This document shows positions 1-64,000 of a DNA stretch of 64,000 nt, piece by piece (positions within the stretch are counted from its first letter, which is position 1; each line of letters opens with the position of its first letter). Position numbers and translations under genes: made by a program. The notes under the pieces were generated by a model. That model was not told the origin of the DNA. It did not search any database and saw only the letters and a program-made list of their open reading frames with translations. This stretch comes from Lunularia cruciata (lineage: Eukaryota; Streptophyta; Marchantiopsida; Lunulariales; Lunulariaceae), in contig OX419757.1 of assembly GCA_948567375.1 (NCBI GenBank), positions 10,864,974 to 10,928,973 of the forward strand, given 5' to 3'.

Positions 1-149
1 CAACCCTGAACTTCAGTTTGTACCATAGCATCTGATTATGAGATACCAATCCAACCAGCGTGGGTCAACTGAAATCCCAAGTATAACACAATCCTCAAAA
101 CCCATGACACGTGCCAACAACAGAATCTAAATTAAAGACGAGACATTGC
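1..149. other. Edge sequence, nothing recognised
   Basis: Short AT-rich stretch before the first repeat. No coding or structural signal seen. Confidence 0.4.
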
Positions 150-712
150 TATTCGCAATAAAGATCAACAGTTGTCCATTACTAATCTTATTCGCTGTTT
201 TCGGCATGAATCTGCGTGTATGCCATCCAGGATCATGGAAGTTTCTACTAAGTGCTGAGAATAGTTTTCTGAAGCTTCCGAGTCTTCTCAGGTGGTTTCT
301 CATTATTGGAAGGCCTATAAATCTGTAAATCATGCTAACTTTGCAGCTCATTTTGCTGTCACAGAGAGTTCTTCGCATTCATCCCCCTTGCGCATTTAGT
401 CATGAAATTTTCCTCTATTTAATTTTCATGGAAGAAAATTTTCTCTCTGTTATGACGCCATGAAAAGGAAAGGCTCCGAAAGAAATTCGGGAGCTCTTGC
501 ACATGTACGAATTTCAGCGGTATTGAATTTTGGCTAAAGCTAATTGTGCGTGAAAGTTTATGTTGCATACAGCATGCCATTGGGGCACCGGAGACGTGAA
601 AAGGCTAGGAAAATATTTAGCACAGCAACTATCTAGCTTCACGAACCGTGTTATGAGGATCTTCATTCTCTCATCACCAGTCATGCACATAATAATTAGG
701 AGTACTTGTAGA
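150..712. repeat. Duplicated upstream block X (inverted partner at 32535-33070)
   Basis: Reading 32535-33070 on the minus strand gives a diverged copy of this block. Shared stretches include the run around GAATCTGCGTGTATGC and the run around GTCATGCACAT. In both places the block lies 5' of a DC-x-SKWYKGRKPCK family gene, 2.5 kb upstream here and about 3.4 kb upstream in the other locus, pointing toward the gene in the same way. I infer a segmental inverted duplication that carried gene plus upstream DNA. Short ORFs inside it are not convincing genes. Confidence 0.7.
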
Positions 713-972
713 AACCCAATGTTCAAGCTCACGCCATATAGTCTTCTCGTAACACAGTCTTCTGGCTCTATCACAACCTGTTAGTGATCTGAAGGAGCTC
801 CCTGCTTGGAACCGTAAAAGGCGAAGATATGCACACAAGATCTATTTCGAAGCGGTTGATTTTTCAGTTTGTCTCTTCGGTCAACATCTTGCTTACTCCT
901 TGCAACTAACATCCATGTCTAGGAAGTCTTGCAGTGTTTACCCGTTGCCGACTAAGCTAAAGTTTCGCCCTG
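713..972. other. Intergenic spacer, nothing recognised
   Basis: Lies between upstream block X and the first tandem unit. No gene, RNA or repeat seen. Confidence 0.4.
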
Positions 973-2584
973 GATTGCTTGTGACGAGGACGCATTTGGC
1001 ATGGAAAGCACAGAAAAGCTTCTGATCGAACTGTTTAGTCCACCGCGCACATAAAGTTTGACATTCCAGAATAAACACGTGTAGCTGCGGCCATTAGGAA
1101 GGTGCCAGAAGACGTTCATGGATTGGATAGGACAAGGCAAGAATAGCTTGATAATATACTGCATAGGAAAAAAAACTACAGTAACTGTAACCATCCACGT
1201 GATGATGTAAACTGTTTGGTGTAACTAATCACGTCGTTGACATGCCGAGATTTGAATCTGGAAAATTGGCTTTTAGTTGCGCATGCTGATATAACCGATA
1301 AAAACCTGAATGTTATGAACATTCAGAATGAGAGTATCCGTAAGTGTAATGCTTTCGACTGTTGAGAACAGGGATATTTGCCTTTACGTACTGCGCTTCT
1401 CATGGAACTCCAACCGTTTCGCAGTATATCGCTCGCAGCAAGATGAGTCGACAGGGATCATTTCGCCAAGCAAGCAGGAGGCTTGTTGTGAAAATTAATC
1501 ACCAGGCGGAGGCTTCAAAAACTAGGAACTCAGTAGCACTTTAACTTTCTGTGGATGTCATGAAAATTTTTGACATTTCTCATTTGAGCAAGTCCACTTG
1601 TGATGCGTGGAAGAAGGTCTCAAAGTACCAATCGTAAGCGTATACTCAGCGGATGTGAGAAACATTGCATTTACATGCTGATAAATATTAGTAGTCACGT
1701 GATAATTTTACAGAAGAAGAAAGACAATCAAATTAGCAATCCCATCGCATTCGTTGTAGAAATAAATGCAATGTGATTGTCAAATTTTATTGTGTCTTGT
1801 AAAATTCATTGTAAAAATACTTTTGCTCTTCCTTGTATGTGGTATCAACGTACCACTCTCCTCCAAGTAGTGGGTTCTCTGCACGAGTTAGTGCTAGTAC
1901 AAACATGTACATCTTACTGCATCGATCACGTGCGTGTAAAAAGCTGCGCACGCAGAAGTCACTCCGCCACAGAGAGTACTCTCATCATGGGACTGTTTTA
2001 ATGGAATAATCATGATCGATCAAAGCTTTACAAGTGCAATTGTTAACAAATAGCTCTACATGGCGTCCGAGGTCACCGACGGCCCGGATGACCTTTACAG
2101 CCATTTTCAAGTAAGTTCCGAGGTCCTGTTGCCTTTTGTCCGAATTGGAGATATGTCATTTATGTTGAGTTACATCAAGCAGATAACAGAAATTGACGGC
2201 TTAAGTGTTTAAGCGTGCCAAGGACCTACAAAATCATCTCCTTTTTCTTGAACTGCCTCATGTTCGATAAATCCTGTTATTAAATCCCGGTACATGGAAG
2301 CCAATTATGTGCGGTGCTTTGAGCTGCTCTTTGTACGACGTTCACCCATGTTAGAGACGTGGACGTCTATCGCTGATGTGTTGCAATCGCATTTCTTTTC
2401 AATCAAAATATCAAATCATGAGATTTACAGATTCTCTGGTCATGATCTTTAACGAGGGAAAACCCCCGTCCTCTCTGATTCTGGGTTACATTATAAGATT
2501 ATTATGGCCCTCACCCAAAACAACATATTATGTACAGCGTAAATACGATTGTCAGCTCAAGAGTTCCCTCTGGGAGGCGACCGC

Positions 2585-2665
2585 GTAGGAAAAACGAAGG
2601 ATGGGAAGAACCCATCAAGCCGTACAAGGGAGAGGCAAAATAGGTTAACATGGGGCTAAGCCCCA
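2585..2665 (+). repeat. Small dispersed repeat, hairpin at one end
   Basis: About 80 bp, with words such as GGATGGGAAGAACCCATCAA and CCGTACAAGGGAGA, and with the GGGGCTAAGCCCC hairpin core at its right end. A diverged copy lies in opposite orientation at 32335-32425. Two inverted copies of a short, non-coding, hairpin-ended sequence suggest a miniature element or a conserved duplication relic. No target duplication was identified. Confidence 0.55.
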
Positions 2666-2670
2666 TGTTA
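2646..2670. repeat. Perfect palindrome, 12-bp arms, 1-nt loop
   Basis: Centred on A2658. The arms read TAACATGGGGCT and AGCCCCATGTTA. It shares the core GGGGCTAAGCCCC with the larger palindrome 12 bp downstream. It is absent from tandem unit 2, as part of the missing 1.8 kb. Confidence 0.95.
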
Positions 2671-2681
2671 CCTTTTATAGC

Positions 2682-2728
2682 CTCATATAGACTCTATTGG
2701 GGCTAAGCCCCAATAGAGTCTATATGAG
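2682..2728. repeat. Perfect palindrome, 23-bp arms, 1-nt loop
   Basis: Centred on A2705, 47 bp in all, with no mismatch in the arms. The core GGGGCTAAGCCCC is identical to that of the neighbouring palindrome but the outer arms differ. It lies about 440 bp upstream of the extensin-like start codon and could extrude as a cruciform. No function can be assigned. Confidence 0.95.
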
Positions 2729-3073
2729 CTCCCCCATGTTGGACTTCGGCTTATAAAACTCGAATATATATTCAGTGTGGAAGATTACGTTTGGGAAGAA
2801 TCGGGGTTGCTGAAAGCTTGTAGGGTTTTCGTTCAAGCATTCACATGTACAGTCCACAACTTGGACTTTCAAAACTGTTGATGTCTTTATTTTGCCTGTT
2901 AAAGGCGAGTCGTCAAATAGTCCCTGATCACGGGATCTTCTCCATTGACACCGGCTCGAACTCTCCACTATATCCTGAAATCGAGGAAAAGTTTCTGCAC
3001 GATCATGTGAACTCAGATGGCCCTTGAACATCAGCAAAGGGAAGTTTTTGTGGATAAGTCGTCATCCCCTGAC

Positions 3074-3080
3074 TATATAA
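3074..3080 (+). promoter_or_regulatory. TATA box of the extensin-like gene
   Basis: TATATAA in the context GACTATATAAGCACC, 93 bp before the ATG at 3167. Transcription would start near 3105 and leave a leader of about 60 nt, as expected for a plant gene. This is why the longer open frame starting at 3017 is not taken as the protein start. Confidence 0.75.
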
Positions 3081-3166
3081 GCACCGCCGCATTCACTCTA
3101 CAATCATCATCGATTTCAGTTCCTCAGTTCTCAACATTAATATCAAGTTGCGCCTTCGTATTGAAG

Positions 3167-4258
3167 ATGGGGCTTCTAAACCCAAAGGTGTTGTTACTAA
3201 CAGCATTGGTGGGCATCATCGCACTTCAGCTGTGGGGTCCCGTTGAAGCGAGTTCTGAAGATCAGTTTGAACAGCTTCAATTACAATTTGAGCAGCTCAC
3301 GGGTAACGGTGGAACTGGATGGAAAAGCGGTGGAGACAGAAGGAACTATGACGGTTCTAAGTCCGGCGACTCCAAAGATGGCCATGAGAACGAGGGCGAT
3401 GGCAAAGATGGCCATAGCAAAGACAAGGATGGCCATGATGACAATGACGATGGGAAGCATGACAAAGATGGACACAGCAAAGACACGGATGGCCATAATG
3501 ACAAGGGGAATGGCAAGGATAGAGACCAGAAGGACTACAAGGACGACAAAGACGGCCATGGCAAGGACAAGAACGGCAAGGGTGATAACAAAGATAAAGA
3601 GGACAAGGATGGTCACGGCAAGGATAAGGTTGGCAAAGACAAAGACGGTATGGACGGCCATGGCAATAACAAAGAGGATAAAGATGGCCATGGCAAGAAC
3701 AAAGATGGCCATGACAAAGACGGCAAGGATGGCCACGGCAAAGACAAAGACGATAAGGAGGGCCACGGCAAGGACAACGATGGGAAAGACAAGGATGATG
3801 GCAAGGACAAGGGCGACAAGGACTGTGCTTCCAAATGGTACAAGGGACGCAAGCCTTGCAAGTCTCCTCCACCCCCATCAAAATCTCCACCTCCTCCCGT
3901 CGTCGTTAAATCTCCTCCTCCTCCAGTGAGATCTCCCCCACCACCAGTCGTCGTAAAATCGCCTCCACCTCCAGTTCGATATCCACCCCCTCCCATTGTT
4001 GTAAAATCACCACCACCCCCAATGATATCGCCTCCGCCACCAGTCGTCGTAAAATCACCACCTCCTCCAGTGTATGTCAATTTCCCACCACCTCCAGTGC
4101 GATCTCCTCCCCCTCCCGGATATGTTAAGTCACCACCACCTTCGGTGAAATCTCCTCCTCCTCCAGTCAAAACTCCACCACCACCACCGGTCGTTGTGAA
4201 GTCACCACCTCCCCCAGCGAAATCTCCTTCACCTCCTTATACAGGTCCATACTACTAA
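3167..4258 (+). CDS. Secreted Asp/Lys/His-rich protein with C-terminal extensin domain
   Basis: Predicted 363-residue cell-wall protein, no intron evident. Residues 1-28 form a signal peptide (hydrophobic LLLTALVGIIAL, then EA/SS). Residues 30-45 are Glu/Gln-rich. Residues 60-219 are a degenerate array of KDGHGKDK-like units, almost only Asp, Lys, Gly and His. A cysteine pair follows (C220 and C231) in DC-A-SKWYKGRKPCK. From 233 to the end are SPPPP motifs spaced by VVVK or VR, ending in Tyr-rich PYTGPYY. SPPPP blocks are typical of hydroxyproline-rich extensins; the charged array suggests cation binding, which is inference. The ATG at 3167 was chosen because the upstream part of the frame covers the TATA box and leader. 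An AATAAA lies at 4622. The paralogue at 28630-29100 lacks the extensin part. I do not know a name for the family. Confidence 0.85.
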   Translation: MGLLNPKVLLLTALVGIIALQLWGPVEASSEDQFEQLQLQFEQLTGNGGTGWKSGGDRRNYDGSKSGDSKDGHENEGDGKDGHSKDKDGHDDNDDGKHDKDGHSKDTDGHNDKGNGKDRDQKDYKDDKDGHGKDKNGKGDNKDKEDKDGHGKDKVGKDKDGMDGHGNNKEDKDGHGKNKDGHDKDGKDGHGKDKDDKEGHGKDNDGKDKDDGKDKGDKDCASKWYKGRKPCKSPPPPSKSPPPPVVVKSPPPPVRSPPPPVVVKSPPPPVRYPPPPIVVKSPPPPMISPPPPVVVKSPPPPVYVNFPPPPVRSPPPPGYVKSPPPSVKSPPPPVKTPPPPPVVVKSPPPPAKSPSPPYTGPYY

Positions 4259-4889
4259 GCTGATGAGATCTGCATCTCAGGATGTTTAGAGCTTCGGGAT
4301 TGTTAAAACTGTTCAGCCAATTTAGAATCGTGATTCATGGTGGTGCAGGATTTATGATCATTACAGTTTGAGAATATCCTGGGCTAATTGAATGTTTATA
4401 GAATTTCATTCTTTTTTGCCTTTGGCAAAGAGCTATATATCTTAGTATGATTCAATTCGGTTCTGTATGCACGTACAGAGTTCACGAAGCCGGAGATTAC
4501 CTTTCATCTAGATCTGATTAGACTAGAGACATAGCACTTTTAAGTCTATCAAGCCCAGTGTATAGCAGGTCCTGCAGACTACGATACTCGATATTCCTGT
4601 TACTGTGCTGATTGAAGTAAGAATAAAGGTCAACAAGATACAATTTGCCCTCACGTTTCATAGTTTCATTTGTTTCGGGTATGAATTGAGTAACGTTGAT
4701 CCCCTAGAAATGCAGTTGAATCTAGAGGGCCACAGACTGCAGACGGCTGTCCTCGTGAAAATCCAGTTTTTGTTAACACAGGAGCGCATAATATGGGGAA
4801 AAGAAGCAGCATAACTGAGCCTTACATTCTATGGACCATTCTTGACTAGCTAAGTAGCAGCTGAACAGGAAATGCAGACTCGGGCGGAT

Positions 4890-6943
4890 TGCTTGTGACG
4901 AGGACGCATTTGGCATGGGAAGCACAGAGAAGCTTTTGATCGAACTGGTTAGTCCACGGCGTGCATAAAGTTTGACATTCCAGAATAAACACGTGTAGCT
5001 GCGGCCATTGGGAAAGTGCCAGAAGGCGTTCATGGATTGGATAGGACAGGGCAAGAATAGCTTGATAATATACTGCATAGGAAAAGAAACTACAGTAACT
5101 GTAACCATCCACGTGATGATGTAAACTGTTTGGTGTAACTAATCACGTCGTTGACATGCCGAGATTTGAATCTGGAAAATTGGCCTTTAGTTGCGCATGC
5201 TGATATAACCGATAAAAAACTGAATGTTATGAACATTCAGAATGAGAGTATCCGTAAGTGTAATGCTTTCGACTGTTGAGAACAGGGATATTTGACTTTA
5301 CGTACTGCGCTTCTCATGGAACTCTTACCGTTTCGCAGTATGTCGCTCGCAGCAAGATGAATTGACAGAGATCATTTTGCCAAACAAGCAGGAGTTATCA
5401 AAAGTAATCATCAGGCCGAGGCTTCTAAAAATAGGAACTCAGTAGTGCTGTAACTTTCTGTGCATGTCATGAAATTTTTTGACATTTCTCATTCTGAACA
5501 AGTCGACATGTGTTGCGTGGAAGAAAGTCTCAAAGTACCTATCGTAAGAGTATTCACAGCGGATGTGAGAAACATTGCATTTACAAGCTTATAAATATTA
5601 GTAGTCACGTTATAATTTTACTGAAGAAGAAAGACACCATCAAATTTAGCAATCACATCGCATTCATTGTAAAAATACTTTTGCTCTTCCTTGTATGTGG
5701 TATCTACGTACCACTTTTCTGCAAGTAGTGGTTCTCTGCACGAGTTAGTGCTAGTACAACATGTGCATCTTACTGCATCGATCACCTGCGTGTAACAAGC
5801 TGCGCACACAGAAGTCCGCCACAGAGAGTACTCTCATCATGCGACTGTTTTAATGGAATAATCATGGTCGATCAAACCTTTACAGGTGCAACTGTTTACA
5901 AATATGTTTACCATCAGGGACGCCATGTTTACTCAACATGGCGTCCCTGATGACCCTGTACAGCTCTTTTCAAGGAAGTTCCTATTTCTTGTTGCTTTTT
6001 GTCCGAATTGGAGATATGTCATTTATGTTGAGTTACATCAAGCAGGTAACAGAAGTTGACGGCTTAAGTGTTTAAGCGTGCCAAGGACCTACAAAATCAT
6101 CTCCTTTTTCTTGAGCTGACTCATGTTCGATAAATCCTGCTATTAAATCCCGGTACATGGAAGCCAATTATGTGCGGTGCTTTGAGCTGCTTGTTGGCCG
6201 ACTTTCACTCTGTTAGAGACGTGGACATCTATCGCTGATGTGTTGCAATCGCATTTCTTTTCAATCAAAATATCAATACATGAGATTTACAGATTCCCTG
6301 GTCATGACCATTAACGAGGGGAACCCCCGTCATCTCAGGATGTTTAGAGCTTCGGGATTGTTAAAACTGTTCAGCCAACTTAGAAGCGTGATTCATGGTG
6401 GTGCAGGATTTATGATCGTTGAGAATATCCCGGGCTAATTCAATGATTATAGAATTTCATTATTCTTTGCCTTTGGCAAAGAAGTACATTTCTTAGTATG
6501 ATTCAATTCGGTTCTGTATGCACATACAGAGTTCACGAAGCCGGAGCTTACCTTTCATCTAGATCTGATTAGACTAGAGACATAGCACTTTTAAGTCTAT
6601 CAAGCCCAGTGTATAGCGGGTCGTGCAGACTACGATACTCGATATTCCTGTTACTGTGCTGATTGAAGTAAGAATAAAGGTCAACAAGATACAATTTGCA
6701 CTCACGTTTCATAATATCATTTGTTTCGGGTAAGAATAGAGTAACATTGATCCCATCGAAATGCAGTTGAATCTAGAGGGCCACTGACTGCAGACGGCTG
6801 TCACCGTGAAAGTACAGTTTTTGTTAACACATGAGCACATAATATGGGGAAAAGAAGCAGCACTAATGAATCGTACATTCTATGGACCATTCTTGACTAT
6901 CTAAGTAGCAGCCGAACAGAAAATGGAGACTCGAGCGGATAGT
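4890..6943. repeat. Tandem duplication unit 2, gene deleted
   Basis: Copy of unit 1 that passes directly from the equivalent of 2470 to that of 4274 at 6331/6332. Promoter and coding region are missing, but the 3' flank that would hold the 3' UTR is retained. A deletion here explains this better than an insertion in unit 1, because the retained flank begins only about 15 bp after the unit 1 stop codon. No intact gene remains. Confidence 0.8.
5912..5952. repeat. Perfect inverted repeat, 18-bp arms, 5-nt loop
   Basis: Arms CATCAGGGACGCCATGTT and its complement flank TACTC. The corresponding place in unit 1 (near 2055-2095) carries only one arm-like stretch, so the hairpin arose after the tandem duplication or was lost from unit 1. 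Confidence 0.9.
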
Positions 6944-7020
6944 GGGTAGTTCACTTTCAGCGGATATGTTTATATAGCTTGGCACTTTGATGTATGGATT
7001 ATGTCGGGATTGGACTTCCC

Positions 7021-7240
7021 CTGTTTGTTTGGTTCTGTCACCATGAGGTGCAAGTTAGTGTGTTTGTTGGATGTTAGATTCCAAAACCATGATCTTCATT
7101 ATGTGTGTGGTGTGTATAATCTTGAGTGAATTGTTTGTTTGGTTCTGTCACCATGAGGTGCAAGTTAGTGTGTTTGTTGGATGTTAGATTCCAAAACCAT
7201 GATCTTCATTATGTGTGTGGTGTGTTTAATCTTGAGTGAA
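7021..7240. repeat. Two direct 110-bp repeats in the element 1 LTR
   Basis: The block starting at TTGTTTGTTTGGTTCTGTCA is repeated almost exactly after 110 bp. Corresponding LTR sequence near 49745-49815 is present once, so this is a local duplication in this copy. Confidence 0.9.
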
Positions 7241-7690
7241 TTGCAATCAGTGCAATGCCTTGACAAATTTGAGAAGAATTATAGAGTTGATAGTATTTTA
7301 TAGTTATGAGTGTATCGTAATGTTGAGGTGAGGCGATGTCGAACGAGAAAGTTGTACCTTTAGTGGAGAGGTGAAACACAATTTTGAGGTGAAGGTGCTT
7401 TGCAGTGAAGTATCCATTTTAAAGAGGATCTGAATCATCATAATCAAGAATTGTTTGGACAGTATTTGATGAAGTGGTGATTAATGAATGTTCATTTGTG
7501 ACGAGATTGTGATCATGGCTTATTACTTTCTTTTGGGTGTACTTTCTACCCGACATTCTAAAGAAGAAATTAAGAAGAACCACATTTGTGACATTTGACT
7601 TTGTATTTGACCAATTTTGAATAGTATCTCTATGGGAACAAACTTTACTTACCCGATTACCACAAAAGTGATATTTGCCAAGTTGTCACA
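7021..7690 (+). mobile_element. LTR of element 1 (same family as 5A/5B LTRs), left end truncated
   Basis: The right part matches the LTRs at 49499-50260 and, inverted, 38067-38830. All share ACTTACCCGATTACC, then AAAGTGATATTTGC, and end in TTGTCACA. The left end is unclear: 6944-7020 belongs to neither the tandem unit nor the recognisable LTR. The LTR ends at 7690 and is followed at once by a primer binding site. Confidence 0.7.
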
Positions 7691-7696
7691 TGATAT

Positions 7697-7716
7697 TTGG
7701 CGCCGCTGCTAGGGAT
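7697..7716 (+). promoter_or_regulatory. Primer binding site of element 1
   Basis: TTGGCGCCGCTGCTAGGGAT lies 6 nt after the LTR end. TGGCGCCGnTGC is the usual form in many plant Ty3/Gypsy elements, so the LTR at 7021-7690 is the 5' LTR of a plus-strand element. Confidence 0.7.
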
Positions 7717-8310
7717 ACAAATCTCGAAAGTGGAAGAATACAAAGCCAAACTTTAAAGTGGGTTTAGAACCAATATGAATGTATGCATTGAGAGACCAAC
7801 GGGAAGAGAGAGTTTGAAGACAAACTTTGCACCATGAAGAAGAAGAATGCCAAAGGATTCAATCCACTTTTGACAAAGCCAAATGGGAGGTGGTGTACTT
7901 TCAATGTCTTCACAAAGTTCAAGAAGCTTTGCGAGAACTCAAAAAAAAGAAACACAAAGGCGGGTGGCAAGGCTACTTTTCATCTCCATCTTCCAAGAAG
8001 AAGAAAGACTCCAGTGGGCAGACATAATTTTTACAACCCAGTACACCGACTTCTCCTAAAGTTGTAAAGGAAGTCAAATTTATAAAGAAATTTGTTCGTG
8101 AAAAGACAAGACAAATCTTAACAGAAGAAGAGTGCCAACACCTCTTATAAACAGTTGCTCGGTTGGCTTGAGGGAATTTCCAAGAGCACTCTAAAAGTGT
8201 TGAAACTCTTACTCCATTTCTAGACAAAGTTGATACCTAGAGAAGAAGAATCTATTGACAAAGACACCACTTTAAACTTGACTAATTGGAACCCTTGAGT
8301 TGTCAACATG

Positions 8311-9098
8311 ACTTTGTTACCTGTCATCCAACATGTCTATCAGAAGTATAAGGGGACAAAACAAGATGAAGACCCCAATGAATTCATCAAAGAATTTGAA
8401 CTAATTTCCTTTGGCAACAAGGAATATGACTTGGCAGATTGCCTGCGGATTTTCCTAAGTCTGCTTTGAAAGAAAGCTCGGAGCTGGTATACCCATGTAA
8501 CTCAAAAGGGGTTCTTGCAAGCGGACTGGGCAGACTTGCAAAATGGCTTCTTGGAACAATTCCGGGACGTTGATCATGATATGAGTGGCTTTGCGGCACT
8601 CAATGATTTGGATAGAGGGAAGGAGAAAAATTGAGAGACTACTCTGAGCGGTTCATGGCCCTTTGAATTGTGCCCTAAAGCAATCCGGTGTGGTGGGTTA
8701 CTCCGATGCCCAAACCATCACTTGGTTTCTTGGTGGACTATCACCATAGATTTGTATCTTTGCCAAGGAGAGGAATGTAACTTCCCTGGACAAGATCCTC
8801 AAACATGTCACCCGATATGAGGTGGCTCACTCTCACTCGTCCAGTAACCAAAGAAATCAAGAAGCCCAAAAGGAGAGCTTCTTGCAGCACATCCCCTTCT
8901 TTGGAGGAGTCCTCCATGTCTTCCAGTTCTTCTTTGGAATCCAAAGAAGATTCAAAGCCAAGGAAAATACGGGGATATAGAGGAAAGAGGCCAGTAACAC
9001 CTCCAGCAAAGAATGTAAATAAGGTGGATCAAAAGCTAGAGACTCTAATTAAAGAGTTTGCGGATTTCAAGATCCAAATGATTGGGGCTAAGGATTGA
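8311..9098 (+). pseudogene. Decayed gag of element 1
   Basis: Reading through stops and frameshifts gives a retrotransposon gag-like stretch: DPNEFIKEFELIS, then a WYTHV motif, then DLQNGFLEQFRD, followed by a Ser-rich linker at 8860-8950. A TGA in the stretch KKARSWYTHV upstream is explained by CGA to TGA. No intact capsid protein is encoded. Confidence 0.65.
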
Positions 9099-9167
9099 AG
9101 AAAGCCTCTGTCATTTGGCAGACCAAATCTATGGTGCACTACGCGTGGTTAATCTGGCCATGCTAAT

Positions 9168-9542
9168 ATGGAGTGTTTGACTTGCACTGCATTTCCAATG
9201 CAACAAATTGATTGGGTTCCAAGTTGGTATCAAAGTGAGGAAGATGAGGCTATGTACCAAACCCAAGAGGTACAGCCTCACACAAGCACATTGTATCAAG
9301 GTCCAAGGTATGGACCAAGGGAGTATAACAACAATGCTTCCCAACAAAGACCATTGATAGGTAGCCAAAATAGGGCTCAAAATGTTGCATTGGGTGCTTG
9401 TTATAATTGTGACTCAATGGGACATTGGTCTCCAAACTGTCTGGAGCAAAGACGGCAAATTGGGTATGCTTTGTTGTGTGGAAATTGTAAAGGATCGGGT
9501 CATACTAGAAATCAGTGCCCGCAACCGCAAAGCCGCTTGTAA
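9168..9542 (+). pseudogene. gag C-terminus with two CCHC zinc knuckles (element 1)
   Basis: Two nucleocapsid-type knuckles in one open frame. The first is CYNCDSMGHWSPNC and the second CGNCKGSGHTRNQC, both C-x2-C-x4-H-x4-C. Such motifs bind the element RNA during packaging. The frame joins the gag fragment upstream only after frameshifts. The final stretch of the reading frame runs on in another frame toward 9515-9769. Confidence 0.75.
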
Positions 9543-9761
9543 AATATGTAGAGACCCTAGCTGAGCATGCTGCTCTCCAGTCAAAATGGGATATGAATGT
9601 AAATTGTATAACCCTTGAGGAGGATCAGCCTCAAGAAGGGATTCCGGCCACTGAAGGAGAATGGCCAGACCTCAAAATTTTGAAGAAGAAGTGTGATCCC
9701 AAAGAAGCAAGTACTACATCTTTGTCTTCACAAAAGGTGAGGAGGTTGCATCCAAACGCTT

Positions 9762-10530
9762 TTGCCTAGGAGGAAAAAATTTATAGCAAAAGCCAAAGTT
9801 AAAGCTTTGCAAAAAGAAATCAACAAAGTAGTACAAAGAACTCTGGAGATGAGTTTGGAGGATAAGAAGATGGAGCCTCTTGTGTTTTTGGCAGATATTG
9901 GAACCAAAGTGAAGGATCTAATCCAAGCCAAGGTGGGTAAACCCAAAAAAATTTGGGTTAAGACCGTCCGTACTCCAGTCACCATCTTGAAGCACCCTGA
10001 AGTCTGATTTGAACGAGGAGAGACTTTTGACCCAAAGACAAATGTGCAAAAGATGAAGTTAGGAGGAGTTCCTCAACACAATAGTGTGGACGATTTGGCA
10101 TCTATAAGTGCTAACATCGCATTTAAGCAATTGTGGAGGAAAATAAGTTGTATAAGAAGTAGCTGAGTTTGGCCCTCAAGAAAGTAAGGACAATGACCAA
10201 GAAATACTTGCCCGTAATTTATCATATTGAACAAGAAGATTAGGGATATCCCAAAGTGGACATGGAGATCATAGGCTACATGACCACATCCATACCCATT
10301 GATTTGGGGTCGGGTGTGAATGTCATGACATAAGACACTGCACATGGATTGGAGTATACGATGTCTGAACCAACACCCCAAATTCTGAAATTTGAAGATC
10401 AAACCAAGTGACCGCCTTTGGGCATGCTGTCAAATATTACAATGATCATTGGAGGAGTGCCTTTCAAGTTAAACTTCATTGTGTTGTGACCGATAACCAA
10501 AAGTGGCTACCCGCTCTTGATAGGAAGACC
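9762..10530 (+). pseudogene. Protease region of element 1, decayed
   Basis: Between gag and reverse transcriptase. Near 10290-10330 the translation contains IDLGSGVNVM, resembling the aspartic protease active-site region of plant Gypsy elements, many of which have DLG in place of DSG/DTG. The 9762-10007 open frame is Lys-rich linker without known domain. Stops interrupt the region. Confidence 0.45.
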
Positions 10531-11637
10531 CTAGTTGTGTAGTGCTCAAGTTATTGTGGATTGGCACCAACAAAGCTCAGGTTCAAGGACATCTTGTCCG
10601 AGGATCATAAGTTGGCGATGGTGAGTTGTACAAAGGTTCCACACCTTGGGGAAACAACTTCATCAGAAGATGAAGATGAATCCAAAGATTCATCATCTTT
10701 GTCTTTAGAAGACTTTGAAGACAAAGTCCAAGTCAATTACTTGAAATGCTATGAGGTAGACATCAAAGACGAAGATCCATACGACATTGCCTCGGTTGAA
10801 AATGACTTGAAGGAAGGGGGTTTGACTGCAATTTGACTTGGATTAAGTTAGGTGAGTCATGTTGAAGGAATCATCAACCCCAATGACTGTGAAAATGTCA
10901 TCTTAAGTGAAGGAAAAATTAAAAAGAAATTTAAGACAATCACTTCAGAGGAGTTGGCATGATACATTGCACTATTTATAGAATTCCAAGATGTATTTGC
11001 GTGGTCTACTGATCAAATGTCGGGTATTCCACGAGAATTTGGAGGAGACGGGATTGATCTGGTTGAAGGTGCAGTTCCAGTTTGGCAAAGACAGTACCAC
11101 CTGAACCCAAAGTACTTGCTCTTAGTAAAAGATGAAATTGAAAAGTACCTAAGGGTTGGAATAATCTTTCCAGGCTTAAGTAGTGAGTGGGTCTCACCCA
11201 TTGTCATTGTCCCAAAGAAGAAAACTGGGAAGATTTGAGTGTGCCAAGATTTTCACAACCTTTATGTAGTCACAAGGAAAGATCATCATCCCTTGCCTTT
11301 CACAAATACAATTTTGGACCAAGTAGCTAGTCATCCTTGCTATAGTTTTCTAGATGGACTTTCTGTGTATAATCAAATATCCATCCAAGAAGAAGACAAG
11401 GATAAAACTACATTCACACCAATTTTGGCACCTTTGTTTACAACCAAATGCCCTTCAGGTTGTGTAATGCTCCCGCTACTTTCATGCGGATGATGAATGC
11501 AATCTTCAAAGATTTTTTGTGCAAATTTGTGGAAGTCTTCATTGATGATTTCTGTGTGTGTGTGTGGGGGGGGGGGGGGGGGGGGGGGAGGGGGGGAGGG
11601 GGGGGGGCAAGAGAAGTACATTTAGATTAGCTTTGGC
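10531..11637 (+). pseudogene. Reverse transcriptase, first half (element 1)
   Basis: 10561-10836 is an acidic linker frame. From 11017 the frame gives the Gypsy RT start (SEWVSPIVIVPKKKTGK), then RKDHHPLPF, a YSFLDGLSVYNQI finger/palm motif, FRLCNAPATFMRMM and the catalytic FIDDF. The YxDD-type motif reads IDDF. The coding then runs into a GT/G tract at 11552-11607 and, 30 bp later, into element 2. The rest of RT and RNase H continue at 25020. Confidence 0.75.
11552..11607 (+). repeat. GT repeat followed by long G tract
   Basis: TGTGTG repeats lead into over 35 nearly uninterrupted G residues broken by two A. It lies just after the catalytic aspartates of the element 1 RT frame, where related elements encode a short VHG-like linker. 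The run could form G-quadruplexes and is also prone to sequencing error. Confidence 0.9.
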
Positions 11638-12329
11638 TGTGAGCTGGCCTGTCTCTCACTCATGATGAACCTTTGATGGCTATTATGGTAGCGCACCATG
11701 GACTAAAAAGGCAAAGAACCCCAACTCCATCATACTCCTCCAAGGCTAACACTCCAAGACTCAAGACATTGCTCACTAGAGAACTCAATGAGAGAGATAG
11801 TTGCAAATGAAAGGATGATGATTATCTCCTCACCTCTAGTTTATAAACTTGTGAAATAGTTACGCACCAAAGTTACAAATTACTAGAGTAACTCAAGTTA
11901 CTGGGCTATTCAAATTCAAATAAAGTCAAAAAGTATAAAAGAATATAATCTACATGGGCATATTCCACTAAGCATGTGATCTTATCTTGACCCAACCACT
12001 AAGTCAAAAATTCCTTCACATGGGCTATCCTTGGACTATAGAAGAATCCAAAACAAAAAGGTTTGCAGGCCCAAGAATTCTCAATTCTTTCCTCAAAGCC
12101 AAACATCTACTAATAATACCAAGTCAACACACTAGAATCAAAAATAGCAGTGCTCATCTTTTCCACTTCCTCTAAAGTAAGGTCCCCTCTATCTTAGCTA
12201 TGACTAACTTTAGCTAATCATGACTAATGTAGAACTATATTTTATCTCTATATAAATAATATCTCTCAAGTACTAGTAATACTAAACTAAATATCATAAT
12301 ATTACATACATGCACAAATGGGTGTTACA
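11638..12329 (-). repeat. 3' LTR of element 2
   Basis: 692 bp. Matches 24329-25019 and, inverted, 37205-37896 (element 4). The inner edge meets a short purine-rich tract on the minus strand (CCAGGGGTAAA) that can serve as the polypurine tract. Confidence 0.85.
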
Positions 12330-12634
12330 TTTACCCCTGGACTAAGTTTTCACTTTGTCTTTAAGATGAAGGTCCCTCTACTTTCTATGATATATCTTCA
12401 ACTTATCCTATCAAACTGTGTTCCTCCGAACTCCTTGTGATCATAGGTGTAATTGGCCCACATCTTCTCCACTATGAAAGGTCCAAAGTAGTTAGGCAAA
12501 AACATCTTTTGCACTCTCTTGAATCCAATGGAATCAAACAACATTACCCAATCACCTTCTTTGAAAGGCTCCACCTTCTTCTTGCCTTACCTCTTGTCAT
12601 AGCTCTCCTTTTGTTTCCTTTAGGCTTGCTCCAC

Positions 12635-13484
12635 TCAAACCATAGTAACTACTCTTGCTTCTTCTAATTCCATGAATTGATCCTTCCTTGACTGATTTGC
12701 ATCACCTCCTTGTGCATTATTCAATCTCCTATGAATGCTTTGGAAGGTAAGAAGATCACAGTGAATAGGTAAGGTAGACTCAATACCATATACCAATTGA
12801 AATGGAGAATATCCAATGGAAGTCTTCATGGTTGTCCTATACTCCCACAAAACTACATGAATCCTCTTGTCCCAATGATTTTTAGCCCCCTCCATTTCTG
12901 CATCTTTGGTTAACATCATGCATAAGGTTTGATTGGTTCTCTCTGCCAAGCCATTGGAAGTTAGCTTATATGATATAGTTACTTTATGTATGATAGAGAA
13001 ATGTCATAACATGATTGTAATGATGCTTCTTGTAAACTCTCCTCCTCTATTAGAAACCAACTCCAAAGGGCATCCAAACCTAATGATAATGCATTTATAA
13101 AGAAATCTACCAACTTCATCTTCATTCTTGTCCCCCAATGGTCTAGCCTCAACCAACCCACTTGGTAAGTTAATGAATAACTACCACAATGTACCAATTA
13201 TTTCTTGAGGTTCTTTTGAGAGGACTTACATAATCAATTCTCCACTTCTCAAAAGGCCCTAGCAATGGAATTAATCTAAGTGGTGGAGTGGAAGTAGATT
13301 TTCTAGCAAAGCTTGAAAAACATGACAAGTTTTGCAATAATCAAGACAATCCTTGAAAATCCCTTACCAATGGTAACCTGCATCTAGAATCTTGAAAGTA
13401 GTCACCTTTCCTACAAAGTGTTCTCCACACACTAAACCTTCATGAAACTCCTTTATGAGTAAGATAGACCCTTCCTTACCCCTT
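12635..13484 (-). pseudogene. Integrase of element 2 (C-terminal part)
   Basis: The minus-strand frame at 12949-12635 reads AERTNQTLCMML, then NHWDKRIHVVLWEYRTT, then GYSPFQLVYGIE, the end of a Gypsy integrase core (catalytic Glu region and the conserved TPF/SPF-x-LVYG). Upstream, 13480-12980 holds the zinc-binding and first core part in several frames with stops. The gene is cut at 13484 by element 3 and its N-terminal side resumes at 19051. Confidence 0.75.
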
Positions 13485-13697
13485 TGTAACAATATGGAGT
13501 TTAGCGACGAAGTCAGTCGGGCTCACAAAGTAGCACATAAGACAAATTAGCCTAGAATATTCCAAAAGTATCTAGAAAGCTTCTTGGGAAGCTTCCCGGT
13601 AAGCTTAGCTTGCATGCCAAGTAGGCAACTTCTAGAAGGAAGTTTCTTGAGAAGCTTCCTAGTTAACTTGGCTTGCACTCTAAGAAAGCGGCTTGAG

Positions 13698-13717
13698 GAA
13701 GCTTCTTGAGAAGCTTC
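13698..13717 (+). promoter_or_regulatory. Heat-shock-element-like motif pair
   Basis: GAAGCTTC, TTGA, GAAGCTTC: two GAAnnTTC dyads 21 bp upstream of the TATA box. Canonical heat shock elements are alternating nGAAn/nTTCn units; the 4-nt gap is 2 nt longer than ideal. The same motif recurs in the 3' LTR at 18898-18917. A heat response is an inference. Confidence 0.45.
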
Positions 13718-13738
13718 TCAAGGGCCTTGTATGCTATC

Positions 13739-13746
13739 TATAAATA
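13739..13746 (+). promoter_or_regulatory. TATA box in element 3 LTR
   Basis: TATAAATA, with 105 bp left before the LTR end, as expected for an LTR promoter. The same box is at 18939-18946 in the 3' LTR. Confidence 0.7.
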
Positions 13747-13851
13747 CCAAAGCCAAAGCTCATGCTAGGCATTCAAAGTTCTCCTTCATTCAAGTGTCCC
13801 AATATGAGTTTCCATTCTCCTATTTCTCTCCTCGGATTCGGTCTTTTACAT

Positions 13852-13864
13852 TGGTATCAGAGCA
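13852..13864 (+). promoter_or_regulatory. Primer binding site, initiator Met-tRNA type
   Basis: TGGTATCAGAGCA, one base after the 5' LTR. This is the standard plant retrotransposon site complementary to the 3' end of initiator Met-tRNA. Confidence 0.9.
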
Positions 13865-14121
13865 GGAATGGGATGGATGGAATATATGGACCACCAAATC
13901 CACTTCCACCGAACCATTGGGATTTGTGCATCCAAATACTACCCAAGCATTGTTTCACACAATTCATCACCTTACACTTTGGACAAGATTTTCTGCATAT
14001 GATCACCATATCTGAGGAACCCTTGGTGCTTCCGGTTGTAACTTATGGAGAACGGTGGACGTGTTATTTTTATGTGTTAATAAATTAGATAGATTGGGAG
14101 TGGTGTGATAGAGGAGCAACC

Positions 14122-15055
14122 ATGGCGGCAATACCTGATGTTATTCTTGCTATGCAACAACAAATCGAGCACCTTACTTGATTGTTGGATGAACGAGATC
14201 TTCGACGACAAGAGCAGGTGGAGAGAGTACCAACTCGAGAAGGAGAAGATCAGATCATGTTCTATAAACCCAAGGTATTTGAAGGCAAGAATCTCCCGGG
14301 TGTAGTGGAGAATTTTGTGTTTGATTGTGAACATTATTTTGAACCTACCAATCTACAAGATGAGCGAAAACAGATTCTCTTGGCTTCTAGCCAATTGGAT
14401 GGAGTAGCAAAGCTATGGTGGAGATTCCGAGTGGAGCAAGCCGGACAACAAATGGTTACACCAATCTTGACATGGGCAAAATTCAAAAGCGCAATAATCA
14501 GTCAGTTCTAAGCTATAAATGCCACACAAGCTGCACGGGATAAGTTGGTAGAGTTGAAACAGATTGGCTATGCAAGAAGTTACATCACGTAGTTCCAAAA
14601 CACCATCATGCAAATTCCAGATATTTTGGAAGGTGAAGCTCAGGATCGATTTGTGAGGGGCTTGAAAGCAAGAACCAAATTAGAGGTAACCATGCAAGAG
14701 CCACAACACTTGGAGGAAGCCATGCGGTTGGCCAAACGTTTTGATTCCTTGGTGGCAACAATTTGGTCTTGATCTCGACCCACACAAAGCCTACCAATAC
14801 ACTACACACAAGTGGAGTAGCCAGCACCAATGGAGATTGATGCAATTCAACAAAGACCACTGGGCATGGCAGACAGGGAGAAACCATAACAAAATGGTGG
14901 TTGTTTTTATTGTCCCCAGTTGGGGCATTGCATTGCTAAATGTCCACTCAAGAATGGATGACCTCGACAAGTTGCCCAAGTGGAGGTTGTGGAGCAGAAT
15001 GATCAAGGAAACGAGGAATCCCAATAGGAGATTTTCAGCCGCCTATTGGGATTGA
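14122..15055 (+). pseudogene. gag of element 3
   Basis: The ATG at 14122 opens a frame reading MAAIPDVILAMQQQIEHL, then KVFEGKNLPGVVENFVFDCEH without the usual acid stretch, then LDGVAKLWWRF and a capsid-like C-terminus (GLKARTKLEV, PQHLEEAMRLAKRFD). A CCHC zinc knuckle (CFYCPQLGHCIAKC) lies at 14902-14943 in another frame after a shift near 14760. Stops at about 14178, 14508 and 14590 are explained by C-to-T changes. Confidence 0.8.
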
Positions 15056-15705
15056 AGGCTCGACCTATGCAAGTCTACTTCACTTGCAAGGTATGATATC
15101 TAATTGGGGTTGTTGGATTTTGGTTGATTTTGGAAGTTCAGAGAATTGCATGTCTATGTAAGTAGCAAAGGAATTGGGTATTCCTATCAAGCCAGTGATT
15201 GGAAGTAGTTTGATGATGGCGGATGGTAGAAAAGGTTCTGCATTTTGCACCTCGCATCTTGTTACCTTCAAGATTGGGAAAGAGTATTTAGAGTGTATGA
15301 GGTTTGTAGTGGCACCTCTACACTATGATATCATTCTGGGTCTACCTTGGCTTGAATGTCATAAGGTTCAATTCAATTGGACCCGACATCAAATTCAAGT
15401 ACAACACCAAGGTAGGAATTTTCTATTAGGTTGTCTGGCACCTCTGAGTAAGACACCTAAGAATAGTCAGTCCCAAGATGGGAAGTTTGTTGAGAAGGTA
15501 GCCATAGAGCAAATCTGGAAGGGAGATGAGTCCCAAGATGGGAATTTTGCCGGGAAGGCAACCATGGAGCAAGCTTGGAAGAGATGAGTCCCTAGAAGGG
15601 AAGTTTGTTAATGAAGCAGCCATAGAGCAAGCTTTGGAGGAAGATAAGTCTGTATTTGCGGTGTGGATCAAGCGGATTGCACAAGAATAATCTGAGGAGG
15701 GCCAA
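15056..15705 (+). pseudogene. Aspartic protease of element 3
   Basis: The translation at 15117-15380 gives LVDFGSSENCMSM, then MMADGRKG, then RFVVAPLHYDIILGLPWLECH. This is the retropepsin fold of plant Gypsy elements, but the DSG active-site serine is replaced by Phe (TTT at 15129, one C-to-T step from TCT). A duplicated Gly/Gln-rich linker (SQDGKFVEKVAIEQ-like units) follows at 15470-15640. Confidence 0.75.
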
Positions 15706-16600
15706 GTGCCGCATCAAGCAACGGTTGATTGTATAGTTCAGGAGTTTGCAGATGTGTTTCCGGATGATCTGCCAAAGGGATTACACTCTAATCAAGGTAT
15801 GCCCTTCAAGATTGAGTTATTGCCAAGGAGTACTCCAGTGAGTAGATCAATTTATTGGCTCTCACCAAAGGAGTTGGAGGAGTTGCGAACAACACTTACA
15901 GAGTTGTTGGAGAAGGATTTCTTATGACATAGTACCTCTCCTTGGGGAGCACCGGTACTATTTGTTCCAAAGAAGGATGGAGGACTTTGTTTCTGTATTG
16001 ATTATCGTGGGCTCAATAAGCAAACCGTGAAGAATGTATATCCCTTGCCTCGGATCAATGACCTGCTTGATCAATTAAGTGGAGCACGCTACTTTTCAAA
16101 GCTAGATCTTTATAGCGGCTATTGGCCAATTCCTATTGAAGGAGAGGACATGAAAAAGATTGCCTTTTGCACAAGGTATGGACATTTTGAGTGGAGAGTT
16201 CTACCTTTCGGACTCACTAATGCTTCAGCAGTCTTCATGGATCAGATGCATCGGGTGTTGGAGGGACTATTGGATCAATCTATGGTAGTGTTCTTAGATG
16301 ATATCTTAATCTATAGTAGGACAGAGGCAGAACATAGGAATCATGTGCGAGAAGTCCTCAAATGACTACAATAGTGGAAATTTTATTGCAAGAAGTCAAA
16401 CTGTATTTTTTGGCAGAAGGAAGTTACCTTCTTGGGTCATAAGATCTCATCAAAGGGGATCAAGATGGAAGAAGAGAAGATCAAGGCCATTACTGATTGG
16501 CCTACCCCAAAGGATGCTACCGAAGTATGAGTATTCAATGGATTGGCCTGTTTTTACCAACGGTTCATCCACTATGCTCACGTGGCTGCACCATTGATTG
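15706..16600 (+). pseudogene. Reverse transcriptase of element 3
   Basis: Typical Ty3/Gypsy [44 protein letters not shown], and the catalytic box [11 protein letters not shown] at about 16290-16320. Stops at 15925, 16363 and within 16370-16530 each correspond to CGA or CAG/CAA codons with C changed to T. The connection to RNase H begins with FLGHKISSKGI. Confidence 0.9.
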
Positions 16601-17010
16601 ACCTCTTGGGAAATAACTTGAGCTTCCAATGGACCACCAAGCATGAAGAAGCATTCCAGAAGTTAAAGCATATGGTGTCTTCAAGATCCATTCTTCAACC
16701 ATATGATCCTCAACTACCTTGTGTGGTTGATTTTGATGCTTCTAACTTTGCAATTGGAGCTGTGTTGCATCAAGAATTTCCAGATGGATTACATCCTATT
16801 GCCTTTGTGTCTCACTGACTAAATACAGCTGAAAGAAATTACTCTGCTTGAGATCAGGAATAACTTGCAATGGTATATGCCACCAAGGTATGGAGGCATT
16901 ATCTCTTGGGGAAACAAGTGATCATGCAAACTGATCACAAGCCATTGTTGCAAACCTTACACCTAGAGCACATGAAGAGTCAACATCATTGATGGGAAGA
17001 GTAACTCCAA
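16543..17010 (+). pseudogene. RNase H of element 3
   Basis: FYQRFIHYAHVAAPLIDLL leads into the RNase H domain: CVVDFDASNFAIGAVLHQ (first catalytic Asp), ERNYSA, then YLLGKQVIMQTDHKPL. Stops at 16816 and near 16850-16990 again fit CGA to TGA and CAA to TAA. Confidence 0.85.
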
Positions 17011-18180
17011 TTGTTTGATATCAAACTTGAGTACAAACCAGGTCGGTTCCATGTCATCCCTGCTCTATCAAGACGACTTGATTTGAAGTCTCTTCCTCTC
17101 ATTGCGGCAACAATTACGATGGTGTCAGTTGATCCCAAGATTCATAACAAGTTTCAGTTAGCTCTACGGCAAGATCCCTTCTTCCAAATGGTACATGGTC
17201 GGCTAACAACAGGTGACAAGGAGTACAACACCTTCTCCTTCAAGGAAGGCCTTCTATTCCATGCGGAGCAGATCTATGTTCCAGCCAAAGGTGATCTTCG
17301 ACTTGTACGCCTTCAAGAAGCCCATGATTTACCCATCGCTGGTCACATGGGTGTGGACAAGACCTTGGGTACCCTCCAACGTCAATGGTGGTAGCCCAAC
17401 ATGACACGGGATGTTTGATAATTTGTCCGATCGTGTGAGAGCTACCAACATAACAAGGCCAACAACCAGGAGCCGGGTGGACTCCTTCAACCGCTTGCCG
17501 TTCCATTAGCTCGTTGGGAGCATGTGAGCTTGGATCTCATCACATCCTTGCCAAAGACAAAACAAGGACACACCGCCATTGTGGTGTTTGTGGATAAGCT
17601 TAGTAAGCAAATCCACTTGGCACCAACTTGTGATACCATGGATGCTCCAACCTTAGCGCAAATCTACTTCGACAATGTCTTCAAGCATCATGGAATGCCA
17701 CGCGTACTCATCTCCAAACGTGATCCTTGCTTTATCAGGAAGTTTTGGCAAGCACTCTTTCAAATACTCGGCACCAAGCTTGCTTTTTCCACTGCCTATC
17801 ATCCTCAAACTGATAGACAAACCAAATGTGCAAATCATACATTGGAGGATATGTTGTGAGCCTTTGTTAATGTCCACCATACCAATTGGGATGAATGTCT
17901 TGCCGCTGCCGAATTTTCCTACAACAATTCCAAACAGGCAAGCACTTGATTCTCTCCTTTCTTTCTCAATTTTGGCCAAGATCTGCTTGTTCCAGATTCT
18001 CTTCTTGCTCTCCTTCCATCTCAGGTTCCTCATACTTCCACATTCTTGACCACTATATCCCAATCTCTCCAACAAGCCAAGTCTCACCTCCTTGTTGCTT
18101 AGAATTGCCAAAAACAATATGCGGGCCACCATCGTCAAGATCTCACCTTTGAAGTCGGTGATAAAGCCATGCTATCCTCT
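17011..18180 (+). pseudogene. Integrase of element 3
   Basis: Begins LEYKPGRFHVIPALSRR. The zinc-binding HHCC part follows (HDLPIAGHMGVDKT ... FVRSCESYQ) and then the core: VSLDLITSLPKTKQGHTAIVVFVD with the first Asp, DPCFIRKFWQALFQ with the second, and TAYHPQTDRQTKCANHTLE with a Glu-bearing region. Stops at 17393, 17416-17421, 17857 and 17950 are explained by C-to-T changes. Confidence 0.9.
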
Positions 18181-18414
18181 AGTAACCTTCCTCTCCCACT
18201 TGATACCCAAGTTTGTAAACTTGCCCCTAATTGGATAGGACCCTTTGATATCACCCAAATTGTCTCTCTTGTTGCTTATTGTCTTGCCTTGCCTTGTCAC
18301 ATGCGTATCCATCATGTCTTTCATGTTTCCAAGTTGAAACCCTTTGTTCCTAACCCCTCTTCCTTTTCCTCTTGAGTCCAACCTCCTCCTCTTTCTATCC
18401 CTATCAATGATCAT

Positions 18415-18558
18415 GAGGAGTACAAAGTTGATCGTATCCTTGCACGTTGCCATATTCAACAAGGCCGTCACCAACATACTGAGTACAAGGTCCTTTGGAA
18501 AGGGTATCCCTTTCATGATGTCACATGGGAACCTCTTTCTCACCTCCACAATGCATAG
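18415..18558 (+). pseudogene. Chromodomain at the element 3 pol C-terminus
   Basis: The frame reads EYKVDRILARC, then EYKVLWKGYPFHDVTWEP, then LSHLHNA and a stop. YKVLWKGY...TWEP is the chromodomain signature. It follows the integrase C-terminal LKPFVPNP region and lies just upstream of the polypurine tract GCGGTGGGGGAA at 18611. This places element 3 in the chromovirus clade. Confidence 0.9.
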
Positions 18559-18624
18559 ACGGCCATCCAAGAATTCAAAGCTTCACTGGCGACGAGGACA
18601 TCACCAACTAGCGGTGGGGGAATA

Positions 18625-19050
18625 TGTAACAATAAGGAGTTTAGCGACAAAGTCAGTCGGGCTCATGAAATAGCACATAAGACAAAGTAGCCTAGAATAT
18701 TCCGGAAGTATCTCGGAAGCTTCTTGGGAAGCTTCTTGGTAAGCTTAGCTTGCACCTTAAGTAAAGAGCTTCTAGAAGGAAGCTTCTAGAAGCTTCCAAC
18801 TAGCTTAGCTTGCATGCCAAGTAGGCAACTTCTAGAAGGAAGCTTCTTGAGAAGCTTCCTAGTTAACTTGGCTTGCACTCTAAGAAAGCGGCTTGAGGAA
18901 GCTTCTTGAGAAGCTTCTCAAGTGCCTTGTATGCTACCTATAAATACCAAAGCCAAAGCTCATGCTAGGCATTCGGAGTTTTCACTCATTCAAGTGTCCC
19001 AATGTGAGTTTCCATTCTCCTATTTCTCTCTTTGGATTCGGTCTTTTACA
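18625..19050 (+). repeat. 3' LTR of element 3
   Basis: 426 bp, similar to 13485-13850 with an extra repeat of about 60 bp near 18750-18810. It ends GTCTTTTACA. Confidence 0.9.
18779..18796 (+). promoter_or_regulatory. Perfect four-unit heat-shock-element-like motif
   Basis: GAAGCTTCTAGAAGCTTC matches GAAnnTTCnnGAAnnTTC exactly and is preceded by TTCTAGAA at 18770-18777. It is present in the extra repeat of the 3' LTR. Binding by heat shock factors is inferred from the consensus only. Confidence 0.55.
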
Positions 19051-20960
19051 CCATTGTCTTTGAAGTACACCATCTGCTCCTTGGTAAAAAATAATATCCT
19101 CCACCATTGTGTAAGGTCTATATATTGCTACAAGGGCCTTCCTCTCCCTAGCATGCATCCCTTCTAGATAGTTACCTCTTGTCACAAAATCCACAATCTC
19201 CTTGTACTCCATAGGAACCTTTTGAGTGATTGAGATTATCATGAGCTCCTCATCTAGGAAAGAATGATCCACTTGATCATCTTCATCATGATCATAGACC
19301 CTAGATAACAAATCAGCATTTGCATGTTTCTTTCGTGGCCTATCCTCAATGATGTAGTCATACTCAAACAAGAGTATCATCCACCTTGCTAGTCTCCCTT
19401 CAACATTAAGCTTGTTAAAGATGTGCTTCAAATCCTTATGATCCGTGACAATGGTGGCTTTCCCTCCAATCAAGTAGTGTCTAAATTTCTTGAGACCAAA
19501 GATCCCTACCAATCCTCCTCTCTTCATGACAAAGTAGTTCTTTTTTATCAAAACCATTTGCCTACTAGCATAAGCTATTGGATAATCATGCCCATCTTGG
19601 TCTAATTGACTAAGAGTGCACCCTATAGCAATATTAGAAGCATCAATTTAAGGGATGAAAGGCTTAATCCAATCAGGTTTAGCAAAAATTGGAGCTACAA
19701 CAAGGGATTGCTTGAGCTCCTTAAAAGCTTTGAGAGCCTCCTTGTCCTCCAAAATCACCATGTAATCTACACCCTTCTTCATGTAGACGGTCAATGAATA
19801 AGCCTAGTTGGAAATTGAGAAGATGAACCTTCTATAGTATCCAACCATCTCCAAGAATTGGGATAACTTTGTCAAGCTTGAAGGGAATGGAAGGTCTGAG
19901 ATTTTCCTCACCTTCTCAAGATCAACTACTATTCCATCCTTGGAGATGATGTGTCCTAAAAGTAGACTTTCTTCACATCCAAAAATGACCTAAACCCTAA
20001 ACCCTAAACCCTAAACTTCTCAAGGTTGAGTGATGCATTTTCTTCATCCAAGTTTTGCAAGACCTTGATAAGGTGCTCAAAGTGCTCCTCCTTGCTCCCA
20101 TGGACACAAAAGTCAGCAATGAAGTCTCTCACAAATTTCTCTATGAAAATTTCAAATACCTTGTACATGAACCATTGGAATGTGGCTGGAGCATTGCAAA
20201 GCCCAAAAGGCATGACCTTCAAAGCATTAGTCCTCCAAGGTGTGGTGAATGTGGTGAGTTGTTGATGCTCTAGTGCAATCTTGATTTGGTTATATCCACT
20301 ATAACCATCTCCAAAACTATACCTCTCATGACGTGCAACTTCCTCCAAGATCTCATCAATGAATGGCAATGAGTAGTATCCTTCTTGGTAACATTGTTGA
20401 GCTTCTTGTAATCCATACATACCTGAAGCTTGCTATTCTTTTCTTTCACAATGACAATTGGAGATACTCATTTTCAAATTCTCCACTTCAAAGATAAATC
20501 CGGCCTCCTTAAGCTTATCAATCTCCTCCTTCACAACCAAAGATATTGGTGGGTTAATGCGATGCTACTTTTGGTGGATTGGTCTTACATGTGACTCCAC
20601 CTTTATCTTGTGCTCCTCAAAGGTTACTTCTTTCAAATCCTTGTAACTAAAGCAAACACATGGATAAACTTGCAGAAAATCTCTTCAAATCTCAACTTCT
20701 CCTCTTTGGTAACATTTGGGCCATACTTGAGGGTAGATAACATCTTCTCTATCTCCTCAAGTGTCAATCATGATTTATCTAGGTCCTTCAAAACCTCTAG
20801 CTTAGGTGCAAAATCCATAGCATACAAGGGATACACATCTGAATTAGATTCAGATTCATCTTGCTCCATGGATATCTCCTCTTCCATGGTTGTGTACAAA
20901 CCTGAAGCTCCTTCTTTAGAATTAGGTTCCCAATAATCAAAGATGGTGTATTTGAATGTG
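19051..20960 (-). pseudogene. RT and RNase H of element 2
   Basis: On the minus strand from about 20420: YYSLPFIDEILEEVA, RYSFGDGYSGYNQI, VMPFGLCNAPATFQ, then FIADFCVHGSKEEHFEHL (the usual DD is altered). RNase H and the connection follow at 19557-19051: KKNYFVMKRGGLVG, TIVTDHKDLKHIF, ARWMILLFEYDYIIEDRPRKKHANADLLSR. The end, near 19100, enters integrase (MVEDIIFYQGADGV). A telomeric repeat interrupts it at 19989-20016, and many stops are present. Confidence 0.85.
19989..20016 (-). repeat. Interstitial telomeric repeat (TTTAGGG on the minus strand)
   Basis: CCTAAACCCTAAACCCTAAACCCTAAAC on the plus strand comprises about four plant-type telomere units. It sits inside the RT coding region of element 2, between codons for NLEKF and the following conserved LxGHIIS stretch, where related elements have no such sequence. 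Confidence 0.95.
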
Positions 20961-21029
20961 AATTGTTTGTGGTGTTAGTCACAATAACTGTGACTCTATG
21001 ATTTGATGGCCCAATCACACTTTGTGTCA

Positions 21030-21458
21030 TTGATCAATTGTGCATGTTGCTCTCAACCATAGCCTCCCAAGAAGTAAGTCATAGCTTGAATCCGTCAAGA
21101 CTTGAAAAGTCATGAGATTTTGAATTCCCATAATTGAAACTGCCACCTTATCTATCACCTCTATTAGTTGAACTTGTTGTTTGTTTGCCATGCTCACCAA
21201 AAATGTTGAAGGTCAAGAGGGTATCATACCCAAATGTTTCATCAACCTTTATGACATGGTATTCAGTGCTGATCCTCTATCAACCAATGCATCCTTGATG
21301 TTGTGACCATTGACTCTCACATCAATCTTGGAGGAATATTCACAAGCCTCCCATGGTGTTGTCTTGGCCTCCACCACTCCCATTGATATTGGAGCTTTTG
21401 CCTTCTTCTTCCTCTTGCTCCTTGTAGAACTCAAACCACCTCTAAGCTCTTTTCTCAA
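21030..21458 (-). pseudogene. Protease of element 2
   Basis: Reads KIDVRVNGHNIKDALVDRGSALNTMS. The element 4 counterpart has LVDGGSPVNAMS, so the active-site region here has DRG instead of DGG (one G-to-A step). The downstream hydrophobic LLLG-type motif is in decayed sequence toward 21060. A Ser/Glu-rich linker continues toward RT. Confidence 0.75.
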
Positions 21459-22774
21459 GGTAGGGTCAAAGCAATAAAGTGGCCCACTATGATGTTAGCA
21501 TTGTGACTACTAACATCCTCCAACACATTGTAGTTCCATTGTTGCTTTGAAGTCAAGAAATCCTCCATTCCCAACTTCTTCCTTGGAGTCTTTGTTGTAG
21601 ATGGTCTTGAGGTGCGAGTGTTCCTAGTAGACATAGGAGCAACATTTCTTGGAGTAAATCCTTGAGAAAAGTAACCATCCTTCACAAAATGAGCTCTCTT
21701 CTTCTCTTGGGCTAAAAGCTCTAAATTAAGACCCTTGGAGTTTGAACACTCTCCCTTCTCATACTTGCTCTCAACCACATCTATGGATGCTATTCCCTTA
21801 CATTTTGTTGGATTAGGAGCCACTTGGGTTTCACTACCTCCCTCTTACCCTCTATTGGCTTCCTCATAACCCCTTCCTCCATGGTACATGGAATTTGGGC
21901 AATTCCTTTGGATATGGCTTCTTCCTCCACAACAAAAACAATTTCTATCATTAAAATTGTTGGTTGGTTAGCATTCTCTATATGGATTTTTTCTCCTAGA
22001 TCCTCTTCCAAAATTTTGATCCACCTCTCTCTTCTCCCATAGTTGCATCACATTGATCTTGAGATTTGCAAGTTGTTCTATGATGGTTTGAAGTGGATCT
22101 TTTGGTGGAGGTGCAAGAATTGGAGCAACACTACTTGTGGTGCAACCCTTGCCACCAAAATATCAGAAGTTCTCCCATATTTGTAGCCTTGAGGAGGATG
22201 CATAACCTCTTTCACTAACAAATCACTCTCATCTCCTTCCAAACTCTCCTCCATACAAATTGTGATCTTGATAATTTCAACCTTGGAAGATGGTTTCTCA
22301 TATCTCACCTTGCTTTTGATTTTTGGTCTCAATCCTCTCACAAAATTATTGGTGATCATTGCTGCTATGCCAATCATAGTAGTCTACACATCATCTCCAC
22401 CCTTCTTCAACACTATGCAAAATCTAGACTCTAATATTTCTACTCTTTCCACATAGACTCTCACATTCTCTCCATCTCCTTGCTTGAGAAAGATAAATTC
22501 AATCATCAATCTCTCATAACTCACATTTGGAAGGAAGTTCTCAATGAGTGCTGAAGTCAAACTCTCCCAAGACTTTCTTGCCAACCTCTCCTCTCTCTCT
22601 TTTGGTATTCTAACTCATACCATGTGAGTGTTGCATCCTCAAAGAAATCTGGTATAATGAAGCCCACTTATTCTTCCTCTTCTCATTATTTTCTATGCAA
22701 GTTCTCTTGAAATCTCTCACAAAGACCTCCATATTTTCTCCATCCTTGCCAAAGAAAACCGGAAGTTTCTCCAT
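21459..22774 (-). pseudogene. gag of element 2
   Basis: The ATG at 22774 starts MEKLPVFFGKDGEN, matching element 4 gag at 42781. The capsid-like part is followed by a single zinc knuckle near 21900-21945 (C-FC-C-GGRS-H-IQRN-C) and a Ser/Thr-rich tail with TPRKKLGMEDFL. Several stops and frameshifts. Comparison with element 4 gives most of the original frame. Confidence 0.8.
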
Positions 22775-22978
22775 CTTAACCCCTCACTATTTTTTTTTCT
22801 CTTAATTTTTCTTTTTTCTCTTTCTTTTCTCTCACTCTATAGCTAATAGAGTATGTACATGACTAATACCATTAGAGAGTAATACACCCTAGTGAACATG
22901 AAAAGTTCAAGTTGCTCAAAGATTTCTATAGCAACATGAAATCCTAGCGTGCACATTAATCAAACCCTCATGGATAGT
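22775..22978 (-). other. Spacer between gag and the upstream ORF of element 2
   Basis: AT-rich stretch with poly-T/C runs at 22790-22830 on the plus strand. The equivalent in element 4 is 42565-42780. No domain. Confidence 0.5.
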
Positions 22979-23512
22979 CTATCCATAAGTTGAAAATTTA
23001 TCTCCATCACTAATCTTGAGACTAGCTGATGAAAGTGGTAATATTTCTATAGTTGTACTAAAACTCTCTCCAATATCCTTCACCAAAGTATCCAAGAGTG
23101 CTTTTACTCCACTACACTCATGTCTTTTTGGAAATCCTTCAACTCCACAAACCTCACACAACTCCTTGGTCTTAGATCTTCTACCTCCCAATCTTGTTGG
23201 AGAAGAAGGTCCAACATGCAAACCCAAGTCAAGTAAGCCTCTCCTCTCCCTCAATCTCTTGCTCTCAAAGGTCAATGGATATGAAATTTTCTTATATCCC
23301 TTCTCTTCACATAGAAGGCACTTAGACTCACTCCTTCCTCCAAGTGGTGTAGGTTTTTTGATCCTCTCAACACTCTCTTCAAATTCTATTCTAAACTCTT
23401 TTTTTCTCAAATCCACCCCTACAATCATTGCAAACCCTTGGGAAACCTTACATAGTCTCAATTTACACTCTTGATGACCTCCCATGTTCCCAAGATGAAT
23501 CTTAACACTCAA
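22979..23512 (-). CDS. Extra ORF upstream of gag (element 2 copy)
   Basis: 177 residues, open throughout, homologous to 42064-42564 in element 4. It occupies the place between leader and gag, where ordinary Gypsy elements have no gene. Conserved parts are the N-terminal HLGNMGGHQ, VDLRKKEFRIEFEESVERI, TPLGGRSESKC, then ESKRLRERRGLLDLGLHVGPSSP and CEVCGVEGFPKRHEC. The first knuckle reads C-LL-C-EEKG-Y-KKIS-Y, so it has lost His and the last Cys that element 4 keeps. I do not recognise a described family. Confidence 0.65.
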   Translation of the reverse strand: MSVKIHLGNMGGHQECKLRLCKVSQGFAMIVGVDLRKKEFRIEFEESVERIKKPTPLGGRSESKCLLCEEKGYKKISYPLTFESKRLRERRGLLDLGLHVGPSSPTRLGGRRSKTKELCEVCGVEGFPKRHECSGVKALLDTLVKDIGESFSTTIEILPLSSASLKISDGDKFSTYG

Positions 23513-24328
23513 ACATGCTTTTTGTTATTCTCAAACTCCTCATGCATGAGATCTCAACTCTACACAATTGACCTTTCCTCACAATGTCACTCAAATCTCT
23601 CAATTTGTATATCACAGTCCTCTAAAATTTATCACTCTTCATCACAACTCTAGGGTGTCCTTCACTGCAAAATTGAGCCATTTGGCCTCAACACCTTTTT
23701 ATTCAGCACACATATTTCAGGTTTGGTTTGAAAACCACTCCCTCACTTCAAAAACTCATAAATTTTTGTGCAAAAATGATCTCTCTCTAATTTTTATGTC
23801 AACATGTATGATACAATGCACTTAATTTTCTTGAAAACTTTTAGAACAATTCACTAAAAAATGAAGAAATGGTAAACTCTACACAATTTTCCTAAGAGCA
23901 TGTAGGTGCGGGAGTAGTTTACCCTATCAATTAAAAAAAATTCTAGACCAATGCACATAGTAGCTCTCACAATAATTTCAAATATTCTATCTGAAAGATA
24001 ACCTAAGCTATTATGTGTAGACATTTAAATTCCAGATCTTAAAGTTGAGATTTTACCCAAAAATCACCTTAATCTCCAAAATCTACAATCCACCTCACAC
24101 AATCTCTCCAAATCCTCTCATGTGTACAAGATATAAAAAATCACCTCAAAGATATCATAATCAACTACAGTGTATACAAATAGATCCCAGTTCTCCAACA
24201 TAAGTTTAGCACTCTCCTCCCCTAAAGTTCTCTCCAAGTGAACTCTCATGGCCTCCTTCTATCTAATATACAAGTGTATGTGGATATTATCTTGCTTTCT
24301 AGAGAGGTCCCAACAATAGAACCAAAAA
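23513..24328 (-). other. Leader of element 2
   Basis: Non-coding by appearance, between 5' LTR and the first ORF. The primer site adjoins the LTR (GGTTCTATTGTTGGGACC on the minus strand, near 24305-24322), with TTTTT before it. Short ORFs on either strand lack domains. Confidence 0.6.
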
Positions 24329-25019
24329 TGTGAGTTGCCTTGTCTCTCACTCAAGATAAACCTCTTATGGTTTATTATGGTAGCACACCATGGACTAAGA
24401 AGGTAAAGAACCCCAATTCCATCTTACTCCTCCAAGGCTAACACTCCAAGACTCAAGACATTGTTCATTCAAGAACTCAATGAGAGAGATAGTTGCAAAT
24501 GAAAGGATGATGAGTACCTCCTCACTCCTAGTTTATATACTTGTGTAATAGTTACACACCAAAGTTATTAATTATTAGAGTAACTCAAGTTATTGGGCTA
24601 AAAGTCAAATAAAATCAAAAAGTATAAAGGAATATCCATCCACATGGGCATATTCCACTAAACATGTGATCTTATCTTGACCCAACCACTAAGTCAAGGA
24701 TTCTTTCACATGGACTATCCTTGGACTATAGAAGAATCTAAAACAAAAAGGCTTGCGTGCCAAAGAGTTATCAACTCTTTCCTCAATGCTAAGCATCTAG
24801 AAATAATATCAAGTCAACACACTAGAATCAAAAATAGTGGTGCTCATCTTTTCCACTTCCTCTAAAGTAAGGTCCCTTCTATCTTAGTTATGACTAACTT
24901 TAGCTAATCATGACTAATATAAAACCATACTTTATCTCTATATAAATAATATCTCTCAAGTACTAGTAATACCAAACTAAATATCACAATACTACATACA
25001 TACACAAATGGGTGCTACA
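24329..25019 (-). repeat. 5' LTR of element 2
   Basis: 691 bp, matching 11638-12329 with scattered differences, so the insertion is not very recent. Confidence 0.85.
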
Positions 25020-26009
25020 CGCCAAACTTTGAAAGGTGTTGTTTTGCTAGTTTGTCTTACACCTAGAGAAATGCCTCGTTGCAATGAAGGAGTGAATTCT
25101 TCTGGGGCATCAGGTGTCAAGCCGAGGTATTGAAGTAGATATTGAGAAGGAAAAAATTTGTTTCAGCTTTGGAATCCCCTAAAAACATCCGGGAGCTGAG
25201 AGTCTTCCTAGGACATGTCGGATACTACAAACGCTTCATATCAAACTATGCGGTGGTTGCTGCACCCCTTACAAAGCTTCTGAAGAAATCTGAAGACTAC
25301 TTGTGGGAAGCAGAACAATAAGAAGCTTTCCAAGTATTGATGAAGAAACTGGTTAGAGCACCCGTTATGAGGGCCCCAAATTGGGATGCCCCTTTTCATG
25401 TGTATGTGTACATTTCATCCATGGCAATCAGAGTAGTCTTAAGTCAGAAGGACAAAAAGAAGAATGACTACTAGATTTATTATGCCAGCCAGCAATTATT
25501 AGTTTCTGAGGAGAACTATTTGACATTTGAAAGAGAGGCACTTGGAATGGTTTATGCTTACAAGAATTTTTGCCATTAGTTGTTGGGATACTAGTTTGTC
25601 TTCCATGTTGATCATTACGCATTGCAACATTTGGTCAAGAAGGCATATTTTGTCAGGGAAAATTGCAAGGTGGATATTGTTATTACAAAAATTCACATAC
25701 ACTATACAATTAAGAAAGTGAGCTTTGCATTCGAATGCGGACTTCCTATCCAGGTTAGAAACTCAAGACCAAGACTTGGAAGTTGATGATTGATTTCCTG
25801 ATGAAGATCTATATCATTTAATGACTATGCGAAGTACAAGGTATGCGGGCCAAATACCACTATCTGCATACTTGTCATTGTCCTGAGTGGCTGGACCCAG
25901 AGCAGAAGGCAGTCTTCGTCAGGAAGATGAGACCGTACCAGCTAAAACACAACATCTTATTTAAGATAGGCAAAGAAGACTTACTTATGAGATGCTTGGA
26001 GGCATACGA
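25020..26009 (+). pseudogene. Element 1 continued: RT end, RNase H, integrase start
   Basis: Continues the RT frame cut at 11637. ELRVFLGHVGYYKRFISNYAVVAAPLTKLL is the RT/RNase H connection, followed by FHVYVYISSMAIRVVLSQ (RNase H start), YLTFEREALGMVYA, FHVDHYALQHLV and, at 25843-26010, KYHYLHTCHCPEWLDP, YQLKHNILFKIGKEDLLMRCL, the start of integrase. The frame ends at about 26010 and the rest of the element is missing. In-frame TAA in WEAEQ*EAF fits CAA to TAA. Confidence 0.8.
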
Positions 26010-27266
26010 AGTCGGAGCTGTCATTGAATCTTCTTCTTCATTTCGCTCATCTCCTCCATCTTGGTCTCTCTCATGACACTCAGAGGTCAACCGGGGCAAT
26101 CGGTTAATATTTGCCAGCTTAGTCCTTAGCTTCTGGTGGTGGCGCACTTGCCCTCCTTAGCATTAAGCTCGAATCCTAAAGCTTTGTTCATCTTCAGATC
26201 TCCAAAAGCTGTTAGCTCATACGCACGACAAATCTTTTATGAAATGTCGCACAATCTAACGTACTCGAAGTCCTTAACTCCAAGAAAACACTGATTTTAG
26301 GCAATTGTCCCTATATAAGAAGGTCCGCTGCAGACAAGAACCGTCATTGCTTTCAGTTTGCTCTCAGTATTGAGGCCATTGTAATCAAATTTACCTCTGA
26401 TCACAAAAGACATGGCCACATGTTAGATGCATGTTAATGCTGGTCCTAGTGACGTCAAGCTTTCCTGCATTGCAAGCATGGTCTTCCTTTTGGAGATCTG
26501 AAGACGGACAAGGATTCGAGCTTAATGAACCACTGCAGTCCATTAATTCTTGTTCATTCAGTGCATTCATGCATGAACATTCGTACGCGAGGTATTCTAC
26601 GCGGTCGCCTTTCTTCAATTGCTGACGGGAGTAGTGAAAGCCCACTAGAAGGTGTCATGGTGCTGGTGGAAAATTTCAAAACAACTATTTTGTGCCGCAG
26701 TCGACCCCATTCATTCAGATCACACGGTTAACCAGTCCCAGGTAAGGATTCTAAAGGGGATTGTTTGCCCGAACGAGCTCAAAAGGAGAAACCAAAGTGT
26801 CAGAAGAACGACCCTTGCAGCCAAAGGAAACTTCCATCTCTCAGCGGACATTTCTCCAGATCAACCTGAGACCGAAGGAGTATTTCTCCTGATGGGATGG
26901 GACAGTTGGAAGGTACAGTAAAAATATCCCAATCGAAGTAAAAGGGACCAATCACCGGGGAGTGGTATGCTGATCCTGTTCGAAATCAAAGCAAAGTTGA
27001 TATAATTACCTGGAATGGTGTTACAGGTTTGAGCTCCATGACGATGGAGCGGCAGCATATAATTACAAGAATCAGAGAATTCATTCAAAGAGACTTCATA
27101 TCAAGCCATTACCAGAACGAGACGAAGAGGCTTCACCAGAAACACGAAATGTTACTTCGACAAACGAAGGGAGATCCGATCGACTCGGAATGTGCAAGAG
27201 GGATCAACATCCCCAAAGAAATCCCCCGATAGATAATCATTGGTCCAGCAATAGAAAAAGCAGAAA

Positions 27267-27311
27267 TGTTGGAAATGTAACAGCTGAGGACATTGGTGTC
27301 ATGAGGGCTGT
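27267..27311 (+). pseudogene. gag zinc knuckle of element 7
   Basis: Translation C-WK-C-NS-stop-G-H-WCHE-G-C: a CCHC nucleocapsid motif with a TGA in place of the residue before Gly-His. CGA to TGA would account for it. Confidence 0.6.
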
Positions 27312-27735
27312 CCCATGAAGGCCGATGAACTCACAAAGTGTTCCAACAGAAGAAAAAATTTCATGAACAACCATTGACAAGTCACACCGTCAACGATGAA
27401 TTGAGATCATACAATTGGTCGGAAGGGTGCAACTCCGGCAATAAAGGTGACGACCAAGAGAGGCGATCGTGACTCTTGGGGGAAAATGATGGAAGGAGAG
27501 TCCCCCTTCTCTCCCACTCAAAGTACAGGGTACGCAGAAATGAGTTGAGGCAGAATTTTAGGTTAAGCTGAACGATATCCTCCACTTTAGGCACAACAGT
27601 TCCTCCATCAAACGGCCAAGGAACCTGAAGAAGGTCACCCAGTTGAAGCAACAGCTGCTAACTACGTCCTGGAGCAGCCAGTATTGTTGCTGTTAGTTCA
27701 ATAATAATACTAGGGTCGAACAAAGACAACAGCCC

Positions 27736-27951
27736 ATGAACGCAAAGGTCAATATTATTGTGGACACAAATAAAGTTAGTCCATTAATAACAATAAAGAT
27801 TGCAAGTTCTGCTGTGAACTCAGACAATGGTAGACTATTAGTAACCGTAAAGATTGCCAATATGGCAATCGACTCGGTACTAGTAGACGGGGATTTGGCG
27901 TCAACATTACTGGAGATAATTTCCGATCCCAGCTACGATACAACAAACTAA
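27736..27951 (+). pseudogene. Protease-like fragment of element 7
   Basis: Reads VTVKIANMAIDSVLVDGDLASTLLEIISDP after a degenerate copy of the same theme (ITIKIASSAVNSDNG). VLVDG...AST resembles the active-site loop of Gypsy proteases (VLVDGGSA). No flap or C-terminal part is seen. Confidence 0.5.
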
Positions 27952-28012
27952 AACCAGCTAGGACTTGCCTCGGAAAAAAATGTGGACCCAAGGGCATGTT
28001 CCATTAAACGCC

Positions 28013-28062
28013 ATCGTAATACCAATTGCGCCAGGAAGGGTCATTGATAATGGTATTACGAT
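28013..28062. repeat. Inverted repeat, 12-bp arms
   Basis: ATCGTAATACCA at 28013-28024 and its complement at 28051-28062, separated by 26 nt. No coding context; could be a terminal repeat of a tiny element or chance. Confidence 0.8.
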
Positions 28063-28629
28063 AGCGAACTCATTGGCTTATTAATATAAATTAACTAGAT
28101 GAAATAGGCAGTCTCAATCATTTATGTGATAATAGTATCGAGCAAACCTCCGCATGTTTGAAAGAATTTAGCTCTCAATGTTACCACCTTACTAAAATCA
28201 GCTACCTTGAGCGCCACGTACAATTTTACACATAGACATGCAAAATTGATCTAATAATTTGAAAGTCTTATAGCACACCTCCGCATTCTGGTTAGAATGC
28301 AACGTACTTTATTGCTTTATTGTCAGCTGAGATGGCTTGAGAAAGTGTAAACCAAGTACACATCCCTATCCTAGTGCAGTCAAGCTATCATTGGCAAGCA
28401 AAAGAAAGAGCACATGCCGATTGCTACTGGGGCTGGAGCATCTTCTACAGTATGACTACCCGTCCTCATGCTTTTCTTGAAGAACAAGTCGGCAAGTACC
28501 TTACAATATTCAGTCTCATCTCTCACCTAATCAGGTTCGAATTTAGTGTCCTGCACTTGACTATGATCTGTAACAAATCTGTATCACAAGAGCACAATGT
28601 ACAGGGACTGTAGCAAAAGCAGAATGACC
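28063..28629. other. Intergenic 3' flank of the second paralogue
   Basis: AT-rich with short ORFs lacking domains. It presumably holds the 3' UTR of the minus-strand gene; TTTATT at about 28311 on the plus strand is a possible poly(A) signal for it. Confidence 0.4.
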
Positions 28630-29100
28630 TCAGTCCTTGCAAGGTTTGCGTCCCTTATACCACTTTGAATCGCAGTCAGTCTCGTCGTCATGGTGTTGAT
28701 CGTCATCATGGTCATCCTTATCATCGTCTTTATCATGGTCATCTTTATCATGATGATGGTCATCCTCGTCATGGTCATGTTCATCGTCGTCTCCGTCGTC
28801 GTCCTTGCCATGATGGTCATCCGCATCATCGTCCTTCCCATCGTGATCATCTTTATCAGCGTGCGTGCTATCATGGTTATGGTCATCTTCATTATCGTCG
28901 TCCTTATCATCACAATCAGGATGATGCTCCCGGGAGTAGTGATCGCAGTTACCGGGTTTGTCATCCTTGACGTCAAGCTGCTGGAACTGAAATCCTTGTT
29001 GATCTTCATGCGCTTCAACGGAAGCCCGTACTTGCAGGGCCAAAAGGCCCACCATCACTAGGAGTAGCATTGACATGCATCTAACGCGCCGCATGGCCAT
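28630..29100 (-). CDS. Secreted Asp/His-rich protein, paralogue of the extensin-like gene
   Basis: 156 residues. The signal peptide is about residues 1-30 (MLLLVMVGLLALQV core). Next comes HEDQQGFQFQQLD, which resembles EDQFEQLQLQFEQL of the first gene, and two Cys at 52 and 63. Residues 64-141 are almost only Asp, His, Lys and Gly. The C-terminus DC-D-SKWYKGRKPC ends Lys-Asp. It stops where the paralogue at 3167-4258 continues into SPPPP repeats. The very high Asp/His content suggests divalent metal or calcium binding outside the cell; this is inference. The gene is on the minus strand, with a TATA-like box at 29191, and its coding region is intact. Confidence 0.8.
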   Translation of the reverse strand: MAMRRVRCMSMLLLVMVGLLALQVRASVEAHEDQQGFQFQQLDVKDDKPGNCDHYSREHHPDCDDKDDDNEDDHNHDSTHADKDDHDGKDDDADDHHGKDDDGDDDEHDHDEDDHHHDKDDHDKDDDKDDHDDDQHHDDETDCDSKWYKGRKPCKD

Positions 29101-29190
29101 TTTCTTCTCTGATCACGGTGTAAAATTGATCGATCGTCTACTAGGTGCAGAACTGAAAGAAATGATGATTTCGTAGTGCAGAGAAACACC

Positions 29191-29196
29191 TTATGT
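29191..29196 (-). promoter_or_regulatory. TATA-like box of the second paralogue
   Basis: ACATAA on the minus strand, about 91 bp upstream of the ATG, the same spacing as the TATA box of the extensin-like gene. Weak by itself. Confidence 0.4.
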
Positions 29197-29261
29197 AGTT
29201 TCAGATATGATTCATTGGCCTCAAATTTGATTTTCTTGAAGCTTGAGACTTCTAGTAGCTC

Positions 29262-29724
29262 GAGTCGTGCAAGACTTTATTGAAAGATCGTCGTGAGTTC
29301 AAAACGCTTTTGTAAAACTCGAGATAGCAGCACAATCTAGCTACAGCATAAGGTTCGTACGGTTTAGACTTCCAAAGACCAGGGAATGCGGACCGCCAAC
29401 AAGTTTGAGGATCTTTACTAAATAGTTCTGCTAAGTCTGCGTTCCACTTTATGCAGCATGGCACTGCATCACGATCGACAGAAGTGTTAAAACTAGACAA
29501 CAGATAAACTCAGCGTACAGTCTGGCTATATTAAAGATTTCTTGTCTTCACAGTACCGCTCCACCGCTCCATCGCTCATCCAGTTATTTTATTTCCTCTA
29601 AGCTTTGTTGTACTGTACTGTTATAGTCCCGGTTCATATTACTTGAATCTAGCTTGTTGTGATGTCAAAACTCCTCTAGACAAGGCAAGCACCTCTGCTA
29701 CTTCCTTCACGTCACTGCTCCATT

Positions 29725-29780
<56 letters not shown>

Positions 29781-29850
29781 TGGCCGTGACGGCAGCATGA
29801 ATGCTAAGCTATTTTTCATCAATGAACCGGCTCCCATGCCTTACTAGGAC
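29262..29850. repeat. Direct duplicate W (partner 31875-32520)
   Basis: Begins about 160 bp upstream of the second paralogue. Shares long stretches with 31875-32520, for example the runs around GCACTGCATCACGATCGACA-like sequence and CTCCTCTAGACAAGGCAA. This is a direct duplication of the gene upstream DNA. The short minus-strand ORF conserved in both copies is not convincing as a gene. Confidence 0.8.
29731..29777. repeat. (TA)n microsatellite
   Basis: About 23 TA units. The duplicate copy near 32439-32448 has only a few, so the tract expanded after the duplication. Confidence 0.97.
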
Positions 29851-31874
29851 ATGCCCAGGAAATATAGGAGACTCTCATAATGACCATTGGGCATGAAAGT
29901 TACAAATGGTACCGGGAACTATTATATATTTAAATGGTAGTGTTTATGTTTAAGTGGTACCTGCTTCTGACGGTCCCAATTCTGTTCGCCACAATAGGGA
30001 TCAAATGAATGTCAAACGACACATTTTTTATGGTGTAAAGTCCATCAAATTACACAGTTTTATTATATAAATCAATATCCTTGTATGTTTATCTATCCCA
30101 AGGAAATTCTTCGCAGTGAGTTACGTACAGCTGGTTTCCTGTACAAGTAGAGGAACCGAATGGGCGGGAATACAAGCAGTAACCTCGAGGTAACTGCTTA
30201 GTACACGTGTCATGATATAATTGGGTGCGTCGTCGCGCCATTAGCTCGATTTAATAGCCTTCCACGCTGGCTGTCGCTCAGCGTGGAAGGCTGAGCTTTT
30301 TCCACAATCCGGTGGGTGCCGGCAACAATATCTGCGGGTTTGGTGGAGTTCTAAATTTCTCGACTCGTGTACCTAGGTTACTGCCTTGATTCGAGATCCC
30401 GTGCTAAACGTTTACGTTGCAGAGAGATTACTTGGTCGGGCAAATCAGTGAGTCCAATAATATCAAATTTGGGTCAGTTGAATTTTCATCGAACGGGTGC
30501 GTGTGCAGTTGAACTATGTTGGGTAATCTGATCATGAGCTAAGAGTCTAACTTCTAATGGACGCAAGTTCAGAAGCAGGTCGGACGTGGAGTACTGTCGA
30601 GTGCAACCACAGCCAAGATATGAGCTTTCACCCTGATCGGCAAAACTTGAGTACCTAAAAACTAGTCTACATAGAGTGAGTTTTACGACCATGGTCGCAA
30701 CTCTTGATTGAGTGCAGCGTCAATTTCTTTTGCAATGTTGGCACAGTTTGTTCGTTCGTCTTCGTGGTAAACAGTGGTGTATTCTGTTAACCAATAAAAG
30801 TACAAGGCTTTAACTTTAACCTCCACACCAGTATACAACGAAAGTGTAGCACCGGACAGGAGTTAGGGTTTCGGAAAACGACTTCATCACATGGTAGACG
30901 AGGACTCCTTTATCCCTTCGTTTTGTATCGTCTCTTCCATAGTTCTCTCCAAGACCAAGTAGCTAATTGACATGAACGATGTTTTGTTTTGGTTTGTGAA
31001 GAGATTCATGACTACTTTACGTGAAAATAAACTTGACGAGAACTTCACATGACATTTTACTTATTGACTAGCAAACGACCTTTATTGATAGTGGAGGACT
31101 TACCACCCAACGACCGTAGTATCCTTAGTACACCAATCCAGATATTAAACTTAGAATTCTTGTAATTTTCCACTATAGCATAGAATTAAAATACTTGGAA
31201 ACCGGATCCAAGCAGCCAACCTTGCAATTAGAGGGTACATGTGAAGTTTCAGCTTCAAGTAAAACCGGATGCTCATAAGAGGCTTCACTAAACTTAGAAT
31301 CCACTTTGCCACGAGAACGGTAGATGTACTGGATAGTACTGGAACTTAGACAGTAATTAAACATCGAACATCTTTAGAATCACCCACGATCCACGACTGA
31401 TAACTTCAACGGCCTATCTCATCTCATAATTCATAATTACTTTAAAGCCAGCTTCTGAACAGACACTGAGGATCTCTTGACACGGAATCCATATCATGTG
31501 ACGAGTATGAGTGAAGAACAGTGGACAGCCATATGAATGATAACAGACTACTGCAACCCCTGACAATCACTGACTTCTGAGACTTAGGCAACCTCCTACC
31601 TCGATGCAGGCACGCTATGGTTACAACTCTTAAGCTTTCCTCCCAAGTCTTTCTTCCACGTACAGAAAATCACCAGAAACAGAGTATATTAATCCCTGGC
31701 TTTCTTGCAGTTGGTGTACAACTTAGGAACACGATAACGCCGGGATTCCGCAATCACCTGCTTGGTAACCAATAAATTTACCTCACTAATATTTCATGCA
31801 CACGATGGTACCTACTTAGTTGCAGTTCGTCGTGACGTGTCGTCTTCGCGATCGCTTCAACATTCTTTCCCTTT
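29851..31874. other. Intergenic, one hairpin only
   Basis: No domain-bearing ORF, tRNA or LTR seen. The only structure noted is the inverted repeat at 30256-30292. Confidence 0.5.
30256..30292. repeat. Perfect inverted repeat, 14-bp arms, 9-nt loop
   Basis: AGCCTTCCACGCTG, GCTGTCGCT, CAGCGTGGAAGGCT. GC-rich and followed by TTTT on the plus strand, so a transcript would fold into a stable stem. No associated gene is visible. Confidence 0.9.
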
Positions 31875-32520
31875 CTCGTGCAACGTCTGTCCACAGATCT
31901 TTTGAATTGAATCTAGTATGTACAATCTAGTTATAGCATTAAAGGTGCGTACGGTTTCGATTTCAAAGACCAGGGAACGCAGGCGGCCAACAAGTTTGAG
32001 TTCCTTGCTTAGTAGTTCTGCTAAGTCTGCGATCCACTTTATGCAACATGTCACTGCATCACGATCGACAAGACTCTTAAAACGAAACAAGAGATAAACT
32101 CAGAGTATAATCTGGCTAGATGAGAGATTTGTGTTTTAACAGTACCGCTCCACCGCTCATCCAGTTATTTTATTCCTTAAGTTCTGTTGTACTGTAATGT
32201 TATAGTCCTGGTTCTGCCAACGTTGAACGGTTCCGATTACTTGAATCTAGCTTGTTGCCATGTCGAAACTCCTCTAGACAAGGCAACCATCTGCTACTCC
32301 CTTTAAATCAGTGCTCAATGATAACAATACTGGGGTTTAGCTCCATTTTACCTTTTTCATTTCTCCCTTGTACGGCTTGATGGGGTCTTCCCATCCTTCT
32401 TTTTGTCTCCGCGGTAGTCCTTTCTCTATAATAACACTATATATATAAACTGCCCATTACGCCAGCATGAATGCCAAGGTGCTGTTCAGAATGAACCAGC
32501 GGCTCCAATGCCTTGGTATA
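31875..32520. repeat. Direct duplicate W' of 29262-29850
   Basis: See the partner. The hairpin-ended small repeat (32335-32425) lies inside W' and has no equivalent in W, so it was inserted into, or deleted from, one copy after duplication. Confidence 0.75.
32335..32425 (-). repeat. Inverted copy of the small repeat at 2585-2665
   Basis: Reads GGGGTTTAGCTCC, CTTGTACGGCTTGATGGGG and GGATGGGAAGA (on the minus strand) in the same order as at 2585-2665. The hairpin core is degraded here. Confidence 0.55.
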
Positions 32521-32534
32521 TTCGACAAGTATTC

Positions 32535-33070
32535 CTTATTATGATGTGCATGACTAGTGATGAGAGAATGAAGATCCTCGTAACTTGGCGCTTCGTGAAG
32601 TCAGATAATTGCTGTGCTGTATATCTTCCTAGCCTGTTCACGTCTATTCAGAACCCAATGGCATGCTGTGTACGCATAATTAGCTTTAGCCAAAATTCAA
32701 GACCGCTAAAATTCGTAGATGTGCAAGAGTTCCTGTCTCACTCGAATTTCTTCGAGCCTTTCCTTTTCACGACGTCATGTCAGAAAGAAATTTATCTTAC
32801 ATGAAAGTTAAATAGAGGTAAATTTCATGTTAATTTCGCATGGGGAAGCGAGTGAGAAGAACTCTCTGTGACGGCCAAATCAGCTGCACATCTAGCATGA
32901 TTTTCACATGGTTAGGCCTTCCTAATAATGAGAAACCACCTGAGGAGATCCGGAAGCTTCAGAAAACTATTCTCAGCATTTACTACAAAGTTCCATAATC
33001 CTGGATTGCATACACGCAGATTCATATCGATGATCAACAGCGAATAACATAAGTAACGGATAACTGATGA
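32535..33070. repeat. Inverted copy X' of 150-712
   Basis: The minus-strand reading matches 150-712 across most of its length with substitutions and small gaps. It lies 5' of the second paralogue, as block X lies 5' of the first. Confidence 0.7.
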
Positions 33071-34586
33071 TTATTATGGCGAATAGTACTATATAGTGTC
33101 CATAAGCCAAATATGTAAGTTGATTTGACTAGTTTCTTACGGAATCTAAAAAGTAACACCATGGAAGATTTTATTTTCCATTCGAGAGCGACATCAAAAT
33201 GCAGAAAAGAAAATCGATGATGATGCAAAAATAAAGTTCATCAACGTTAATTGGGTTACTCGGTGAGTTGGAAACACTTGGATGCAATATCGAATGAATT
33301 TGATATCATCTCCTAAGTTTAAATCCAATCCTCGGAGATGCAGACACGGGAAGTACCTTCAAATTTTGGAAAGTTGAATCAGGATATGTGGTTGATCTTT
33401 GTCGTAACATTTGCTACACTCCATTTATTCTTGTAGATGAGAACATCCCTCACAGCAGCCGAAAAGGGTTTCGAGATAGTGTTCCAAATTGCATCCCGTA
33501 GTTTCTCGATATCTGGTTCGCGTGCGGGAGAGTGTGGAGACGCGAGAGATAGATGTCCTATTTAAAATTTCGGAGTGCTGTCTAGCATATAGCACTTGAG
33601 GGAAGAGTAGATTCTTTTAGTTTTTCAATTTCAGTTCCATGGTTAACTAGATTGAAAACTGTGGAAAATTGAATAGAAAATTGAGTAGAGTTCTATATTT
33701 TTAGTGTTTTTTTTTAAAGCTTAGAGTGATCACTACCCCAACGTTCGTTTGGCGGCTCCGCTTTGGCTGGCGATTTCTCAAGGGTGGGAATAGCAGCAGG
33801 CGATCCACCTAACTCCAGGTGCTCATTAATAGATTTTAGCTTGCAGACTATTGTGAATAGTTTCGTTTCCCTAGCCTCAATAGAGGCGGAAAGGATGAAT
33901 TATTACACTTACTGCATATCTAGGATGTTAGATACTGCAAATTTTAGTAATGAAAATAGCTGTTTGCCTATTCTACTAAGTTTGATATAAAGGAGGAAAG
34001 ACCTTATAGAAACAAAAGTCAAGAAAATACAATATATAAGACTAAACTGATCTATAGAAACTCTAGATTCAGAAATAGACCATTGATATCTTGCATTGGG
34101 GTACTACACAGGAAGTTTTAATGCTGTAGAGTATGAAAAAACATTAGACTTTTCTGGTATATTGGAAATGAAAGTATAGATTTGTCTATAGTGCAAGGAC
34201 TTATGCAATGACGGATGGATTGAGATTTTGAGATTTTTAGTTTTTATGATTAAGTTTAATGTGAATTTAGTTTTAAAATTTTGGAAATGAAAATTAAATA
34301 TTATGAGAATTTATAGTTTTTGGTGTTTGGAGAGATTGTTTTCTTATGTGAATTGGGATGTAAGTGATTGTAGTTTTACATATAAGGGAAGATATGGAGA
34401 AGAGCATCATATGTTATTATCATTATTCTTGTACTAGCCATGGTTATACTTTTCCAAGTGGAGTCGTCTAGAGCGACTCGGGATACACCATGCCCGATGT
34501 ATCACCGACACTTTACCTTGCAAAGAATAAAAACCCATGTGAGAAGGATGCACAAGGACTATGATTAGACCATTTGGGATACCCAC
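33071..34586. other. Intergenic, nothing recognised
   Basis: AT-rich, with poly-T near 33708 and no ORF with a domain. The last 150 bp may belong to the non-LTR element that follows. Confidence 0.45.
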
Positions 34587-36930
34587 ATGAGACAAACAAT
34601 CACATCGATAACAATGACACTCAAGATTACACATTCTTTTTCTATCACTCCATTGATCCTTCCAAGGATATTGATTGAGTCATGGAAATGGTTAGCTTAT
34701 CCGACGGATTACATTTTGGGGTTATTTGAGACTAGTTTTCTATATCCACGTCCATTCCATAGGCTACCGAGCACACTCCATGATGAGGTTAGATACGTTT
34801 TTTGCATACCACTTGATAGTTTGGCATGTGATCCATTGGATCAGTTAGCATGGTTCCTATTTCTCTTACTCCCTAGATGGTGTCTTTGTTATGCTAGAGG
34901 GGGATGTGCGGGGCATAGAGAGGTGGCTTCTAGATTTTATCAATTTTGAGTAGGGGATTGGGCGGCCCTTCAGGAGGAGTCTGTTAGGGCTACGCAATTT
35001 AGGAAACAAGCATTGCCACAAGATACCATAGAGTCCACTCGATTACGATGGTGGAAGACATTGGGTCTGGCAGGAGAGTTTAGTAGAGCAGCACGATAGC
35101 TACACCCTTTATCTATGGCAAGTCCTACTGATGAGACTTTCTCTTCCCTATGCTCACTACATCCTATAGTAGAAGAGGGACTACCATCAGAGGTCTTAGA
35201 TTATCAACTTGACCAACCTTTATGTCTTGATAGGTCATTGTTTGCACAAGCATTGTGCACTACCCCTTGCTTTTCCTCTGGAGGCTTGTTAGGGATGGTT
35301 TATGAGCACCTTAGAGATTGCTTTCAGGCAGATGATCCTTCTAGTGGTTTAACCAAGTTGTTTTAGGTGAGTGCAGCAGTAGTGAGAGGAGAGATTCATA
35401 TGTCTATTAGTCGGGTGTTAGTTGCTTGTTGACTTCTTGCGATGGAGAAGGACATGGGAGGCATTAGACCAATTGCTATTGGAGAGATTGTTTTGAGTTT
35501 GGTCAGTCATACCATTGTCCTTTAGCATCATTCTCACTTTCTACAACACCTTAGTCCACATCAGTTTGGAGTAGCTACACGTGGAGGATGTGAGTCTATA
35601 TCTCTAGGCATTAGAGCACTCCAAGATATCCATCCAGAGTGTGTCGTCCTACAAGTGGATGTTGAGAACAATTTCAATAGCATCTCACAGGCATCCATCT
35701 TTAGAGAGCTTAGGGAGGCTGGTGGATCCTTGGTGAGTCTCATTCCTTTTGTGCGGTCTTTTTAGGGCTCTCTTGCTTCCCTTTACTACTAGCATAGTGG
35801 TTTACAAGAGGGACTCACCGTCTCAGAGTCAACTATTGGTACACATCAGGGAGATCCTTTGGGGGAACCCTTAATTGCCATGGCTCACTTTAGAGCTCTC
35901 CTATTTACTACTTTGGTCATGCTAGGTTGTGTTTTTCTCTCCTTGGCAGATGATACATACATTGTGGGCCCTATAGATTAAATTAGGTAGGCCTTTGACT
36001 ACTTGACTATTGAGCTACATCTAGTAGGCTTGAGAGTCAAGGTGTTAAAGTGCAGGGCATGGTCCCTTTTAGGTATCCCTCTCCACCTTGAGCTTCCAGA
36101 GGGATGTATCACATCCACATATAGACTACATGTTCTTGGGGTGCCAATAGGATTGGAGGATTTTGTCACATGCTTCTTAGATGCTGCTCTTGCAGAGTAT
36201 GTTCTCCATGTGGATGACCTTCCATTACTAGTAGATCCACATGTGGCATTTGGTATACTCTCCTCTAGCATTACTCATTGACCATCCTACCTCATCCGTA
36301 TAGATCCCCTCTCACCGTCCTTCCTATCACATTTGAGAGCATTTGATAAGAGGATTATGAGAGTCTTTGGTGATATTATTGGACCAAGGACATTTGAGGG
36401 TGTGATAGGGGATTTGGCATGTAGAAAGACGGCTTTGCCAATCTCATGAAGAGGGGTTGGCTTGCTATTTATGGAGGAGATGCCACATATAGTGTTTTTG
36501 GGTAGTTAAGCTCTCTCAACACCCCCACTTTCCTCTCATTTTGTGGTTGTTGATGGGGCGGCTTTGGAGATTTTTGTGATAGAGTTGGTGGGAGGATTCT
36601 TTCCTCTCTAGATGTTATTGTGGTAGACAATGTTTTATCATTGTGCTTGTGAGATGATGGAGCAACTACAAATACATGGAGGAAACACTTCCTTCTCTTA
36701 GTTTGTCTTACAATTTTATATTGGGATGTTATTGCTAAAGAAGGAAGAATGGACACACTTCCCAGCACACTAATACCCGTCGGGCTACCATCAAGCCCAA
36801 TCTGAGTATGCAACAAAGACCAAGAAGTATAAGGATGCCTTCTTGCAATATCAAAAACGCAGAAATGGTGCCAATTGATAAGGTTGTGGGAGCAAGCACA
36901 AGCAAATAAAAGGTAACCACAATGCCAGCC
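34587..36930 (+). pseudogene. Non-LTR (LINE-type) reverse transcriptase remnant
   Basis: Conceptual translation through stops gives an N-terminal part (LPRWCLCYARGGCAGHREV) and a linker, then a non-LTR RT: GGIRPIAIGEIVL, HLSPHQFGVATRGGCE, VVLQVDVENNFNSIS (motif A), IGTHQGDPLGEPL (motif B) and SLADDTYIVG (motif C with catalytic Asp pair). The C-terminal part runs to KYKDAFLQYQKRRNGAN near 36870. Stops such as those at 35100, 35430, 35523, 35762, 35790 and 35980 fit CGA to TGA or CAG/CAA to TAG/TAA. The protein cannot be made. Clade not determined. Confidence 0.8.
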
Positions 36931-37204
36931 AAGTCAAGGAAGAGACACCCGCCCAATCCTTGGGTCATGAACTCTTCAAATAAGGAGAATTCCCAATCTA
37001 TAGGTGGGTCAGGAATTGGGAAGTGAAGGTGGGAGTGATTGCAACGCATGAGAATTCCCCAAGTAGAAGAACCACAAGTGAGTGTGGAGAAGAAATCATA
37101 ACCAGTAAGGAAGGTAGCACCTCAAGAACAAGAGACTTCTTTCTCCCAAATCAAAGTGTCCTCCAAAGGTGAGGGAGGTGATGTGGAGCTAGGTGTGGAG
37201 GTAC
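36931..37204. other. Spacer, nothing recognised
   Basis: Sequence between the LINE remnant and the element 4 LTR. No domain seen. Confidence 0.4.
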
Positions 37205-37896
37205 GGTAACACCCATTTGTGTATGTGTGTGGTATTGTGATATTTAGCTTGGTATTACAAGTACTTGAGAGTTATTATTTATATAGAGATAAAGGATGGT
37301 TCTACATTAGTCATGATTAGCTAGAGTTAGTCATAGCTAAGATAGAGAGGACTTTACTTTAGAGGATATGGAAAAGATGAGCATCACTATTTTGGATTCT
37401 AGTGTGTTGACTTGGTATTATTCCTAAGTGTTTGGCTTTGAGGGAAGAGTTGAGAACTCTTGGGCCCGCAAGCCTTTTTGTTTTGGATTCTTCTATAGTC
37501 CAAGGATAGCCCATGTGAAGGAATCCTTGACTTAGTGGTTGGGTCAAGATAGGATCACATGCTAGTGGAATATGCCTATGTGAATGGATATTCTTTTATA
37601 CTTTTTGACTTTACTTGACTTTTAGCCTAGTAACTTGAGTTATTCCAATAATTAATAACTTTGGTGTGTAACTATTTCACAAGTATATAAACAAGGGGTG
37701 AGGAGGTACTCATCATCTTTTCATTTTGCAACTATCTCTCTCTCATTGAGTTCTCTAGTGAGCAATGTCTTGAGTCTTGGAGCGTTAGCTTTGGAGGAGT
37801 ATGATGGAGTTGAGGTTCCTTGCCTTTTTAGTCCATGGTGTACTACCATAATAGCCATCAAAGGTTCATCCTGAGTGAGAGACAGGCCGGCTCACA
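37205..37896 (+). repeat. 5' LTR of element 4
   Basis: 692 bp, inverted copy of 11638-12329. It starts GGTAACACCC (TG changed to GG) and ends GGCTCACA. The primer site TTTATGGTTCCGTTGCCAAG follows at 37897. Confidence 0.85.
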
Positions 37897-38066
37897 TTTA
37901 TGGTTCCGTTGCCAAGACCTCTCTAGAAGGCAAGATAATATTCTGTGTTCAATTCTACATTAGGCAAAAGGAGCCTATGAGAGCTCACTTGGAGAGAACA
38001 TTAGGAGAGGAGAGGGCTAAACTTATGTCAGAGAACCAAAATCTATTTTTATACCCTGTAGCTCAT

Positions 38067-38830
38067 TGTGACAACCCGGCAAATATCACTTTTGCGGTAA
38101 TCGGGTAAGTAAAGTTCGTTCCCGCAGAGATACGAGTCAAAAATGTCCAAATATGAAGCAAAGTAACAATTTCAGTTCTTCTTGAGTTCTTCTTTAGTCT
38201 CTCAGGTAGAAACCACACCCAGAAGAGAGTAACAAGCACTGACTCGCAGTCTTGTCACAAATTCACACTCCAAAATCACAACTCCATCAATTATTTCCAA
38301 ACAATCTTGATTTGTGATGATTCAGGCTCTCCCGAAAACGGCACTTCACTGCAAAACGACTTCGCCTCAGAATTGTGTTCCACCCTTCCACTGAAGGCAC
38401 AACTTCCTCGATCAAAATTGCTTCACATCAACTTCGCACTGCACTCACAAATGCAGAATACTACCAACACTACAATTCCTCTCATATCTGTCAAGGCATT
38501 GCTTCGATTGCACTTCAGTCAGGATCAAACACATAGAATGAAGATCAAGGCTGTGGAATCCAACATCCAACAAGCACTCTGACTTGCACTTTGAATTTCT
38601 CCAAACATTCACAAACATAATTACAAAGTTGATACTCGGAATCAAGCTCAAGCGACGAGCACTGCTTCCCAACACTTTGCTTTATCTATTCTCAGAAATA
38701 ATGAGCACTGAACAACAAGTTCCTGCGAATGCCACTCTTAAATAGTGAAGCAATCGACAATTCTAACAACTATACCGTTCTACAACAACTATTCTAACCT
38801 GCAGATCCAAAATGACAATGCACCTCTTCA
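38067..38830 (-). repeat. 3' LTR of element 5A
   Basis: About 764 bp. On the minus strand it begins TGAAGAGGTGCATTGTC, just after the purine-rich GAAGGGGCAGATA, and ends GGTTGTCACA. Same family as 49499-50260 and 7021-7690. The start is inferred from TG and the purine tract because no second LTR is available. Confidence 0.7.
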
Positions 38831-38860
38831 TATCTGCCCCTTCAAATCTCAAATCGGTTA

Positions 38861-39994
38861 CTAATCCAATCCGATGTCTACTTCTTCCTCGGCTTTCAAA
38901 CCCGAACCCGAAGTAATCTTACTTCCTACTGCATTTTCCTCGGGTTTCATATCTTCTACTTCTTCTACTAGATTTAACAATTCTCTTTCCTGATCTGAAA
39001 TTGTACTAATAGGTAATCTATCTAACTCTTCATCTTTCGACCCACTCTTCTCTACTATTCCTGAGACCAACTCCGAAGACATTTGGATCCCGATGTTATC
39101 TACGTCGGGTTTTGCTTTAACATCCTGCCGAAGCTTTTCTAACTCTATTCTTACTAAGTCTAATCTAATGGCAATATTGTCTTCTACTTCTAAGATCTTC
39201 CTATCTACACGAGTTCTCAACTTAATCAACAAAGCATTTAGATCTGTATCTTTCGCTTGCCTCCGCCTTGTCTCCTGCACTAACAACTTCAACTCGTGCA
39301 GACGCGTTTCTTCAATTCGAACGCTGGCCTCTGTACTTAGCATCGCATTTACTCTAAGGACTATTTCCTGCAATGGCTCTAATCTTGTCTTCCTTTCTCG
39401 TTCCCGATCTGCAAGCCATTCCTCTCTGTACATCGCCAACTCCTCTTCAAATTCGGCCTTCACCGCGTCACTCTCTTTCTCCTTTTGTGCAACCTTTTCT
39501 TCCTGATTACGAAGTAAGTCTCGTAATCTCTCTTCTTCTCCATATCTCGTAGCCAACTCTCGCTGCCAGAGTTGCTTCTTCTCCTCCATACTCTCCATCA
39601 CTCGATCGAGCTCTTGATCCTTCGATGCTACTCTCGCCATAGCATGGATGAGCTCTACTCTTGAATCAGCAAACTGCTGCTTCAAGATTTCATGCTCCGC
39701 TACCTATCTCTCCCTTGCAATGTCACTCTTTCTCGCAAGATCCTCTCGATAGCTCAATTCTCTCCTCAGGTCTTCAATTACCTGACTTCTCTCCACTACC
39801 TCCAATTGCAGTACTTCTCTCTCCTTCTCACCTCGGGTCATACTCTTCTTCAACTCCGAGTTTTCTTCTTCTAATCTTGCCAACACCTGCAATACAGTTT
39901 TTACCTCCGGACATGTGGACTGCATCTCCTTCTTCTTATGTTCTAACTTTACCAACAACGGACACACCACTTGGTCCTCCCTCTCGAAAAGCAT
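38861..39994 (-). pseudogene. Coiled-coil ORF of element 5A
   Basis: About 377 codons from 39994 with one TAG (39706-39704) where the 5B copy has CAA. The whole product is heptad-rich: VCPLLVKLEHKKKEM, ARLEEENSELKKSM, RVELIHAMARVASKDQELDRV, EEKKQLWQRELATRYGEEERL, RVDRKILEVEDNIAIRLDLV, then an acidic C-terminus with ISDQERELLNLVEEVED. Its first 58 bases overlap the end of the methyltransferase in another frame. In 5B it forms the C-terminal part of a longer gag-like protein, so a role in particle assembly is possible, but this is inference. Confidence 0.7.
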
Positions 39995-40859
39995 GAGAGC
40001 CTGGGAAACTCATGAGTGTGGGAAATGCAGCTCTAGGCTGTCCAACTAGGTTCACCACTGCCATGGGTGACCTATTAGCCACTACCACTATCTGAGACTG
40101 ACGCCCAACATCCAAGATATCATCAACAAGAATGTGGTCCAGTCGCTGAATCCCATCATAAGCACGCTGTAGAACCTCTCTGGGTAAGAGGTTTGTCCAC
40201 CAAAGATGAAGACGATGAGCCCGTGATCCCACTCTGGCTGCATCTAACAATACAGCAGGTCCCATCCATGAATGGACCTGATGTGTACTCGCCACCACTC
40301 TAGTGCGAGAATCACCCATCAATGGAACGTTCTCCAAAAGGTAAGCTGGAGAAACAGACTGATGAACCTGGAGATGTCGTAGTATCCGTAACATCTCCCA
40401 AAACACACCAGAACGAGGATCCTGAAGACCCAAACCGCGGCCCGCACGTGTATGTCCCTGACATGGCCATCCAGAAATCACCAAGTGAATAGGCCCATGT
40501 CTCTCTAGGTCATGCGCCCCCAGTAAGGAAATGTCTCCTGGTAAGGCCTTTTGGTAACCTCTGACTGCTGACATGGGTAATAACTCCGGATACCGATAGG
40601 CCAAGTGTGCCACATGATGTAGAGAGACTCGCCTAGCAGTCTCATCTCTCTCTACATACAAGTACCTCTGTACTCGGATACCCGCCTGTAACACCGCAGC
40701 TAGTTCGGTGCTAATCCCACCAAACAACTCCAATAGGCATATCCCCTCTACTGGATACTGCCAAGCAATGAGTGTGGTATCTTGAGGTGTCAAAGCAATC
40801 GCCTCTGGAGGCTCATCCTCACACTCATCTCCTGATGGTACGAAGGCTCCACTCCAAGC
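39936..40859 (-). CDS. C5 cytosine DNA methyltransferase domain in a retrotransposon
   Basis: In frame with the protease ORF, directly after its TAG. There is no ATG near the start (the first conserved codons include TTG), so it was probably part of a protease-methyltransferase polyprotein. Counting from TTG at 40793: motif I LLELFGGIS (20-28) with VERDETARRV following (48-56), motif IV HLVISGWPCQGHTRAG (103-118; catalytic Cys 111), a GLQDPRSGVFWEMLRIL helix, motif VI YLLENVPL (151-158) and motif VIII RVGSRAHR (187-194). AFPTLMSFPGSHAFREGG follows. The frame then runs into coiled-coil DNA and stops, so motif X and the C-terminus are missing or replaced. The motif IV wording looks closer to bacterial-type than to DRM or DNMT3 enzymes. 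It would transfer methyl to cytosine C5 if active. Confidence 0.85.
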   Translation of the reverse strand, partial: AWSGAFVPSGDECEDEPPEAIALTPQDTTLIAWQYPVEGICLLELFGGISTELAAVLQAGIRVQRYLYVERDETARRVSLHHVAHLAYRYPELLPMSAVRGYQKALPGDISLLGAHDLERHGPIHLVISGWPCQGHTRAGRGLGLQDPRSGVFWEMLRILRHLQVHQSVSPAYLLENVPLMGDSRTRVVASTHQVHSWMGPAVLLDAARVGSRAHRLHLWWTNLLPREVLQRAYDGIQRLDHILVDDILDVGRQSQIVVVANRSPMAVVNLVGQPRAAFPTLMSFPGSHAFREGGPSGVSVVGKVRT

Positions 40860-41921
40860 CTACTGCACCAACTGATCTGCATGCTGCTGCAATGCCTCCT
40901 CTGAACTCCACAATGGAACATCCAAGGTGGATGGAACAATCCCACTCGTACTCCATAGCCGAGTGATCTCCTCTGGTACTGGAGTATCCTCTGCATGGGC
41001 GTTCCCCTCCAACAAGTCACTAGGCCAAGTAACTGCACCGCTGAAAGCCAAAACTGATGCTGCCATGGTCCCGGACTGTAGTGAGCCAAGACTGCCACTA
41101 CTAAAGCGTACTAGTAGGCGACATACCCGTCCCTCACTAGAGTGCCAACCAGGTCTATAAGAGGCTGTCTCCTCCCAATAGTCAATGCTGAAACCCATAG
41201 GGTATAACACTGCTCCCCCAACTAGCACATCATAGAACTCAGCTATCGTCGCAATAGCCTGAGCTCTCACCACCGAGCTATCAGTCGGATGACCAGGCTG
41301 AACCTGGACAACAAGCTCTCCACGTGTGATGTACTGTGTCGAACCACCACCAAGAGATGTCTGGATCTGAAATGGACACCTCTCCACATCGGTCTTCCGT
41401 AACTCCAGACCAACAACTGCAGCCTTCCCCAACATAAGGGGCTGCGCACCAGAGTCTAACAAGACTCTCTGTGGTGTATAGACCTTCCCTGAAGGTCCCA
41501 CTAAACGAAAGATCCCCCTCTGGTTATCCAATAGGAGAACACCAGGTGTAAACCGTGCTCTCTCAAAGGCCGGTCTAGCTGGCAACTCCTCCAGTCTAGC
41601 CGCTGCTGCCTGCCATAAACCACTGGTCGCTGAACGGATCCCATGCTCCTCAACCAAGTCAGCTCCACTACCAACCACCTCTGCTCTAGTAGTAGGAACT
41701 GCACCATCCCTACTCTCACACAACGTGGCAGCCAACCGGAACACTGGGGCTGGGTCAACTCCCAATGTAAACATGTCACTGGCTGAAAATAAAGGATGCC
41801 GCATAATCAGCTGAGCCGCCTCCAACATCATGCTAGACTCAGTTTGTGTAGTAGCAGGTGGCTGACTAGCAGGTACTCCATCACCACCTACCACACCTGC
41901 ACTGGGACGTCTAGGAACCAT
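40860..41921 (-). CDS. Retropepsin-like aspartic protease ORF of element 5A
   Basis: 353 residues from ATG 41921. Residues 1-30 are low complexity and 30-145 unassigned. The active-site loop RVLLDSGAQPLMLGK is at 152-166 (Asp156-Ser-Gly) and the second conserved strand AEFYDVLVGGAVLYPMGF at 227-244, as in retrotransposon aspartic proteases. DYWEETASYRPGW follows. The TAG at 40862-40860 follows LVQ and the same frame continues into the methyltransferase. A longer reading with extra N-terminal residues enters element 4 leader and is discounted. Expected role is polyprotein cleavage. Confidence 0.8.
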   Translation of the reverse strand: MVPRRPSAGVVGGDGVPASQPPATTQTESSMMLEAAQLIMRHPLFSASDMFTLGVDPAPVFRLAATLCESRDGAVPTTRAEVVGSGADLVEEHGIRSATSGLWQAAAARLEELPARPAFERARFTPGVLLLDNQRGIFRLVGPSGKVYTPQRVLLDSGAQPLMLGKAAVVGLELRKTDVERCPFQIQTSLGGGSTQYITRGELVVQVQPGHPTDSSVVRAQAIATIAEFYDVLVGGAVLYPMGFSIDYWEETASYRPGWHSSEGRVCRLLVRFSSGSLGSLQSGTMAASVLAFSGAVTWPSDLLEGNAHAEDTPVPEEITRLWSTSGIVPSTLDVPLWSSEEALQQHADQLVQ

Positions 41922-42063
41922 GGATGTTGTAATATGAGTGAAATAGGAGGAATGGAGACTGTAATATACTAGTTGAGAGATATGAGTGAAATTGTGAGGA
42001 ATGGTCAATTCTGCAAAGTGGAGATCTCATGCATGAGGAGTTTGAGAGCAACAAAAAGCATGT

Positions 42064-42564
42064 TTGAGTGTTCAGATTTATCTTGGGAACATGGAGGGTC
42101 ACCAAGAGTGGAAATTGAGACTATGCAAGGTTCCCCAAGGGTTTAAGGTGATTTTAGGGGTGAATTTGAGGAAAAGAGAGTTTACAATAGAATTTGAAGA
42201 GAGTGTTGAGAGGATCCAAAAACCTACACCACTTGGAGGAAAGAGTGAGTCTAAGTGCTTTCTATGTGGAGAGAAGAGACATAAGGCAAGTTCATGTCCA
42301 TTGACCTTTGAGAGCAAGAGATTGAGAGAAAAGAGAGGCTTACTTGACTTGGGTTTGCATGTTGGACCTTCTTCACCAAGATTAGGAGGGAGAAGATCTA
42401 AGACCAAGGAGTTGTGTGACGTTTGTGGAGTTGAAGGACTTCCAAAAGGACATGAGTGTAGTGGAGTAAAATCACTTTTGGAGACTTTGGTGAAGGATAT
42501 TGGAGAGAGTCTTAATACAACTATAGAAATACTACCACCTTCATCAGCTAGTTCTCAAGATTAG
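42064..42564 (+). CDS. Extra zinc-knuckle ORF upstream of gag (element 4 copy)
   Basis: 166 residues, intact. An N-terminal region (LGNMEGHQEWKLRLCKVPQG, then VNLRKREFTIEFEESVERI) is followed by a perfect CCHC knuckle, CFLCGEKRHKASSC (C-x2-C-x4-H-x4-C), the conserved ESKRLREKRGLLDLGLHVG block, and a second cluster CDVCGVEGLPKGHEC (C-x2-C-x8-H-x-C). The tail is LVKDIGESLNTTIEI. The element 2 copy (23512-22979) shares the whole layout. The position before gag and the two metal-binding clusters suggest RNA or DNA binding. No known family recognised. Confidence 0.75.
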   Translation: MSVQIYLGNMEGHQEWKLRLCKVPQGFKVILGVNLRKREFTIEFEESVERIQKPTPLGGKSESKCFLCGEKRHKASSCPLTFESKRLREKRGLLDLGLHVGPSSPRLGGRRSKTKELCDVCGVEGLPKGHECSGVKSLLETLVKDIGESLNTTIEILPPSSASSQD

Positions 42565-42780
42565 TGATGGAGATAATCTTTCAACTTATGGATAAACTAT
42601 CCATGAGGGTTCAATTAATATGCACTCTAGGATTTGATGTTGCTATAGAAGTCTTGGAGAAAACTGAGCCTTTTGTGTTCCCTAGGGTGGATTACTCTCA
42701 AATGGTGCTAGTTTTGTACATATAGAAAAGAAAAGAAAAAAAGAAAAATTGAGAGAAAAGAAAGATAGTGAGAGGTTAAG
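42565..42780 (+). other. Spacer between extra ORF and gag (element 4)
   Basis: Purine-rich stretch at 42722-42760 just before the gag ATG. Equivalent to 22775-22978. No coding signal. Confidence 0.5.
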
Positions 42781-44231
42781 ATGGGGAAACTTCCGGTTTT
42801 CTTTGGCAAGAATGGAGAAGATGTGGAGGCCTTTGTGAGAGACTTTGAGAGAGCTTGCATAGGAAATAATGAGAGGACAAAGAATGAGTGGGCTTCATTA
42901 TTACCAGATTTCTTTGAGGATGCAGCACTTACATGGTATGAGTCAGAATAACAAAAGAGAGAGAGGAGAGATGGGAAAGAGGAGTCTTGGGAGACTTTGA
43001 CTTCAGCACTCATTGAGAACTTTCTTCCTGATGAGAGTAATGAGATATTGATGACTGAGGGTAACCTTTCTCAAGCAAGAAACTGGAGAGAAAGTGAGAG
43101 TCTATGTGGAAAGAGTGGAAAAGTTAGAGTCCTGATTTCGCATAATGTTGAGGAAGAGTAGGGATGATGTGGAGACTACTATGATTGGCATAGGGGCCAT
43201 GCTCACCAAGAATTTTGTGGGATTTTGAGGCCACAAATGAGAAGCAAGGTGAGATATGAGAAACTTTCTTCCAAGGTGAAGCTATCAAAATTGTAATTCG
43301 TATCGAGGAGAGTTTGGAAGGAAATGAGAGTGATTTGGTGGTGAAGGACGTTGTGCATCCTCCTCAAGGTTACAAGTATGGTGGAACTTCTGATACTTTG
43401 GTGGCAAGGGTTGCACCACAAGTAGTAGTTGCTCCAATTCTTGCACCTCCACCAAAGGATCCACTTCAAACCATCATAGAACAACTTGCGGATCTCAAGA
43501 TCAATGTGGTGCAACTATGGGAGAAGAGAGAGGTGGATCAGAATGTAGGGAGAGGGCCTAGGAGTTATGGAAACTATCCATATAGAGGAGGCCAACCAGC
43601 CAATAATTTCAATGATAGAAATTGTTTTGGTTGTGGAGGAAGAGGCCATATCCAAAGGAATTGCCCAAATTCCACTTACCATGGAGGAAGGGGTTATGAG
43701 GGAGCCAATAGAGGGAAAGAGGGAGGTAGTGAAACCCAAGTGGCTCCTAATCCAAACAAAGGTAACGGGATAGCATCCATAGATGTGGTTGAGAGCAAGT
43801 ATGAGAAGGGAGAGTGCTCAAACTCCAAGGGTCTTTATTTGGAGCTTTTGGGACAAGAGAAAAAGAGAGCTCGTTTTGCAAAGGATCTTCACTCTTCTCA
43901 AGGATTTACTCCAAGCACGGATACTCCTATATCTACTAGGAGAACTCACACCTCAACACCATTAACAACAAAGACTCCAAGGAAGAAGTTGGGGATGGAG
44001 GATTTCTTGATTTCAAAGCAAACAATGGAAAACAATGGAACTACAATGTGTTGGAGGATGTTGGTAGTCACAAGGCTAATATCACAGTGGGCCAATTGAT
44101 TGCTTTGAACCCTACCTTGAGAAAGGAGCTTAGAGGTGGTTTGAGTTCTACAAGGAGCAAGAGGAAGAAGAAGGCAAAAGCTCCAATATCAATGGAGGTG
44201 GTGGCTGCCAAGCCAGCACCATGGGCGGCTT
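42781..44231 (+). pseudogene. gag of element 4
   Basis: The ATG at 42781 opens MGKLPVFFGKNGEDVEAFVRDFERAC, a retrotransposon gag start, then WASLLPDFFEDAALTWYES and a TAA (CAA to TAA likely). From 43314 the frame is open again: a linker, then the CCHC knuckle CFGCGGRGHIQRNC at 43623-43664, then a basic and Ser/Thr-rich tail with TPRKKLGMEDFL. A frameshift near 44020 leads to YNVLEDVGSHKANITVGQLI and the protease. Confidence 0.8.
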
Positions 44232-44916
44232 GTGAATATGCTTCCAAAAATTGATGTGAGAGTGAATGGTCCCAACATCAAGGATGCACTTGTTGATGGA
44301 GGATCACCAGTAAATGCCATGTCAAAAAGGTTGATGAAGAAGTTGGGTATGATACTCTCAAGACCTTCAACATTTGTGGTGAGCATGGCAAACAAGCAAC
44401 AAGTTAGACCAATAGGAGTGATGGATAAAGTGGTAGTTTCAGTTATGGGAGTTCAAAATCTCATGACTATCCAAATCTTGAAGGATTCAAGATATGACTT
44501 ACTTCTTGGGAGGCCATGGTTGAGAGCAACATGCACAACTAATTGATGGCACAAAGGTACTTGAGGATTGGTCCATCAAACCATAAAGTCACAGTTCGTG
44601 TGACTAACACCACCAACACTTCACATTCAAAAACACCATCTTCTAATTATTGGGAATCGGGTTTTGAAGAAGGAGCTTCAGGTGTGGACACAAGCATGGA
44701 AGAGGAAATTTCCATGGAAAAGGATGAATCTGAATCTGATTCAGATGTGTATCCTTTGTGTGCTATGGAGTTTGCACCTAAGCCAAAGGTTTTGAAGGAC
44801 CCTGATAAATCACCATTGACACTTGAGGAGGTAAAGAGAAGGTTAGCTACCCTCAAGTATGGCCCAAATGTTACCAAGGAGGAGAAGGTGAGATTTGAGG
44901 AGATTTTCTGTGATAG
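44232..44916 (+). pseudogene. Protease and pol linker of element 4, truncated
   Basis: IDVRVNGPNIKDALVDGGSPVNAMSKRL carries the active-site Asp (LVDGGS), and the second part reads LKDSRYDLLLGRPWLRA, the conserved hydrophobic-Gly motif. The linker 44543-44916 is acidic (MEEEISMEKDESESDSD). The coding ends mid-sentence at a switch to LTR sequence. RT is absent. Confidence 0.8.
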
Positions 44917-45310
44917 CCCAAGGATAGCCCATGTGAAGGAATCCTCGACTTAGTGGTTGGGTCAAGATAGGATCACATGCTAGTGGAATATGCCCATGTG
45001 AATGGATATTCTTTTATACTTTTTGACTTTACTTGAATTTTAGTCTAGTAGCTTGAGTTACTATGGTAATAAGTAACTTTGGTGTGTAACTATTTCAAAA
45101 GTATATAAACAAGGGGTGAGGAGGTACTCATCATCCTTTCATTTTCAACTATCTCTCTCATTGAGTTCTCTAGTGAGCAATGTCTTGAGTCTTGGAATGT
45201 TAGCCCTGGAGTAGTATGATAGGTTGGGGTTCCTTGCCTTCTTAGTCCATAGTGCACTACAATAATAGCCATCACAGGTTCATCCTGAGTGAGAGACAGG
45301 CTGGCTCATA
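44917..45310 (+). repeat. 3' LTR fragment of element 4
   Basis: Matches the right part of 37205-37896, from AGGATAGCCCATGTGAAGGA to the LTR end (GGCTCATA). The join lies inside the LTR without its first 300 bases, indicating recombination or deletion. Confidence 0.85.
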
Positions 45311-46538
45311 GCACATCCAAGCTGTTGTCTGAAATCAGCAACTAGTCCCCTTCATTGATAGGCATTGGCTGCAGGCAGTGAGTCTTGTCAAAGTATATCT
45401 TGTTCCTTAGCCTCCCTTCCTTCACCTTCTTGCATGACACTTGTATTTTCTATGGTGTCAGGTTAAAGTGCTCAATTCTACGCAAAATGAATTCCTTTGT
45501 AGACACATTATCTTCCCACTGAATAGTTCTCCAACTAACAATGCACCTACTTATTATGCCCTCCACAAGCATAATAGGTAAGTGCCCTAATACTAATTCA
45601 GCAGGTGGCATTCCAGTCACCAAGCTGCAAGTCAACCTATCAGCCATAAGCGTTAAGGGCAGCAAATTAGGTCATCCGTATGTCTCACCTTGGCAAGCCT
45701 TCACCAAAGCATTCACTATTGGTGGATGACCTTGTTCACTCTTACCGCTAGCTTCCAGATTGTAGGCAATAGTCAGGTTCAGTTTGATGTTGAACTTAGC
45801 AAAGACGTCAGCTTCTTCCCTTGCATCCAACTCTCCTCAATCTGCCCTCATCCGGGGAGAAACACCCGTGCATGGCAATGATATCCTCTAAGACAAACTG
45901 ACACACTTGTTGCGTATCTGTAGACAATAATGCTCTTCCTTCTACATAATTAGATAGATCTTTCTTAGCCAGTATTAGATATTTAGCTCCTCGGACTCCT
46001 AAGGGCATATGAACCAAGTCCAAAACCCACTGAAAATCAGAGGGTAAGTGGGTTTCAAACCATCTCTGTGCCTTACCTTGGAGTAGATCTAAAAACTTCA
46101 TAGGTTTCCACATATTGTCATACCTTTGTATAAATACCTGGCCACTAGTACCTATCCCTGTATGTACCCTGAACCCCATGATGTCTGGCAACATCCGCAT
46201 CATGCAACTCTTGTAGCACTCTCTGCTTTGTCTCCTCATCTCCCAACACTTGTAGTGGAACTCCAAAGCTGCCCTTGGGACTTTTCCAAAGATACCCGTC
46301 CTTCAACAGAAATTTATTGGATCTCCTTCTAATCTTCTCAAACTCTTCTCTGGTACATTCAGGGTTCCTCTCTAGAGACCTAATATACTTCCCAACAACC
46401 AATAGATCATCCTACTACAATTCTTCTCTAAAGGGTAAGTTCAAACCCAATTCATGCACATCCACCATATAGTCATTCCCAACTTCTTCATAACATGCTT
46501 TAGACAACATATCAGCCACGGGATTGTCTTTCCCAACT
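45311..46538 (-). pseudogene. Integrase and RNase H region of element 6a, interrupted by 5B
   Basis: Minus strand, same family as 60316-62040. Pieces include NPVADMLSKACYEE and VVGKYIRSLERNPECTREEFEKIRRRSNKFLLKDGYLW, HHCC-type DADVARHHGVQGTY, and an integrase core beginning WVLDLVHMPLGVRGAKYLILAKKDLSNYVEGRAL. The end of integrase is in the 45450-45665 frame. Stops in all frames. RNase H continues after the 5B insertion at 50266. Confidence 0.8.
46534..46538. repeat. Target site duplication of 5B (left)
   Basis: CAACT, repeated at 50261-50265. Joining both flanks restores the sequence seen at the same place in element 6b near 61690-61705. Confidence 0.9.
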
Positions 46539-46569
46539 TGTGGTGCACACATTTTTTTTTTCAAAATAG

Positions 46570-47238
46570 AGAAGAAGAAGTGTATAGAGAAGTCGGATTG
46601 CGCCTGTATGGCCAAAGAAGGCGAAGAAAAGAGTCTTCGGGATGAAACCCAAAGTAAAGTGACTTTGGGTCATAAGGCAAAGAACTCGGAAATGCCCTGT
46701 CAGCATAACCGGAAGTAAGGAGTCTTCATATCGGGGGGAGCTCAACCCAAGGTGAAGTCTGTCTAACAACCTTTTGTCAGGGCGAGAAGTTCAAGAAGGG
46801 ACCGTTCAAAATCGCCGGCCCATACGTGCAAAGTATGATTGACAGTGACAAGTGCATGCAGGAGGTGTGATTTGTTGGTAGAAACTCAAAGTGAAGAGAG
46901 ACAAAGAAAGCGCAACTCTATAAAAATTGAGCTCGTGACAAAGCAATGTCGAGCAATTTTCCTTTGCCGTTGAGAAGTTGTCTTGCAAGTGATCGTGGGA
47001 AGGGAAATAGAGTTGGAGACGTGCTAGTGTGTAAGGGAGAAGTCAAGAGAGTGAAACCGAGAGATGGGAGGAGGAAAGAAGAACTCCAAATTTGTAGTGA
47101 GGAATCATGCGATTTGGAGGTTAGACGTAATCGTAAGAATAGAAGTCTTGAGCAAACTTTGGATTACGTTCTTGGCATGGAACTGGAATGTTAGTTTTCT
47201 AGGGTTCATGACTGAGATCATCAAGAGAAAGTGTCTCG
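46570..47238 (+). other. 5' region of element 5B
   Basis: Purine-rich, with TATAAAAA at 46919-46926 and a short open frame from 46946. No domain recognised. It may contain the decayed start of the gag-like protein. Confidence 0.45.
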
Positions 47239-49468
47239 ATGGGCTCGAGGGAGAAGGGAAGAGAGTCGGATTGGAGACTAGTACTCGGGAAGGAAGCAGG
47301 CACGGAGCAAGGTGCCACGTTCTTGGAGAATGGAGAGATAGCCAAGGAAACCCAAGAAGTGAGAGATGCATTCTTGTCAAAGCGGACGAAGAATGGGTAC
47401 AAAGTGGAGAGTTACAAAGATCTTGTCAAGAGGGGAATTGTGAGTGCTCTAATGGCAATCTTGAAGCCGGAGAGAACAACCTATGTGCTGAAACACCAAG
47501 CGGTGTTCTTTCACAAATTGTTTGCAGGAGAACCAATCAATTGGGCAAGGTGTTTCCATGGGAGAACACGACAAATGGTGTTAAATCTGCAAGATAAATT
47601 GCCTCCTCACTACATCATGTTGTTTGCAGCACACTTCTGCCTTGGGTTGAATTTGCTGAACTCGGATAGTGTTGCATTTCCATCTCGATTTAAGAAGGGA
47701 GGTCGATGTAGAGGAGCCGCAGTACATCTTACAAATTAGAAGCATAGATAAGTACTACAAGAAGATGGGGAAGAATGTGGAGATAGAAGTGAGTAATCCA
47801 AAATCGAAGAAGAGAAGTCGGCAGGGCAAAGCCGAAGACAAGACAAAACCTTGGAAGACCAAGAGAGGAAACTTGAGGCAAGGAATGGTGGGGATCGAGT
47901 CAGAAGACAAAGACTTGGAAGGTGAAGCCGAGTGCAAGTCCAAAGATTCGGAACGTGAGGAGGAGCCCAAGCTAACGCTACAAAGTGGAGATACTAGTAG
48001 CGATAGCAATGAAGGTGGAGAAATGACATCGGTGCCAGTTGCTGTAGAGGAGGAAGAAGAAGTGTAGGCAAAGACCAAGGCCGAGGACAACATGAAGTTG
48101 GAGGATGAGATACTCAAGGCCAAAGAGAAGAAGATCGCAGTTCAGAGGGGAGTTTGCTCGAGATGCAAGGTGAAGTGTGATGCAGGTCCAAGTAAAGCAA
48201 AAGAAGACGTGAACAAAAGCTCGGGAAGCAAGGCGTCAGTTCCAATACGAAGACGGCAACAAAGAAGGCAAGTATTGGATGAACAAGAAGTGAGAAGGGA
48301 GATTGCTATGCAAGAGGAGGTAGTGGCGAGTGATGGAGTAGAGTACCTGTGGGATGTCGTGTGTCCACTGTTGATGAAATTGGAGCACAAGAAGAAGGAA
48401 ATGCAGTCATTGTGTTCAAAAGTGAAGATAGTGTTGTAGGTCTTAGTGCAATTAGAAGAAGAGAACTCGGAGTTGAAGAAAATCATAACCCAAGGTGAGG
48501 AGGAAAGTGAAGTACTACAAGCGGAGGCAGTAGTGAAGACTCAGGTAATTGAAGACCTGAAGAGAGAAGTGAGATATTGAGAGGAGCTTGTTAAGAAGAG
48601 TGACATAGCAAGGGAAAGACAAGTAGCAAAATATGAGATTTTGAAGCAGTAGTTTGCTGATTCAAGAGTAGAACTTATCCATGCTATGGCAAGGGTAGCA
48701 GCAAAGGAACAAGAGCTTGATAGGGTGATGGAGAGTGTAGAAGAGAAGAAGCAACTCTGGCAAAGAGAGTTAGCAGCATGATATAGGGAAGAAGAGAGAT
48801 TACAAGAGTTACTTCGTAATCAGGAGGAGAAGATTGTAGAAGAAGGAATTCTGAGAAGGAGAAGGAAACGGTGAAAGCTGAGTTCAAAGCAGAGTTGGCG
48901 ATGTATAGGGAAGATTGGCGATCGAGAGCGAGAAAGAAAAATGCGATTGGAGCCGTTGAAGAAGATTGTCCTCAAGATGAACGTGATGTTGAGTATAGAG
49001 GCCAGTGTTCAAATTGAAGAGACAAGGTTGCACAAGTTGAAATTGTTGGTGCAAGAGACAAGGCAAAGATAGGCGAAAGATATAGATTTGAATGAGCTAC
49101 TGATAAGTCTCAGGACTCATGTAGATAGGAAGATATTAGAGGTAGAAGATAATATCACGATTAGATTAGACATAGTAAAGTTGGAGATAGATAAAATTTG
49201 GAAGGATGTTAGAGCCAAACTCGAAGTAGATAACATAGGAGTACAGATGTCTTTGGAGTTACCATCCGAGACATTGGAGAAGAGTGGGTCGAGAGATGAA
49301 GATTTAGAAGGGTTACCCACTAGTGTAATTTCAGATCAAGAAAGAGAATTGCTGGATCTGGTAGAAGAAGTAGAAGAAGTGAAACCCAAAGATAGGGTAG
49401 TAGGAAGTAAATTTACTTCGGGTTTGGGTTTGAAAGCCAATGACAAAGTAGACATCCGATCGGATTAG
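47239..49468 (+). pseudogene. gag-like plus coiled-coil protein of element 5B
   Basis: The head (47239-47700) reads SYKDLVKRGIVSALMAIL, then TTYVLKHQAVFFHKLFAGEPINWA and PPHYIMLFAAHFCLGLNLL, a helical domain I take as gag-like. A frameshift near 47700 leads into a Lys/Glu-rich linker (EIEVSNPKSKKRSRQGK), an acidic stretch, a Cys cluster GVCSRCKVKCDAG at about 48148-48185, then the coiled coil shared with 5A. Stops at 48437, 48578, 48650, 48779 and 49070 face CAG, CGA, CAG, CGA and CAA codons of 5A, all C-to-T. A second frameshift lies near 48850. Not translatable as one protein now. Confidence 0.7.
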
Positions 49469-49498
49469 TAACAGTTTTGAGATATGAAGAGGCAAATA

Positions 49499-50260
49499 TG
49501 AAGAGGTGCATTGTCATTTTGGATCTATAGGTTAGAAAAGTTGTTGTAGAACGGTATAATTGTTAGAACTGTCGATTGATTCACTACTTAAGAGTGGCAT
49601 TTGTAGTCAAATGTTGTTTAGTGCTTCTAATTCTGAGAATAGATAAAGCAAAGTGTTGTGAAGCAGTGCTCGTTGCTTGAGCTTGATTCCAAGTATCAAT
49701 TTTGAAATTGTGTTTGTGAGTGTGTAGAGAAATTCAAAGTGCAAGTGAGTGTGCTTGTTGGATGTTGGATTCTGCAGCCTTGATCTTCATCCTATGTGTT
49801 TGATCTTGAGTGAAGTGCAATCGAAGCAATGCCTTGACAAATCTGAGAGGAATTGTAGTGTTGGTAGTATTTTGCATTTGTGAGTGCAGTGTGAAGTTGA
49901 TGTGAAGCAATTTCAATCAAGGAAGTTGTGCCTTCAGTGGAAGGGTGGAACACAATTCTAAGGCGAAGTTGTTTTGCAGTGAAGTGCTGTTTTTGGGAGA
50001 GCCTAAATCATCACAATCAAGATTGTTTGGAAAGATTTGATGGAGTTGTGATTAAGAATGTTAATTCATGACAAGACTGCAAATCAGTGCTTGTTACTCC
50101 CTTCTGGGTGTGGTTTCTACCAGGGAGATTAAAGACGCAACCAAGAAGAACTGCAATTGTTACTTTGACTTTGTATTTGGACATTTCTAAATCATATCTC
50201 TGCATGAACAAACTTTACTTACCCGATTACCGCAAAAGTGATATTTGCTAGGTTGTCACA
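49499..50260 (+). repeat. 3' LTR of element 5B
   Basis: About 762 bp, from TGAAGAGGTGCATTG to GGTTGTCACA, preceded by purine-rich GAGATATGAAGAGGCAAA. Matches the 5A LTR almost end to end and the right part of the element 1 LTR. Confidence 0.75.
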
Positions 50261-50625
50261 CAACTATGTACCTAAGCTTTAGATTAAACATCCGAATGAA
50301 TGCTATCCATCGCAACATGGCAATGTTTAGAGTCTCACAATTGGCAACCATTCCTAGCAACGGCAAGCAATCTATCTCTAGGATGACATAGGTACCAATT
50401 AGGCAGTTCCTATCCTATCTTAGCACTATCTTGGCACCCCATAATTCCTGTTTGATCTGAGAATACCACTATTGCCGTTCCGTGAAGATCCTTTCTCCAA
50501 ACCTGGCTGCAAATTTGATGCCATTTTTATCATCTTGGCCTATAGCCCAACCAGCAGCATAGGGACTTGAGTCAATTGTAACTATGATTGGTCGCCCACA
50601 GCGGTAATCAAGCGGTTTCGGGAAA
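50261..50625 (-). pseudogene. Element 6a RNase H fragment (right of 5B)
   Basis: Starts with the second CAACT copy. The minus-strand sequence is a diverged copy of 61700-62045 (element 6b RNase H). It ends at CAAGCGG, where LTR-like sequence begins. Confidence 0.75.
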
Positions 50626-53600
50626 TCTTTTTGGCCTTGAGAGTGTACCGGGCGCCTGGCTGCTTGTGCTTAGTTTGTCCTTGTAGTAGTTGACTTAGAG
50701 TCCTTGTAGATTGACATCCTCTTCCTATTCCGAGTGTGCTAGGAAATCTCAGCTTTGTAAGAATTTAGGGTTTTCTTTGTTTCATGAGGTCAGGTTTCTT
50801 GATGGTTTTTGTTGGTCCTCGGCCTTCACAGAACTAGCTAGCTCACCTAGTTTCAGCTATGGTTCTGGGACCAGATGGTTCCTAGGAGAGGTTGGAATTT
50901 TTATGAACAACTAGTATTCTATTTAGCTCAACCCGGCCAAACTATTGAGTCAAACCATTCATATAGCAGACTGAGAGCTCCTAAAATGGAGCTTCCTTGA
51001 TGTTAGTCACAGGTCAAACACACCATCATCTCAGGATTTGTCATTCATAAAATTTTTAGATGTAAGGTTCACAAGATTGACAACCCAACCAATTCCAGTT
51101 CAAACAGTGTCTGCACTAAATTATGACAGAACTTCACTTCAGTTGGCGCTTCTCACACACACTCTATTTGATACAGTAAAGGCAACTCACCCTCCGCACC
51201 TTTTCTTCACCTCCCAGTCACACTCCCATCAATGTTTCCTTGCACCGACACCCATCAGCTCTTCAATTTTGCAATTTTCTCCCTAGTCATGTCATTGCCA
51301 ATGGCCTCTCAAGGCATTTCTCTCTCTCCTTCCTATATCTTGTCGTAGACCAGCCAAACAAATGCTTGAAAATGCCCTCTCTTTCAATCTCCCTGTCAAT
51401 TTGTGAAGCTCCACACTCATCCCTACTGCCCTTCTCTAAACTTCTGCTGTCCAAGCATCAACTCCTGAGGAACATTCTTCTGCAAACCCTTTCTCCTTCC
51501 TGAACCCTCTCTCAGCACTACTAGTCCTGTGAAATTTTCTTTCCTGTCCAGCCTTCTCTCTCCTGCAAGGTCCTTCATTCTCTTGCAAAGAAACCCATTC
51601 TTTGCCTGCACTCTCAGTGCCTTTGCTTTCCTCTGAAAATTTCTCTCCTCCACCCTGCTCACCTTCAAGGCATACTCCCTACCATTCATTCATCTGGCCA
51701 CTGTCATGCTCAATAGCACTTCCAAAAGTTTTCTCTCTCCTTTTGACGCAAACCAAGGCCAAGCAATCTTTGAAAATCTCTCTTCAATAGTTCACTCCTG
51801 TCCAGACTCTCATTCACTTTGTTCAAAGTCTCATTCACTCTGCTCAGTCTCTCATTCACTCAGTCCAGTCTCTCATTCACTCTGCCCAGCCTCTCATTCG
51901 TGAGAATTCTTCACTTCTTCATTTTCAACAGCACATCCTCTACATTCGAAATTCATTCCATGTACACCTCTTCACAACAAGCATTCTACATTCAAAATTT
52001 GCTCTCCTATCAACACTCTCACAATAAACATCCTTTGATATTCAAAATCATTCCCTGTCCAACCCTAAGGCATTTCAAAAATTCCTCTGGCCCTGCAAGA
52101 CTCTCTCTCAACCTTCAAAATTCTTCTCCTAGCCCTGTCACATCCCTAAGGCATCTCAAAAATTCCTTCTCTGGCCTGAAACACTCTCACTCAACCTTCT
52201 AAATTCTTCTCCTGGCCTGTCACAAAATTTCATCTCAAAAATTTCCTCTAGCCCTGCAAGAGTTCTCTCTCAACTCTTTAAACCCTTCTCTCCTGTCACA
52301 GCCCTAAGCCATTTCAAAATTCCTCTCCGGCCTGCAACACTCTCTCAACTCTCCAAACTCTTTCTCTCTTGTCATAGCTCTAAGGCATTTTGAAATTCCT
52401 CTCTGGCCTGCAACGCTCTCTCAACTCTCCAAACTCTTTTTCTCCTATCACAGCCCTAAGGCATTTCAAAATTCCTCTCTAGCTTGCAACACTCTCACTC
52501 TCCAAACTCTTTCTCTCCTGTCACAGCCCTAAGGCATTTCAAAATTCCTCCTTGGCCTGTAACACTCTCTCAACTCTCCAAACTCTCTCTCCTCTCACAA
52601 CCCTAAGGCATTTAGAAATTCCTCTCTGGCCTGCAACACTCTCACTCTCCAAACTCTTTCTCTTATGTCACAACCCTAAGGCATTTCAAAATTCCTCTAT
52701 GGCCTGTAACACTCTCTCAACTCTCCAAACTCTTTCTCTCCTATCACAGCCTTAGGGCATTTCAAAATTCCTTCTCTGGCCTGCAACACTCTCACTCAAC
52801 CTTTGAAATTCTTCTCTTGGCCCTATCACAGCCCTAAAGCATCTCCAAAATTCCTTCTCTGGCCTGAAACACTCTCACTCAACCTTCAAAATTCCTTCTC
52901 CTTGCCTGTCACAGCCCTAAGGCATCTCAAAAATTTCCTCTGGCCCTGCAAGAGTCCTCTCTCAACTCTCCAAACTCTTTCTCTCATGTTTTAGCCCTAA
53001 GGAATTTCTTGAAATTCTCCTCTGGCCTGCAAGACTCTCTCTCAACCTTCAAAATCCCTTTCTCTCTTGGCACATCCCTTAAGCATTTCTCCAAATTCTC
53101 CTCTGGCCTGCAACACTCTCTCAACTCTCCAAACTCTTTTTCTTTTGTCACAGCCCTTAGGCATTTTGAAAATTCCTGTGGCCTGAAACACTCTCACTCA
53201 ACCTTCAAAAATCTGCTCCTGGCCTTGTCACAGCCCTAAGGTATCTCAAAAAGTTCTCTTGCCCTGCAAGAGTCCTCTCTCAACTCTCCAAACTCTTTCT
53301 CTCTTGTCTCAGCCCTAAGGCATTTCTCAAAATTCTCCTTTGGCCTGCAAGACTCTCTCTCAACCTTTGAAACCCCTTTCTCTCTTGTCACAGCCCTAAG
53401 GCATTTCTCCAAATTCTCCTTTGGCCTGCAACACTCTCTCAACTCTCCAAACTCTTTTTCTCTTGTCACAGCCCTAAGGCATTTCAAAAATTCCTGTGGC
53501 CTGAAACACTCTCACTCAACCTTCAAAAATCTTCTCCTGGCCATGTCACAGCCCTAAGGCATCTCAAAAATTTCTCTTGCCCTGCAAGAGTCCTCTCTCA

Positions 53601-53830
53601 ACTCTCCAAACTCTTTCTCTCTTGTCACAGCCCTAAGGCATTTCTCAAAATTCTCCTCTGGCCTGCAAGACTCTCTCTCAACCTTCAAAACCCCATTCTC
53701 TCCTGGCACAGCCCTCAGGCATTTCTTGAAATTCCCGTCTGGCCTACAAGACTCTCTCTCAACCTTCAAAAACCCTTTCTCTCCCGTCTCAGCCCTAAGG
53801 CATCTCAAAAAATTCCTCTCTCCCAGCCGA
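50626..53830 (-). repeat. Long LTR-like block, arm 1 of a large inverted repeat
   Basis: Pyrimidine-rich on the plus strand. The words GGGCGCCTGGCTGCTTGTGCTTAG (left end), AGCTATGGTTC, CTCCTAAAATGGAGC and GAGAATGAAGGACC-type sequence recur inverted in 53930-57115. The first word recurs in the same orientation at 57680-57710. I interpret it as an LTR of the element 6 family in minus orientation, expanded by a minisatellite. No protein-coding gene. Confidence 0.65.
52055..53830. repeat. Minisatellite, about 80-bp unit, over 20 copies
   Basis: The unit carries CCCTAAGGCATTTC, CTGGCCTGCAACACTCTC and CAACTCTCCAAACTC, and the period is 70-85 bp. Copies differ by substitutions and small indels. Apparent long ORFs across it (for example minus-strand 53236-53808) are repeat artefacts. 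Confidence 0.9.
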
Positions 53831-54089
53831 TGTCGTCGGGAAAATAGCCCACGTGTACCCTTGGGGCTTTTGGGCTTTGAGGTAAAGGACAGGAAAGAAA
53901 GGGTTTGGAGAGAAAGGCCTGCTGGGAGAAAGGGAGAATTATCGAAGGGCTAGGGCTTGGCCAGGAGAGAAGGGGAATTTTTGAAAGTGATTGGTGTGCA
54001 GAAATTGGGAGAGGAAGGCCTGCTGAAAAAAAGGGAGAATTATCGAAGGGTTAAGGCTTGGCCAAGAAGGAGAGAAATTTGGGAAATTT

Positions 54090-55440
54090 TTGAGTTGGAC
54101 AGGAGAGGTTTTGGCAGAAGGAGAAATTCTCAAGAAGCTGGAGGGTTTGGACAGAGGAACACACACAAGAGGGAAATTTTCAAGTTGGACAGGAGGGGTT
54201 TTGGCAAGAGGAGAAATTCTCAAGAAGCTGGAGGGTTTGGACAGAGGAACACACACAAGAGTGAAATTTTTGAGTTGGACAGGAGAGGTTTTGGCAGAAG
54301 GAGAAATTCTCAAGAAGCTAGAGGGTTTGGACAGAGGAACACACACAAGAGGGAAATTTTTGAGTTGGACAGGAGGGGTTTTGGCAGGTGGAGAAATTCT
54401 CGTGAAGCTGGAGGGTTTGGACAGAGGAACACACACAAGAGGGAAATTTTTGAGTTGGACAGGAGGGGTTTTGGCAGGAGGAGAAATTCTTGAGAAGCTG
54501 GAGGGTTTGGACAAAGGAACACACAGGAGGGAAATTTTGAGTTGGATAGGAGGGGGTTTGGCAGGAGGAGAAATTCACAAGAAGCTGGAGGGTTTGGACA
54601 GAGGAACACACACAAGGAGGGAAATTTTCGAGTTTGACAGGAGGGGGTTTGGCAGGAGGAGAAATTCTCAAGAAGCTGGAGGGTGTGGACAGAGGAACAC
54701 ACAAAGGAGAGAAATTTTCGAGTTGGACAGGAGGGGGTTTGGCAGGAGGAGAAATTCTTGAGAAGCTGGAGGGTTTGGACAGAGGAACACACACATAGGA
54801 GAAAAATTTTCAAGTTGGACAGGAGGGGGTTTGGCAGGAGGAGAAATTCTCAAGAAGTTGGAGGGTTTGGACAGAGGAACACACATAGGAGAGAAATTTT
54901 TGAGTTGGACAAGAGGGGTTTTGGCAGGAGGAGAAATTCTTGAGAAGCTGGAGGGTTTGGATAGAGGAACACACACATGAGGGAAATTTTCGAGTTGGAC
55001 AGAAGGGGGTTTGGCAGGAGGAGAAATTCCCGAGAGGCTGGAGGGTGAAGGGTTTGGATAAAGAGAGAATGTGCAGGAAATTTCGAGTTGGACAGAGAGA
55101 GAATGTGCAAGAATTTTTGAGTTGGATAGGAGAGGGTTTGGCAGGAGAGAAATTCTCAAGAGTGAAGGGTTTGGACAGAGAGAGAATGTGCAGGAGTTTT
55201 CGAGTTGGGCAAGAGAGGGTTTGGCAGGAGAGAAATTCTCAGGAGTGAAGGGTTTGGACAGAGAGAGAATGTGCAGGAATTTTTGAGTTGGACAGGAGAG
55301 GGTTTGGCAGGAGAGAAATTCTCAAGAGTGAAGGGTTTGGACAGAGAGAGAATGTGTAGGAATTTTTGAGTTGGACAGGAGAGGGTTTGGCAGGAGAGAA
55401 ATTCTCAAGAAGCAAAGGGTTTGGACCAGAGGAACAATCA
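54090..55440. repeat. Minisatellite, about 83-95-bp unit, about 15 copies
   Basis: The unit carries GGTTTTGGCAGGAGGAGAAA, CTGGAGGGTTTGGACAGAGG and TTTGAGTTGGACAGGAG. It changes to a shorter subtype after about 55020 (AGAGAGAATGTGCAGGAA). Long ORFs on both strands are generated by the period being a multiple of three in places. Confidence 0.9.
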
Positions 55441-55789
55441 GGAGAGGAATTTTTGAGTTGGAAGGAATGGAGCATGTGCAGGAGAGAAGTGCTGGGACAG
55501 AAGGATAATTTTCGCAGGAGGACTGTAAGGGCTTGAGAGTGCAAGGCAAAAAGTTTTCTTCTCAAGAGAGTGAAGGACTTTGCAGGAGAGAGAGGGCTAG
55601 GAGAATGAGAAAGAAAAGTTTTGCAGGAAGAAGAAGGGGTTTTGGTGAGGTGCAAGAAGGAGAAATTTTGCATGAATGTAAAGGCTGGAAATTTGCAGGA
55701 GTTGAAAGCTTGGACAGAGGGCAGATGTATGGAATGTAAGGGCAGGACTGTGAAAGGTTGTGAGTGGTTGGAGTAGAAAATTTTCGTAG

Positions 55790-56240
55790 GTCTGAAGGGC
55801 AGGCTGCAGGAGTAGCAAAAGGAAACTCTCACAAAGGTGAGAACAGGACTGAAGAAGAGAGATTTCTGTGGAAAAATGTTGATAGAGTGTTGAGGGACAG
55901 AATTGGAAAGGGAATTTTTGCAGGTCTGAAGGGCAGGCTGCAGGAGTAGCAAAAGGAAACTCTCACAAAGGTGAGAACAGGACTGAAGAAGAGAGATTTC
56001 TGTGGAAAAATGTTGATAGAGTGTTGAGGGACAGAATTAGAAAGGGAATTTTTGCAGGTCTGAAGGGCAGGCTGCAGGAGTAGCAAAAGAAAACTCTCAC
56101 GAAGGTGAGAATAGGACTGAGGAAGGAAGGTTTCTGTGGAAAAATGTGGATAGAGTGATGAAGGACAAAATTGGAGAGAAATTTTTGCAGGTCTGAAGAG
56201 CAGGCTGCAGAAGTTGCCAAAGGATAATCTCCCAAAGGTG
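55790..56240. repeat. Minisatellite, about 132-bp unit, 3.5 copies
   Basis: The unit carries AGGTCTGAAGGGCAGGCTGC, GAAACTCTCAC and GTGGAAAAATGTTGATAG. Copies start near 55791, 55921, 56057 and 56187. Confidence 0.9.
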
Positions 56241-57115
56241 AGAATAGGAGTGAAGAAGAAAGATATATTTTTTTTTTTGGGAAGATGTTGTGAAGAGTGA
56301 CTGAACAGGCAGTGATAGGAGCTAGTCAGGAAGAAGAGGAGGAGAATTTCGAGGTGGCTCATCTCATCTGGAACAAAGGCAAGAAAAGATTTGAAGTTGG
56401 TTGGCCTGTCTGAATGGAGTGAATCTGATCTGCAAAACAGGGCATAGGAGAATGAAAAGGTTTGGAGGGTGAATTGCCTTGTCTGCTGTTGGACAAAATA
56501 TATGTGAACTGCCGGCTGAGTTGATGAGCAGTTGCAACCTTAGGGCAGGCATTGTCTTGACTAGAACTATTTGACTTATCCAACCCTGTGAACGTTGTTG
56601 TTTAAACTCTTGTGAATGATGAATCTTGGAAGCGGATTTGTGTTATGAATTGTGACTAGAGTTGAGGAGACTCCATTTTAGGAACTCTCAGTCCGGTCAA
56701 TGTGAATAGCATAATTAAATGATCTGGGTGCCCGGGTTTATGTTCAGTTAGATCACTCAGTTGTCGTTTCTTTTATTTTATTAAAGGGCCACCTAACATA
56801 GGTCTATGAACTGCCAGATCCCGAACCATAGCTTGAACCTGACGTGAAAATAGAATATGAGACCAGGCAGAGGTAGAAACCATAACACCAGACTCGCATG
56901 ACAAGATTAATTTTATGAAAGTCAAGGATAAAACAAAACCTTCAGGGAGAGCAAAACTTAGGGAAATTGAAACAACAAGTTCATATAGAGACAAATTCCT
57001 GACAATCCAAGAGTAGGGAAGGAATGTCAGTCCACGAGAAAGACCCAAAAGAAGGACAGTAGGGAAAAACTAAGCACAAGCAGCCATGTGCTTGGTGCAC
57101 TCTCGAGACCAAACA

Positions 57116-57540
57116 TTCCCCGCGACACCGACCTGTCTTCCCCCGAAACTTTCCTTTCTCCTTCAGCCTTTTCTCTTGAAGCATAAACCTCCTTGCTGTT
57201 CCTGCCCAAGCCTTACCTTTTTACAATTCCTCAAAATCATCTGCTATTGCCCCCAATTAAAATACTCTTGAGACCCCAATAACATAACCCCAATAACAAA
57301 CTTCCCAATAACAAACTCCAGCGCTTAAGTGACATGGTAATAAGCCCCAAGCTTATATAACCTTAAAGAAAATCCACCACTCAATTTCCTCCCTCCCTTA
57401 ACACAAGAGAAAATCCTTGAGCTTATAGGAACACAAACAAATACCGGTTTCACCATAACATAAACTCTTGAGTTCAATAACATGGAAACTCACACCAAAT
57501 GGCACCAATACTACATGTAGATTATTTTCCTGACAACAGC
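57116..57540 (-). repeat. Element 6c: LTR scrap and 3' untranslated region
   Basis: 57262-57540 matches 59871-60170, the sequence between element 6b integrase and its LTR (TTGAGACCCCAATAACATAA, CACTCAATTTCCTCCC, CCGGTTTCACCATAACATAA). 57116-57261 is pyrimidine-rich LTR-like sequence. It joins directly to an RT scrap at 57541, so a large deletion removed the rest. Confidence 0.65.
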
Positions 57541-57651
57541 AGGTGGAGCATAGGCAGGTTCTGTAGTGCTTTCGTCAGTTTTGCCATAGCAACCAAATGT
57601 TTTGGTCTCCAGACAAACTTGATCCTTTTCCTCAAAAGCTAGTAGAGTGGT
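57541..57651 (-). pseudogene. RT fragment of element 6c
   Basis: Diverged copy of 62046-62155, the end of the element 6b RT/RNase H connection. It is cut at 57651 by the LTR of element 6b (GAGTGG then TGTCGCGGGG). Confidence 0.7.
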
Positions 57652-59870
57652 GTCGCGGGGATTGTAAGGTTTTGAGATTGCGCCGGGCACCTGGCTGCTT
57701 GTGCTTATGCTGGCTTGTTCATCATAAGCTCAGCATTGGCTTTGTTTCCAGCTTTGTGACAACAACCTCTCTTGGCAGACTTTTGCTGATGTTCCGCACC
57801 TTATGTTCCTGAGTTGTTGTTCTAGACTATTTCTCACTCTAACCTTCTTAGGAGGATGGTAAGTTTTGTTGTAACATTAGGTCTGGCCAAGCACAGACTC
57901 AGTGATTGAAGGACTAGTCCATAGGTCATGCAACTGACTCAACTCCAGAATTTTGCTCCATGGACTTGTTGAATTTTGCAGCCTAACTGAATACCATGTA
58001 GTTTATTCCATTCTTATTACTATTAAGTCTTTGGCTTTTTGCTTGCAGTATCTACTTGATGTCTTTATGTCTTCACTGCTCAGTAGAACTCCTTTGGTTT
58101 CTCCATCCTATCACTGTGGGTCCATATGGTCTCCTTCTTGAGTATTTCTCTCCTCACACTCCAATTCCTGACCTCCCTTGATCTTTTCTTTCATCCAAGA
58201 CCACCTTTCTCTCTCCTTTTTGGTGATCCAAGACCTTCTTCAATTTTTATTCCTTTCTTCTCTCCTCTCCTTGATGCTCTTCCTTCAATTTCTTCCTGAA
58301 CCCTCACTGTTCTCCTGCAAACATTTCTCCTCAAAACATTTTCTCTTCCAAAAATTCACTGTCACTTCTCAAAACTCCTCTGCAACTTTCTGATCTCTCG
58401 AAAAACTTCCTGCCAAAACCTCTCTGTAAACCTTCAATTTCTTCACAAAACCCTCATTGTTCTCTTGCAAACATTTCTCCTCAAAATATTTCTCATTCAA
58501 AAGTTCCCTATCACTTCTCCATACTCCTCTGCAGCTTTACTGATCTCTCGAAAAGCTTCCTGCCAAAACCTCTCTATAAACCTTCAATTTCTTCCCAAAA
58601 CCCTACTATTAGCCCTCTAAACTCTTGGAACTTCTCACTGTAAAAATATCAACTCCTTGAAGGCCCTTCTCCTTTGAAACACTATGTCAATTCCCAAAAA
58701 CCCTACTGTCAGCTCTCTCAACTCCCGATACTTCTCATTGTAAAAGAATCAACTCCTGCAAGGCATTTCTCCCTCGAAACCCCATGTCAATTCCTGAAGA
58801 GCTTCCTGCCAGCCCTCTCAACTCCCGAAACTTCTCACTATAAAACTCAACTCCTGGAAGGCATTTCTCCTTCTCAAAAACCCCATGTCAATTCCTGAAG
58901 AGCTTTATGCCAGCCCTACTCAATTCCCAAAACTTCCCACTGTAAGAACTCAACTCCTGGAAGGCATTTCTCCTTTTCAAAACCCCATGTCAATTCCTGA
59001 AGAGCTTCCTGCCAGCCCTCTCAACTTCCAAAACGTCTCACTGTAAAAAAATCAACTCTTGGAAGGCATTTCTCTTTTGAAACCCCATGTCAATTCCCAA
59101 AAACCCCATTGTGAACCCTCTCAACTCATGATACTTCTCACTGTAAAAAAAATACTTCTCACTGTAAAAAAATAAACTCTTGGAAGGCATTTCTCCCTTG
59201 AAACCCCATGTGAATTCCTGTAGAGCTTCATGCCAGCCCTCTCAACTCTGAAACTTCTCATTGTAAAACTCAACTCCTGGAAGGCATTTCTCCTTCTCGA
59301 AACCCCATGTCAATTCCCGAAGAGCTTCCTGCTAGCCCTACTCAATTCCTGAAACTTCTCACTGTAAGAACTCAACTCCTAGGAGGCATTTCTACTTCTC
59401 GAAACCCATGTCAATTCTTGAAGAGCTTCCTGCCTGCCCTCTCAACTCCTGAAAATTCTCACTGTAAGAAAATCAACTCCTGGAAGGCATTTCTCCTTTG
59501 AAACCCCATGTCAATTCCTGAAGAGCTTCATGCCAGCCCTCTCAACTCCTGAAACTTCTCACTGTAAAACTCAACTCCTGGAAGGCATTTCTCCTTCTTG
59601 AAACCCCATGTCAATTCTTGAAGAGCTTCCTATCAGCCCTACTCAATTCCTGAAACTTCTCACTATAAGAACTCAACTCCTGGAAGGCATTTCTCCTTCT
59701 CCAAACCACATGTCAATTCTTGAAGATCTTTCTGCCAGCCCTCTCAACTCCCAAAACTTCTCATTGTAAGAAAATCTACTCCTAGAAATCATTTCTCCTT
59801 TGAAACCCCTTTTTCTCTCTCAAAAATTCTCTGTCACTTCTTGAAACCCCTCTGCAGCTTTCTCGGAAAC
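57652..59870 (-). repeat. Probable 3' LTR of element 6b
   Basis: Begins TGTCGCGGGG on the plus strand (ends CCCCGCGACA on the minus strand) and carries the GGGCACCTGGCTGCTTGTGC word also seen in arms 1 and 2. It runs to the 3' untranslated region of element 6b. The right boundary is only approximate. Its body is a minisatellite. Confidence 0.6.
58680..59830. repeat. Minisatellite, about 101-bp unit, about 11 copies
   Basis: The unit carries CCATGTCAATTCCTGAAGAG, CTTCCTGCCAGCCCTCTCAA, ACTTCTCACTGTAA and CTCCTGGAAGGCATTTCTCC. Copies are spaced close to 100 bp (58782, 58885, 58986, 59086 and on). The earlier stretch 58290-58620 contains a shorter related repeat. Confidence 0.9.
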
Positions 59871-60315
59871 CCTTGAGACCCCAATAACATAATAATACTC
59901 CAGCGGTTAAGTGACAAGCAAACATACCCCGAGCTTATGTAACATTAAAGAAAATCCACCACTCAATTTCCTCCCTCCCTTAACACAAGAGCTTATGTAA
60001 CATTAAAGAAAATCCACCACTCAATTTCCTCCCTCCCTTAACACAAGAGAAAATCCTTGAGCTTACAGGAACACAAAACAACTACCGGTTTCACCATAAC
60101 ATAAACCCTTGAGTTCACTAACATGAAAACTCATACCAAATGGCACCAATACTACGTGTAGATTATTTTCCCAATGACATCCACCCCCACCAATACTATG
60201 CAGCCACCGGTCTACACCAGCAAGTCTAGAGTGATCAATATCAGCTTTCTTCAATGGCATCTTCTAAATCACCTCCAGAGCTGAAATCACAATCTCTTTC
60301 CTCCTCGGTTCACGA
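59871..60315 (-). other. 3' untranslated region of element 6b
   Basis: Between integrase and LTR. Contains a local direct duplication (59931-60047) of about 57 bp with GCTTATGTAACATTAAAGAA and CACTCAATTTCCTCCCTCCC. No coding content. Confidence 0.65.
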
Positions 60316-61353
60316 TCACCTCTTGGAAAGTTTAACCCTTTTCCCTGCATAAAGCAGACAATGTGTAGCACCATCTAGCTCTTGGACATTGTAGGTGGCA
60401 TTCTCATGAACTTTGGTAACAACAAATGGACCATGCCAATGGCGGGCAAACTTCTTGAGGGTGAAATGATGTATGTCTAGGCTGTTATCAGAAATCAGAA
60501 CCCAGTCCCCTTCATTGATAGGCACCGGTCGCAGCCAGTGAGTCTTGTCAAAGTATACCTTGTTCCTCAGCCGTGCTTCCTTCACCTTCTCGCGTGCCAC
60601 TTGTATTTTTTGTGGTGTCAAGTTAAAGTGCTCAATTCTGCACAAAATCAATTCCTTGGTAGACACATTATCCTCCCACTGAATAGTTCTCCAACTAACA
60701 ATGTCCTCCTCCATAGGCATAATAGGAGTGCCCTGATACTAATTCAGCAAGCGGCATTCCAGTCACCGAGCTGCAAGTTAACCTATCAGCCATAAGCAAT
60801 AAGGGCAGCAAATCAGGCCATCTATATATCTCACCTTGGCAAGCCTTCACCAAAGCATTCACTATCGGTGGATGACCTTGTTCACTCCTACTGTTGGCTT
60901 CCGGATTGTAGGTGATAGTCAGGTTCAGTTTGATGTTGAACTTAGCAAAGAAGTCAGCTGCTTCCCTTGCATCCAACTCTCCTCAATCTGCCCTCATCCG
61001 GTAGAAACATCTGTACCTGGCAATGATATCCTCTAAGACAAACCGACACACCTGTTGGGTATGTGTAGATGACAACGCTCTTCCTTCCACATAATTAAAC
61101 AGATCTTCCCTGGCTAGTACTAGATATTTAGCTCCTCGAACTCCTAAAGGCATATGAACCAAGTCCAAAACCCACTAAAATGGAGATTCAGCGGAAAAGT
61201 AGGTTTCAAACCATCTTTTTGTCTTACTTTGGAGTAGATCTGACATATTTCACAAGTTTCCATATATTGCCATACCTCTATATAAATACCTTGCCACCAG
61301 TACAAACCCCGGATGTGCTTGTATGTACCCTGAACCCCACAATGCTTGGCAGC
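60316..61353 (-). pseudogene. Integrase of element 6b
   Basis: Minus strand. The zinc-binding part spans 61360-61230 (ELHDA, AKHCGVQGTY ... YMETCEICQ). The core begins DLVHMPLGVRGAKYLVLAREDLFNYVEGRAL (61168-60983) and continues FFAKFNIKLNLTITYNPEANSRSEQGHPPIVNAL (60976-60695). The C-terminal domain at 60720-60316 has RNKVYFDKTHWLRP, DWVLISDNSLD, FARHWHGPFVVTKVHENATYNVQELDG and ends KRVKLSKR. Stops and frameshifts separate the parts. Confidence 0.85.
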
Positions 61354-61977
61354 CTACGCATCATGCAACTCCTGTAACACTCTCTGCTTCGTCTCCTCAT
61401 CTCCCAACACTCTTAGTGGAACTTCAGAGCTGCCCTTGGGCCTTTGCCAGAGATACCCATCCTTCAACAAGAATTTTCTGGATCTCCTTCTAATCTTCTC
61501 AAACTCTTCCCTGGTCCATTCTGAGTTCTTCTCTAGAGAACTAAGATACTTTCCAATAACCAGAAGATCATCCTTGTACAATTCTTCTCTAAAGGGTAAG
61601 TTCAAGTCCAGCTCATGCACATCCACCATACAGTCATTTTTAGCTCCTTCATAACATGCTCTAGACATCATATTAGCTACCGGATTGTCCTTCCAAGCTA
61701 TGTAACTTAGCTCTGGATTAAACATCCAAATGAATGCTATCAAACGCAACATGGCAATGTCTGGAGTGTCACAATTGGCAACCATTCCAAGCAGCGGCAA
61801 GCAATCTATCTCTAAGATGACATAGGTCCCTATTAGGCAGTTTCTATCCTGTCTTAGCGCTATCTTGGCACCCCACAATTCCCGTTTGATCTGAGGGTAC
61901 CTCCGCTGCCGTTCCATGCAGATCCTTGCTCCAAACCTTGCTGCAAATCTGCTGCCGTTCTTGTCAACTTGGCCCAC
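61354..61977 (-). pseudogene. RNase H end and pre-integrase region of element 6b
   Basis: A 207-residue open frame: RYPQIKRELWGAKIALRQDRNCLIGTYVILEIDCLPLLGM is RNase H (catalytic IDC position), WMFNPELSYIAWKDNPVANMMSR its end, then VHELDLNLPFREELYKDDLLVIGKYLSSLE and RRSRKFLLKDGYLWQRPKG, leading into integrase. The frame is well kept compared with its neighbours. Confidence 0.85.
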
Positions 61978-62067
61978 AGCCCAACCAGCAGCGTAGGGAC
62001 TTGAGTCAACTGTAAGTATAATTGGTCATCCACAGCGGTAGTCAAGCGGGTGGAGCACAGGCGGGTT

Positions 62068-62814
62068 CTATAGCACTTTCTTCAGTTTTGCCATAGCAAC
62101 CAAATGTTCCGGTCTCCAAACAAACCTGATCCTTTTCCTCAAAAGCTGGTAGAGCGGCTCTACAACATGACCAAAGTGCAGAATCCAGAAATGGTAGAAA
62201 ACACATGCCCCTAAGAACCTTCTTACCTCCAGAACCAAGGAATAGTCCTTGATCTTCCCAATTATGTCCACCTTCTTTGGATTTGGCTTCCTCCCATTTG
62301 AGCCACACAAGTGTCCCACCACAAGGATTTCTCCAAGTCCAAATGCCGACTTCTCTCCAAAGAGAGTCACCCCTGTTTCCATCAACCTTTCCAGTATCAC
62401 TTCCACATCCTGAATATGATTCATGAGAAACCTCTTAACACCTCCATCCATCAAAGTTTCATCCTTCTCGCTCTCTATGCAGCCTTTGATAGGTATATCA
62501 TCCAAGAATGGACAAGTCTTCTCAGGGATAAAAGACTGCAAAATTTGATTCATAGTGCTTTGCATATGCGCCACAAATTTAGTAGCCCCCATCAAGAGAG
62601 TGCACATACGCATTAGTCCTAATGGTGTTTGCATCGTGGTTATGTCTCGGCTCTCTTCAGCAAGCTGAAACTGATCATAACCTGAATACAAATCTCCTAA
62701 AGAGTAAATTGCACTCCTTGCAAACTCCTCAGCGAATTCATCCACAGCCAGTCCTACACCAGAATTCCAGATTGTTACCTTATTTGGCGGTTGCATATCA
62801 TGTATGAACCGCAA
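62068..62814 (-). pseudogene. Reverse transcriptase of element 6b
   Basis: A 248-residue open frame: MRFIHDMQPPNKVTI, YSLGDLYSGYDQFQLAEESRDITTMQTPLGLMRMCTLLMGATKF, CPFLDDIPIKG (catalytic LDD), GEKSAFGLGEILVVGHLCGSNGRKPNPKKVDII, EVRRFLGACVFYHFWILHFGHVVEPLYQLL. A Ty3/Gypsy RT with its connection to RNase H. Upstream (62815-63060) it continues after a TAG into KFRTI...APADGTIEGE-like sequence. Confidence 0.85.
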
Positions 62815-64000
62815 CTTACAGTTTTTCTTCCGAACTGTGAACCAGTGATTTGAGTATGGCGCTTCTGATGGTTCTAAAATCTTTGCCTAAACTTTCTCCT
62901 TCAATAGTTCCGTCAGCTGGGGCAAAAGCGCCTTTGGCACCGGTATTGGTCTCAGATCCCACGGTACATGTGGAACTGTGAAAATTATCATCGGTGTGAC
63001 TTCTTGCGGGTTCAAACACCCGATCTCCTTGATCTTGAAAGCAAATGCTTTCCCACACTAACCAATCATTTCCTTAAATGCATGGCACTCAACCTCTGTG
63101 AGCAAACCATCCCCTCAGACTGTAAGCTCATCCAAGGTCTCTTTAGTAAACATATGACCAATATCCTTTTCTTGTCTCAGTCTTGGTTCCTCTCTAGTCC
63201 TACGCAACAATTCAAAAGCAGCCAATGGCAATGGGATGAACCTTCTTGTCCACTATTTTGTACCTAGTGTTACATCCCACTTCATGAACCAACTCAAAAA
63301 GTGCTTCATGAAGCTCCCTTCTTATTTCAATCACGGGTTCTCCTTTCTCCATTGCTCCAATCACCTTCTGGACTGCCCTGCTCCCCAATCCTCCAACACT
63401 CCAATGATAGTCTCGCTATCATTCATTTCCCTTGTTTTTTTCAGAACTCTCTCTTTCCCTTTCATTCTTTTCTGCAAAATTCCCGAGGTGCTCCCTACAT
63501 GTGCAAAGCAAACAGTTCTACCACTCTGGATTCCCACATAGGTCCTATCAAAATAGTCTTCCTTGCTGATCTCTTGCAGTGGGATGTAGCATATGGCACT
63601 TTGTCCTCCCACCTTTTTTGACAAGACGCCTAGTGGAAACCCCACCTTCCAATAGGCTTCTTTGGATCTCTTAACTTTCTTCTGTTCCTATTGCTGCCTG
63701 GCAAAACAGTAGGGAATTGCACTATTTTGGTCCCGTTCTGACTTCTAACCTTTGCCACATGAGTCCCATCGTTTAGGACCTTGCTCTCCCTTCTAAACTA
63801 AGTAATGAAGGGTTGTTCTAAGATCATTGGGTAGGGCAAAGCATCATGCACAAACACGTTGATAGGCTCTACCACATTCCCTATCTTGATTTTGACATCT
63901 GAACAAGCTCCCCACAATGCATTTCTGGTTCTATTCACTCAGTTTACCTTCCAGTCAATGTTACGGTCCACCTTCCAGCACCCTTCATCATAGACCGCCT
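62815..64000 (-). pseudogene. RT start and protease region of element 6b, cut by the window end
   Basis: The minus-strand translation of about 63950-63700 gives WGACSDVKIKIGNVVEPINVFVHDALPYPMILEQPFIT, the C-terminal half of a Gypsy aspartic protease, then KVLNDGTHVAKVRSQNGTKIVQFPTVLP. 63645-62816 holds the linker and RT N-terminus in several frames. Gag and the 5' LTR lie beyond the window. Confidence 0.7.

Follow-up and report, generated by a model that had tools for sequence, protein, structure and literature searches.

A truncated fragment in the liverwort Lunularia cruciata and its apparent source, an abundant Ty3/gypsy retrotransposon with a Dnmt3-class DNA methyltransferase

The analyzed window, a 64,000-nucleotide stretch of the Lunularia cruciata genome, contains what its sequence identifies as a dead, decayed and truncated fragment of an abundant Ty3/gypsy retrotransposon. 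By its coding sequence, the parent element is almost certainly of the Ty3/gypsy type and encodes a DNA methyltransferase of the Dnmt3 class. The first-pass annotation proposed that a retrotransposon carries a C5 methyltransferase fused in frame downstream of an aspartic protease, and this description holds for the family. The precedent that it cited, a methyltransferase-bearing retrotransposon, also exists and includes a Klebsormidium element (de Mendoza 2018, PMC5890265). What remains of the element in the window? The fragment is an internal piece at 39973..41926 of the minus strand and the sole blastn match of a whole element copy, with no second match anywhere in the 64,000 nucleotides. This 1,954-bp piece (41926-39973) is 96.6% identical over 1,966 columns to positions 3169-5134 of the 9,593-bp copy L011, and thus begins and ends inside the 9.6-kb element. 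The feature first noted at 39936..41921 lies on the minus strand: stop codons crowd frame 1 of the plus strand, and a plus-strand reading of these coordinates yields nothing coding.

On the minus strand, a protease-like ORF (42008-40860) includes a retropepsin-type aspartic protease domain at 41046..41465 that carries LLDSGAQP and YDVLVGG. The frame continues past one TAG (40860..40862, minus strand) into a C5 methyltransferase with motif I, PCQ and ENV, as originally described. The methyltransferase domain (39973..40751, minus strand) is assigned to the Dnmt3 type from the profile of its relatives and a structure model of a longer copy, and the PF00145 profile check suggested earlier is significant at 33.1 bits against a cut-off of 22. 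The catalytic PCQ motif (motif IV) at 40458..40466 and the ENV motif (motif VI) at 40326..40334, both on the minus strand, were read in the sequence. Because the copy ends at 39973, the end of the catalytic domain, with the last conserved block ERERAMGF...LGQAMDLN, is missing. The protease-methyltransferase frame is not a chance arrangement, given its 96.6% identity to a copy of a family that numbers thousands. We rejected a functional leaky stop at the window TAG; the four other copies compared there have CAG (Gln), and the TAG is a decayed Gln codon. The probable leaky stop of the family lies approximately 1.4 kb past this position and approximately 0.5 kb beyond the truncation of the window copy.

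The junction between the fragment and unrelated sequence was located at 39970..39973 by alignment and a genome pattern search. The downstream junction pattern, with up to three mismatches, has one match genome-wide, the window itself, which disfavors an amplified chimera. The copy is truncated, as first noted, and ends at 39973 inside the 9.6-kb element; the retroelement sequence and LTR that were thought to follow the methyltransferase are unrelated neighbors past 39973 and not part of this element. A coiled-coil-like ORF lies beyond the junction. Reverse transcriptase (RT), RNase H and integrase matches elsewhere in the window belong to other gypsy pieces that are 24-41% identical, with the exception of one 19-residue piece at 58% identity. 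Two 400-bp direct repeats, 92% identical, flank the fragment at 37495-37894 and 44913-45308.

A methyltransferase pattern has 3,209 matches in the 566-Mb genome, and the genome-wide search found elements in which the protease and methyltransferase are followed by RT, RNase H and integrase. This abundance, together with the linkage to RT, RNase H and integrase within one element, rules out a single captured host gene. PF00145 matches outside the family also occur in the genome (e.g. L001-L004). Full copies of approximately 9.6 kb have the order A1, A-complementary site, ORF1, UAG-CAR-YYA, ORF2, polypurine tract, B1, GC, A2 and B2. ORF1 encodes a gag-like part, the protease and the methyltransferase, and ORF2 encodes RT, RNase H, a DDE integrase and a PHD finger. 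The RVT_1, RT_RNaseH, Integrase_H2C2 and rve profiles all exceed their cut-offs in ORF2, consistent with Ty3/gypsy RT, RNase H and DDE integrase; no phage-integrase family match, as expected of a tyrosine recombinase, was found in ORF1 or ORF2, and ORF1 has no ADD or PWWP match. A PDB sequence search with the protease gave no match, and a fold search was used instead. Among 32 copies, the first 20 picked for long open frames and the next 12 taken from the same list of 123 PF00145 matches, 31 have UAG followed by CAR YYA at the one in-frame UAG between ORF1 and ORF2. According to the available text of PMC11166343, this context defines type I (TMV-like) readthrough. The UAG is therefore probably a leaky stop in a type I readthrough context, although C-to-T drift by itself would preserve the YY of that context.

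The methyltransferase motifs of the family run I, IV, VI, VIII and X in one line and are thus unrearranged. Among PDB C5 methyltransferases, the closest profile and predicted fold are those of DNMT3, whereas the DRM2 chains give poorer, two-part matches than DNMT3A does, the best at 60-117 of 310. We therefore rejected the DRM class and place the enzyme with DNMT3 by its profile and predicted structure. The catalytic motif of animal DNMT3 is PCN. The element enzyme resembles DNMT3A and DNMT3B in motif order, profile and predicted fold but has PCQ, an ORF1 free of ADD or PWWP matches and a PHD finger on the integrase. PCQ is found in 31 of the 32 copies (PC-stop in the other one), EN of the ENV motif in all 32, and PCQ, EN and R-x-R are intact together in 28. 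Alignment of 11 green and metagenome members shows the catalytic Cys in 10 of them and the Glu of ENV and R-x-R in every one. Purifying selection on the methyltransferase is detected at non-hotspot sites (p 0.003) and is weak when all sites are counted (31 synonymous and 35 nonsynonymous shared changes, p 0.049), both over 32 copies with changes in two copies excluded and in copies preselected by a PF00145 match or a long frame.

Methyltransferase-bearing relatives occur in Marchantia (59-73% identity), Sphagnum, Closterium, Klebsormidium, Tetraselmis and metagenomes, and a scan of IMG/VR DNA yielded 73 loci with matches at 25-50% identity. In layout II relatives, the methyltransferase domain is kept at another place in the polyprotein. 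The RT tree covers 126 of the 166 proteins with an RT match, short RT stretches, among them all Marchantia, Sphagnum and Riccia rows, having been dropped. A single branch (SH-aLRT 99) separates 112 of the 126 rows from 14 other gypsy rows in this one quick, midpoint-rooted tree. On the 112-row side are our own rows, those of Klebsormidium, Closterium, Calypogeia and Tetraselmis, and each of the 50 rows in which a methyltransferase was detected. A methyltransferase tree was built from 68 of the 117 proteins with a methyltransferase match plus DNMT3A; 12 (11 Marchantia fragments and P0002) were left out by hand and the rest, including Sphagnum and Tetraselmis, as too short or too long. The family also contains the K. 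nitens protein P0090 (PR-MT-RT-RH-IN) and two K. nitens gene models, P0081 (PR-MT) and P0123 (RT-RH-IN), whose tags are consecutive and whose contigs are equal in length. By the RT grouping, the methyltransferase-bearing members appear to share descent with the Klebsormidium element, the K. nitens proteins being presumed the same as those in the 2018 paper. Barring horizontal transfer, the spread over liverworts, a moss and green algae suggests that the origin is older than a capture confined to a single charophyte lineage.

The repeats of the element are not those of a canonical LTR retrotransposon, as A stands alone at the 5' side and B1-A2-B2 at the 3' side instead of identical full LTRs at both ends. 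A1 is 449 bp and B1 is 107 bp, with a GC dinucleotide between B1 and A2. In the 20 copies analyzed, B1-A2-B2 is present in 18 (the other two end after B1), A1 in 17 and all repeat parts in 16. The flanks of 10 copies were taken, of which L010 and L016 have no element start at the expected place; the remaining 8 and the whole copy L011 were read, and all 9 have 4-bp target duplications. Like canonical LTR retrotransposons, the element has TG..CA ends next to these short duplications. A site directly after A1 is complementary to a stretch within A over 15 nt in 6 of 8 copies and 13 nt in 2, and inspection by eye found no TGG-type tRNA primer site directly after A1. The complementary site is probably a self-priming site of the Tf1 type, and the 15-nt complement would place the RNA start approximately 257 nt into A. 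Standard LTR synthesis is consistent with the polypurine tract, which sits immediately before B1. Inside the repeat lies the palindrome GACA-GC-TGTC, an integrase-like site; the putative integrase site of the element, with the palindrome, is GACAGCTGTC. A search for exact matches turned up no site that fits the other opening product, neither among 57 A-primer sites nor among 21 B-GC-A sites. Half of 100 exact A-B sites have no exact landmark upstream, where solo and decayed copies are indistinguishable.

Taken as a whole, a scheme of leaky stop, self-priming, circle opening at the palindrome and self-methylation is the explanation that we favor with modest confidence. Most ribosomes would stop at the leaky UAG and produce protease and methyltransferase at Gag-like amounts, whereas readthrough would yield a small amount of the RT-integrase-PHD part; in that case no particle would lack the methyltransferase. 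The RNA would start inside A, and its 5' end would fold onto the site after A1 and prime minus-strand DNA, as in Tf1. Standard reverse transcription would generate LTRs equal to B-GC-A, whose joining end to end (the A2-B2 junction) would close a circle. The integrase would open one LTR at GACA-GC-TGTC to leave TG..CA ends and the split-repeat layout, and the PHD finger may steer the integrase to chromatin. We regard opening of the cDNA circle at the palindrome as evenly balanced between true and false. Against it, a two-LTR circle holds two palindromes, and the model gives no reason why only one opening product is seen. The methyltransferase may add de novo methylation to freshly made DNA, either within the particle or upon insertion, and copies would then arrive marked like host DNA. 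We put its action on element DNA slightly below an even chance; against it, CG and CHG decay may be wholly due to host methylation, as for any plant transposable element.

An RNA running from A1 to B2 could instead yield a cDNA whose ends are ligated into a circle on a B1-A2 splint. The A2-B2 junction would then be inherited from the template rather than end-joined, and the integrase would cut the new B2-A1 junction. Such a splint-and-ligation route has been proposed for the split repeats of DIRS/PAT elements. It would naturally account for cutting of the new junction alone and for the single layout, and the A-coding-B-A-B order is the same as in DIRS (PMC5890265, legends to Figs 1 and 4). We nevertheless consider this route doubtful, as the transcript would have to begin right at the first base of A1 and extend through B2, whereas the self-primer would put the start approximately 257 nt into A and the position of the polypurine tract speaks for standard LTR synthesis. 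A separate mobile protease-methyltransferase chimera with its own LTR, which the flanking direct repeats might suggest, is highly improbable for the window unit, whose downstream junction has a single match in the 566 Mb and whose two ends both fall within the 9.6-kb element.

The methyltransferase could be a catalytically idle passenger, a structural spacer in the Gag-protease polyprotein, in line with its PCQ in place of PCN. The Klebsormidium enzyme produced no methylation in yeast, a result that its authors call inconclusive (PMC5890265). The passenger reading is improbable in view of the joint retention of PCQ, EN and R-x-R in 28 of the 32 copies, the near-complete conservation in the 11 green and metagenome members (Cys 10/11, Glu of ENV and R-x-R 11/11), purifying selection at non-hotspot sites and the retention of the domain at another polyprotein position in layout II. 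Alternatively, the enzyme may act on host chromatin or methylation rather than on element cDNA and slow or disguise the family or alter genome-wide silencing, an effect that would be a by-product of thousands of copies. The 3,209 pattern matches are in keeping with this idea, which is discussed for Symbiodinium in de Mendoza 2018 (PMC5890265). Moreover, the available text of PMC5784723 credits Marchantia with five DNA methyltransferases, drawn from the MET, CMT and DRM classes, and with no DNMT3, and the element could thus supply the sole Dnmt3-type enzyme of a liverwort cell. We nonetheless judge action on the host unlikely; the enzyme shares one frame with Gag and protease, which favors action inside particles.

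The abundance of a Dnmt3-bearing gypsy element in a land plant is new, and the kind itself is known from Klebsormidium. Among the titles and abstract openings listed in a search with most subscription papers outside its reach, none reports a Dnmt3-bearing element in a land plant. Further features that are new, as read from sequence, are the apparent leaky-stop layout that places the enzyme on the gag side, the integrase PHD finger, the putative self-priming site, the split repeats A1-ORFs-B1-A2-B2 with 4-bp duplications and the palindromic integrase-like site in the repeat. The main text of PMC5890265 mentions no PHD, split direct repeat, read-through, palindrome, protease or frameshift, some of which its figures or supplements may show; 'duplication' occurs there once, for LINEs, and 'stop codon' once, for premature stops in Symbiodinium. 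DNA methylation is usually directed against transposons, and a lineage that retains a de novo-type methyltransferase of its own and numbers thousands of copies in a land plant offers an experiment of nature on the effect of self-methylation on a transposon. With the leaky stop, the self-primer and the palindrome, a loosely posed question becomes open to specific assays, and liverworts include a culturable model plant, Marchantia. If the host lacks a DNMT3 gene, as the available text of PMC5784723 indicates for Marchantia, the element would be its sole Dnmt3-type enzyme. More tentatively, and with doubt outweighing belief, we suggest a green-lineage Ty3/gypsy clade older than land plants in which a DDE cut at an intra-LTR palindrome of circular cDNA replaced LTR-end integration and Gag-level Dnmt3 methylates the circle before insertion. 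If so, split repeats would be a shared condition for retroelements that acquire and keep DNA methyltransferases, covering DIRS (adenine methyltransferases), SymbioDIRS and the Dnmt3-gypsy clade (Dnmt3).

The nearest described relative that we found is KnitGypsy-Dnmt3 of Klebsormidium nitens, described in 2018 by de Mendoza et al. (PMC5890265). The two elements share Gypsy domains, a non-rearranged Dnmt3-type domain in the coding region, a DIRS-like repeat layout and purifying selection on the methyltransferase. They differ in host and abundance, with thousands of copies in a land plant here and fewer copies in K. nitens than in Symbiodinium (PMC5890265). DNMT3 members in LTR Copia and DIRS elements are reported from streptophytes and dinoflagellates in the available text of a 2025 DNMT survey (PMC12344493). 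In dinoflagellates, two copies of SymbioDIRS-Dnmt3 methylated CG de novo in yeast (PMC5890265). SymbioDIRS-Dnmt3 is likewise a retrotransposon that combines a Dnmt3 domain with A-coding-B-A-B repeats, but it uses a tyrosine recombinase and a DIRS-type RT, in contrast to the DDE integrase, Ty3/gypsy RT and target duplications of the present element. DIRS/PAT/Ngaro elements have a tyrosine recombinase and, to our knowledge, no target-site duplication; we therefore rejected DIRS/PAT membership for an element with a DDE integrase, no tyrosine recombinase match in either ORF and 4-bp duplications in 9 of 9 copies. The likeness to this group lies in the split direct repeats and their A-coding-B-A-B layout (PMC5890265, legends to Figs 1 and 4), and some DIRS carry an adenine methyltransferase (PMC5890265). 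The HIV-1 palindrome is located at the LTR-LTR junction, whereas that of the element is inside the LTR, a difference that speaks against the favored scheme. In Tf1/sushi Ty3/gypsy elements, the RNA 5' end is complementary to a primer site directly after the 5' repeat, as it may be here; those elements have two plain LTRs and a chromodomain, whereas the Lunularia element combines split repeats, a PHD finger and a methyltransferase.

On the minus strand of the window, a retropepsin-like open frame (42008-40860; LLDSGAQP...YDVLVGG) ends in an in-frame TAG (40860-40862), beyond which a C5 methyltransferase (MTase) with motif I, PCQ and ENV continues in the same frame; the first-pass annotation had described the same in-frame domain order. 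The PF00145 score of this MTase is significant (33.1 bits vs a cut-off of 22). The fragment (41926-39973, minus) matches positions 3169-5134 of a 9,593-bp element with 96.6% identity, and the element has no other match in the window. Both fragment ends are internal positions of the element, the junction on the downstream side is unique in the whole genome, and four other copies read CAG where this one has TAG; the copy is therefore a dead piece, truncated as previously claimed. The window instance is thus ordinary, and the interest lies in its family, which is unusual.

Other repeats surround the fragment. An inverted pair (38067-39970 and 48356-50260; 83% identical over 1.9 kb) has an edge that coincides with the MTase-fragment junction and contains an ORF of coiled-coil-like type (minus strand, 38861-39685). 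Two 400-bp direct repeats (37495-37894 and 44913-45308; 92% identical) may be the LTRs of a different gypsy-like element, and CCHC gag-like (43314-44099) and retropepsin-like (44232-44546) ORFs are recognizable by eye between them. Other gypsy elements have left RT, RNase H and integrase fragments at 11074-25706 and 61240-61344, which share 24-41% identity with the MTase family, apart from one 19-residue piece (58%).

The element is organized as A1 (449 bp), coding region, B1 (107 bp), GC, A2 and B2. B1-A2-B2 is found in 18 of 20 copies, the remaining two being cut after B1; A1 is found in 17 and all parts in 16. The termini are TGTCAC...ACGACA, and perfect 4-bp duplications flank all nine copies with both ends read. 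A1 and A2 are 97.3-99.3% identical (eight copies), so any rate commonly used for plants dates the insertions as recent. The palindrome GACAGCTGTC at B1-A2 is intact in five of eight copies, and B1 and A2 are linked by GC in seven and by GT in one. A polypurine tract lies immediately 5' of B1 in 8/8 copies and is identical in six. A 15-nt stretch whose first base is the last of A1 is perfectly complementary to A 257-271 in 6/8 copies (over 13 nt in the other two), compared with a maximum of 11 nt in 2,000 letter shuffles of A. Given the polypurine tract before B1 and the A-complement after A1, standard rules would assign B-GC-A as the LTR, with the RNA's own 5' end as its primer, and A2-B2 as an end-to-end LTR junction.

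How does the split arrangement arise? Exact matches in the first 25.8 Mb of one chromosome show that an A-B junction lies 8-16 kb downstream of 34 of 57 A-primer sites, at 9.25-9.4 kb for 22 of the 34, and that neither compared place holds a junction at the other 23; the junction expected from the other opening product follows none of the 57. Likewise, A-B follows B-GC-A at 455-463 bp in 18 of 21 sites, and a primer site in none of the 21. A simple two-LTR circle leaves this one-sided opening product unexplained, and a splint model, as for DIRS, stands against it as a rival that makes split repeats.

All 32 copies examined have TAG as the stop that separates ORF1 from ORF2 and CAG as the codon after it, and in 31 of them the hexamer conforms to CAR-YYA. 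Among the first 100 of 989 exact matches to an open pattern, 95 carry TAG, two TAA and three sense codons, with YY in 99, although the pattern itself fixes CAG and C-to-T drift alone would preserve YY. UAG followed by CAR-YYA is described as the type I readthrough signal (PMC11166343), and by its sequence the element's stop context is such a signal. We infer readthrough here; with a leaky stop, most of the product would consist of gag, protease and MTase.

The host genome (565.8 Mb, 74 contigs; a 580-Mb assembly of Lunularia cruciata is described as enlarged through Ty3/gypsy bursts, PMC9985172) holds 3,209 matches to the MTase catalytic pattern, 2,860 to the A-to-primer-site junction, 4,362 to A-B and 1,639 to B-GC-A, a pattern rich in decaying CG sites (up to two mismatches; reversed-pattern controls, 0). 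The family would make up about 5% of the genome if most copies are full length. At locus L019, the 3' part of another copy follows directly in the 3' flank, and L019 probably sits inside a same-orientation relative; at locus L025, A2-B2 gives way to sequence that matches the start of the same copy in inverted orientation.

Site-by-copy counts over 20 copies give transitions away from the commonest base at 525/9,919 CG, 699/18,006 CHG, 334/57,004 CHH and 249/80,105 A/T sites. Given the excess at CG and CHG, copies are probably heritably methylated there, which host enzymes alone could explain. For Marchantia polymorpha, PMC5784723 lists five DNA methyltransferases, of the MET, CMT and DRM classes and none DNMT3; retroelements may hold the only Dnmt3-type enzyme in this species.

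Among named proteins, the MTase is closest to those of M. polymorpha (59-73% identity). The nearest named matches of the RT include proteins of Calypogeia fissa (80%) and Riccia sorocarpa (86% over 38% of the query), both species being known here from the RT-to-integrase side alone. In layout I, the MTase precedes RT, as PR-MTase in Marchantia and Sphagnum, PR-MTase-RT-RNase H-integrase in Closterium and Klebsormidium, and MTase-RT-RNase H-integrase in Tetraselmis. Layout II (RT-RNase H-MTase-integrase-PHD), with the MTase between RNase H and integrase, occurs in metagenome proteins (P0023-P0041 and others). A quick ML tree with 126 RT rows (midpoint root) places all 50 rows with a detected MTase among 112 that one branch (SH-aLRT 99) separates from the rest. 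The other 62 of these 112 mostly begin too near RT to contain an MTase; neither MTase nor PHD was detected in the 14 other gypsy rows. In the MTase tree, the family clusters with Marchantia (100), and the 23 rows of layout II join a single row of layout I (86).

Several relatives show further features. A Closterium query found 49 proteins, 38 of them gene models of Closterium that in many cases have RT domains (among P0042-P0093), and the three Closterium proteins whose MTase was read have GWECQ instead of GWPCQ in the catalytic loop. After the PHD finger, the metagenome protein P0029 carries a conserved C-terminal domain (residues 1601-1881) that is shared by 14 other relatives, including Tetraselmis P0175 and P0176, and has no Pfam match in P0029. 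Its DPWAGTGT and TSPWF motifs, judged by eye, make it look like a second MTase of the adenine or N4 type.

Gypsy elements with Dnmt3 and DIRS-like repeats have been described in Klebsormidium nitens (de Mendoza et al. 2018; PMC5890265), which provides the algal precedent that the first-pass annotation had invoked for MTase-carrying retrotransposons. The K. nitens element has a Ka/Ks below 0.2, and its activity in yeast was inconclusive. The L. cruciata family is of the same kind, sharing both Dnmt3 within a Gypsy element and the DIRS-like repeats. The K. nitens gene models P0081 (PR-MTase) and P0123 (RT-RNase H-integrase), whose tags are consecutive and whose contigs are equal in length, suggest the same two-ORF split in that alga. 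The main text of PMC5890265 makes no mention of "PHD", "split direct", "read-through", "palindrom", "protease" or "frameshift"; beyond that account, the present family adds its abundance in a land plant, a stop codon in type I context, a PHD finger, a self-primer, target-site duplications and the palindrome.
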